Shown here one piece after another: positions 1-64,000 of a stretch of DNA of 64,000 nt. Origin of the DNA: Sinohyriopsis cumingii (taxonomy: Eukaryota > Mollusca > Bivalvia > Unionida > Unionidae); contig CM068832.1 in assembly GCA_028554795.2 (NCBI GenBank), forward strand, positions 87,881,011 to 87,945,010, written 5' to 3'. A program made the position numbers and the translations under genes. How positions within the stretch are numbered: position 1 is the first letter of the stretch; every line of letters starts with the position of its first letter. The notes beneath the pieces were generated by a model. That model was not told the origin of the DNA. It worked only from the letters and a program-made list of their open reading frames with translations, and searched no databases.

Positions 1-312
1 ATAGATATAGACTTGTGTTACCTGATGCCTTTATGTATGTGCTGTTACCTCCTAGATTGGAATGCATGCAACAAAATAAGTTATGGAAACATAATATAGT
101 TGATTTTGGCCAAATATTGGCTATTTTACCTGCAAAAGATGAAAAATCATGTGTACAAAAACAGCTATCTTGTTCTTGTAAGGCATGCCATAAACCAGGA
201 TAGAGAACACTCTAAGTACACTTGTAGAGAGATCACTTGTACCATGTGGGATGTTCTGGCATGAGTAATTTTTAGGTAATTTATTAAGGATATGGTATTC
301 CTTCACACTTTG

Positions 313-1260
313 ATTTGAATCGTCCTGCTCTAATTGTCCTTTTTTTTTACACTTTCCTGCTTTGAAATTGTTCATGTAGTTAGTTCAGTTCTCTTGCATT
401 CCCTTTTGTTGAAGTAGCAGTGAATACCAACAAACAAGAACAGTTTATTTAAGTCATCATTTCCCATTGGCACTTGTATAAGCCCAATTATAATCTACTA
501 TTGACTTTCAATTAATCCTATTTCTTTCTGTCAAGCTGCTCTTGTGGAATTTCCATGTTTGGTCCAACATTACAGAATGATAACCATTTTAGTCACACAG
601 TGCGTATTCATTCCATTCAAATCCACACTGTTCTTGAAACTTTGCATCCCATCGCAAGAATCCAAATTGGCATGAGATGATATCTGCATGGTTATGGAAG
701 GCTGCACTCTACATGTCGGCATTGTAGAAAATATGAACTATGTGATATGAAAGAGCTGCGTCATCTTAGAAATTAAAATTACATGACTCTTGAGGTCTCC
801 ACTAAATATAGGAGTCTAAATGTTAGGTTCTCACTTTATCAGTAATGAATTTTGAGATAATTTAATTGCAATGAAGTTAATACAGGTTGTTGATGAACTC
901 ATCTATATTACATGGATACTGTATTAGAGGTTACCACACCTTATGTATATCATTCAGTTATCTCCCTTACACCAGTCATAACATTTCAAGGAAATAAAAT
1001 CACACATTTTCAGTGACTGGTTATGAAAATAAAAAGAAGATATGTGAAGTATTATATTAGCCCTCAATCTTGATGCAAATGTAAGTAGAAGCAGTTTAAT
1101 AATTTCTCACAGTAAAGTTTACAAGTTGAAAAACTGATAAGGTATGTTCTGCTTGGATCTGAGATAAGTTTATCTCTATCTTATGCTAATTATTATTAAA
1201 TTCTAATGTAGAAGAAATATACTTTATATGTATCTATATTATCTAAATTATTCACCCTTT
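313..1260. other. AT-rich part of the long-only block, no gene seen
   Basis: Contains a T-run (9 here, 12 in L1, L5 and L6-like copies) and the GAGATAA palindrome. No tRNA, snRNA, SINE promoter boxes or protein homology that I can recognise. Small ORFs crossing it have no features of genes. Confidence 0.75.
1161..1176. repeat. 16-bp palindrome in the long-only block
   Basis: GAGATAA-GT-TTATCTC: 7-bp arms around two bases. It is found only in long units because it lies in the block that short units lost. Confidence 0.65.
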
Positions 1261-1268
1261 TATATTAG

Positions 1269-1508
1269 ATGGAAATGAACACAACTTCACTTGAAATGTG
1301 GGTACCTGTAAAGGATGTTATAGCACAGTTTCCTTTGGGCTGTCCTTGGACCTGTTGGGCCCTGCCCCATATATTTGTCCAAGGTAAGGTCATGAAAGTT
1401 TCACTTCTCATTTCTCGCATTGCTGATTTTGCCTCCTTTAATTCCTTTATCATAAGCTACCTCTCCCTTTTAGATAAACACATTCCTCCTGTTTTTAACT
1501 CCATTTGA
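1269..1508 (+). CDS. Candidate exon-intron-exon ORF in the long unit
   Basis: The open frame of 79 codons starts MEMNTTSLE, directly after an acceptor-like TTTTATATTAG (AG at 1267-1268). It contains a strong donor (AAG then GTAAGG, GT at 1384-1385) and a strong pyrimidine-rich acceptor CTCTCCCTTTTAG ending at 1473. The implied intron is 90 nt, a multiple of three with no stop in this frame, so spliced (49 residues) and unspliced (79 residues) products share the same end. A branch-point-like CTGAT lies inside. The arrangement recurs in long units (4176, 7080, 9984, 12888, 15795, 18701, 21604, 24508 and 27414). The protein is unrecognised. The same donor and acceptor persist in short units, but in the frame of the chimeric ORF. 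Confidence 0.25.
   Translation: MEMNTTSLEMWVPVKDVIAQFPLGCPWTCWALPHIFVQGKVMKVSLLISRIADFASFNSFIISYLSLLDKHIPPVFNSI
1384..1473 (+). other. Candidate 90-nt intron
   Basis: GTAAGG donor, internal CTGAT, polypyrimidine tract and TTTTAG acceptor are conserved in every unit of both classes (29066-29155 in the first short unit). In L units this stretch is open in the frame of the flanking ORF. In short units the frame used by the chimeric ORF contains stops. The splice signals are convincing in sequence, but expression is unknown. Confidence 0.35.
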
Positions 1509-1738
1509 TGTGCTATACTTAGTGTTTATATTTGGCATTTTTCTGTATTTTATTCCCCTAATTTCACCCCCCAATCCAACATAACCACTTATAAGCTGTG
1601 ATTTACTATATCTGGTGACTGATTGGCTTATTGAAACAATTTTATTCACATTACAAAGGAGGAAAGCTTACTATTTGTGTTACAATGAGGATGGGTAGGT
1701 GGACCTTTGTGTGAGGACTGGTGGTTAGTGACCTCTTG

Positions 1739-1750
1739 TATCTGCAGATA
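1739..1750. repeat. 12-bp perfect palindrome
   Basis: TATCTGCAGATA is its own reverse complement and is present in both unit classes. Confidence 0.7.
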
Positions 1751-1906
1751 GTGTAAAGTGGTCAAAGCTTATACTTTATAATAAGACTGGGTCATGTCCA
1801 CTGGTCTCTGATGTTAAGTTCTGCACCTACCAAACAAATATAAATTCCTTTCTTTTAGGTGAATTGTACATTTTGAAGTAGGACAGGTACATACTATTTG
1901 GTACAT

Positions 1907-1919
1907 TGACCTTTGACCT
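1907..1919 (-). promoter_or_regulatory. Perfect DR1 nuclear-receptor motif
   Basis: TGACCTTTGACCT is the reverse complement of AGGTCAAAGGTCA, two AGGTCA half-sites with a one-base spacer. This is the classic RXR/PPAR/HNF4-type site. It is present in every unit I read, including both length classes (for example near 4812, 7718 and 28055). AGGTCA-rich repeats are also common in some invertebrate genomes, so it need not be a functional site. Confidence 0.5.
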
Positions 1920-2259
1920 AGTTATTACATAATATGACATAATGTGATTTATCCCATATCACCTATGTGAAGTTCAATAAGTGCTGATATGAATAAGATA
2001 CAACTCATAGTTGAAAGAATTCATTTTATTTCAAAAGATGATTTTGATGGTGAAGCAAAAGTACGAAAACAATAGTTCAAACAGCTCAATGACATTTCTA
2101 TACACATTCATATAAGACATAGGCTAGTACCTCATCAAATTGTTTTTCACAAGTGTGACTAAGTATATTTGTTACTTATACAGTCCCGAACTATTTCACA
2201 GATTATTGGAAAAATTAAGGTTTGCTATAGGTATAACGGTACCAATTGCGCAAGTCCAG

Positions 2260-2339
2260 GTGGGCGGAGCTTAAGGTGTATGGAACATTGTATTCAGAAT
2301 TAAAGAACAACTCTAGCTGTGATTGGTGCATTATGTAAG
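2260..2339 (+). promoter_or_regulatory. Promoter-like cluster (GC box, inverted CCAAT, TATA-like)
   Basis: GTGGGCGGAGC (2260-2270) resembles an Sp1/KLF GC box, ATTGG (2322-2326) is an inverted CCAAT box, and TATGTAAG (2332-2339) is a degenerate TATA element. An A-run with ATGTTGAGCC follows about 30 bp downstream. The order suits a plus-strand promoter, although CCAAT is unusually close to the TATA-like element. The cluster is kept in every unit, about 450 bp before the plus-strand ORF beginning ATGTGTGCTG. Motifs this short occur by chance, so this is a candidate only. Confidence 0.3.
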
Positions 2340-2434
2340 AGTTGTACATTCTGTTTGGCTTTAAAAAAAATGTTGAGCCTCTTGGCAACATGTGAGTTTG
2401 TGTTAATTTCTATCTAGATCATATTTTGTATTTT

Positions 2435-2752
2435 TTATGATTTTTTTAAAATATGGTACACATGGCTGAAAATGTGCTTGTTGTGACTAGATAACTCTAA
2501 CCACTGTCTAGTTCCAGTAGAGTTATCTCTCTTAAATGCAATGGAGTACCTGGTTATGTCATTGTCAAATTGACAATCTAGCATTGTTCTATATGGCAGT
2601 GTGTGACATGCATGCCCAGGTAGGACAGAAAGTATATTTATTTCACAGAACATTAGCATTGAGGTATATGGAGAAACAATTGGTACCGTGATACCTAAAG
2701 GAAAGAATAGCCTCACAGTGTATCCATAGAAACGCATACATGTTGGCGGCAT
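2435..2752 (-). CDS. Uncharacterised 105-residue ORF (first of 32 copies)
   Basis: This is an ATG-to-stop ORF on the minus strand, present intact in all 32 complete units of both length classes. The product begins MPPTCMRFYG, has a hydrophobic stretch (residues about 14-37) and six cysteines, and ends HILKKS. I recognise no family. Copies differ by single residues: R to L at position 7 in type C, P to L at 18 in type B, I to T near the C-terminus in type D, and R to K in type E. It overlaps the stem-loop, the palindrome and one arm of the inverted repeat, so the sequence may be kept for other reasons. With copies this similar, an intact frame does not show selection. I consider a chance ORF amplified with the satellite the likeliest reading. 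Confidence 0.2.
   Translation of the reverse strand: MPPTCMRFYGYTVRLFFPLGITVPIVSPYTSMLMFCEINILSVLPGHACHTLPYRTMLDCQFDNDITRYSIAFKRDNSTGTRQWLELSSHNKHIFSHVYHILKKS
2489..2528. other. Stem-loop
   Basis: AGATAACTCT (2489-2498) is perfectly complementary to AGAGTTATCT (2519-2528). Inside it, ACTG pairs with CAGT, leaving a small bulge on one side and an eight-base loop. It is present in all units, with one T-for-C change in the loop in E-type units. It lies inside the minus-strand ORF. It is a structure on paper only, with no evidence of transcription. Confidence 0.6.
2561..2577. repeat. 17-bp palindrome
   Basis: ATTGTCAA-A-TTGACAAT is a perfect 8-bp inverted repeat around one base, 32 bp after the stem-loop. 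It is kept in nearly all units. Confidence 0.7.
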
Positions 2753-2786
2753 TTATGAACTATACTAGTCTGATGTAGGAAAACAA

Positions 2787-3107
2787 ATGTGTGCTGAACA
2801 GTTTTGGTCAAATATTGAAAGTTCTTTAAGAATAAAATGTATGAAATCTTCAGAAAATAGCACAGGTTGGCTTTGGATGGGGACTTTTGATAACTATAGC
2901 TATGATAGATATAGACTTGTGTTACCTGATGCCTTTATGTATGTGCTGTTACCTCCTAGATTGGAATGCATGCAACAAAATAAGTTATGGAAACATAATA
3001 TAGTTGATTTTGGCCAAATATTGGCTATTTTACCTGCAAAAGATGAAAAATCATGTGTACAAAAACAGCTATCTTGTTCTTGTAAGGCATGCCATAAACC
3101 AGGATAG
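2787..3107 (+). CDS. Uncharacterised 106-residue ORF, long units only
   Basis: Begins MCAEQFWSNIESSLRIKCMK and ends CSCKACHKPG. It is intact in seven long units (starts 2787, 5693, 8597, 11502, 14406, 17312 and 26025). It is interrupted in L7 by a stop near 20370 and is longer in L8. It is rich in aromatic residues and cysteines, with one N-S-T glycosylation-type triplet near residue 24 in the context SENSTGW. No family is recognised. It lies about 450 bp downstream of the promoter-like cluster. Upstream, the same strand has a further stop-containing open stretch (about 2610-2728). This could mean an older, decayed reading frame, or be chance. Confidence 0.22.
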   Translation: MCAEQFWSNIESSLRIKCMKSSENSTGWLWMGTFDNYSYDRYRLVLPDAFMYVLLPPRLECMQQNKLWKHNIVDFGQILAILPAKDEKSCVQKQLSCSCKACHKPG

Positions 3108-4239
3108 AGAACACTCTAAGTACACTTGTAGAGAGATCACTTGTACCATGTGGGATGTTCTGGCATGAGTAATTTTTAGGTAATATATTAAGGATATGGT
3201 ATTCCTTCACACTTTGATTTGAATCGTCCTGCTCTAATTGTCCTTTTTTTTTTTTACACTTTCCTGCCTTGAAATTGTTCATGTAGTTAGTTCAGTTCTC
3301 TTGCATTCCCTTTTGTTGAAGTAGCAGTGAATACCAACAAACAAGAACAGTTTATTTAAGTCATCATTTCCCATTGGCACTTGTATAAGCCCAATTATAA
3401 TCTACTATTGACTTTCAATTAATCCTATTTCTTTCTGTCAAGCTGCTCTTGTGGAATTTCCATGTTTGGTCCAACATTACAGAATGATAACCATTTTAGT
3501 CACACAGTGCGTATTCATTCCATTCAAATCCACACTGTTCTTGAAACTTTGCATCCCATCGCAAGAATCCAAATTGGCATGAGATGATATCTGCATGGTT
3601 ATGGAAGGCTGCACTCTACATGCCGGCATTGTAGAAAATATGAACTATGTGATATGAAAGAGCTGCGTCATCTTAGAAATTAAAATTACATGACTCTCGA
3701 GGTCCCCACTAAATATAGGAGTCTAAATGTTAGGTTCTCACTTTATCAGTAATGTATTTTGAGATAATTTAATTGCAATGAAGTTAATACAGGTTGTTGA
3801 TGAACTCATCTATATTACATGGATACTGTATTAGAGGTTACCACACCTTATGTATATCATTCAGTTATCTCCCTTACACCAGTCATAACATTTCAAGGAA
3901 ATAAAATCTCACATTTTCAGTGACTGGTTATGAAAATAAAGAGAAGATTTGTGAAGTATTATATTAGCCCTCAATCTTGATGCAAATGTAAGTAGAAGCA
4001 ATTTAATAATTTCTCACAGTAAAGTTTACAAGTTTAAAAACTGATAAGGTATGTTCTGCTTGGATCTGAGATAAGTTTATCTCTATCTTATGCCAATTAT
4101 TATTAAATTCTTATGTAGAAGAAATATACTTTATATGTATCTATATTATCTAAATTATTCACCCTTTTATATTAGATGGAAATGAACACAACTTCACTTG
4201 AAATTTGGGTACCTGTAAGGGATGTTATAGCACAGTTGC
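2871..4239. other. 1369-bp long-unit-specific block (first full copy)
   Basis: This is the block absent from every short unit. It runs from one CTTTGG (2871-2876) up to the next CTTTGG (4240-4245). It contains most of the 106-codon plus ORF, a T-run of variable length near 3243, and a long AT-rich stretch (about 3110-4170) in which I see no gene, RNA or known element. The block ends with the 5' part of the candidate exon beginning at 4176. It recurs in all nine long units, and the partial unit at the left edge holds all but its start. Confidence 0.93.
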
Positions 4240-5238
4240 CTTTGGGCTGTCCTTGGACCTGTTGGGCCCTGCCCCATATATTTGTCCAAGGTAAGGTCAT
4301 CAAACTTTCACTTCTCATTTCTCGCATTGCTGATTTTGCCTCCTTTAATTCCTTTATCATAAGCTACCTCTCCCTTTTAGATAAACACATTCCTCCTGTT
4401 TTTAACTCCATTTGATGTGCTATACTTAGTGTTTATATTTGGCATTTTTCTGTATTTTATTCCCCTAATTTCACCCCCCAATCCAACATAACCACTTATA
4501 AGCTGTGATTTACTATATCTGGTGACTGATTGGCTTATTGAAACAATTTTATTCACATTACAAAGGAGGAAAGCTTACTATTTGTGTTACAATGAGGATG
4601 GGTAGGTGGACCTTTGTGTGAGGACTGGTGGTTAGTGACCTCTTGTATCTGCAGATAGTGTAAAGTGGTCAAAGCTTATACTTTATAATAAGATTGGGTC
4701 ATGTCCACTGGTCTCTGATGTTAAGTTCTGCACCTACCAAACAAATATAAATTCCTTTCTTTTAGGTGAATTGTACATTTTGAAGTAGGACAGGTACATA
4801 CTATTTGGTACATTGACCTTTGACCTAGTTATTACATAATATAACATAATGTGATTTATCCCATATCACCTATGTGAAGTTCAATAAGTGCTGATATGAA
4901 TAAGATACAACTCATAGTTGAAAGAATTCATTTTATTTCAAAAGATGATTTTGATGGTGAAGCAAAAGTATGAAAACAATAGTTCAAACAGCTCAATGAC
5001 ATTTCTATACACATTCATATAAGACATAGGCTAGTACCTCATCAAATTATTTTTCACAAGTGAGACTAAGTATATTTGTTACTTATACAGTCCCGAACTA
5101 TTTCACAGATTATTGGAAAAATTAAGGTTTGCTATAGGTATAACGGTACCAATTGCGCAAGTCCAGGTGGGCGGAGCTTAAGGTGTATGGAACATTGTAT
5201 TCAGAATTAAAGAACAACTCTAGCTGTGATTGGTGCAT

Positions 5239-5246
5239 TATATAAG
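5239..5246 (+). promoter_or_regulatory. Canonical TATA variant in one unit
   Basis: This is the only copy where the TATA-like element reads TATATAAG; the others read TATGTAAG. If the cluster is a promoter, this copy would be the strongest. Confidence 0.3.
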
Positions 5247-5340
5247 AGTTGTACTTTCTGTTTGGCTTAAAAAAAATGTTGAGCCTCTTGGCAACATGTG
5301 AGTTTGTGTTAATTTCTATCTAGATCATATTTTGTATTTT

Positions 5341-8244
5341 TTATGATTTTTTTAAAATATGGTACACATGGCTGAAAATGTGCTTGTTGTGACTAGATAA
5401 CTCTAACCACTGTCTAGTTCCAGTAGAGTTATCTCTCTTAAATGCAATGGAGTACCTGGTTATGTCATTGTCAAATTGACAATCTAGCATTGTTCTATAT
5501 GGCAGTGTGTGACATGCATGCCCAGGTAGGACAGAAAGTATATTTATTTCACAGAACATTAGCATTGAGGTATATGGAGAAACAATTGGTACCGTGATAC
5601 CTAAAGGAAAGAATAGCCTCACAGTGTATCCATAGAAACGCATACATGTGGGCGGCATTTATGAACTATACTAGTCTGATGTAGGAAAACAAATGTGTGC
5701 TGAACAGTTTTGGTCAAATATTGAAAGTTCTTTAAGAATAAAATGTATGAAATCTTCAGAAAATAGCACAGGTTGGCTTTGGATGGGGACTTTTGATAAC
5801 TATAGCTATGATAGATATAGACTTGTGTTACCTGATGCCTTTATGTATGTGCTGTTACCTCCTAGATTGGAATGCATGCAACAAAATAAGTTATGGAAAC
5901 ATAATATAGTTGATTTTGGCCAAATATTGGCTATTTTACCTGCAAAAGATGAAAAATCATGTGTACAAAAACAGCTATCTTGTTCTTGTAAGGCATGCCA
6001 TAAACCAGGATAGAGAACACTCTAAGTACACTTGTAGAGAGATCACTTGTACCATGTGGGATGTTCTGGCATGAGTAATTTTTAGGTAATATATTAAGGA
6101 TATGGTATTCCTTCACACTTTGATTTGAATCGTCCTGCTCTAATTGTCCTTTTTTTTTTACACTTTCCTGCTTTGAAATTGTTCATGTAGTTAGTTCAGT
6201 TCTCTTGCATTCCCTTTTGTTGAAGTAGCAGTGAATACCAACAAACAAGAACAGTTTCCTTAAGTCATCATTTCCCATTGGCACTTGTATAAGCCCAATT
6301 ATAATCTACTATTGACTTTCAATTAATCCTATTTCTTTCTGTCAAGCTGCTCTTGTGGAATTTCCATGTTTGGTCCAACATTACAGAATGATAACCATTT
6401 TAGTCACACAGTGCGTATTCATTCCATTCAAATCCACACTGTTCTTGAAACTTTGCATCCCATCGCAAGAATCCAAATTGGCATGAGATGATATCTGCAT
6501 GGTTATTGAAGGCTGCACTCTACATGCCGGCATTGTAGAAAATATGAACTATGTGATATGAAAGAGCTGCGTCATCTTAGAAATTAAAATTACATGACTC
6601 TTGAGGTCCCCACTAAATATAGGAGTCTAAATGTTAGGTTCTCACTTTATCAGTAATGTATTTTGAGATAATTTAATTGCAATGAAGTTAATACAGGTTG
6701 TTGATGAACTCATCTATATTACATGGATACTGTATTAGAGGTTACCACACCTTATGTATATCATTCAGTTATCTCCCTTACACCAGTCATAACATTTCAA
6801 GGAAATAAAATCTCACATTTTCAGTGACTGGTTATGAAAATAAAGAGAAGATTTGTGAAGTATTATATTAGCCCTCAATATTGATGCAAATGTAAGTAGA
6901 AGCAATTTAATAATTTCTCACAGTAAAGTTTACAAGTTTAAAAACTGATAAGGTATGTTCTGCTTGGATCTGAGATAAGTTTATCTCTATCTTATGCTAA
7001 TTATTATTAAATTATTATGTAGAAGAAATATGCTTTATATGTATCTATATTATCTAAATTATTCACCCTTTTATATTAGATGGAAATGAACACAACTTCA
7101 CTTGAAATTTGGGTACCTGTAAGGGATGTTATAGCACAGTTGCCTTTGGGCTGTCCTTGGACCTGTTGGGCCCTGCCCCATATATTTGTCCAAGGTAAGG
7201 TCATCAAACTTTCACTTCTCATTTCTCGCATTACTGATTTTGCCTCCTTTAATTCCTTTATCATAAGCTACCTCTCCCTTTTAGATAAACACATTCCTCC
7301 TGTTTTTAACTCCATTTGATGTGCTATACTTAGTGTTTATATTTGGCATTTTTCTGTATTTTATTCCCCTAATTTCACCCCCCAATCCAACATAACCACT
7401 TATAAGCTGTGATTTACTATATCTGGTGACTGATTGGCTTATTGAAACAATTTTATTCACATTACAAAGGAGGAAAGCTTACTATTTGTGTTACAATGAG
7501 GATGGGTAGGTGGACCTTTGTGTGAGGACTGGTGGTTAGTGACCTCTTGTATCTGCAGATAGTGTAAAGTGGTCAAAGCTTAAACTTTATAATAAGATTG
7601 GGTCATGTCCACTGGTCTCTGATGTTAAGTTCTGCACCTACCAAACAAATATAAATTCCTTTCTTTTAGGTGAATTGTACATTTTGAAGTAGGACAGGTA
7701 CATACTATTTGGTACATTGACCTTTGACCTAGTTATTACATAATATGACATAATGTGATTTATCCCATATCACCTATGTGAAGTTCAATAAGTGCTGATA
7801 TGAATAAGATACAGCTCATAGTTGAAAGAATTCATTTTATTTCAAAAGATGATTTTGATGGTGAAGCAAAAGTATGAAAACAATAGTTCAAACAGCTCAA
7901 TGACATTTCTATACACATTCATATAAGACATAGGCTAGTACCTCATCAAATTGTTTTTCACAAGTGAGACTAAGTATATTTGTTACTTATACAGTCCCGA
8001 ACTATTTCACAGATTATTGGAAAAATTAAGGTTTGCTATAGGTATAACGGTACCAATTGCGCAAGTCCAGGTGGGCGGAGCTTAAGGTGTATGGAACATT
8101 GTATTCAGAATTAAAGAACAACTCTAGCTGTGATTGGTGCATTATGTAAGAGTTGTACTTTCTGTTTGGCTTAAAAAAAATGTTGAGCCTCTTGGCAACA
8201 TGTGAGTTTGTGTTAATTTCTATCTAGATCATATTTTGTATTTT
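5341..8244. repeat. Long unit L2 (2904 bp)
   Basis: Complete copy. It has CAGTTTCCTTAAG near 6254 where most copies have CAGTTTATTTAAG, a variant shared only with L3. Confidence 0.93.
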
Positions 8245-11149
8245 TTATGATTTTTTTAAAATATGGTACACATGGCTGAAAATGTGCTTGTTGTGACTAG
8301 ATAACTCTAACCACTGTCTAGTTCCAGTAGAGTTATCTCTCTTAAATGCAATGGAGTACCTGGTTATGTCATTGTCAAATTGACAATCTAGCATTGTTCT
8401 ATATGGCAGTGTGTGACATGCATGCCCAGGTAGGACAGAAAGTATATTTATTTCACAGAACATTAGCATTGAGGTATATGGAGAAACAATTGGTACCGTG
8501 ATACCTAAAGGAAAGAATAGCCTCACAGTGTATCCATAGAAACGCATACATGTGGGCGGCATTTATGAACTATACTAGTTTGATGTAGGAAAACAAATGT
8601 GTGCTGAACAGTTTTGGTCAAATATTGAAAGTTCTTTAAGAATAAAATGTATGAAATCTTCAGAAAATAGCACAGGTTGGCTTTGGATGGGGACTTTTGA
8701 TAACTATAGCTATGATAGATATAGACTTGTGTTACCTGATGCCTTTATGTATGTGCTGTTACCTCCTAGATTGGAATGCATGCAACAAAATAAGTTATGG
8801 AAACATAATATAGTTGATTTTGGCCAAATATTGGCTATTTTACCTGCAAAAGATGAAAAATCGTGTGTACAAAAACAGCTATCTTGTTCTTGTAAGGCAT
8901 GCCATAAACCAGGATAGAGAACACCCTAAGTACACTTGTAGAGAGATCACTTGTACCATGTGCGATGTTCTGGCATGAGTAATTTTTAGGTAATTTATTA
9001 AGGATATGGTATTCCTTCACACTTTGATTTGAATCGTCCTGCTCTAATTGTCCTTTTTTTTTTACACTTTCCTGCTTTGAAATTGTTCATGTAGTTAGTT
9101 CAGTTCTCTTGCATTCCCTTTTGTTGAAGTAGCAGTGAATACCAACAAACAAGAACAGTTTCCTTAAGTCATCATTTCCCATTGGCACTTGTATAAGCCC
9201 AATTATAATCTACTATTGACTTTCAATTAATCCTATTTCTTTCTGTCAAGCTGCTCTTGTGGAATTTCCATGTTTGGTCCAACATTACAGAATGATAACC
9301 ATTTTAGTCACACAGTGCGTATTCATTCCATTCAAATCCACACTGTTCTTGAAACTTTGCATCCCATCGCAAGAATCCAAATTGGCATGAGATGATATCT
9401 GCATGGTTATGGAAGGCTGCACTCTACATGCCGGCATTGTAGAAAATATGAACTATGTGATATGAAAGAGCTGCGTCATCTTAGAAATTAAAATTACATG
9501 ACTCTTGAGGTCCCCACTAAATATAGGAGTCTAAATGTTAGGTTCTCACTTGATCAGTAATGTATTTTGAGATAATTTAATTGCAATGAATTTAATACAG
9601 GTTGTTGATGAACTCATCTATATTACATGGATACTGTATTAGAGGTTACCACACCTTATGTATATCATTCAGTTATCTCCCTTACACCAGTCATAACATA
9701 TCAAGGAAATAAAATCTCACATTTTCAGTGACTGGTTATGAAAACAAAGAGAAGATATGTGAAGTATTATATTAGCCCTCAATCTTGATGCAAATTTAAG
9801 TAGAAGCAATTTAATAATTTCTCACAGTAAAGTTTACAAGTTTAAAAACTGATAAGGTATGTTCTGCTTGGATCTGAGATAAGTTTATCTCTATCTTATG
9901 CCAATTATTATTAAATTCTTATGTAGAAGAAATATACTTTATATGTATCTATACTATCTAAATTATTCACCCTTTTATATTAGATGGAAATGAACACAAC
10001 TTCACTTGAAATTTGGGTACCTGTAAGGGATGTTATAGCACAGTTGCCTTTGGGCTGTCCTTGGACCTGTTGGGCCCTGCCCCATATATTTGTCCAAGGT
10101 AAGGTCATCAAACTTTCACTTCTCATTTCTCGCATTGCTGATTTTGCCTCCTTTAATTCCTTTATCATAAGCTACCTCTCCCTTTTAGATAAACACATTC
10201 CTCCTGTTTTTAACTCCATTTGATGTGCTATACTTAGTGTTTATATTTGGCATTTTTCTGTATTTTATTCCCCTAATTTCACCCCCCAATCCAACATAAC
10301 CACTTATAAGCTGTGATTTACTATATCTGGTGACTGATTGGCTTATTGAAACAATTTTATTCACATTACAAAGGAGGAAAGCTTACTATTTGTGTTACAA
10401 TGAGGATGGGTAGGTGGACCTTTGTGTGAGGACTGGTGGTTAGTGACCTCTTGTATCTGCAGATAGTGTAAAGTGGTCAAAGCTTATACTTTATAATAAG
10501 ATTGGGTCATGTCCACTGGTCTCTGATGTTAAGTTCTGCACCTACCAAACAAATATAAATTCCTTTCTTTTAGGTGAATTGTACATTTTGAAGTAGGACA
10601 GGTACATACTATTTGGTACATTGACCTTTGACCTAGTTATTACATAATATGACATAATGTGATTTATCCCATATCACCTATGTGAAGTTCAATAAGTGCT
10701 GATATGAATAAGATACAGCTCATAGTTGAAAGAATTCATTTTATTTCAAAAGATGATTTTGATGGTGAAGCAAAAGTATGAAAACAATAGTTCAAACAGC
10801 TCAATGACATTTCTATACACATTCATATAAGACATAGGCTAGTACCTCATCAAATTGTTTTTCACAAGTGAGAATAAGTATATTTGTTACTTATACAGTC
10901 CCGAACTATTTCACAGATTATTGGAAAAATTAAGGTTTGCTATAGGTATAACGGTACCAATTGCGCAAGTCCAGGTGGGCGGAGCTTAAGGTGTATGGAA
11001 CATTGTATTCAGAATTAAAGAACAACTCTAGCTGTGATTGGTGCATTATGTAAGAGTTGTACTTTCTGTTTGGCTTTAAAAAAAATGTTGAGCCTCTTGG
11101 CAACATGTGAGTTTGTGTTAATTTCTATCTAGATCATATTTTGTATTTT
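8245..11149. repeat. Long unit L3 (2905 bp)
   Basis: Complete copy sharing the CAGTTTCCTTAAG variant with L2. It also has a private CTTGATCAG near 9549. Confidence 0.93.
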
Positions 11150-14053
11150 TTATGATTTTTTTAAAATATGGTACACATGGCTGAAAATGTGCTTGTTGTG
11201 ACTAGATAACTCTAACCACTGTCTAGTTCCAGTAGAGTTATCTCTCTTAAATGCAATGGAGTACCTGGTTATGTCATTGTCAAATTGACAATCTAGCATT
11301 GTTCTATATGGCAGTGTGTGACATGCATGCCCAGGTAGGACAGAAAGTATATTTATTTCACAGAACATTAGCATTGAGGTATATGGAGAAACAATTGGTA
11401 CCGTGATACCTAAAGGAAAGAATAGCCTCACAGTGTATCCATAGAAACGCATACATGTGGGCGGCATTTATGAACTATACTAGTTTGATGTAGGAAAACA
11501 AATGTGTGCTGAACAGTTTTGGTCAAATATTGAAAGTTCTTTAAGAATAAAATGTATGAAATCTTCAGAAAATAGCACAGGTTGGCTTTGGATGGGGACT
11601 TTTGATAACTATAGCTATGATAGATATAGACTTGTGTTACCTGATGCCTTTATGTATGTGCTGTTACCTCCTAGATTGGAATGCATGCAACAAAATAAGT
11701 TATGGAAACATAATATAGTTGATTTTGGCCAAATATTGGCTATTTTACCTGCAAAAGATGAAAAATCATGTGTACAAAAACAGCTATCTTGTTCTTGTAA
11801 GGCATGCCATAAACCAGGATAGAGAACACTCTAAGTACACTTGTAGAGAGATCACTTGTACCATGTGGGATGTTCTGGCATGAGTAATTTTTAGGTAATT
11901 TATTAAGGATATGGTATTCCTTCACACTTTGATTTGAATCGTCCTGCTCTAATTGTCCTTTTTTTTTACACTTTCCTGCTTTGAAATTGTTCATGTAGTT
12001 AGTTCAGTTCTCTTGCATTCCCTTTTGTTGAAGTAGCAGTGAATACCAACAAACAAGAACAGTTTATTTAAGTCATCATTTCCCATTGGCACTTGTATAA
12101 GCCCAATTATAATCTACTATTGACTTTCAATTAATCCTATTTCTTTCTGTCAAGCTGCTCTTGTGGAATTTCCATGTTTGGTCCAACATTACAGAATGAT
12201 AACCATTTTAGTCACACAGTGCGTATTCATTCCATTCAAATCCACACTGTTCTTGAAACTTTGCATCCCATCGCAAGAATCCAAATTGGCATGAGATGAT
12301 ATCTGCATGGTTATGGAAGGCTGCACTCTACATGTCGGCATTGTAGAAAATATGAACTATGTGATATGAAAGAGCTGCGTCATCTTAGAAATTAAAATTA
12401 CATGACTCTTGAGGTCTCCACTAAATATAGGAGTCTAAATGTTAGGTTCTCACTTTATCAGTAATGAATTTTGAGATAATTTAATTGCAATGAAGTTAAT
12501 ACAGGTTGTTGATGAACTCATCTATATTACATGGATACTGTATTAGAGGTTACCACACCTTATGTATATCATTCAGTTATCTCCCTTACACCAGTCATAA
12601 CATTTCAAGGAAATAAAATCACACATTTTCAGTGACTGGTTATGAAAATAAAAAGAAGATATGTGAAGTATTATATTAGCCCTCAATCTTGATGCAAATG
12701 TAAGTAGAAGCAGTTTAATAATTTCTCACAGTAAAGTTTACAAGTTGAAAAACTGATAAGGTATGTTCTGCTTGGATCTGAGATAAGTTTATCTCTATCT
12801 TATGCTAATTATTATTAAATTCTAATGTAGAAGAAATATACTTTATATGTATCTATATTATCCAAATTATTCACCCTTTTATATTAGATGGAAATGAACA
12901 CAACTTCACTTGAAATGTGGGTACCTGTAAAGGATGTTATAGCACAGTTTCCTTTGGGCTGTCCTTGGACCTGTTGGGCCCTGCCCCATATATTTGTCCA
13001 AGGTAAGGTCATGAAAGTTTCACTTCTCATTTCTCGCATTGCTGATTTTGCCTCCTTTAATTCCTTTATCATAAGCTACCTCTCCCTTTTAGATAAACAC
13101 ATTCCTCCTGTTTTTAACTCCATTTGATGTGCTATACTTAGTGTTTATATTTGGCATTTTTCTGTATTTTATTCCCCTAATTTCACCCCCCAATCCAACA
13201 TAACCACTTATAAGCTCTGATTTACTATATCTGGTGACTGATTGGCTTATTGAAACAATTTTATTCACATTACAAAGGAGGAAAGCTTACTATTTGTGTT
13301 ACAATGAGGATGGGTAGGTGGACCTTTGTGTGAGGACTGGTGGTTAGTGACCTCTTGTATCTGCAGATAGTGTAAAGTGGTCAAAGCTTATACTTTATAA
13401 TAAGATTGGGTCATGTCCACTGGTCTCTGATGTTAAGTTCTGCACCTACCAAACAAATATAAATTCCTTTCTTTTAGGTGAATTGTACATTTTGAAGTAG
13501 GACAGGTACATACTATTTGGTACATTGACCTTTGACCTAGTTATTACATAATATGACATAATGTGATTTATCCCATATCACCTATGTGAAGTTCAATAAG
13601 TGCTGATATGAATAAGATACAACTCATAGTTGAAAGAATTCATTTTATTTCAAAAGATGATTTTGATGGTGAAGCAAAAGTACGAAAACAATAGTTCAAA
13701 CAGCTCAATGACATTTCTATACACATTCATATAAGACATAGGCTAGTACCTCATCAAATTGTTTTTCACAAGTGTGACTAAGTATATTTGTTACTTATAC
13801 AGTCCCGAACTATTTCACAGATTATTGGAAAAATTAAGGTTTGCTATAGGTATAACGGTACCAATTGCGCAAGTCCAGGTGGGCGGAGCTTAAGGTGTAT
13901 GGAACATTGTATTCAGAATTAAAGAACAACTCTAGCTGTGATTGGTGCATTATGTAAGAGTTGTACATTCTGTTTGGCTTTAAAAAAAATGTTGAGCCTC
14001 TTGGCAACATGTGAGTTTGTGTTAATTTCTATCTAGATCATATTTTGTATTTT
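11150..14053. repeat. Long unit L4 (2904 bp)
   Basis: Complete copy nearly identical to the partial unit at 1-2434. It has the same ATGTGGGTACC and GTTTCC variants near 12915-12950. I noticed only about three differences over 2.4 kb, including TATCCAAATT near 12860 and AAGCTCTGATT near 13212. Confidence 0.93.
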
Positions 14054-16959
14054 TTATGATTTTTTTAAAATATGGTACACATGGCTGAAAATGTGCTTGT
14101 TGTGACTAGATAACTCTAACCACTGTCTAGTTCCAGTAGAGTTATCTCTCTTAAATGCAATGGAGTACCTGGTTATGTCATTGTCAAATTGACAATCTAG
14201 CATTGTTCTATATGGCAGTGTGTGACATGCATGCCCAGGTAGGACAGAAAGTATATTTATTTCACAGAACATTAGCATTGAGGTATATGGAGAAACAATT
14301 GGTACCGTGATACCTAAAGGAAAGAATAGCCTCACAGTGTATCCATAGAAACGCATACATGTTGGCGGCATTTATGAACTATACTAGTCTGATGTAGGAA
14401 AACAAATGTGTGCTGAACAGTTTTGGTCAAATATTGAAAGTTCTTTAAGAATAAAATGTATGAAATCTTCAGAAAATAGCACAGGTTGGCTTTGGATGGG
14501 GACTTTTGATAACTATAGCTATGATAGATATAGACTTGTGTTACCTGATGCCTTTATGTATGTGCTGTTACCTCCTAGATTGGAATGCATGCAACAAAAT
14601 AAGTTATGGAAACATAATATAGTTGATTTTGGCCAAATATTGGCTATTTTACCTGCAAAAGATGAAAAATCATGTGTACAAAAACAGCTATCTTGTTCTT
14701 GTAAGGCATGCCATAAACCAGGATAGAGAACACTCTAAGTACACTTGTAGAGAGATCACTTGTACCATGTGGGATGTTCTGGCATGAGTAATTTTTAGGT
14801 AATATATTAAGGATATGGTATTCCTTCACACTTTGATTTGAATCGTCCTGCTCTAATTGTCCTTTTTTTTTTTTACACTTTCCTGCCTTGAAATTGTTCA
14901 TGTAGTTAGTTCAGTTCTCTTGCATTCCCTTTTGTTGAAGTAGCAGTGAATACCAACAAACAAGAACAGTTTATTTAAGTCATCATTTCCCATTGGCACT
15001 TGTATAAGCCCAATTATAATCTACTATTGACTTTCAATTAATCCTATTTCTTTCTGTCAAGCTGCTCTTGTGGAATTTCCATGTTTGGTCCAACATTACA
15101 GAATGATAACCATTTTAGTCACACAGTGCGTATTCATTCCATTCAAATCCACACTGTTCTTGAAACTTTGCATCCCATCGCAAGAATCCAAATTGGCATG
15201 AGATGATATCTGCATGGTTATGGAAGGCTGCACTCTACATGCCGGCATTGTAGAAAATATGAACTATGTGATATGAAAGAGCTGCGTCATCTTAGAAATT
15301 AAAATTACATGACTCTCGAGGTCCCCACTAAATATAGGAGTCTAAATGTTAGGTTCTCACTTTATCAGTAATGTATTTTGAGATAATTTAATTGCAATGA
15401 AGTTAATACAGGTTGTTGATGAACTCATCTATATTACATGGATACTGTATTAGAGGTTACCACACCTTATGTATATCATTCAGTTATCTCCCTTACACCA
15501 GTCATAACATTTCAAGGAAATAAAATCTCACATTTTCAGTGACTGGTTATGAAAATAAAGAGAAGATTTGTGAAGTATTATATTAGCCCTCAATCTTGAT
15601 GCAAATGTAAGTAGAAGCAATTTAATAATTTCTCACAGTAAAGTTTACAAGTTTAAAAACTGATAAGGTATGTTCTGCTTGGATCTGAGATAAGTTTATC
15701 TCTATCTTATGCTAATTATTATTAAATTCTTATGTAGAAGAAATATACTTTATATGTATCTATATTATCTAAATTATTCACCCTTTTATATTAGATGGAA
15801 ATGAACACAACTTCACTTGAAATTTTGGTACCTGTAAGGGATGTTATAGCACAGTTGCCTTTGGGCTGTCCTTGGACCTGTTGGGCCCTGCCCCATATAT
15901 TTGTCCAAGGTAAGGTCATCAAACTTTCACTTCTCATTTCTCGCATTGCTGATTTTGCCTCCTTTAATTCCTTTATCATAAGCTACCTCTCCCTTTTAGA
16001 TAAACACATTCCTCCTGTTTTTAACTCCATTTGATGTGCTATACTTAGTGTTTATATTTGGCATTTTTCTGTATTTTATTCCCCTAATTTCACCCCCCAA
16101 TCCAACATAACCACTTATAAGCTGTGATTTACTATATCTGGTGACTGATTGGCTTATTGAAACAATTTTATTCACATTACAAAGGAGGAAAGCTTACTAT
16201 TTGTGTTACAATGAGGATGGGTAGGTGGACCTTTGTGTGAGGACTGGTGGTTAGTGACCTCTTGTATCTGCAGATAGTGTAAAGTGGTCAAAGCTTATAC
16301 TTTATAATAAGATTGGGTCATGTCCACTGGTCTCTGATGTTAAGTTCTGCACCTACCAAACAAATATAAATTCCTTTCTTTTAGGTGAATTGTACATTTT
16401 GAAGTAGGACAGGTACATACTATTTGGTACATTGACCTTTGACCTAGTTATTACATAATATGACATAATGTGATTTATCCCATATCACCTATGTGAAGTT
16501 CAATAAGTGCTGATATGAATAAGATACAACTCATAGTTGAAAGAATTCATTTTATTTCAAAAGATGATTTTGATGGTGAAGCAAAAGTATGAAAACAATA
16601 GTTCAAACAGCTCAATGACATTTCTATACACATTCATATAAGACATAGGCTAGTACCTCATCAAATTGTTTTTCACAAGTGTGACTAAGTATATTTGTTA
16701 CTTATACAGTCCCAAACTATTTCACAGATTATTGGAAAAATTAAGGTTTGCTATAGGTATAACGGTACCAATTGCGCAAGTCCAGGTGGGCGGAGCTTAA
16801 GGTGTATGGAACATTGTATTCAGAATTAAAGAACAACTCTAGCTGTGATTGGTGCATTATGTAAGAGTTGTACATTCTGTTTGGCTTTAAAAAAATGTTG
16901 AGCCTCTTGGCAACATGTGAGTTTGTGTTAATTTCTATCTAGATCATATTTTGTATTTT
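14054..16959. repeat. Long unit L5 (2906 bp)
   Basis: Complete copy that matches L1 closely up to about 15.7 kb (12-T run, CTCGAGG) and diverges from it after that. It has a private GAAATTTTGGTA near 15821. Confidence 0.93.
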
Positions 16960-19864
16960 TTATGATTTTTTTAAAATATGGTATACATGGCTGAAAATGT
17001 GCTTGTTGTGACTAGATAACTCTAACCACTGTCTAGTTCCAGTAGAGTTATCTCTCTTAAATGCAATGGAGTACCTGGTTATGTCATTGTCAAATTGACA
17101 ATCTAGCATTGTTCTATATGGCAGTGTGTGACATGCATGCCCAGGTAGGACAGAAAGTATATTTATTTCACAGAACATTAGCATTGAGGTATATGGAGAA
17201 ACAATTGGTACCGTGATACCTAAAGGAAAGAATAGCCTCACAGTGTATCCATAGAAACGCATACATGTGGGCGGCATTTATGAACTATACTAGTCTGATG
17301 TAGGAAAACAAATGTGTGCTGAACAGTTTTGGTCAAATATTGAAAGTTCTTTAAGAATAAAATGTATGAAATCTTCAGAAAATAGCACAGGTTGGCTTTG
17401 GATGGGGACTTTTGATAACTATAGCTATGATAGATATAGACTTGTGTTACCTGATGCCTTTATGTATGTGCTGTTACCTCCTAGATTGGAATGCATGCAA
17501 CAAAATAAGTTATGGAAACATAATATAGTTGATTTTGGCCAAATATTGGCTATTTTACCTGCAAAAGATGAAAAATCATGTGTACAAAAACAGCTATCTT
17601 GTTCTTGTAAGGCATGCCATAAACCAGGATAGAGAACACTCTAAGTACACTTGTAGAGAGATCACTTGTACCATGTGGGATGTTCTGGCATGAGTAATTT
17701 TTAGGTAATATATTAAGGATATGGTATTCCTTCACACTTTGATTTGAATCGTCCTGCTCTAATTGTCCTTTTTTTTTTTTACACTTTCCTGCCTTGAAAT
17801 TGTTCATGTAGTTAGTTCAGTTCTCTTGCATTCCCTTTTGTTGAAGTAGCAGTGAATACCAACAAACAAGAACAGTTTATTTAAGTCATCATTTCCCATT
17901 GGCACTCGTATAAGCCCAATTATAATCTACTATTGACTTTCAATTAATCCTATTTCTTTCTGTCAAGCTGCTCTTGTGGAATTTCCATGTTTGGTCCAAC
18001 ATTACAGAATGATAACCATTTTAGTCACACAGTGCGTATTCATTCCATTCAAATCCACACTGTTCTTGAAACTTTGCATCCCATCGCAAGAATCCAAATT
18101 GGCATGAGATGATATCTGCATGGTTATGGAAGGCTGCACTCTACATGCCGGCATTGTAGAAAATATGAACTATGTGATATGAAAGAGCTGCGTCATCTTA
18201 GAAATTAAAATTACATGACTCTCGAGGTCCCCACTAAATATAGGAGTCTAAATGTTAGGTTCTCACTTTATCAGTAATGTATTTTGAGATAATTTAATTG
18301 CAATGAAGTTAATACAGGTTGTTGATGAACTCATCTATATTACATGGATACTGTATTAGAGGTTACCACACCTTATGTATATCATTCAGTTATCTCCCTT
18401 ACACCAGTCATAACATTTCAAGGAAATAAAAATCTCACATTTTCAGTGACTGGTTATGAAAATAAAGAGAAGATTTGTGAAGTATTATATTAGCCCTCAA
18501 TCTTGATGCAAATGTAGTAGAAGCAATTTAATAATTTCTCACAGTAAAGTTTACAAGTTTAAAAACTGATAAGGTATGTTCTGCTTGGATCTGAGATAAG
18601 TTTATCTCTATCTTATGCCAATTATTATTAAATTCTTATGTAGAAGAAATATACTTTATATGTATCTATATTAACTAAATTATTCACCCTTTTATATTAG
18701 ATGGAAATGAACACAACTTCACTTGAAATTTGGGTACCTGTAAGGGATGTTATAGCACAGTTGCCTTTGGGCTGTCCTTGGACCTGTTGGGCCCTGCCCC
18801 ATATATTTGTCCAAGGTAAGGTCATCAAACTTTCACTTCTCATTTCTCGCATTGCTGATTTTGCCTCCTTTAATTCCTTTATCATAAGCTACCTCTCCCT
18901 TTTAGATAAACACATTCCTCCTGTTTTTAACTCCATTTGATGTGCTATACTTAGTGTTTATATTTGGCATTTTTCTGTATTTTATTCCCCTAATTTCACC
19001 CCCAATCCAACATAACCACTTATAAGCTGTGATTTACTATATCTGGTGACTGATTGGCTTATTGAAACAATTTTATTCACATTACAAAGGAGGAAAGCTT
19101 ACTATTTGTGTTACAATGAGGATGGGTAGGTGGACCTTTGTGTGAGGACTGGTGGTTAGTGACCTCTTGTATCTGCAGATAGTGTAAAGTGGTCAAAGCT
19201 TATACTTTATAATAAGATTGGGTCATGTCCACTGGTCTCTGATGTTAAGTTCTGCACCTACCAAACAAATATAAATTCCTTTCTTTTAGGTGAATTGTAC
19301 ATTTTGAAGTAGGACAGGTACATACTATTTGGTACATTGACCTTTGACCTAGTTATTACATAATATGACATAATGTGATTTATCCCATATCACCGATGTG
19401 AAGTTCAATAAGTGCTGATATGAATAAGATACAACTCATAGTTGAAAGAATTCATTTCATTTCAAAAGATGATTTTGATGGTGAAGCAAAAGTATGAAAA
19501 CAATAGTTCAAACAGCTCAATGACATTTCTATACACATTCATATAAGACATAGGCTAGTACCTCATCAAATTGTTTTTCACAAGTGTGACTAAGTATATT
19601 TGTTACTTATACAGTCCCGAACTATTTCACAGATTATTGGAAAAATTAAGGTTTGCTATAGGTATAACGGTACCAATTGCGCAAGTCCAGGTGGGCGGAG
19701 CTTAAGGTGTATGGAACATTGTATTCAGAATTAAAGAACAACTCTAGCTGTGATTGGTGCATTATGTAAGAGTTGTACATTCTGTTTGGCTTTAAAAAAA
19801 TGTTGAGCCTCTTGGCAACATGTGAGTTTGTGTTAATTTCTATCTAGATCATATTTTGTATTTT
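16960..19864. repeat. Long unit L6 (2905 bp)
   Basis: Complete copy with a private GGTATACATGG near 16980, a five-C tract near 19000 (usually six) and CACCGATGTG near 19392 shared with L7. Confidence 0.93.
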
Positions 19865-22768
19865 TTATGATTTTTTTAAAATATGGTACACATGGCTGAA
19901 AATGTGCTTGTTGTGACTAGATAACTCTAACCACTGTCTAGTTCCAGTAGAGTTATCTCTCTTAAATGCAATGGAGTACCTGGTTATGTCATTGTCAAAT
20001 TGACAATCTAGCATTGTTCTATATGGCAGTGTGTGACATGCATGCCCAGGTAGGACAGAAAGTATATTTATTTCACAGAACATTAGCATTGAGGTATATG
20101 GAGAAACAATTGGTACCGTGATACCTAAAGGAAAGAATAGCCTCACAGTGTATCCATAGAAACGCATACATGTGGGCGGCATTTATGAACTATACTAGTC
20201 TGATGTAGGAAAACAAATGTGTGCTGAACAGTTTTGGTCAAATATTGAAAGTTCTTTAAGAATAAAATGTATGAAATCTTCAGAAAATAGCACAGGTTGG
20301 CTTTGGATGGGGACTTTTGATAACTATAGCTATGATAGATATAGACTTGTGTTACCTGATGCCTTTATGTAAGTGCTGTTACCTCCTAGATTGGATTGCA
20401 TGCAACAAAATAAGTTATGGAAACATAATATAGTTAATTTTGGCCAAATATTGGCTATTTTACCTGCAAAAGATGAAAAATCATGTGTACAAAAACAGCT
20501 ATCTTGTTCTTGTAAGGCATGCCATAAACCAGGATAGAGAACACTCTAAGTACACTTGTAGAGAGATCACTTGTACCATGTGGGATGTTCTGGCATGAGT
20601 AATTTTTAGGTAATATATTAAGGATATTGTATTCCTTCACACTTTGATTTGAATCGTCCTGCTCTAATTGTCCTTTTTTTTTTACACTTTCCTGCCTTGA
20701 AATTGTTCATGTAGTTAGTTCAGTTCTCTTGCATTCCCTTTTGTTGAAGTAGCAGTGAATACCAACAAACAAGAACAGTTTATTTAAGTCATCATTTCCC
20801 ATTGGCACTTGTATAAGCCCAATTATAATCTACTATTGACTTTCAATTAATCCTATTTCTTTCTGTCAAGCTGCTCTTGTGGAATTTCCATGTTTGGTCC
20901 AACATTACAGAATGATAACCATTTTAGTCACACAGTGCGTATTCATTCCATTCAAATCCACACTGTTCTTGAAACTTTGCATCCCATCGCAAGAATCCAA
21001 ATTGGCATGAGATGATATCTGCATGGTTATGGAAGGCTGCACTCTACATGCCGGCATTGTAGAAAATATGAACTATGTGATATGAAAGAGCTGCGTCATC
21101 TTAGAAATTAAAATTACATGACTCTCGAGGTCCCCACTAAATATAGGAGTCTAAATGTTAGGTTCTCACTTTATCAGTAATGTATTTTGAGATAATTTAA
21201 TTGCAATGAAGTTAATACAGGTTGTTGATGAACTCATCTATATTACATGGATACTGTATTAGAGGTTACCACACCTTATGTATATCATTCAGTTATCTCC
21301 CTTACACCAGTCATAACATTTCAAGGAAATAAAATCTCACATTTTCAGTGACTGGTTATGAAAATAAAGAGAAGATTTGTGAAGTATTATATTAGCCCTC
21401 AATCTTGATGCAAATGTAAGTAGAAGCAATTTAATAATTTCTCACAGTAAAGTTTACAAGTTTAAAAACTGATAAGGTATGTTCTGCTTGGATCTGAGAT
21501 AAGTTTATCTCTATCTTATGCCAATTATTATTAAATTCTTATGTAGAAGAAATATACTTTATATGTATCTATATTAACTAAATTATTCACCCTTTTATAT
21601 TAGATGGAAATGAACACAACTTCACTTGAAATTTGGGTACCTGTAAGGGATGTTATAGCACAGTTGCCTTTGGGCTGTCCTTGGACCTGTTGGGCCCTGC
21701 CCCATATATTTGTCCAAGGTAAGGTCATCAAACTTTCACTTCTCATTTCTCGCATTGCTGATTTTCCCTCCTTTAATTCCTTTATCATAAGCTACCTCTC
21801 CCTTTTAGATAAACACATTCCTCCTGTTTTTAACTCCATTTGATGTGCTATACTTAGTGTTTATATTTGGCATTTTTCTGTATTTTATTCCCCTAATTTC
21901 ACCCCCCAATCCAACATAACCACTTATAAGCTGTGATTTACTATATCTGGTGACTGATTGGCTTATTGAAACAATTTTATTCACATTACAAAGGAGGAAA
22001 GCTTACTATTTGTGTTACAATGAGGATGGGTAGGTGGACCTTTGTGTGAGGACTGGTGGTTAGTGACCTCTTGTATCTGCAGATAGTGTAAAGTGGTCAA
22101 AGCTTATACTTTATAATAAGATTGGGTCATGTCCACTGGTCTCTGATGTTAAGTTCTGCACCTACCAAACAAATATAAATTCCTTTCTTTTAGGTGAATT
22201 GTACATTTTGAAGTAGGACAGGTACATACTATTTGGTACATTGACCTTTGACCTAGTTATTACATAATATGACATAATGTGATTTATCCCATATCACCGA
22301 TGTGAAGTTCAATAAGTGCTGATATGAATAAGATACAACTCATAGTTGAAAGAATTCATTTTATTTCAAAAGATGATTTTGATGGTGAAGCAAAAGTATG
22401 AAAACAATAGTTCAAACAGCTCAATGACATTTCTATACACATTCATATAAGACATAGGCTAGTACCTCATCAAATTGTTTTTCACAAGTGAGACTAAGTA
22501 TATTTGTTACTTATACAGTCCCGAACTATTTCACAGATTATTGGAAAAATTAAGGTTTGCTATAGGTATAACGGTACCAATTGCGCAAGTCCAGGTGGGC
22601 GGAGCTTAAGGTGTATGGAACATTGTATTCAGAATTAAAGAACAACTCTAGCTGTGATTGGTGCATTATGTAAGAGTTGTACTTTCTGTTTGGCTTAAAA
22701 AAAATGTTGAGCCTCTTGGAAACATGTGAGTTTGTGTTAATTTCTATCTAGATCATATTTTGTATTTT
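19865..22768. repeat. Long unit L7 (2904 bp)
   Basis: Complete copy. The 106-codon plus ORF is interrupted here by TATGTAAGTG near 20369. It carries GATTTTCCCTCC near 21762, a variant otherwise seen only in certain short units (types near 30646, 36790, 42941, 52160 and 58310). Confidence 0.93.
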
Positions 22769-25672
22769 TTATGATTTTTTTAAAATATGGTACACATGGC
22801 TGAAAATGTGCTTGTTGTGACTAGATAACTCTAACCACTGTCTAGTTCCAGTAGAGTTATCTCTCTTAAATGCAATGGAGTACCTGGTTATGTCATTGTC
22901 AAATTGACAATCTAGCATTGTTCTATATGGCAGTGTGTGACATGCATGCCCAGGTAGGACAGAAAGTATATTTATTTCACAGAACATTAGCATTGAGGTA
23001 TATGGAGAAACAATTGGTACCGTGATACCTAAAGGAAAGAATAGCCTCACAGTGTATCCATAGAAACGCATACATGTGGGCGGCATTTATGAACTATACT
23101 AGTCTGATGTAGGAAAACAAATGTGTGCTGAACAGTTTTGGTCAAATATTGAAAGTTCTTTAAGAATAAAATGTATGAAATCTTCAGAAAATAGTACAGG
23201 TTGGCTTTGGATGGGGACTTTTGATAACTATAGCTATGATAGATATAGACTTGTGTTACCTGATGCCTTTATGTATGTGCTGTTACCTCCTAGATTGGAA
23301 TGCATGCAACAAAATAAGTTATGGAAACATAATATAGTTGATTTTGTCCAAATATTGGTTATTTTACCTGCAAAAGATGAAAAATCGTGTGTACAAAAAC
23401 AGCTATCTTGTTCTTGTAAGGATGCCATAAACCAGGATAGAGAACACCCTAAGTACACTTGTAGAGAGATCACTTGTACCATGTGGGATGTTCTGGCATG
23501 AGTAATTTTTAGGTAATATATTAAGGATATGGTATTCCTTCACACTTTGATTTGAATCGTCCTGCTCTAATTGTCCTTTTTTTTTTTACACTTTCCTGCC
23601 TTGAAATTGTTCATGTAGTTAGTTCAGTTCTCTTGCATTCCCTTTTGTTGAAGTAGCAGTGAACACCAACAAACAAGAACAGTTTATTTAAGTCATCATT
23701 TCCCATTGGCACTTGTATAAGCCCAATTATAATCTACTATTGACTTTCAATTAATCCTATTTCTTTCTGTCAAGCTGCTCTTGTGCAATTTCCATGTTTG
23801 GTCCAACATTACAGAATGATAACCATTTTAGTCACACAGTGCGTATTCATTCCATTCAAATCCACACTGTTCTTGAAACTTTGCATCCCATCGCAAGAAT
23901 CCAAATTGGCATGAGATGATATCTGCATGGTTATGGAAGGCTGCACTCTACATGCCGGCATTGTAGAAAATATGAACAATGTGATATGAAAGAGCTGCGT
24001 CATCTTAGAAATTAAAATTACATGACTCTTGAGGTCCCCACTAAATATAGGAGTCTAAATGTTAGGTTCTCACTTTATCAGTAATGTATTTTGAGATAAT
24101 TTAATTGCAATGAATTTAATACAGGTTGTTGATGAACTCATCTATATTACATGGATACTGTATTAGAGGTTACCACACCTTATGTATATCATTCAGTTAT
24201 CTCCCTTACACCAGTCATAACATTTCAAGGAAATAAAATCTCACATTTTCAGTGACTGGTTATGAAAATAAAGAGAAGATATGTGAAGTATTATATTAGC
24301 CCTCAATCTTGATGCAAATTTAAGTAGAAGCAATTTAATAATTTCTCACAGTAAAGTTTACAAGTTTAAAAACTGATAAGGTATGTTGTGCTTGGAACTG
24401 AGATAAGTTTATCTCTATCTTATGCCAATTATTATTAAATTCTTATGTAGAAGAAATATACTTTATATGTATCTATACTATCTAAATTATTCACCCTTTT
24501 ATATTAGATGGAAATGAACACAACTTCACTTGAAATTTGGGTACCTGTAAGGGATGTTATAGCACAGTTGCCTTTGGGCTGTCCTTGGACCTGTTGGGCC
24601 CTGCCCCATATATTTGTCCAAGGTAAGGTCATCAAACTTTCACTTCTCATTTCTCGCATTGCTGATTTTGCCTCCTTTAATTCCTTTATCATAAGCTACC
24701 TCTCCCTTTTAGATAAAAACATTCCTCCTGTTTTTAACTCCAATTGATGTGATATACTTAGTGTTTATATTTGGCATTTTTCTGTATTTTATTCCCCTAA
24801 TTTCACCCCCCAATCCAACATAACCACTTATAAGCTGTGATTTACTATATCTGGTGACTGATTGGCTTATTGAAACAATTTTATTCACATTACAAAGGAG
24901 GAAAGCTTACTATTTGTGTTACAATGAGGATGGGTAGGTGGACCTTTGTGTGAGGACTGGTGGTTAGTGACCTCTTGTATCTGCAGATAGTGTAAAGTGG
25001 TCAAAGCTTATACTTTATAATAAGATTGGGTCATGTCCACTGGTCTCTGATGTTAAGTTCTGCACCTACCAAACAAATATAAATTCCTTTCTTTTAGGTG
25101 AATTGTACATTTTGAAGTAGGACAGGTACATACTATTTGGTACATTGACCTTTGACCTAGTTATTACAAAATATGACATAATGTGATTTATCCCATATCA
25201 CCTATGTGAAGTTCAATAAGTGCTGATATGAATAAGATAAAACTCATAGTTGAAAGAATTCATTTTATTTCAAAAGATGATTTTGATGGTGAAGCAAAAG
25301 TATGAAAACAATAGTTCAAACAGCTCAATGACATTTCTATACACATTCATATAAGACATAGGCTAGTACCTCATCAAATTGTTTTTCACCAGTGAGACTA
25401 AGTATATTTGTTACTTATACAGTCCCGAACTATTTCACAGATTATTGGAAAAATTAAGGTTTGCTATAGGTATAACGGTACCAATTGCGCAAGTCCAGGT
25501 GGGCGGAGCTTAAGGTGTATGGAACATTGTATTCAGAATTAAAGAACAACTCTAGCTGTGATTGGTGCATTATGTAAGAGTTGTACTTTCTGTTTGGCTT
25601 AAAAAAAATGTTGAGCCTCTTGGAAACATGTGAGTTTGTGTTAATTTCTATCTAGATCATATTTTGTATTTT
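22769..25672. repeat. Long unit L8 (2904 bp)
   Basis: Complete copy. One base fewer near 23421 (AAGGATGCC rather than AAGGCATGCC) lengthens the plus-strand ORF to 126 codons. It also has GATTTTGTCC near 23340. Confidence 0.93.
23121..23501 (+). CDS. Extended 126-residue version of the plus ORF (L8)
   Basis: Same start and N-terminal 98 residues as the 106-residue ORF, with two substitutions (VQILV for GQILA). One base fewer in the AAGGATGCC region opens a different C-terminus with three more cysteines, ending MWDVLA. Whether this copy is ancestral or derived cannot be told from one unit. No family is recognised. Confidence 0.2.
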   Translation: MCAEQFWSNIESSLRIKCMKSSENSTGWLWMGTFDNYSYDRYRLVLPDAFMYVLLPPRLECMQQNKLWKHNIVDFVQILVILPAKDEKSCVQKQLSCSCKDAINQDREHPKYTCREITCTMWDVLA

Positions 25673-28578
25673 TTATGATTTTTTTAAAATATGGTACACA
25701 TGGTTGAAAATGTGCTTGTTGTGACTAGATAACTCTAACCACTGTCTAGTTCCAGTAGAGTTATCTCTCTTAAATGCAATGGAGTACCTGGTTATGTCAT
25801 TGTCAAATTGACAATCTAGCATTGTTCTATATGGCAGTGTGTGACATGCATGCCCAGGTAGGACAGAAAGTATATTTATTTCACAGAACATTAGCATTGA
25901 GGTATATGGAGAAACAATTGGTACCGTGATACCTAAAGGAAAGAATAGCCTCACAGTGTATCCATAGAAACGCATACATGTGGGCGGCATTTATGAACTA
26001 TACTAGTTTGATGTAGGAAAACAAATGTGTGCTGAACAGTTTTGGTCAAATATTGAAAGTTCTTTAAGAATAAAATGTATGAAATCTTCAGAAAATAGCA
26101 CAGGTTGGCTTTGGATGGGGACTTTTGATAACTATAGCTATGATAGATATAGACTTGTGTTACCTGATGCCTTTATGTATGTGCTGTTACCTCCTAGATT
26201 GGAATGCATGCAACAAAATAAGTTATGGAAACATAATATAGTTGATTTTGGCCAAATATTGGCTATTTTACCTGCTAAAGATGAAAAATCATGTGTACAA
26301 AAACAGCTATCTTGTTCTTGTAAGGCATGCCATAAACCAGGATAGAGAACACTCTAAGTACACTTGTAGAGAGATCACTTGTACCATGTGGGATGTTCTG
26401 GCATGAGTAATTTTTAGGTAATATATTAAGGATATGGTACTCCTTCACACTTTGATTTGAATCGTCCTGCTCTAATTGTCAATTTTTTTTTTTACACTTT
26501 CCTGCTTTGAAATTGTTCATGTAGTTAGTTCAGTTCTCTTGCATTCCCTTTTGTTGAAGTAGCAGTGAATACCAACAAACAAGAACAGTTTATTTAAGTC
26601 ATCATTTCCCATTGGCACTTGTATAAGCCCAATTATAATCTACTATTGACTTTCAATTAATCCTATTTCTTTCTGTCAAGCTGCTCTTGTGGAATTTCCA
26701 TGTTTGGTCCAACATTACAGAATGATAACCATTTTAGTCACACAGTGCGTATTCATTCCATTCAAATCCACACTGTTCTTGAAACTTTGCATCCCATCGC
26801 AAGAATCCAAATTGGCATGAGATGATATCTGCATGGTTATGGAAGGCTGCACTCTACATGCCGGCATTGTAGAAAATATGAACTATGTGATATGAAAGAG
26901 CTGCGTCATCTTAGAAATTAAAATTACATGACTTTCGAGGTCCCCACTAAATATAGGAGTCTAAATGTTAGGTTCTCACTTTATCAGTAATGTATTTTGA
27001 GATAATTTAATTGCAATGAAGTTAATACAGGTTGTTGATGAACTCATCTATATTACATGGATATTGTATTAGAGGTTACCACACCTTATGTATATCATTC
27101 AGTTATCTCCCTTACACCAGTCATAACATTTCAAGGAAATAAAATCTCACATTTTCAGTGACTGGTTATGAAAATAAAGAGAAGATTTGTGAAGTATTAT
27201 ATTAGCCCTCAATCTTGATGCAAATGTAAGTAGAAGCAATTTAATAATTTCTCACAGTAAAGTTTACAAGTTTAAAAACTGATAAGGTATGTTCTGCTTG
27301 GATCTGAGATAAGTTTATCTCTATCTTATGCCAATTATTATTAAATTCTTATGTAGAAGAAATATACTTTATATGTATCTATATTAACTAAATTATTCAC
27401 CCTTTTATATTAGATGGAAATGAACACAACTTCACTTGAAATTTGGGTACCTGTAAGGGATGTTATAGCACAGTTGCCTTTGGGCTGTCCTTGGACCTGT
27501 TGGTCCCTGCCCCATATATTTGTCCAAGGTAAGGTCATCAAAGTTTCACTTCTCATTTCTCGCATTGCTGATTTTGCCTCCTTTAATTCCTTTATCATAA
27601 GCTACCTCTCCCTTTTAGATAAACACATTCCTCCTGTTTTTAACTCCATTTGATGTGCTATACTTAGTGTTTATATTTGGCATTTTTCTGTATTTTATTC
27701 CCCTAATTTCACCCCCCAATCCAACATAACCACTTATAAGCTGTGATTTACTATATCTGGTGACTGATTGGCTTATTGAAACAATTTTATTCACATTACA
27801 AAGGAGGAAAGCTTACTATTTGTGTTACAATGAGGATGGGTAGGTGGACCTTTGTGTGAGGACTGGTGGTTAGTGACCTCTTGTATCTGCAGATAGTGTA
27901 AAGTGGTCAAAGCTTATACTTTATAATAAGATTGGGTCATGTCCACTGGTCTCTGATGTTAAGTTCTGCACCTACCAAACAAATATAAATTCCTTTCTTT
28001 TAGGTGAGTTGTACATTTTGAAGTAGGACAGGTACATACTATTTGGTACATTGACCTTTGACCTAGTTATTACATAATATGACATAATGTGATTTATCCC
28101 ATATCACCTATGTGAAGTTCAATAAGTGCTGATATGAATAAGATACAACTCATAGTTGAAAGAATTCATTTTATTTCAAAAGATGATTTTGATGGTGAAG
28201 CAAAAGTATGAAAACAATAGTTCAAACAGCTCAATGACATTTCTATACACATTCATATAAGACATAGGCTAGTACCTCATCAAATTGTTTTTCACAAGTG
28301 AGACTAAGTATATTTGTTACTTATACAGTCCCGAACTATTTCACAGATTATTGGAAAAATTAAGGTTTGCTATAGGTATAACGGTACCAATTGCGCAAGT
28401 CCAGGTGGGCGGAGCTTAAGGTGTATGGAACATTGTATTCAGAATTAAAGAACAACTCTAGCTGTGATTGGTGCATTATGTAAGAGTTGTACTTTCTGTT
28501 TGGCTTAAAAAAAATGTTGAGCCTCTTGGCAACATGTGAGTTTGTGTTAATTTCTATCTAGATCATATTTTGTATTTT
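25673..28578. repeat. Long unit L9 (2906 bp), last long copy
   Basis: The last copy that contains the 1369-bp block. It has ATTGTCAATTTTT near 26476 and GGTGAGTTGTAC near 28003. The latter variant is repeated exactly one short unit later at 29545 and nowhere else that I saw. Confidence 0.93.
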
Positions 28579-28930
28579 TTATGATTTTTTTAAAATATGG
28601 TACACATGGCTGAAAATGTGCTTGTTGTGACTAGATAACTCTAACCACTGTCTAGTTCCAGTAGAGTTATCTCTCTTAAATGCAATGGAGTACCTGGTTA
28701 TGACATTGTCAAATTGACAATCTAGCATTGTTCTATATGGCAGTGTGTGACATGCATGCCCAGGTAGGACAGAAAGTATATTTATTTCACAGAACATTAG
28801 CATTGAGGTATATGGAGAAACAATTGGTACCGTGATACCTAAAGGAAAGAATAGCCTCACAGTGTATCCATAGAAACGCATACATGTGGGCGGCATTTAT
28901 GAACTATACTAGTCTGATGTAGGAAAACAA

Positions 28931-29137
28931 ATGTGTGCTGAACAGTTTTGGTCAAATATTGAAAGTTCTTTAAGAATAAAATGTATGAAATCTGCAGAAA
29001 ATAGCACAGGTTGGCTTTGGGCTGTCCTTGGACCTGTTGGGCCCTGCCCCATATATTTGTCCAAGGTAAGGTCATCAAACTTTCACTTCTCATTTCTCGC
29101 ATTGCTGATTTTGCCTCCTTTAATTCCTTTATCATAA
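28931..29137 (+). CDS. Chimeric 68-residue ORF created by the deletion (first short copy)
   Basis: The first 30 residues are those of the 106-residue ORF with S to A at residue 22. The deletion then joins it to a different frame of the downstream exon-like sequence (AVLGPVGPCPIYLSK), after which it reads through a candidate intron to a stop. It recurs in almost all short units; S15 carries a frame change just after the junction. A good donor, AAG followed by GTAAGG, sits at 29063-29071. Removing the 90-nt candidate intron 29066-29155 would continue the frame to a TAA at 29264-29266, giving 81 residues with a strongly hydrophobic C-terminal third. The coding status is hypothetical. Confidence 0.25.
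   Translation: MCAEQFWSNIESSLRIKCMKSAENSTGWLWAVLGPVGPCPIYLSKVRSSNFHFSFLALLILPPLIPLS
29001..29020. other. Deletion junction of the short unit (first copy)
   Basis: In the long unit two related sequences flank the lost block: 2857-2876 (ATAGCACAG, then GTTGG, then CTTTGG) and 4227-4245 (ATAGCACAG, then TTGC, then CTTTGG). They match over 18 of 20 aligned positions, with one gapped base and one mismatch. The short unit keeps the left version and continues with GCTGTCC from the right version, so the crossover lies within CTTTGG. 4240 minus 2871 is 1369, exactly the long-to-short length difference (2906 against 1537). The same junction recurs once per short unit. Confidence 0.95.
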
Positions 29138-30115
29138 GCTACCTCTCCCTTTTAGATAAACACATTCCTCCTGTTTTTAACTCCATTTGATGTGCTATAC
29201 TTAGTGTTTATATTTGGCATTTTTCTGTATTTTATTCCCCTAATTTCACCCCCCAATCCAACATAACCACTTATAAGCTGTGATTTACTATATCTGGTGA
29301 CTGATTGGCTTATTGAAACAATTTTATTCACATTACAAAGGAGGAAAGCTTACTATTTGTGTTACAATGAGGATGGGTAGGTGGACCTTTGTGTGAGGAC
29401 TGGTGGTTAGTGACCTCTTGTATCTGCAGATAGTGTAAAGTGGTCAAAGCTTATACTTTATAATAAGATTGGGTCATGTCCACTGGTCTCTGATGTTAAG
29501 TTCTGCACCTACCAAACAAATATAAATTCCTTTCTTTTAGGTGAGTTGTACATTTTGAAGTAGGACAGGTACATACTATTTGGTACATTGACCTTTGACC
29601 TAGTTATTACATAATATGACATAATGTGATTTATCCCATATCACCTATGTGAAGTTCAATAAGTGCTGATATGAATAAGATACAACTCATAGTTGAAAGA
29701 ATTCATTTTATTTCAAAAGATGATTTTGATGGTGAAGCAAAAGTATGAAAACAATAGTTCAAACAGCTCAATGACATTTCTATACACATTCATATAAGAC
29801 ATAGGCTAGTACCTCATCAAATTGTTTTTCACAAGTGAGACTAAGTATATTTGTTACTTATACAGTCCCGAACTATTTCACAGATTATTGGAAAAATTAA
29901 GGTTTGCTATAGGTATAACGGTACCAATTGCGCAAGTCCAGGTGGGCGGAGCTTAAGGTGTATGGAACATTGTATTCAGAATTAAAGAACAACTCTAGCT
30001 GTGATTGGTGCATTATGTAAGAGTTGTACTTTCTGTTTGGCTTAAAAAAAATGTTGAGCCTCTTGGCAACATGTGAGTTTGTGTTAATTTCTATCTAGAT
30101 CATATTTTGTATTTT

Positions 30116-31652
30116 TTATGATTTTTTTAAAATATGGTACACATGGCTGAAAATGTGCTTGTTGTGACTAGATAACTCTAACCACTGTCTAGTTCCAGTA
30201 GAGTTATCTCTCTTAAATGCAATGGAGTACCTGGTTATGTCATTGTCAAATTGACAATCTAGCATTGTTCTATATGGCAGTGTGTGACATGCATGCCCAG
30301 GTAGGACAGAAAGTATATTTATTTCACAGAACATTAGCATTGAGGTATATGGAGAAACAATTGGTACCGTGATACCTAAAGGAAAGAATAGCCTCACAGT
30401 GTATCCATAGAAACGCATACATGTGGGCGGCATTTATGAACTATACTAGTCTGATGTAGGAAAACAAATGTGTGCTGAACAGTTTTGGTCAAATATTGAA
30501 AGTTCTTTAAGAATAAAATGTATGAAATCTGCAGAAAATAGCACAGGTTGGCTTTGGGCTGTCCTTGGACCTGTTGGGCCCTGCCCCATATATTTGTCCA
30601 AGGTAAGGTCATCAAACTTTCACTTCTCATTTCTCGCATTGCTGATTTTCCCTCCTTTAATTCCTTTATCATAAGCTACCTCTCCCTTTTAGATAAACAC
30701 ATTCCTCCTGTTTTTAACTCCATTTGATGTGCTATACTTAGTGTTTATATTTGGCATTTTTCTGTATTTTATTCCCCTAATTTCACCCCCCAATCCAACA
30801 TAACCACTTATAAGCTGTGATTTACTATATCTGGTGACTGATTGGCTTATTGAAACAATTTTATTCACATTACAAAGGAGGAAAGCTTACTATTTGTGTT
30901 ACAATGAGGATGGGTAGGTGGACCTTTGTGTGAGGACTGGTGGTTAGTGACCTCTTGTATCTGCAGATAGTGTAAAGTGGTCAAAGCTTATACTTTATAA
31001 TAAGATTGGGTCATGTCCACTGGTCTCTGATGTTAAGTTCTGCACCTACCAAACAAATATAAATTCCTTTCTTTTAGGTGAATTGTACATTTTGAAGTAG
31101 GACAGGTACATACTATTTGGTACATTGACCTTTGACCTAGTTATTACATAATATGACATAATGTGATTTATCCCATATCACCTATGTGAAGTTCAATAAG
31201 TGCTGATATGAATAAGATACAACTCATAGTTGAAAGAATTCATTTTATTTCAAAAGATGATTTTGATGGTGAAGCAAAAGTATGAAAACAATAGTTCAAA
31301 CAGCTCAATGACATTTCTATACACATTCATATAAGACATAGGCTAGTACCTCATCAAATTGTTTTTCACAAGTGAGACTAAGTATATTTGTTACTTATAC
31401 AGTCCCGAACTATTTCACAGATTATTGGAAAAATTAAGGTTTGCTATAGGTATAACGGTACCAATTGCGCAAGTCCAGGTGGGCGGAGCTTAAGGTGTAT
31501 GGAACATTGTATTCAGAATTAAAGAACAACTCTAGCTGTGATTGGTGCATTATGTAAGAGTTGTACTTTCTGTTTGGCTTAAAAAAAATGTTGAGCCTCT
31601 TGGCAACATGTGAGTTTGTGTTAATTTCTATCTAGATCATATTTTGTATTTT
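30116..31652. repeat. Short unit S2 (C-like)
   Basis: Carries GATTTTCCCTCC near 30646 but lacks the AGAAAAGC change that accompanies it in later C units. Confidence 0.92.
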
Positions 31653-33189
31653 TTATGATTTTTTTAAAATATGGTACACATGGCTGAAAATGTGCTTGTT
31701 GTGACTAGATAACTCTAACCACTGTCTAGTTCCAGTAGAGTTATCTCTCTTAAATGCAATGGAGTACCTGGTTATGTCATTGTCAAATTGACAATCTAGC
31801 ATTGTTCTATATGGCAGTGTGTGACATGCATGCCCAGGTAGGACAGAAAGTATATTTATTTCACAGAACATTAGCATTGAGGTATATGGAGAAACAATTG
31901 GTACCGTGATACCTAAAAGAAAGAATAGCCTCACAGTGTATCCATAGAAACGCATACATGTGGGCGGCATTTATGAACTATACTAGTCTGATGTAGGAAA
32001 ACAAATGTGTGCTGAACAGTTTTGGTCAAATATTGAAAGTTCTTTAAGAATAAAATGTATGAAATCTGCAGAAAATAGCACAGGTTGGCTTTGGGCTGTC
32101 CTTGGACCTGTTGGGCCCTGCCCCATATATTTGTCCAAGGTAAGGTCATCAAACTTTCACTTCTCATTTCTCGCATTGCTGATTTTGCCTCCTTTAATTC
32201 CTTTATCATAAGCTACCTCTCCCTTTTAGATAAACACATTCCTCCTGTTTTTAACTCCATTTGATGTGCTATACTTAGTGTTTATATTTGGCATTTTTCT
32301 GTATTTTATTCCCCTAATTTCACCCCCCAATCCAACATAACCACTTATAAGCTGTGATTTACTATATCTGGTGACTGATTGGCTTATTGAAACAATTTTA
32401 TTCACATTACAAAGGAGGAAAGCTTACTATTTGTGTTACAATGAGGATGGGTAGGTGGACCTTTGTGTGAGGACTGGTGGTTAGTGACCTCTTGTATCTG
32501 CAGATAGTGTAAAGTGGTCAAAGCTTATACTTTATAATAAGATTGGGTCATGTCCACTGGTCTCTGATGTTAAGTTCTGCACCTACCAAACAAATATAAA
32601 TTCCTTTCTTTTAGGTGAATTGTACATTTTGAAGTAGGACAGGTACATACTATTTGGTACATTGACCTTTGACCTAGTTATTACATAATATGACATAATG
32701 TGATTTATCCCATATCACCTATGTGAAGTTCAATAAGTGCTGATATGAATAAGATACAACTCATAGTTGAAAGAATTCATTTTATTTCAAAAGATGATTT
32801 TGATGGTGAAGCAAAAGTATGAAAACAATAGTTCAAACAGCTCAATGACATTTCTATACACATTCATATAAGACATAGGCTAGTACCTCATCAAATTGTT
32901 TTTCACAAGTGAGACTAAGTATATTTGTTACTTATACAGTCCCGAACTATTTCACAGATTATTGGAAAAATTAAGGTTTGCTATAGGTATAACGGTACCA
33001 ATTGCGCAAGTCCAGGTGGGCGGAGCTTAAGGTGTATGGAACATTGTATTCAGAATTAAAGAACAACTCTAGCTGTGATTGGTGCATTATGTAAGAGTTG
33101 TACTTTCTGTTTGGCTTAAAAAAAATGTTGAGCCTCTTGGCAACATGTGAGTTTGTGTTAATTTCTATCTAGATCATATTTTGTATTTT
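31653..33189. repeat. Short unit S3 (B-like)
   Basis: Has TAAAAGAAAG near 31915, as B units do, but lacks their CTGTCTTTAAC change. Confidence 0.92.
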
Positions 33190-34725
33190 TTATGATTTTT
33201 TTAAAGTATGGTACACATGGCTGAAAATGTGCTTGTTGTGACTAGATAACTCTAACCACTGTCTAGTTCCAGTAGAGTTATCTCTCTTAAATGCAATGGA
33301 GTACCTGGTTATGTCATTGTCAAATTGACAATCTAGCATTGTTCTATATGGCAGTGTGTGACATGCATGCCCAGGTAGGACAGAAAGTATATTTATTTCA
33401 CAGAACATTAGCATTGAGGTATATGGAGAAACAATTGGTACCGTGATACCTAAAGGAAAGAATAGCCTCACAGTGTATCCATAGAAACGCATACATGTGG
33501 GCGGCATTTATGAACTATACTAGTCTGATGTAGGAAAACAAATGTGTGCTGAACAGTTTTGGTCAAATATTGAAAGTTCTTTAAGAATAAAATGTATCAA
33601 ATCTGCAGAAAATAGCACAGGTTGGCTTTGGGCTGTACTTGGACCTGTTGGGCCCTGCCCCATATATTTGTCCAAGGTAAGGTCATCAAACTTTCACTTC
33701 TCATTTCTCGCATTGCTGATTTTGCCTCCTTTAATTCCTTTATCATAAGCTACCTCTCCCTTTTAGATAAACACATTCCTCCTGTTTTTAACTCCATTTG
33801 ATGTGCTATACTTAGTGTTTATATTTGGCATTTTTCTGTATTTTATTCCCCTAATTTCACCCCCCAATCCAACATAACCACTTATAAGCTGTGATTTACT
33901 ATATCTGGTGACTGATTGGCTTATTGAAACAATTTTATTCACATTACAAAGGAGGAAAGCTTACTATTTGTGTTACAATGAGAATGGGTAGGTGGACCTT
34001 TGTGTGAGGACTGGTGGTTAGTGACCTCTTGTATCTGCAGATAGTGTAAAGTGGTCAAAGCTTATACTTTATAATAAGATTGGGTCATGTCCACTGGTCT
34101 CTGATGTTAAGTTCTTCACCCACAAAACAAATATAAATTCCTTTCTTTTAGGTGAATTGTACATTTTGAAGTAGGACAGGTACATACTATTTGGTACATT
34201 GACCTTTGACCTAGTTATTACATAATATGACATAATGTGATTTATCCCATATCACCTATGTGAAGTTCAATAAGTGCTGATATGAATAAGATACAACTCA
34301 TAGTTGAAAGAATTCATTTTATTTCAAAAGATGATTTTGATGGTGAAGCAAAAGTATGAAAACAATAGTTCAAACAGCTCAATGACATTTCTATACACAT
34401 TCATATAAGACATAGGCTAGTACCTCATCAAATTGTTTTTCACAAGTGTGACTAAGTATATTTGTTACTTATACAGTCCCGAACTATTTCACAGATTATT
34501 GGAAAAATTAAGGTTTGCTATAGGTATAACGGTACCAATTGCGCAAGTCCAGGTGGGCGGAGCTTAAGGTGTATGGAACATTGTATTCAGAATTAAAGAA
34601 CAACTCTAGCTGTGATTGGTGCATTATGTAAGAGTTGTACTTTCTGTTTGGCTTAAAAAAATGTTGAGCCTCTTGGCAACATGTGAGTTTGTGTTAATTT
34701 CTATCTAGATCATATTTTGTATTTT
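33190..34725. repeat. Short unit S4 (D-like)
   Basis: Has AAAGTATGG near 33204. Private changes are ATGTATCAAATC near 33593 and GGCTGTACTTGG near 33632. Its 3' part has TTCTTCACCCAC and GTGTGAC, which precede E units elsewhere. Confidence 0.92.
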
Positions 34726-36262
34726 TTATGATTTTTTTAAAATATGGTACACATGGCTGAAAATGTGCTTGTTGTGACTAGATAACTCTAACCACTGTTT
34801 AGTTCCAGTAGAGTTATCTCTCTTAAATGCAATGGAGTACCTGGTTATGTCATTGTCAAATTGACAATCTAGCATTGTTCTATATGGCAGTGTGTGACAT
34901 GCATGCCCAGGTAGGACAGAAAGTATATGTATTCCACAGAACATTAGCATTGAGGTATATGGAGAAACAATTGGTACCGTGATACCTAAAGGAAAGAATA
35001 GCCTCACAGTGTATCCATAGAAACGCATACATGTGGGCGGCATTTATGAACTATACTAGTCTGATGTAGGAAAACAAATGTGTGCTGAACAGTTTTGGAC
35101 AAATATTGAAAGTTCTTTAAGAATAAAATGTATGAAATCTGCAGAAAATAGCACAGGTTGGCTTTGGGCTGTCCTTGGACCTGTTGGGCCCTGCCCCATA
35201 TATTTGTCCAAGGTAAGGTCATCAAACTTTCACTTCTCATTTCTCGCATTGCTGATTTTGCCTCCTTTAATTCCTTTATCATAAGCTACCTCTCCCTTTT
35301 AGATAAACACATTCCTCCTGTTTTTAACTCCATTTGATGTGCTATACTTAGTGTTTATATTTGGCATTTTTCTGTATTTTATTCCCCTAATTTCACCCCC
35401 CAATCCAACATAACCACTTATAAGCTGTGATTTACTATATCTGGTGACTGATTGGCTTATTGAAACAATTTTATTCACATTACAAAGGAGGAAAGCTTAC
35501 TATTTGTGTTACAATGAGGATGGGTAGGTGGACCTTTGTGTGAGGACTGGTGGTTAGTGACCTCTTGTATCTGCAGATAGTGTAAAGTGGTCAAAGCTTA
35601 TACTTTATAATAAGATTGGGTCATGTCCACTGGTCTCTGATGTTAAGTTCTGCACCTACCAAACAAATATAAATTCCTTTCTTTTAGGTGAATTGTACAT
35701 TTTGAAGTAGGACAGGTACATACTATTTGGTACATTGACCTTTGACCTAGTTATTACATAATATGACATAATGTGATTTATCCCATATCACCTATGTGAA
35801 GTTCAATAAGTGCTGATATGAATAAGATACAACTCATAGTTGAAAGAATTCATTTTATTTCAAAAGATGATTTTGATGGTGAAGCAAAAGTATGAAAACA
35901 ATAGTTCAAACAGCTCAATGACATTTCTATACACATTCATATAAGACATAGGCTAGTACCTCATCAAATTGTTTTTCACAAGTGAGACTAAGTATATTTG
36001 TTACTTATACAGTCCCGAACTATTTCACAGATTATTGGAAAAATTAAGGTTTGCTATAGGTATAACGGTACCAATTGCGCAAGTCCAGGTGGGCGGAGCT
36101 TAAGGTGTATGGAACATTGTATTCAGAATTAAAGAACAACTCTAGCTGTGATTGGTGCATTATGTAAGAGTTGTACTTTCTGTTTGGCTTAAAAAAAATG
36201 TTGAGCCTCTTGGCAACATGTGAGTTTGTGTTAATTTCTATCTAGATCATATTTTGTATTTT
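34726..36262. repeat. Short unit S5 (E-like)
   Basis: Has CACTGTTTAG near 34794 and TTTTGGACAAAT near 35094. It has private changes in GTATATGTATTCC near 34923. It lacks the TATATACATT and GAATAAC changes found at the 3' end of later E units. Confidence 0.92.
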
Positions 36263-37798
36263 TTATGATTTTTTTAAAGTATGGTACACATGGCTGAAAA
36301 TGTGCTTGTTGTGACTAGATAACTCTAACCACTGTCTAGTTCCAGTAGAGTTATCTCTCTTAAATGCAATGGAGTACCTGGTTATGTCATTGTCAAATTG
36401 ACAATCTAGCATTGTTCTATATGGCAGTGTGTGACATGCATGCCCAGGTAGGACAGAAAGTATATTTATTTCACAGAACATTAGCATTGAGGTATATGGA
36501 GAAACAATTGGTACCGTGATACCTAAAGGAAAGAATAGCCTCACAGTGTATCCATAGAAACGCATACATGTGGGCGGCATTTATGAACTATACTAGTCTG
36601 ATGTAGGAAAACAAATGTGTGCTGAACAGTTTTGGTCAAATATTGAAAGTTCTTTAAGAATAAAATGTATGAAATCTGCAGAAAATAGCACAGGTTGGCT
36701 TTGGGCTGTCCTTGGACCTGTTGGGCCCTGCCCCATATATTTGTCCAAGGTAAGGTCATCAAACTTTCACTTCTCATTTCTCGCATTGCTGATTTTCCCT
36801 CCTTTAATTCCTTTATCATAAGCTACCTCTCCCTTTTAGATAAACACATTCCTCCTGTTTTTAACTCCATTTGATGTGCTATACTTAGTGTTTATATTTG
36901 GCATTTTTCTGTATTTTATTCCCCTAATTTCACCCCCCAATCCAACATAACCACTTATAAGCTGTGATTTACTATATCTGGTGACTGATTGGCTTATTGA
37001 AACAATTTTATTCACATTACAAAGGAGGAAAGCTTACTATTTGTGTTACAATGAGGATGGGTAGGTGGACCTTTGTGTGAGGACTGGTGGTTAGTGACCT
37101 CTTGTATCTGCAGATAGTGTAAAGTGGTCAAAGCTTATACTTTATAATAAGATTGGGTCATGTCCACTGGTCTCTGATGTTAAGTTCTTCACCCACCAAA
37201 CAAATATAAATTCCTTTCTTTTAGGTGAATTGTACATTTTGAAGTAGGACAGGTACATACTATTTGGTACATTGACCTTTGACCTAGTTATTACATAATA
37301 TGACATAATGTGATTTATCCCATATCACCTATGTGAAGTTCAATAAGTGCTGATATGAATAAGATACAACTCATAGTTGAAAGAATTCATTTTATTTCAA
37401 AAGATGATTTTGATGGTGAAGCAAAAGTATGAAAACAATAGTTCAAACAGCTCAATGACATTTCTATACACATTCATATAAGACATAGGCTAGTACCTCA
37501 TCAAATTGTTTTTCACAAGTGTGACTAAGTATATTTGTTACTTATACAGTCCCGAACTATTTCACAGATTATTGGAAAAATTAAGGTTTGCTATAGGTAT
37601 AACGGTACCAATTGCGCAAGTACAGGTGGGCGGAGCTTAAGGTGTATGGAACATTGTATTCAGAATTAAAGAACAACTCTAGCTGTGATTGGTGCATTAT
37701 GTAAGAGTTGTACTTTCTGTTTGGCTTAAAAAAATGTTGAGCCTCTTGGCAACATGTGAGTTTGTGTTAATTTCTATCTAGATCATATTTTGTATTTT
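36263..37798. repeat. Short unit S6 (D/C mosaic)
   Basis: Combines the D marker AAAGTATGG (near 36277) with the C marker TTTTCCCTCC (near 36793), and ends with TTCTTCACCCACC. It looks like a recombinant between types. Confidence 0.92.
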
Positions 37799-39335
37799 TT
37801 ATGATTTTTTTAAAATATGGTACACATGGCTGAAAATGTGCTTGTTGTGACTAGATAACTCTAACCACTGTTTAGTTCCAGTAGAGTTATCTCTCTTAAA
37901 TGCAATGGAGTACCTGGTTATGTCATTGTCAAATTGACAATCTAGCATTGTTCTATATGGCAGTGTGTGACATGCATGCCCAGGTAGGACAGAAAGTATA
38001 TTTATTTCACAGAACATTAGCATTGAGGTATATGGAGAAACAATTGGTACCGTGATACCTAAAGGAAAGAATAGCCTCACAGTGTATCCATAGAAACGCA
38101 TACATGTGGGCGGCATTTATGAACTATACTAGTCTGATGTAGGAAAACAAATGTGTGCTGAACAGTTTTGGACAAATATTGAAAGTTCTTTAAGAATAAA
38201 ATGTATGAAATCTGCAGAAAATAGCACAGGTTGGCTTTGGGCTGTCCTTGGACCTGTTGGGCCCTGCCCCATATATTTGTCCAAGGTAAGGTCATCAAAC
38301 TTTCACTTCTCATTTCTCGCATTGCTGATTTTGCCTCCTTTAATTCCTTTATCATAAGCTACCTCTCCCTTTTAGATAAACACATTCCTCCTGTTTTTAA
38401 CTCCATTTGATGTGCTATACTTAGTGTTTATATTTGGCATTTTTCTGTATTTTATTCCCCTAATTTCACCCCCCAATCCAACATAACCACTTATAAGCTG
38501 TGATTTACTATATCTGGTGACTGATTGGCTTATTGAAACAATTTTATTCACATTACAAAGGAGGAAAGCTTACTATTTGTGTTACAATGAGGATGGGTAG
38601 GTGGACCTTTGTGTGAGGACTGGTGGTTAGTGACCTCTTGTATCTGCAGATAGTGTAAAGTGGTCAAAGCTTATACTTTATAATAAGATTGGGTCATGTC
38701 CACTGGTCTCTGATGTTAAGTTCTGCACCTACCAAACAAATATAAATTCCTTTCTTTTAGGTGAATTGTACATTTTGAAGTAGGACAGGTACATACTATT
38801 TGGTACATTGACCTTTGACCTAGTTATTACATAATATGACATAATGTGATTTATCCCATATCACCTATGTGAAGTTCAATAAGTGCTGATATGAATAAGA
38901 TACAACTCATAGTTGAAAGAATTCATTTTATTTCAAAAGATGATTTTGATGGTGAAGCAAAAGTATGAAAACAATAGTTCAAACAGCTCAATGACATTTC
39001 TATATACATTCATATAAGACATAGGCTAGTACCTCATCAAATTGTTTTTCACAAGTGAGACTAAGTATATTTGTTACTTATACAGTCCCGAACTATTTCA
39101 CAGATTATTGGAAAAATTAAGGTTTGCTATAGGTATAACGGTACCAATTGCGCAAGTCCAGGTGGGCGGAGCTTAAGGTGTATGGAACATTGTATTCAGA
39201 ATTAAAGAATAACTCTAGCTGTGATTGGTGCATTATGTAAGAGTTGTACTTTCTGTTTGGCTTAAAAAAAATGTTGAGCCTCTTGGCAACATGTGAGTTT
39301 GTGTTAATTTCTATCTAGATCATATTTTGTATTTT
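37799..39335. repeat. Short unit S7, type E
   Basis: Markers are CACTGTTTAG, TTTTGGACAAAT, TATATACATT (near 39002) and AAAGAATAAC (near 39204). It opens the first full E-A-B-C-D-D block. Confidence 0.92.
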
Positions 39336-40873
39336 TTATGATTTTTTTAAAATATGGTACACATGGCTGAAAATGTGCTTGTTGTGACTAGATAACTCTA
39401 ACCACTGTCTAGTTCCAGTAGAGTTATCTCTCTTAAATGCAATGGAGTACCTGGTTATGTCATTGTCAAATTGACAATCTAGCATTGTTCTATATGGCAG
39501 TGTGTGACATGCATGCCCAGGTAGGACAGAAAGTATATTTATTTCACAGAACATTAGCATTGAGGTATATGGAGAAACAATTGGTACCGTGATACCTAAA
39601 GGAAAGAATAGCCTCACAGTGTATCCATAGAAACGCATACATGTGGGCGGCATTTATGAACTATACTAGTCTGATGTAGGAAAACAAATGTGTGCTGAAC
39701 AGTTTTGGTCAAATATTGAAAGTTCTTTAAGAATAAAATGTATGAAATCTGCAGAAAATAGCACAGGTTGGCTTTGGGCTGTCCTTGGACCTGTTGGGCC
39801 CTGCCCCATATATTTGTCCAAGGTAAGGTCATCAAACTTTCACTTCTCATTTCTCGCATTGCTGATTTTGCCTCCTTTAATTCCTTTATCATAAGCTACC
39901 TCTCCCTTTTAGATAAACACATTAATCCTGTTTTTAACTCCATTTGATGTGCTATACTTAGTGTTTATATTTGGCATTTTTCTGTATTTTATTCCCCTAA
40001 TTTCACCCCCCCAATCCAACATAACCACTTATAAGCTGTGATTTACTATATCTGGTGACTGATTGGCTTATTGAAACAATTTTATTCACATTACAAAGGA
40101 GGAAAGCTTACTATTTGTGTTACAATGAGGATGGGTAGGTGGACCTTTGTGTGAGGACTGGTGGTTAGTGACCTCTTGTATCTGCAGATAGTGTAAAGTG
40201 GTCAAAGCTTATACTTTATAATAAGATTGGGTCATGTCCACTGGTCTCTGATGTTAAGTTCTGCACCTACCAAACAAATATAAATTCCTTTCTTTTAGGT
40301 GAATTGTACATTTTGAAGTAGGACAGGTACATACTATTTGGTACATTGACCTTTGACCTAGTTATTACATAATATGACATAATGTGATTTATCCCATATC
40401 ACCTATGTGAAGTTCAATAAGTGCTGATATGAATAAGATACAACTCATAGTTGAAAGAATTCATTTTATTTCAAAAGATGATTTTGATGGTGAAGCAAAA
40501 GTATGAAAACAATAGTTCAAACAGCTCAATGACATTTCTATACACATTCATATAAGACATAGGCTAGTACCTCATCAAATTGTTTTTCACAAGTGAGACT
40601 AAGTATATTTGTTACTTATACAGTCCCGAACTATTTCACAGATTATTGGAAAAATTAAGGTTTGCTATAGGTATAACGGTACCAATTGCGCAAGTCCAGG
40701 TGGGCGGAGCTTAAGGTGTATGGAACATTGTATTCAGAATTAAAGAACAACTCTAGCTGTGATTGGTGCATTATGTAAGAGTTGTACTTTCTGTTTGGCT
40801 TAAAAAAAATGTTGAGCCTCTTGGCAACATGTGAGTTTGTGTTAATTTCTATCTAGATCATATTTTGTATTTT
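39336..40873. repeat. Short unit S8, type A
   Basis: Has the seven-C tract near 40005 that marks type A, plus a private CATTAATCCTG near 39921. Confidence 0.92.
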
Positions 40874-42410
40874 TTATGATTTTTTTAAAATATGGTACAC
40901 ATGGCTGAAAATGTGCTTGTTGTGACTAGATAACTCTAACCACTGTCTAGTTCCAGTAGAGTTATCTCTCTTAAATGCAATGGAGTACCTGGTTATGTCA
41001 TTGTCAAATTGACAATCTAGCATTGTTCTATATGGCAGTGTGTGACATGCATGCCCAGGTAGGACAGAAAGTATATTTATTTCACAGAACATTAGCATTG
41101 AGGTATATGGAGAAACAATTGGTACCGTGATACCTAAAAGAAAGAATAGCCTCACAGTGTATCCATAGAAACGCATACATGTGGGCGGCATTTATGAACT
41201 ATACTAGTCTGATGTAGGAAAACAAATGTGTGCTGAACAGTTTTGGTCAAATATTGAAAGTTCTTTAAGAATAAAATGTATGAAATCTGCAGAAAATAGC
41301 ACAGGTTGGCTTTGGGCTGTCCTTGGACCTGTTGGGCCCTGCCCCATATATTTGTCCAAGGTAAGGTCATCAAACTTTCACTTCTCATTTCTCGCATTGC
41401 TGATTTTGCCTCCTTTAATTCCTTTATCATAAGCTACCTCTCCCTTTTAGATAAACACATTCCTCCTGTCTTTAACTCCATTTGATGTGCTATACTTAGT
41501 GTTTATATTTGGCATTTTTCTGTATTTTATTCCCCTAATTTCACCCCCCAATCCAACATAACCACTTATAAGCTGTGATTTACTATATCTGGTGACTGAT
41601 TGGCTTATTGAAACAATTTTATTCACATTACAAAGGAGGAAAGCTTACTATTTGTGTTACAATGAGGATGGGTAGGTGGACCTTTGTGTGAGGACTGGTG
41701 GTTAGTGACCTCTTGTATCTGCAGATAGTGTAAAGTGGTCAAAGCTTATACTTTATAATAAGATTGGGTCATGTCCACTGGTCTCTGATGTTAAGTTCTG
41801 CACCTACCAAACAAATATAAATTCCTTTCTTTTAGGTGAATTGTACATTTTGAAGTAGGACAGGTACATACTATTTGGTACATTGACCTTTGACCTAGTT
41901 ATTACATAATATGACATAATGTGATTTATCCCATATCACCTATGTGAAGTTCAATAAGTGCTGATATGAATAAGATACAACTCATAGTTGAAAGAATTCA
42001 TTTTATTTCAAAAGATGATTTTGATGGTGAAGCAAAAGTATGAAAACAATAGTTCAAACAGCTCAATGACATTTCTATACACATTCATATAAGACATAGG
42101 CTAGTACCTCATCAAATTGTTTTTCACAAGTGAGACTAAGTATATTTGTTACTTATACAGTCCCGAACTATTTCACAGATTATTGGAAAAATTAAGGTTT
42201 GCTATAGGTATAACGGTACCAATTGCGCAAGTCCAGGTGGGCGGAGCTTAAGGTGTATGGAACATTGTATTCAGAATTAAAGAACAACTCTAGCTGTGAT
42301 TGGTGCATTATGTAAGAGTTGTACTTTCTGTTTGGCTTAAAAAAAATGTTGAGCCTCTTGGCAACATGTGAGTTTGTGTTAATTTCTATCTAGATCATAT
42401 TTTGTATTTT
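40874..42410. repeat. Short unit S9, type B
   Basis: Has TAAAAGAAAG near 41135 and CTCCTGTCTTTAAC near 41462. Confidence 0.92.
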
Positions 42411-43947
42411 TTATGATTTTTTTAAAATATGGTACACATGGCTGAAAATGTGCTTGTTGTGACTAGATAACTCTAACCACTGTCTAGTTCCAGTAGAGTT
42501 ATCTCTCTTAAATGCAATGGAGTACCTGGTTATGTCATTGTCAAATTGACAATCTAGCATTGTTCTATATGGCAGTGTGTGACATGCATGCCCAGGTAGG
42601 ACAGAAAGTATATTTATTTCACAGAACATTAGCATTGAGGTATATGGAGAAACAATTGGTACCGTGATACCTAAAGGAAAGAATAGCCTCACAGTGTATC
42701 CATAGAAAAGCATACATGTGGGCGGCATTTATGAACTATACTAGTCTGATGTAGGAAAACAAATGTGTGCTGAACAGTTTTGGTCAAATATTGAAAGTTC
42801 TTTAAGAATAAAATGTATGAAATCTGCAGAAAATAGCACAGGTTGGCTTTGGGCTGTCCTTGGACCTGTTGGGCCCTGCCCCATATATTTGTCCAAGGTA
42901 AGGTCATCAAACTTTCACTTCTCATTTCTCGCATTGCTGATTTTCCCTCCTTTAATTCCTTTATCATAAGCTACCTCTCCCTTTTAGATAAACACATTCC
43001 TCCTGTTTTTAACTCCATTTGATGTGCTATACTTAGTGTTTATATTTGGCATTTTTCTGTATTTTATTCCCCTAATTTCACCCCCCAATCCAACATAACC
43101 ACTTATAAGCTGTGATTTACTATATCTGGTGACTGATTGGCTTATTGAAACAATTTTATTCACATTACAAAGGAGGAAAGCTTACTATTTGTGTTACAAT
43201 GAGGATGGGTAGGTGGACCTTTGTGTGAGGACTGGTGGTTAGTGACCTCTTGTATCTGCAGATAGTGTAAAGTGGTCAAAGCTTATACTTTATAATAAGA
43301 TTGGGTCATGTCCACTGGTCTCTGATGTTAAGTTCTGCACCTACCAAACAAATATAAATTCCTTTCTTTTAGGTGAATTGTACATTTTGAAGTAGGACAG
43401 GTACATACTATTTGGTACATTGACCTTTGACCTAGTTATTACATAATATGACATAATGTGATTTATCCCATATCACCTATGTGAAGTTCAATAAGTGCTG
43501 ATATGAATAAGATACAACTCATAGTTGAAAGAATTCATTTTATTTCAAAAGATGATTTTGATGGTGAAGCAAAAGTATGAAAACAATAGTTCAAACAGCT
43601 CAATGACATTTCTATACACATTCATATAAGACATAGGCTAGTACCTCATCAAATTGTTTTTCACAAGTGAGACTAAGTATATTTGTTACTTATACAGTCC
43701 CGAACTATTTCACAGATTATTGGAAAAATTAAGGTTTGCTATAGGTATAACGGTACCAATTGCGCAAGTCCAGGTGGGCGGAGCTTAAGGTGTATGGAAC
43801 ATTGTATTCAGAATTAAAGAACAACTCTAGCTGTGATTGGTGCATTATGTAAGAGTTGTACTTTCTGTTTGGCTTAAAAAAAATGTTGAGCCTCTTGGCA
43901 ACATGTGAGTTTGTGTTAATTTCTATCTAGATCATATTTTGTATTTT
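42411..43947. repeat. Short unit S10, type C
   Basis: Has CATAGAAAAGCATAC near 42701 and GATTTTCCCTCC near 42939. Confidence 0.92.
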
Positions 43948-45484
43948 TTATGATTTTTTTAAAGTATGGTACACATGGCTGAAAATGTGCTTGTTGTGAC
44001 TAGATAACTCTAACCACTGTCTAGTTCCAGTAGAGTTATCTCTCTTAAATGCAATGGAGTACCTGGTTATGTCATTGTCAAATTGACAATCTAGCATTGT
44101 TCTATATGGCAGTGTGTGACATGCATGCCCAGGTAGGACAGAAAGTATATTTATTTCACAGAACATTAGCATTGAGGTATATGGAGAAACAATTGGTACC
44201 GTGATACCTAAAGGAAAGAATAGCCTCACAGTGTATCCATAGAAACGCATACATGTGGGCGGCATTTATGAACTATACTAGTCTGATGTAGGAAAACAAA
44301 TGTGTGCTGAACAGTTTTGGTCAAATATTGAAAGTTCTTTAAGAATAAAATGTATGAAATCTGCAGAAAATAGCACAGGTTGGCTTTGGGCTGTCCTTGG
44401 ACCTGTTGGGCCCTGCCCCATATATTTGTCCAAGGTAAGGTCATCAAACTTTCACTTCTCATTTCTCGCATTGCTGATTTTGCCTCCTTTAATTCCTTTA
44501 TCATAAGCTACCTCTCCCTTTTAGATAAACACATTCCACCTGTTTTTAACTCCATTTGATGTGCTATGCTTAGTGTTTATATTTGGCATTTTTCTGTATT
44601 TTATTCCCCTAATTTCACCCCCCAATCCAACATAACCACTTATAAGCTGTGATTTACTATATCTGGTGACTGATTGGCTTATTGAAACAATTTTATTCAC
44701 ATTACAAAGGAGGAAAGCTTACTATTTGTGTTACAATGAGGATGGGTAGGTGGACCTTTGTGTGAGGACTGGTGGTTAGTGACCTCTTGTATCTGCAGAT
44801 AGTGTAAAGTGGTCAAAGCTTATACTTTATAATAAGATTGGGTCATGTCCACTGGTCTCTGATGTTAAGTTCTGCACCTACCAAACAAATATAAATTCCT
44901 TTCTTTTAGGTGAATTGTACATTTTGAAGTAGGACAGGTACATACTATTTGGTACATTGACCTTTGACCTAGTTATTACATAATATGACATAATGTGATT
45001 TATCCCATATCACCTATGTGAAGTTCAATAAGTGCTGATATGAATAAGATACAACTCATAGTTGAAAGAATTCATTTTATTTCAAAAGATGATTTTGATG
45101 GTGAAGCAAAAGTATGAAAACAATAGTTCAAACAGCTCAATGACATTTCTATATACATTCATATAAGACATAGGCTAGTACCTCATCAAATTGTTTTTCA
45201 CAAGTGAGACTAAGTATATTTGTTACTTATACAGTCCCGAACTATTTCACAGATTATTGGAAAAATTAAGGTTTGCTATAGGTATAACGGTACCAATTGC
45301 GCAAGTCCAGGTGGGCGGAGCTTAAGGTGTATGGAACATTGTATTCAGAATTAAAGAATAACTCTAGCTGTGATTGGTGCATTATGTAAGAGTTGTACTT
45401 TCTGTTTGGCTTAAAAAAAATGTTGAGCCTCTTGGCAACATGTGAGTTTGTGTTAATTTCTATCTAGATCATATTTTGTATTTT
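43948..45484. repeat. Short unit S11, type D (first of pair)
   Basis: Has AAAGTATGG near 43962, CATTCCACCTG and GTGCTATGCTT near 44531-44572, and a 3' end with TATATACATT and GAATAAC. Confidence 0.92.
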
Positions 45485-47020
45485 TTATGATTTTTTTAAA
45501 GTATGGTACACATGGCTGAAAATGTGCTTGTTGTGACTAGATAACTCTAACCACTGTCTAGTTCCAGTAGAGTTATCTCTCTTAAATGCAATGGAGTACC
45601 TGGTTATGTCATTGTCAAATTGACAATCTAGCATTGTTCTATATGGCAGTGTGTGACATGCATGCCCAGGTAGGACAGAAAGTATATTTATTTCACAGAA
45701 CATTAGCATTGAGGTATATGGAGAAACAATTGGTACCGTGATACCTAAAGGAAAGAATAGCCTCACAGTGTATCCATAGAAACGCATACATGTGGGCGGC
45801 ATTTATGAACTATACTAGTCTGATGTAGGAAAACAAATGTGTGCTGAACAGTTTTGGTCAAATATTGAAAGTTCTTTAAGAATAAAATGTATGAAATCTG
45901 CAGAAAATAGCACAGGTTGGCTTTGGGCTGTCCTTGGACCTGTTGGGCCCTGCCCCATATATTTGTCCAAGGTAAGGTCATCAAACTTTCACTTCTCATT
46001 TCTCGCATTGCTGATTTTGCCTCCTTTAATTCCTTTATCATAAGCTACCTCTCCCTTTTAGATAAACACATTCCACCTGTTTTTAACTCCATTTGATGTG
46101 CTATGCTTAGTGTTTATATTTGGCATTTTTCTGTATTTTATTCCCCTAATTTCACCCCCCAATCCAACATAACCACTTATAAGCTGTGATTTACTATATC
46201 TGGTGACTGATTGGCTTATTGAAACAATTTTATTCACATTACAAAGGAGGAAAGCTTACTATTTGTGTTACAATGAGGATGGGTAGGTGGACCTTTGTGT
46301 GAGGACTGGTGGTTAGTGACCTCTTGTATCTGCAGATAGTGTAAAGTGGTCAAAGCTTATACTTTATAATAAGATTGGGTCATGTCCACTGGTCTCTGAT
46401 GTTAAGTTCTTCACCTACCAAACAAATATAAATTCCTTTCTTTTAGGTGAATTGTACATTTTGAAGTAGGACAGGTACATACTATTTGGTACATTGACCT
46501 TTGACCTAGTTATTACATAATATGACATAATGTGATTTATCCCATATCACCTATGTGAAGTTCAATAAGTGCTGATATGAATAAGATACAACTCATAGTT
46601 GAAAGAATTCATTTTATTTCAAAAGATGATTTTGATGGTGAAGCAAAAGTATGAAAACAATAGTTCAAACAGCTCAATGACATTTCTATACACATTCATA
46701 TAAGACATAGGCTAGTACCTCATCAAATTGTTTTTCACAAGTGTGACTAAGTATATTTGTTACTTATACAGTCCCGAACTATTTCACAGATTATTGGAAA
46801 AATTAAGGTTTGCTATAGGTATAACGGTACCAATTGCGCAAGTCCAGGTGGGCGGAGCTTAAGGTGTATGGAACATTGTATTCAGAATTAAAGAACAACT
46901 CTAGCTGTGATTGGTGCATTATGTAAGAGTTGTACTTTCTGTTTGGCTTAAAAAAATGTTGAGCCTCTTGGCAACATGTGAGTTTGTGTTAATTTCTATC
47001 TAGATCATATTTTGTATTTT
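45485..47020. repeat. Short unit S12, type D (second of pair)
   Basis: Has AAAGTATGG and CATTCCACCTG like S11. Its 3' part carries TTCTTCACCTACC near 46407 and GTGTGAC near 46741, the markers seen just before E units. Confidence 0.92.
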
Positions 47021-48557
47021 TTATGATTTTTTTAAAATATGGTACACATGGCTGAAAATGTGCTTGTTGTGACTAGATAACTCTAACCACTGTTTAGTTC
47101 CAGTAGAGTTATCTCTCTTAAATGCAATGGAGTACCTGGTTATGTCATTGTCAAATTGACAATCTAGCATTGTTCTATATGGCAGTGTGTGACATGCATG
47201 CCCAGGTAGGACAGAAAGTATATTTATTTCACAGAACATTAGCATTGAGGTATATGGAGAAACAATTGGTACCGTGATACCTAAAGGAAAGAATAGCCTC
47301 ACAGTGTATCCATAGAAACGCATACATGTGGGCGGCATTTATGAACTATACTAGTCTGATGTAGGAAAACAAATGTGTGCTGAACAGTTTTGGACAAATA
47401 TTGAAAGTTCTTTAAGAATAAAATGTATGAAATCTGCAGAAAATAGCACAGGTTGGCTTTGGGCTGTCCTTGGACCTGTTGGGCCCTGCCCCATATATTT
47501 GTCCAAGGTAAGGTCATCAAACTTTCACTTCTCATTTCTCGCATTGCTGATTTTGCCTCCTTTAATTCCTTTATCATAAGCTACCTCTCCCTTTTAGATA
47601 AACACATTCCTCCTGTTTTTAACTCCATTTGATGTGCTATACTTAGTGTTTATATTTGGCATTTTTCTGTATTTTATTCCCCTAATTTCACCCCCCAATC
47701 CAACATAACCACTTATAAGCTGTGATTTACTATATCTGGTGACTGATTGGCTTATTGAAACAATTTTATTCACATTACAAAGGAGGAAAGCTTACTATTT
47801 GTGTTACAATGAGGATGGGTAGGTGGACCTTTGTGTGAGGACTGGTGGTTAGTGACCTCTTGTATCTGCAGATAGTGTAAAGTGGTCAAAGCTTATACTT
47901 TATAATAAGATTGGGTCATGTCCACTGGTCTCTGATGTTAAGTTCTGCACCTACCAAACAAATATAAATTCCTTTCTTTTAGGTGAATTGTACATTTTGA
48001 AGTAGGACAGGTACATACTATTTGGTACATTGACCTTTGACCTAGTTATTACATAATATGACATAATGTGATTTATCCCATATCACCTATGTGAAGTTCA
48101 ATAAGTGCTGATATGAATAAGATACAACTCATAGTTGAAAGAATTCATTTTATTTCAAAAGATGATTTTGATGGTGAAGCAAAAGTATGAAAACAATAGT
48201 TCAAACAGCTCAATGACATTTCTATATACATTCATATAAGACATAGGCTAGTACCTCATCAAATTGTTTTTCACAAGTGAGACTAAGTATATTTGTTACT
48301 TATACAGTCCCGAACTATTTCACAGATTATTGGAAAAATTAAGGTTTGCTATAGGTATAACGGTACCAATTGCGCAAGTCCAGGTGGGCGGAGCTTAAGG
48401 TGTATGGAACATTGTATTCAGAATTAAAGAATAACTCTAGCTGTGATTGGTGCATTATGTAAGAGTTGTACTTTCTGTTTGGCTTAAAAAAAATGTTGAG
48501 CCTCTTGGCAACATGTGAGTTTGTGTTAATTTCTATCTAGATCATATTTTGTATTTT
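47021..48557. repeat. Short unit S13, type E
   Basis: Type E markers throughout. It opens the shortened E-A-B-C block. Confidence 0.92.
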
Positions 48558-50095
48558 TTATGATTTTTTTAAAATATGGTACACATGGCTGAAAATGTGC
48601 TTGTTGTGACTAGATAACTCTAACCACTGTCTAGTTCCAGTAGAGTTATCTCTCTTAAATGCAATGGAGTACCTGGTTATGTCATTGTCAAATTGACAAT
48701 CTAGCATTGTTCTATATGGCAGTGTGTGACATGCATGCCCAGGTAGGACAGAAAGTATATTTATTTCACAGAACATTAGCATTGAGGTATATGGAGAAAC
48801 AATTGGTACCGTGATACCTAAAGGAAAGAATAGCCTCACAGTGTATCCATAGAAACGCATACATGTGGGCGGCATTTATGAACTATACTAGTCTGATGTA
48901 GGAAAACAAATGTGTGCTAAACAGTTTTGGTCAAATATTGAAAGTTCTTTAAGAATAAAATGTATGAAATCTGCAGAAAATAGCACAGGTTGGCTTTGGG
49001 CTGTCCTTGGACCTGTTGGGCCCTGCCCCATATATTTGTCCAAGGTAAGGTCATCAAACTTTCACTTCTCATTTCTCGCATTGCTGATTTTGCCTCCTTT
49101 AATTCCTTTATCATAAGCTACCTCTCCCTTTTAGATAAACACATTCCTCCTGTTTTTAACTCCATTTGATGTGCTATACTTAGTGTTTATATTTGGCATT
49201 TTTCTGTATTTTATTCCCCTAATTTCACCCCCCCAATCCAACATAACCACTTATAAGCTGTGATTTACTATATCTGGTGACTGATTGGCTTATTGAAACA
49301 ATTTTATTCACATTACAAAGGAGGAAAGCTTACTATTTGTGTTACAATGAGGATGGGTAGGTGGACCTTTGTGTGAGGACTGGTGGTTAGTGACCTCTTG
49401 TATCTGCAGATAGTGTAAAGTGGTCAAAGCTTATACTTTATAATAAGATTGGGTCATGTCCACTGGTCTCTGATGTTAAGTTCTGCACCTACCAAACAAA
49501 TATAAATTCCTTTCTTTTAGGTGAATTGTACATTTTGAAGTAGGACAGGTACATACTATTTGGTACATTGACCTTTGACCTAGTTATTACATAATATGAC
49601 ATAATGTGATTTATCCCATATCACCTATGTGAAGTTCAATAAGTGCTGATATGAATAAGATACAACTCATAGTTGAAAGAATTCATTTTATTTCAAAAGA
49701 TGATTTTGATGGTGAAGCAAAAGTATGAAAACAATAGTTCAAACAGCTCAATGACATTTCTATACACATTCATATAAGACATAGGCTAGTACCTCATCAA
49801 ATTGTTTTTCACAAGTGAGACTAAGTATATTTGTTACTTATACAGTCCCGAACTATTTCACAGATTATTGGAAAAATTAAGGTTTGCTATAGGTATAACG
49901 GTACCAATTGCGCAAGTCCAGGTGGGCGGAGCTTAAGGTGTATGGAACATTGTATTCAGAATTAAAGAACAACTCTAGCTGTGATTGGTGCATTATGTAA
50001 GAGTTGTACTTTCTGTTTGGCTTAAAAAAAATGTTGAGCCTCTTGGCAACATGTGAGTTTGTGTTAATTTCTATCTAGATCATATTTTGTATTTT
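48558..50095. repeat. Short unit S14, type A
   Basis: Has the seven-C tract near 49226 and a private GTGTGCTAAACAG near 48911. Confidence 0.92.
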
Positions 50096-51631
50096 TTATG
50101 ATTTTTTTAAAATATGGTACACATGGCTGAAAATGTGCTTGTTGTGACTAGATAACTCTAACCACTGTCTAGTTCCAGTAGAGTTATCTCTCTTAAATGC
50201 AATGGAGTACCTGGTTATGTCATTGTCAAATTGACAATCTAGCATTGTTCTATATGGCAGTGTGTGACATGCATGCCCAGGTAGGACAGAAAGTATATTT
50301 ATTTCACAGAACATTAGCATTGAGGTATATGGAGAAACAATTGGTACCGTGATACCTAAAAGAAAGAATAGCCTCACAGTGTATCCATAGAAACGCATAC
50401 ATGTGGGCGGCATTTATGAACTATACTAGTCTGATGTAGGAAAACAAATGTGTGCTGAACAGTTTTGGTCAAATATTGAAAGTTCTTTAAGAATAAAATG
50501 TATGAAATCTGCAGAAAATAGCACAGGTTGGCTTTGGGCTGTCCTTGGACCTGTTGGCCCTGCCCCATATATTTGTCCAAGGTAAGGTCATCAAACTTTC
50601 ACTTCTCATTTCTCGCATTGCTGATTTTGCCTCCTTTAATTCCTTTATCATAAGCTACCTCTCCCTTTTAGATAAACACATTCCTCCTGTCTTTAACTCC
50701 ATTTGATGTGCTATACTTAGTGTTTATATTTGGCATTTTTCTGTATTTTATTCCCCTAATTTCACCCCCCAATCCAACATAACCACTTATAAGCTGTGAT
50801 TTACTATATCTGGTGACTGATTGGCTTATTGAAACAATTTTATTCACATTACAAAGGAGGAAAGCTTACTATTTGTGTTACAATGAGGATGGGTAGGTGG
50901 ACCTTTGTGTGAGGACTGGTGGTTAGTGACCTCTTGTATCTGCAGATAGTGTAAAGTGGTCAAAGCTTATACTTTATAATAAGATTGGGTCATGTCCACT
51001 GGTCTCTGATGTTAAGTTCTGCACCTACCAAACAAATATAAATTCCTTTCTTTTAGGTGAATTGTACATTTTGAAGTAGGACAGGTACATACTATTTGGT
51101 ACATTGACCTTTGACCTAGTTATTACATAATATGACATAATGTGATTTATCCCATATCACCTATGTGAAGTTCAATAAGTGCTGATATGAATAAGATACA
51201 ACTCATAGTTGAAAGAATTCATTTTATTTCAAAAGATGATTTTGATGGTGAAGCAAAAGTATGAAAACAATAGTTCAAACAGCTCAATGACATTTCTATA
51301 CACATTCATATAAGACATAGGCTAGTACCTCATCAAATTGTTTTTCACAAGTGAGACTAAGTATATTTGTTACTTATACAGTCCCGAACTATTTCACAGA
51401 TTATTGGAAAAATTAAGGTTTGCTATAGGTATAACGGTACCAATTGCGCAAGTCCAGGTGGGCGGAGCTTAAGGTGTATGGAACATTGTATTCAGAATTA
51501 AAGAACAACTCTAGCTGTGATTGGTGCATTATGTAAGAGTTGTACTTTCTGTTTGGCTTAAAAAAAATGTTGAGCCTCTTGGCAACATGTGAGTTTGTGT
51601 TAATTTCTATCTAGATCATATTTTGTATTTT
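50096..51631. repeat. Short unit S15, type B
   Basis: Type B markers (TAAAAGAAAG, CTGTCTTTAAC). It has one G fewer in GTTGGCCCTG near 50554. Confidence 0.92.
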
Positions 51632-53167
51632 TTATGATTTTTTTAAAATATGGTACACATGGCTGAAAATGTGCTTGTTGTGACTAGATAACTCTAACCA
51701 CTGTCTAGTTCCAGTAGAGTTATCTCTCTTAAATGCAATGGAGTACCTGGTTATGTCATTGTCAAATTGACAATCTAGCATTGTTCTATATGGCAGTGTG
51801 TGACATGCATGCCCAGGTAGGACAGAAAGTATATTTATTTCACAGAACATTAGCATTGAGGTATATGGAGAAACAATTGGTACCGTGATACCTAAAGGAA
51901 AGAATAGCCTCACAGTGTATCCATAGAAAAGCATACATGTGGGCGGCATTTATGAACTATACTAGTCTGATGTAGGAAAACAAATGTGTGCTGAACAGTT
52001 TTGGTCAAATATTGAAAGTTCTTTAAGAATAAAATGTATGAAATCTGCAGAAAATAGCACAGGTTGGCTTTGGGCTGTCCTTGGACCTGTTGGGCCCTGC
52101 CCCATATATTTGTCCAAGGTAAGGTCATCAAACTTTCACTTCTCATTTCTCGCATTGCTGATTTTCCCTCCTTTAATTCCTTTATCATAAGCTACCTCTC
52201 CCTTTTAGATAAACACATTCCTCCTGTTTTTAACTCCATTTGATGTGCTATACTTAGTGTTTATATTTGGCATTTTTCTGTATTTTATTCCCCTAATTTC
52301 ACCCCCCAATCCAACATAACCACTTATAAGCTGTGATTTACTATATCTGGTGACTGATTGGCTTATTGAAACAATTTTATTCACATTACAAAGGAGGAAA
52401 GCTTACTATTTGTGTTACAATGAGGATGGGTAGGTGGACCTTTGTGTGAGGACTGGTGGTTAGTGACCTCTTGTATCTGCAGATAGTGTAAAGTGGTCAA
52501 AGCTTATACTTTATAATAAGATTGGGTCATGTCCACTGGTCTCTGATGTTAAGTTCTGCACCTACCAAACAAATATAAATTCCTTTCTTTTAGGTGAATT
52601 GTACATTTTGAAGTAGGACAGGTACATACTATTTGGTACATTGACCTTTGACCTAGTTATTACATAATATGACATAATGTGATTTATCCCATATCACCTA
52701 TGTGAAGTTCAATAAGTGCTGATATGAATAAGATACAACTCATAGTTGAAAGAATTCATTTTATTTCAAAAGATGATTTTGATGGTGAAGCAAAAGTATG
52801 AAAACAATAGTTCAAACAGCTCAATGACATTTCTATACACATTCATATAAGACATAGGCTAGTACCTCATCAAATTGTTTTTCACAAGTGTGACTAAGTA
52901 TATTTGTTACTTATACAGTCCCGAACTATTTCACAGATTATTGGAAAAATTAAGGTTTGCTATAGGTATAACGGTACCAATTGCGCAAGTCCAGGTGGGC
53001 GGAGCTTAAGGTGTATGGAACATTGTATTCAGAATTAAAGAACAACTCTAGCTGTGATTGGTGCATTATGTAAGAGTTGTACTTTCTGTTTGGCTTAAAA
53101 AAATGTTGAGCCTCTTGGCAACATGTGAGTTTGTGTTAATTTCTATCTAGATCATATTTTGTATTTT
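51632..53167. repeat. Short unit S16, type C
   Basis: Type C markers. Its 3' part has GTGTGAC near 52889 because the next unit is E rather than D. Confidence 0.92.
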
Positions 53168-54704
53168 TTATGATTTTTTTAAAATATGGTACACATGGCT
53201 GAAAATGTGCTTGTTGTGACTAGATAACTCTAACCACTGTTTAGTTCCAGTAGAGTTATCTCTCTTAAATGCAATGGAGTACCTGGTTATGTCATTGTCA
53301 AATTGACAATCTAGCATTGTTCTATATGGCAGTGTGTGACATGCATGCCCAGGTAGGACAGAAAGTATATTTATTTCACAGAACATTAGCATTGAGGTAT
53401 ATGGAGAAACAATTGGTACCGTGATACCTAAAGGAAAGAATAGCCTCACAGTGTATCCATAGAAACGCATACATGTGGGCGGCATTTATGAACTATACTA
53501 GTCTGATGTAGGAAAACAAATGTGTGCTGAACAGTTTTGGACAAATATTGAAAGTTCTTTAAGAATAAAATGTATGAAATCTGCAGAAAATAGCACAGGT
53601 TGGCTTTGGGCTGTCCTTGGACCTGTTGGGCCCTGCCCCATATATTTGTCCAAGGTAAGGTCATCAAACTTTCACTTCTCATTTCTCGCATTGCTGATTT
53701 TGCCTCCTTTAATTCCTTTATCATAAGCTACCTCTCCCTTTTAGATAAACACATTCCTCCTGTTTTTAACTCCATTTGATGTGCTATACTTAGTGTTTAT
53801 ATTTGGCATTTTTCTGTATTTTATTCCCCTAATTTCACCCCCCAATCCAACATAACCACTTATAAGCTGTGATTTACTATATCTGGTGACTGATTGGCTT
53901 ATTGAAACAATTTTATTCACATTACAAAGGAGGAAAGCTTACTATTTGTGTTACAATGAGGATGGGTAGGTGGACCTTTGTGTGAGGACTGGTGGTTAGT
54001 GACCTCTTGTATCTGCAGATAGTGTAAAGTGGTCAAAGCTTATACTTTATAATAAGATTGGGTCATGTCCACTGGTCTCTGATGTTAAGTTCTGCACCTA
54101 CCAAACAAATATAAATTCCTTTCTTTTAGGTGAATTGTACATTTTGAAGTAGGACAGGTACATACTATTTGGTACATTGACCTTTGACCTAGTTATTACA
54201 TAATATGACATAATGTGATTTATCCCATATCACCTATGTGAAGTTCAATAAGTGCTGATATGAATAAGATACAACTCATAGTTGAAAGAATTCATTTTAT
54301 TTCAAAAGATGATTTTGATGGTGAAGCAAAAGTATGAAAACAATAGTTCAAACAGCTCAATGACATTTCTATATACATTCATATAAGACATAGGCTAGTA
54401 CCTCATCAAATTGTTTTTCACAAGTGAGACTAAGTATATTTGTTACTTATACAGTCCCGAACTATTTCACAGATTATTGGAAAAATTAAGGTTTGCTATA
54501 GGTATAACGGTACCAATTGCGCAAGTCCAGGTGGGCGGAGCTTAAGGTGTATGGAACATTGTATTCAGAATTAAAGAATAACTCTAGCTGTGATTGGTGC
54601 ATTATGTAAGAGTTGTACTTTCTGTTTGGCTTAAAAAAAATGTTGAGCCTCTTGGCAACATGTGAGTTTGTGTTAATTTCTATCTAGATCATATTTTGTA
54701 TTTT
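53168..54704. repeat. Short unit S17, type E
   Basis: Type E markers. It opens the second full E-A-B-C-D-D block. Confidence 0.92.
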
Positions 54705-56242
54705 TTATGATTTTTTTAAAATATGGTACACATGGCTGAAAATGTGCTTGTTGTGACTAGATAACTCTAACCACTGTCTAGTTCCAGTAGAGTTATCTCT
54801 CTTAAATGCAATGGAGTACCTGGTTATGTCATTGTCAAATTGACAATCTAGCATTGTTCTATATGGCAGTGTGTGACATGCATGCCCAGGTAGGACAGAA
54901 AGTATATTTATTTCACAGAACATTAGCATTGAGGTATATGGAGAAACAATTGGTACCGTGATACCTAAAGGAAAGAATAGCCTCACAGTGTATCCATAGA
55001 AACGCATACATGTGGGCGGCATTTATGAACTATACTAGTCTGATGTAGGAAAACAAATGTGTGCTGAACAGTTTTGGTCAAATATTGAAAGTTCTTTAAG
55101 AATAAAATGTATGAAATCTGCAGAAAATAGCACAGGTTGGCTTTGGGCTGTCCTTGGACCTGTTGGGCCCTGCCCCATATATTTGTCCAAGGTAAGGTCA
55201 TCAAACTTTCACTTCTCATTTCTCGCATTGCTGATTTTGCCTCCTTTAATTCCTTTATCATAAGCTACCTCTCCCTTTTAGATAAACACATTCCTCCTGT
55301 TTTTAACTCCATTTGATGTGCTATACTTAGTGTTTATATTTGGCATTTTTCTGTATTTTATTCCCCTAATTTCACCCCCCCAATCCAACATAACCACTTA
55401 TAAGCTGTGATTTACTATATCTGGTGACTGATTGGCTTATTGAAACAATTTTATTCACATTACAAAGGAGGAAAGCTTACTATTTGTGTTACAATGAGGA
55501 TGGGTAGGTGGACCTTTGTGTGAGGACTGGTGGTTAGTGACCTCTTGTATCTGCAGATAGTGTAAAGTGGTCAAAGCTTATACTTTATAATAAGATTGGG
55601 TCATGTCCACTGGTCTCTGATGTTAAGTTCTGCACCTACCAAACAAATATAAATTCCTTTCTTTTAGGTGAATTGTACATTTTGAAGTAGGACAGGTACA
55701 TACTATTTGGTACATTGACCTTTGACCTAGTTATTACATAATATGACATAATGTGATTTATCCCATATCACCTATGTGAAGTTCAATAAGTGCTGATATG
55801 AATAAGATACAACTCATAGTTGAAAGAATTCATTTTATTTCAAAAGATGATTTTGATGGTGAAGCAAAAGTATGAAAACAATAGTTCAAACAGCTCAATG
55901 ACATTTCTATACACATTCATATAAGACATAGGCTAGTACCTCATCAAATTGTTTTTCACAAGTGAGACTAAGTATATTTGTTACTTATACAGTCCCGAAC
56001 TATTTCACAGATTATTGGAAAAATTAAGGTTTGCTATAGGTATAACGGTACCAATTGCGCAAGTCCAGGTGGGCGGAGCTTAAGGTGTATGGAACATTGT
56101 ATTCAGAATTAAAGAACAACTCTAGCTGTGATTGGTGCATTATGTAAGAGTTGTACTTTCTGTTTGGCTTAAAAAAAATGTTGAGCCTCTTGGCAACATG
56201 TGAGTTTGTGTTAATTTCTATCTAGATCATATTTTGTATTTT
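54705..56242. repeat. Short unit S18, type A
   Basis: Seven-C tract near 55375. Confidence 0.92.
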
Positions 56243-57779
56243 TTATGATTTTTTTAAAATATGGTACACATGGCTGAAAATGTGCTTGTTGTGACTAGAT
56301 AACTCTAACCACTGTCTAGTTCCAGTAGAGTTATCTCTCTTAAATGCAATGGAGTACCTGGTTATGTCATTGTCAAATTGACAATCTAGCATTGTTCTAT
56401 ATGGCAGTGTGTGACATGCATGCCCAGGTAGGACAGAAAGTATATTTATTTCACAGAACATTAGCATTGAGGTATATGGAGAAACAATTGGTACCGTGAT
56501 ACCTAAAAGAAAGAATAGCCTCACAGTGTATCCATAGAAACGCATACATGTGGGCGGCATTTATGAACTATACTAGTCTGATGTAGGAAAACAAATGTGT
56601 GCTGAACAGTTTTGGTCAAATATTGAAAGTTCTTTAAGAATAAAATGTATGAAATCTGCAGAAAATAGCACAGGTTGGCTTTGGGCTGTCCTTGGACCTG
56701 TTGGGCCCTGCCCCATATATTTGTCCAAGGTAAGGTCATCAAACTTTCACTTCTCATTTCTCGCATTGCTGATTTTGCCTCCTTTAATTCCTTTATCATA
56801 AGCTACCTCTCCCTTTTAGATAAACACATTCCTCCTGTCTTTAACTCCATTTGATGTGCTATACTTAGTGTTTATATTTGGCATTTTTCTGTATTTTATT
56901 CCCCTAATTTCACCCCCCAATCCAACATAACCACTTATAAGCTGTGATTTACTATATCTGGTGACTGATTGGCTTATTGAAACAATTTTATTCACATTAC
57001 AAAGGAGGAAAGCTTACTATTTGTGTTACAATGAGGATGGGTAGGTGGACCTTTGTGTGAGGACTGGTGGTTAGTGACCTCTTGTATCTGCAGATAGTGT
57101 AAAGTGGTCAAAGCTTATACTTTATAATAAGATTGGGTCATGTCCACTGGTCTCTGATGTTAAGTTCTGCACCTACCAAACAAATATAAATTCCTTTCTT
57201 TTAGGTGAATTGTACATTTTGAAGTAGGACAGGTACATACTATTTGGTACATTGACCTTTGACCTAGTTATTACATAATATGACATAATGTGATTTATCC
57301 CATATCACCTATGTGAAGTTCAATAAGTGCTGATATGAATAAGATACAACTCATAGTTGAAAGAATTCATTTTATTTCAAAAGATGATTTTGATGGTGAA
57401 GCAAAAGTATGAAAACAATAGTTCAAACAGCTCAATGACATTTCTATACACATTCATATAAGACATAGGCTAGTACCTCATCAAATTGTTTTTCACAAGT
57501 GAGACTAAGTATATTTGTTACTTATACAGTCCCGAACTATTTCACAGATTATTGGAAAAATTAAGGTTTGCTATAGGTATAACGGTACCAATTGCGCAAG
57601 TCCAGGTGGGCGGAGCTTAAGGTGTATGGAACATTGTATTCAGAATTAAAGAACAACTCTAGCTGTGATTGGTGCATTATGTAAGAGTTGTACTTTCTGT
57701 TTGGCTTAAAAAAAATGTTGAGCCTCTTGGCAACATGTGAGTTTGTGTTAATTTCTATCTAGATCATATTTTGTATTTT
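56243..57779. repeat. Short unit S19, type B
   Basis: TAAAAGAAAG near 56504 and CTGTCTTTAAC near 56834. Confidence 0.92.
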
Positions 57780-59316
57780 TTATGATTTTTTTAAAATATG
57801 GTACACATGGCTGAAAATGTGCTTGTTGTGACTAGATAACTCTAACCACTGTCTAGTTCCAGTAGAGTTATCTCTCTTAAATGCAATGGAGTACCTGGTT
57901 ATGTCATTGTCAAATTGACAATCTAGCATTGTTCTATATGGCAGTGTGTGACATGCATGCCCAGGTAGGACAGAAAGTATATTTATTTCACAGAACATTA
58001 GCATTGAGGTATATGGAGAAACAATTGGTACCGTGATACCTAAAGGAAAGAATAGCCTCACAGTGTATCCATAGAAAAGCATACATGTGGGCGGCATTTA
58101 TGAACTATACTAGTCTGATGTAGGAAAACAAATGTGTGCTGAACAGTTTTGGTCAAATATTGAAAGTTCTTTAAGAATAAAATGTATGAAATCTGCAGAA
58201 AATAGCACAGGTTGGCTTTGGGCTGTCCTTGGACCTGTTGGGCCCTGCCCCATATATTTGTCCAAGGTAAGGTCATCAAACTTTCACTTCTCATTTCTCG
58301 CATTGCTGATTTTCCCTCCTTTAATTCCTTTATCATAAGCTACCTCTCCCTTTTAGATAAACACATTCCTCCTGTTTTTAACTCCATTTGATGTGCTATA
58401 CTTAGTGTTTATATTTGGCATTTTTCTGTATTTTATTCCCCTAATTTCACCCCCCAATCCAACATAACCACTTATAAGCTGTGATTTACTATATCTGGTG
58501 ACTGATTGGCTTATTGAAACAATTTTATTCACATTACAAAGGAGGAAAGCTTACTATTTGTGTTACAATGAGGATGGGTAGGTGGACCTTTGTGTGAGGA
58601 CTGGTGGTTAGTGACCTCTTGTATCTGCAGATAGTGTAAAGTGGTCAAAGCTTATACTTTATAATAAGATTGGGTCATGTCCACTGGTCTCTGATGTTAA
58701 GTTCTGCACCTACCAAACAAATATAAATTCCTTTCTTTTAGGTGAATTGTACATTTTGAAGTAGGACAGGTACATACTATTTGGTACATTGACCTTTGAC
58801 CTAGTTATTACATAATATGACATAATGTGATTTATCCCATATCACCTATGTGAAGTTCAATAAGTGCTGATATGAATAAGATACAACTCATAGTTGAAAG
58901 AATTCATTTTATTTCAAAAGATGATTTTGATGGTGAAGCAAAAGTATGAAAACAATAGTTCAAACAGCTCAATGACATTTCTATACACATTCATATAAGA
59001 CATAGGCTAGTACCTCATCAAATTGTTTTTCACAAGTGAGACTAAGTATATTTGTTACTTATACAGTCCCGAACTATTTCACAGATTATTGGAAAAATTA
59101 AGGTTTGCTATAGGTATAACGGTACCAATTGCGCAAGTCCAGGTGGGCGGAGCTTAAGGTGTATGGAACATTGTATTCAGAATTAAAGAACAACTCTAGC
59201 TGTGATTGGTGCATTATGTAAGAGTTGTACTTTCTGTTTGGCTTAAAAAAAATGTTGAGCCTCTTGGCAACATGTGAGTTTGTGTTAATTTCTATCTAGA
59301 TCATATTTTGTATTTT
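57780..59316. repeat. Short unit S20, type C
   Basis: CATAGAAAAGC near 58070 and TTTTCCCTCC near 58310. Confidence 0.92.
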
Positions 59317-60853
59317 TTATGATTTTTTTAAAGTATGGTACACATGGCTGAAAATGTGCTTGTTGTGACTAGATAACTCTAACCACTGTCTAGTTCCAGT
59401 AGAGTTATCTCTCTTAAATGCAATGGAGTACCTGGTTATGTCATTGTCAAATTGACAATCTAGCATTGTTCTATATGGCAGTGTGTGACATGCATGCCCA
59501 GGTAGGACAGAAAGTATATTTATTTCACAGAACATTAGCATTGAGGTATATGGAGAAACAATTGGTACCGTGATACCTAAAGGAAAGAATAGCCTCACAG
59601 TGTATCCATAGAAACGCATACATGTGGGCGGCATTTATGAACTATACTAGTCTGATGTAGGAAAACAAATGTGTGCTGAACAGTTTTGGTCAAATATTGA
59701 AAGTTCTTTAAGAATAAAATGTATGAAATCTGCAGAAAATAGCACAGGTTGGCTTTGGGCTGTCCTTGGACCTGTTGGGCCCTGCCCCATATATTTGTCC
59801 AAGGTAAGGTCATCAAACTTTCACTTCTCATTTCTCGCATTGCTGATTTTGCCTCCTTTAATTCCTTTATCATAAGCTACCTCTCCCTTTTAGATAAACA
59901 CATTCCACCTGTTTTTAACTCCATTTGATGTGCTATGCTTAGTGTTTATATTTGGCATTTTTCTGTATTTTATTCCCCTAATTTCACCCCCCAATCCAAC
60001 ATAACCACTTATAAGCTGTGATTTACTATATCTGGTGACTGATTGGCTTATTGAAACAATTTTATTCACATTACAAAGGAGGAAAGCTTACTATTTGTGT
60101 TACAATGAGGATGGGTAGGTGGACCTTTGTGTGAGGACTGGTGGTTAGTGACCTCTTGTATCTGCAGATAGTGTAAAGTGGTCAAAGCTTATACTTTATA
60201 ATAAGATTGGGTCATGTCCACTGGTCTCTGATGTTAAGTTCTGCACCTACCAAACAAATATAAATTCCTTTCTTTTAGGTGAATTGTACATTTTGAAGTA
60301 GGACAGGTACATACTATTTGGTACATTGACCTTTGACCTAGTTATTACATAATATGACATAATGTGATTTATCCCATATCACCTATGTGAAGTTCAATAA
60401 GTGCTGATATGAATAAGATACAACTCATAGTTGAAAGAATTCATTTTATTTCAAAAGATGATTTTGATGGTGAAGCAAAAGTATGAAAACAATAGTTCAA
60501 ACAGCTCAATGACATTTCTATATACATTCATATAAGACATAGGCTAGTACCTCATCAAATTGTTTTTCACAAGTGAGACTAAGTATATTTGTTACTTATA
60601 CAGTCCCGAACTATTTCACAGATTATTGGAAAAATTAAGGTTTGCTATAGGTATAACGGTACCAATTGCGCAAGTCCAGGTGGGCGGAGCTTAAGGTGTA
60701 TGGAACATTGTATTCAGAATTAAAGAATAACTCTAGCTGTGATTGGTGCATTATGTAAGAGTTGTACTTTCTGTTTGGCTTAAAAAAAATGTTGAGCCTC
60801 TTGGCAACATGTGAGTTTGTGTTAATTTCTATCTAGGTCATATTTTGTATTTT
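59317..60853. repeat. Short unit S21, type D (first of pair)
   Basis: AAAGTATGG, CATTCCACCTG, GTGCTATGCTT, then TATATACATT and GAATAAC. It has a private CTATCTAGGTCAT near 60830. Confidence 0.92.
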
Positions 60854-62390
60854 TTATGATTTTTTTAAAGTATGGTACACATGGCTGAAAATGTGCTTGT
60901 TGTGACTAGATAACTCTAACCACTGTCTAGTTCCAGTAGAGTTATCTCTCTTAAATGCAATGGAGTACCTGGTTATGTCATTGTCAAATTGACAATCTAG
61001 CATTGTTCTATATGGCAGTGTGTGACATGCATGCCCAGGTAGGACAGAAAGTATATTTATTTCACAGAACATTAGCATTGAGGTATATGGAGAAACAATT
61101 GGTACCGTGATACCTAAAGGAAAGAATAGCCTCACAGTGTATCCATAGAAACGCATACATGTGGGCGGCATTTATGAACTATACTAGTCTGATGTAGGAA
61201 AACAAATGTGTGCTGAACAGTTTTGGTCAAATATTGAAAGTTCTTTAAGAATAAAATGTATGAAATCTGCAGAAAATAGCACAGGTTGGCTTTGGGCTGT
61301 CCTTGGACCTGTTGGGCCCTGCCCCATATATTTGTCCAAGGTAAGGTCATCAAACTTTCACTTCTCATTTCTCGCATTGCTGATTTTGCCTCCTTTAATT
61401 CCTTTATCATAAGCTACCTCTCCCTTTTAGATAAACACATTCCACCTGTTTTTAACTCCATTTGATGTGCTATGCTTAGTGTTTATATTTGGCATTTTTC
61501 TGTATTTTATTCCCCTAATTTCACCCCCCAATCCAACATAACCACTTATAAGCTGTGATTTACTATATCTGGTGACTGATTGGCTTATTGAAACAATTTT
61601 ATTCACATTACAAAGGAGGAAAGCTTACTATTTGTGTTACAATGAGGATGGGTAGGTGGACCTTTGTGTGAGGACTGGTGGTTAGTGACCTCTTGTATCT
61701 GCAGATAGTGTAAAGTGGTCAAAGCTTATACTTTATAATAAGATTGGGTCATGTCCACTGGTCTCTGATGTTAAGTTCTGCACCTACCAAACAAATATAA
61801 ATTCCTTTCTTTTAGGTGAATTGTACATTTTGAAGTAGGACAGGTACATACTATTTGGTACATTGACCTTTGACCTAGTTATTACATAATATGACATAAT
61901 GTGATTTATCCCATATCACCTATGTGAAGTTCAATAAGTGCTGATATGAATAAGATACAACTCATAGTTGAAAGAATTCATTTTATTTCAAAAGATGATT
62001 TTGATGGTGAAGCAAAAGTATGAAAACAATAGTTCAAACAGCTCAATGACATTTCTATATACATTCATATAAGACATAGGCTAGTACCTCATCAAATTGT
62101 TTTTCACAAGTGAGACTAAGTATATTTGTTACTTATACAGTCCCGAACTATTTCACAGATTATTGGAAAAATTAAGGTTTGCTATAGGTATAACGGTACC
62201 AATTGCGCAAGTCCAGGTGGGCGGAGCTTAAGGTGTATGGAACATTGTATTCAGAATTAAAGAATAACTCTAGCTGTGATTGGTGCATTATGTAAGAGTT
62301 GTACTTTCTGTTTGGCTTAAAAAAAATGTTGAGCCTCTTGGCAACATGTGAGTTTGTGTTAATTTCTATCTAGATCATATTTTGTATTTT
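60854..62390. repeat. Short unit S22, type D (second of pair)
   Basis: Type D markers. Its 3' part has TATATACATT and GAATAAC, so it resembles S11/S21 rather than S12. It is followed by an A unit instead of E. Confidence 0.92.
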
Positions 62391-63927
62391 TTATGATTTT
62401 TTTAAAATATGGTACACATGGCTGAAAATGTGCTTGTTGTGACTAGATAACTCTAACCACTGTCTAGTTCCAGTAGAGTTATCTCTCTTAAATGCAATGG
62501 AGTACCTGGTTATGTCATTGTCAAATTGACAATCTAGCATTGTTCTATATGGCAGTGTGTGACATGCATGCCCAGGTAGGACAGAAAGTATATTTATTTC
62601 ACAGAACATTAGCATTGAGGTATATGGAGAAACAATTGGTACCGTGATACCTAAAGGAAAGAATAGCCTCACAGTGTATCCATAGAAACGCATACATGTG
62701 GGCGGCATTTATGAACTATACTAGTCTGATGTAGGAAAACAAATGTGTGCTGAACAGTTTTGGTCAAATAATGAAAGTTCTTTAAGAATAAAATGTATGA
62801 AATCTGCAGAAAATAGCACAGGTTGGCTTTGGGCTGTCCTTGGACCTGTTGGGCCCTGCCCCATATATTTGTCCAAGGTAAGGTCATCAAACTTTCACTT
62901 CTCATTTCTCGCATTGCTGATTTTGCCTCCTTTAATTCCTTTATCATAAGCTACCTCTCCCTTTTAGATAAACACATTCCTCCTGTTTTTAACTCCATTT
63001 GATGTGCTATACTTAGTGTTTATATTTGGCATTTTTCTGTATTTTATTCCCCTAATTTCACCCCCCCAATCCAACATAACCACTTATAAGCTGTGATTTA
63101 CTATATCTGGTGACTGATTGGCTTATTGAAACAATTTTATTCACATTACAAAGGAGGAAAGCTTACTATTTGTGTTACAATGAGGATGGGTAGGTGGACC
63201 TTTGTGTGAGGACTGGTGGTTAGTGACCTCTTGTATCTGCAGATAGTGTAAAGTGGTCAAAGCTTATACTTTATAATAAGATTGGGTCATGTCCACTGGT
63301 CTCTGATGTTAAGTTCTGCACCTACCAAACAAATATAAATTCCTTTCTTTTAGGTGAATTGTACATTTTGAAGTAGGACAGGTACATACTATTTGGTACA
63401 TTGACCTTTGACCTAGTTATTACATAATATGACATAATGTGATTTATCCCATATCACCTATGTGAAGTTCAATAAGTGCTGATATGAATAAGATACAACT
63501 CATAGTTGAAAGAATTCATTTTATTTCAAAAGATGATTTTGATGGTGAAGCAAAAGTATGAAAACAATAGTTCAAACAGCTCAATGACATTTCTATACAC
63601 ATTCATATAAGACATAGGCTAGTACCTCATCAAATTGTTTTTCACAAGTGAGACTAAGCATATTTGTTACTTATACAGTCCCGAACTATTTCACAGATTA
63701 TTGGAAAAATTAAGGTTTGCTATAGGTATAACGGTACCAATTGCGCAAGTCCAGGTGGGCGGAGCTTAAGGTGTATGGAACATTGTATTCAGAATTAAAG
63801 AACAACTCTAGCTGTGATTGGTGCATTATGTAAGAGTTGTACTTTCTGTTTGGCTTAAAAAAAATGTTGAGCCTCTTGGCAACATGTGAGTTTGTGTTAA
63901 TTTCTATCTAGATCATATTTTGTATTT
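62391..63927. repeat. Short unit S23, type A
   Basis: Seven-C tract near 63061. It has a private CAAATAATGAAAG near 62766 and AAGCATATTTG near 63656. Confidence 0.92.
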
Positions 63928-64000
63928 TTTATGATTTTTTTAAAATATGGTACACATGGCTGAAAATGTGCTTGTTGTGACTAGATAACTCTAACCACTG
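63928..64000. repeat. Short unit S24, first 73 bp
   Basis: Start of another unit, cut by the window edge before any type-specific marker except CTGTTTAG could be read. The window ends at CCACTG. Confidence 0.85.

Follow-up and report, generated by a model that had tools for sequence, protein, structure and literature searches.

A composite satellite with a MITE-like element, in arrays and as dispersed copies, in the genome of Sinohyriopsis cumingii

The tandem repeat in a 64,000-nt stretch of the Sinohyriopsis cumingii genome (the window; C9:87881011-87945010 of a 2.9-Gb assembly) has a composite unit, made up of a 2.44-kb repeat, B, and a 465-bp element, A, bounded by terminal inverted repeats of 19 bp. 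Arrays of AB units, arrays of B alone, and dispersed A-B-A copies with 4-bp outer duplications of their own were all observed directly. The reading that we favor, with somewhat better than even confidence, is that A inserted into B, that A-B-A segments moved as macrotransposons, and that the arrays were remodeled by deletion, loss of A and unequal exchange. It is this composite, dispersing satellite that is worth following, the size switch seen in the window being ordinary. The movement of satellites between chromosomes is an old open question; because an array, empty and filled sites, a probable scar of A loss, a deletion and dispersed copies are found in one genome, the individual steps become testable across individuals.

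The composite unit and element A

Coordinates given without a contig name count from the first base of the window, so that window position 1 is contig position 1 as used here. The parts of the last long unit are as follows:

25465..25468, + strand: TATA, the left 4-bp target duplication of A within B
25469..25933, + strand: element A, GGTATAACGGTACCAATTG ... CAATTGGTACCGTGATACC, with its ends defined by the dispersed copies
25934..25937, + strand: TAAA, the 4-bp target duplication on the right side of A, differing from TATA by one base
25934..28370, + strand: segment B (~2.44 kb), which also forms A-less tandems on C1, C17 and C18 and in the right-hand part of the C9 array
26095..26114, + strand: ATAGCACAGGTTGGCTTTGG, the left member of the pair of imperfect direct repeats at the break
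26115..27483, + strand: 1369-bp piece of B that is absent from short units, from the long/short comparison
27465..27483, + strand: ATAGCACAGTTGCCTTTGG, the right member of this pair, with 18 matches in 20 aligned columns

The GGTATAACGGTACCAATTG start of A is matched by a near-perfect reverse complement at its end, the inverted repeats being identical at 18 of 19 positions. A has the features of a MITE: it is short and non-coding, bears terminal inverted repeats, and has target duplications of a fixed length of 4 bp. Exact 4-bp duplications flanked four of the six solo A copies that were read. These duplicated solo copies, the inverted repeats, and an A-less B-B junction that reads as an empty site point to A being a MITE. 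Inside the dispersed copies, the inner flanks of A were TATA and TAAA at 19 of 19 loci (L009-L027), indicating that the AB join arose once.

A coding element was rejected. Two and a half units contain 15 frames of at least 70 aa; seven of these were scanned against Pfam, and no match in the seven reached the cut-off (best E 0.064 and 0.72). For a 105-aa frame covering much of A, no Pfam family gave an E of 1 or lower. No Rfam family matched window positions 21600-30600. A Helitron was set aside because of the long inverted repeats and the 4-bp duplications. Neither a transposase nor an autonomous partner of A was found by one search with the terminal inverted repeat (matches unread) and the seven Pfam-scanned frames. 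The 19-bp end of A followed by a different base occurred at 27 unread places genome-wide, against one for the reversed control; that base was A at 24 of the 27 and G at the rest. These places may represent mutated copies or a sister family of elements. Tandem Repeats Finder, with its period limit of 500, was blind to the periods studied here.

One solo A on C1 (L034, C1:3685200-3686199) was only 87% identical and had unmatched flanks; A may long predate the AB unit. The solo A of L038 was identical to the As of young A-B-A copies, suggesting that solo As may in part be collapsed A-B-A copies, like solo LTRs.

Dispersed A-B-A copies and their possible movement

Single copies began at one fixed point of the unit, passed through a full turn and ended about 465 bp further on, which gives the structure A-B-A. 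We analyzed twenty 10-kb stretches (L009-L028), which were picked by hand among the first 100 of the 1375 places that match the undeleted junction; 18 were picked as apparent singles, and the sample is therefore not random. L001-L008 and L043 stood outside further analysis. L018-L020 were counted as one event, and L024 (end beside N bases) and L028 (left end outside the stretch read) were excluded from the duplication count. At 14 of the 16 testable independent loci, two As and the DNA between them, the structure expected of a macrotransposon, lay within one pair of matching 4-bp duplications (ATAT, ATAA, TTAA, TTGA, TTAT or AAAT); the outer 4-mers of L022 and L026 were unmatched. Three loci (L010, L016 and L027) were situated inside another, unrelated short tandem repeat, whose neighboring copies show the uninterrupted, empty site. 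L027, a 6260-bp dimer of the form A-B-A-B-A, is bracketed by just one pair of TTGA. The outer duplications and the uninterrupted neighbors argue for movement en bloc. On C1, 88 exact A starts fell into 55 groups (28 single, 25 pairs, 1 triple and 1 mixed array), and the 25 pairs were spaced at 2.87-3.28 kb.

The left and right As of a dispersed copy differed at 0 to 4 positions in 14 of 19 loci. They were identical in 7 of the 19, and at others, e.g., L014 and L023, both As carried the same changes of their own. More divergent pairs were found at L010 (19 differences), L018-L020 (10 to 14) and L022 (21). The three copies L018, L019 and L020, all on C1, have near-identical flanks and the same duplication, and thus probably belong to larger duplicated segments. 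A marker typical of the C9 array was present in 36 of 36 array As and in 0 of 49 other As read. Among the first 100 of 203 matches to it, pairs about 2.9 kb apart were found elsewhere on C1, C3, C4, C5, C7 and C9, as if the C9 array or its subfamily were a source.

In the scheme that we favor, a non-autonomous 465-bp DNA transposon, A, would have inserted once into the 2.44-kb B with a 4-bp duplication, yielding the 2.9-kb AB unit. A putative transposase supplied in trans would then act on the outer ends of two neighboring As in the same direction, and a whole A-B-A or A-B-A-B-A would move as a macrotransposon, seeding copies and new arrays. We infer from sequence comparison that A is a MITE, that neighboring As served as macrotransposon ends, and that mobility arose in this way. 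Because the units carry a transposable element, any two A-bearing neighbors would form a macrotransposon. A broader proposal, for which we see an even balance, is a self-seeding satellite: the array sheds units, these land elsewhere and may grow into new arrays, and A is lost inside arrays. Counting against the macrotransposon reading are the unmatched outer duplications at L022 and L026, the lack of an autonomous partner in the one search with the terminal inverted repeat, the solo A of L038, and the near-identity of paired As, as LTR pairs would show. Near-identical pairs fit both readings, however, since units within an array are alike, and solo As with 4-bp duplications also fit either.

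The main rival, which we regard as unlikely, treats A-B-A as a non-autonomous element of LTR type (TRIM or LARD-like), with A as the terminal repeat, B as the internal region, and arrays of the form TDR(x)-I(x-1). The terminal direct repeats (A at both ends), solo copies, 4-bp duplications, tandem arrays with common As and near-identical A pairs would all be accounted for. The account of biv-TRIM, an element of bivalves, describes the same architecture, with terminal direct repeats, a non-coding interior, solo repeats and tandem TDR(x)-I(x-1) arrays of up to 58 TDRs (PMC6934838); our A-B-A copies, solo As and tandem arrays resemble it in these respects. By that account (PMC6934838), however, TRIMs are shorter than 1 kb with repeats of 100-250 bp, whereas here A has 465 bp and A-B-A 3.36 kb, A bears 19-bp inverted repeats, and B occurs in tandem without A. 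After the left A, B starts with TAAAGGAAAG, in which no TGG primer site was seen by eye, but this argument is weak because biv-TRIM itself is described there as having no clear PBS (PMC6934838). The other points against an LTR-type element are that A ends in GG..CC with inverted repeats rather than in TG..CA, that no polypurine tract was seen by eye before the right A, and that TATA/TAAA inside B is a near-duplication of 4 bp like the outer ones. Moreover, B stands in tandem with A cleanly absent, at two joins with 156 (100 listed) and 74 exact matches. An LTR-type internal region would not be expected in tandem without its terminal repeat.

A second alternative, less probable than the first, is that extrachromosomal AB circles recombined homologously into solo As, producing A-B-A within the old duplication of the solo copy. 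Solo As with duplications do exist, head-to-tail arrays would be explained as well, and the unlike A pairs (L010, L018-L020 and L022) would fit either this route or an old age of these copies. A recombined pair should, however, split the differences of the target between its two As, and this makes the circle route less likely in view of the seven identical pairs and the changes common to both As at L014 and L023.

The C9 array and the origin of the short unit

Unit segmentation of the window gave 9 complete long units of 2904-2907 bp, with starts from 2226 to 25465, and 23 complete short ones of 1536-1538 bp, with starts from 28371 to 62183, in agreement with the initial annotation, which had described nine long units followed by at least twenty-three short ones. 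The two blocks follow each other head to tail, in register and unmixed within the window, with the period changing from 2904-2907 bp to 1536-1538 bp at 28370/28371. The features of the array are as follows:

1..28370, + strand: long units (A+B), from segmentation; the right end of a block seemingly reaching left to ~C9:87623541
28008, + strand: private G of the last long unit; its counterpart in the first short unit is 29545
28371..64000, + strand: short units (A plus shortened B), from segmentation and junction search; the left part of a 34-unit island
29003..29031, + strand: first copy of the short-unit junction, from exact-match search; equals C9:87910013
39128..46812, + strand: block of five short units, repeated at 54497-62181 with 6 mismatches in 7685 bp
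79109: end of the last unit in the run of 33 short units, from segmentation
79110-82013: long unit near the right end of the island, from segmentation
82014-83553: last short unit of the island, from segmentation; A-less 2442-bp units follow

The marker that the last long and first short units had been said to share proved to be the G at 28008/29545, which was present in these two units and in none of the other 46 (48 units aligned); the claim of a single continuous array is supported. A second diagnostic site read T (26088) in 10 of 10 long units and at 11 of 11 readable dispersed positions, and G (28994) in 34 of 34 short units. The first short unit differed from the last long unit at 7 positions, within a range of 6 to 11 against the ten long units, and by overall distance several others were at least as near to it. 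We consider it very unlikely that the boundary is an artificial join made during assembly: arrays of near-identical units are difficult to assemble, but the four changes of form (long-short, short-long, long-short, and short to A-less) all keep the register, the private base is present on both sides of the boundary, and the junction is confined to this array.

The long and short units differ by one 1369-bp segment, whose exact ends are ambiguous within a common CTTTGG. The score of the imperfect direct repeats at its ends was reached by 0.14% of 2788 random pairs from the unit (4 pairs). The exact 29-bp short junction had 33 matches in 2.9 Gb, all within C9:87910013-87963684 (reversed-pattern control, 0), and its undeleted equivalent had 1375 exact matches genome-wide, being present also in L022, a copy that is 7 to 8% diverged. 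The confinement of all 33 junction matches to the C9 array, the diagnostic base in 34 of 34 short units, and the repeat pair at the break make it well supported that the short form is a deletion derivative, as had been proposed, and that it formed once and locally, in the C9 array. The reverse order, a short ancestral unit lengthened by a 1369-bp insertion with the imperfect direct repeats as an old target duplication, is contradicted by this distribution of the two junctions and has almost no probability.

Beyond the window, the picture changed. The 34 short units segmented form an island, in which a run of 33 is followed by one long unit, one short unit and then 2442-bp units. This short-long-short order lies about 15 kb past the window, and about 200 kb rich in the A-less form comes next. 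The single switch of the initial annotation was thus an effect of the window, the boundary at 25-31 kb being the left edge of an island that also includes one long unit close to its other end. The absence of interspersion holds inside the window and breaks down to its right, and a replacement of the long form by the short one is not supported, as the array resumes beyond the island in a form without the 465-bp part.

The C9 array extends in one direction for about 542 kb between its outermost markers (87623541 to 88165731), a span of which 95 kb was read base by base and 40 kb (C9:87840603-87881010) lies outside the listed marker coverage. It consists, in order, of AB units, shortened units and mostly A-less units, a long head-to-tail run of similar units, as in a satellite. 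Among the matches listed, the A marker recurred from C9:87623541 to 87840602 mostly in steps of about 2.9 kb; a few steps were double, and one of these coincides with an A-less unit (C9:87812064). Right of the island, matches to the A-less junction leave gaps of 5 to 8 kb, a size that would fit AB units or variants.

Similarity among the island units peaked at lag 10 (mean differences 4.35, p 0.0002) and lag 4 (4.93, p 0.0016), with a weaker peak at lag 6 (5.30, p 0.03); most other lags showed nothing (p 0.0012 for the best of the 16 lags tested). As a control for the recurring five-unit block, a shift by one unit gave 19 mismatches in 6148 bp. The lag peaks and this block bear the mark of duplication or unequal exchange that involved several units together. 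In our scheme, one C9 AB unit would have lost 1369 bp between the imperfect direct repeats of 20 bp, and the shortened unit would have spread into the 34-unit island by unequal exchange of blocks of several units. A size switch of this kind, by deletion and then unequal exchange, is ordinary satellite evolution.

A-less units and comparison with known systems

The B-B join on C1, C17 and C18 reads GCTATAGGAAAG, the exact empty site for the TATA duplication; it had 156 exact matches genome-wide, and nearly all of the 100 listed were on these three chromosomes. On C9 the join is GCTATAAAGG, with 74 exact matches (71 on C9 and 3 on other contigs). The extra AA of the C9 join corresponds to the AA of the right flank TAAA in AB units, suggesting that A was lost in C9, probably by excision or by a TA-microhomology deletion. 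This C9 unit, with its AA footprint, would then have expanded across the ~200 kb that follow the island on its right.

In B trees, built without L019 because of its odd length, three C9 A-less units formed a clade (100/100) inside the C9 clade (100/99). C1 A-less units fell inside a young A-bearing group (100/100) with a node of their own (98/87), and a C17 A-less unit was sister to L014 (100/99). Presence and absence of A required 3 state changes on the tree, with two C18 rows left out. Since the C1 and C17 A-less units are placed among A-bearing copies, the GCTATAGGAAAG empty site may reflect precise loss rather than the ancestral state, and we dropped the view that it is certainly ancestral. 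Distances between short and A-less units were not used, as that figure includes the missing A.

C1:76834000-76864000 holds a mixed array of A-less 2438-bp and AB 2906-bp units, of which L030 is the first 10 kb; three A-less units read there were practically identical to one another and near the young dispersed copies. At L032 (C18:80555200-80560699), a lone AB unit stands among A-less units and has a local variant, CACTGTG, in common with these neighbors, indicating exchange within the array regardless of A.

In maize, the macrotransposition of Huang and Dooner (2008) and Wang et al. (2022) reportedly uses the ends of two neighboring direct copies to move the intervening DNA; here, by contrast, a tandem array would supply the pairs, and what is carried is the repeat itself. 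The clam Donax is reported to have tandem-repeat MITEs. In Xenopus, the satellites Xstir and miDNA4 are linked to MITEs (PMC12628747). A MITE and a tandem repeat are combined in both, but in Xenopus and, reportedly, in Donax the tandem repeat lies inside one MITE, whereas here each unit contains a MITE, which delimits the mobile segment. In oysters, satellites are carried by Helentrons, likewise a case of a bivalve satellite dispersed by a mobile element, but the carrier there is a Helentron (PMC7492417) and not, as here, a TIR element with a 4-bp duplication. Tetris of Drosophila virilis is a DNA transposon that shares sequence with a satellite; there, repeats internal to its TIRs became the satellite (PMC4079207), whereas here a separate repeat, B, would have acquired the element. 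The literature searched, to the extent that its texts were accessible, contained no case of a satellite moved by flanking MITEs, and we make no wider claim.

The assembly also contains COX1 sequences, the only purpose for which L042 was used. Read with the invertebrate code, the mitochondrial COX1 resembles that of freshwater mussels (Unionida). C807 carries COX1 twice, 15,961 bp apart, and is possibly a doubled mitochondrial contig. A further COX1, on C1106, scores lower and has more TGA codons; it may come from a male-line mitochondrion or from contamination.
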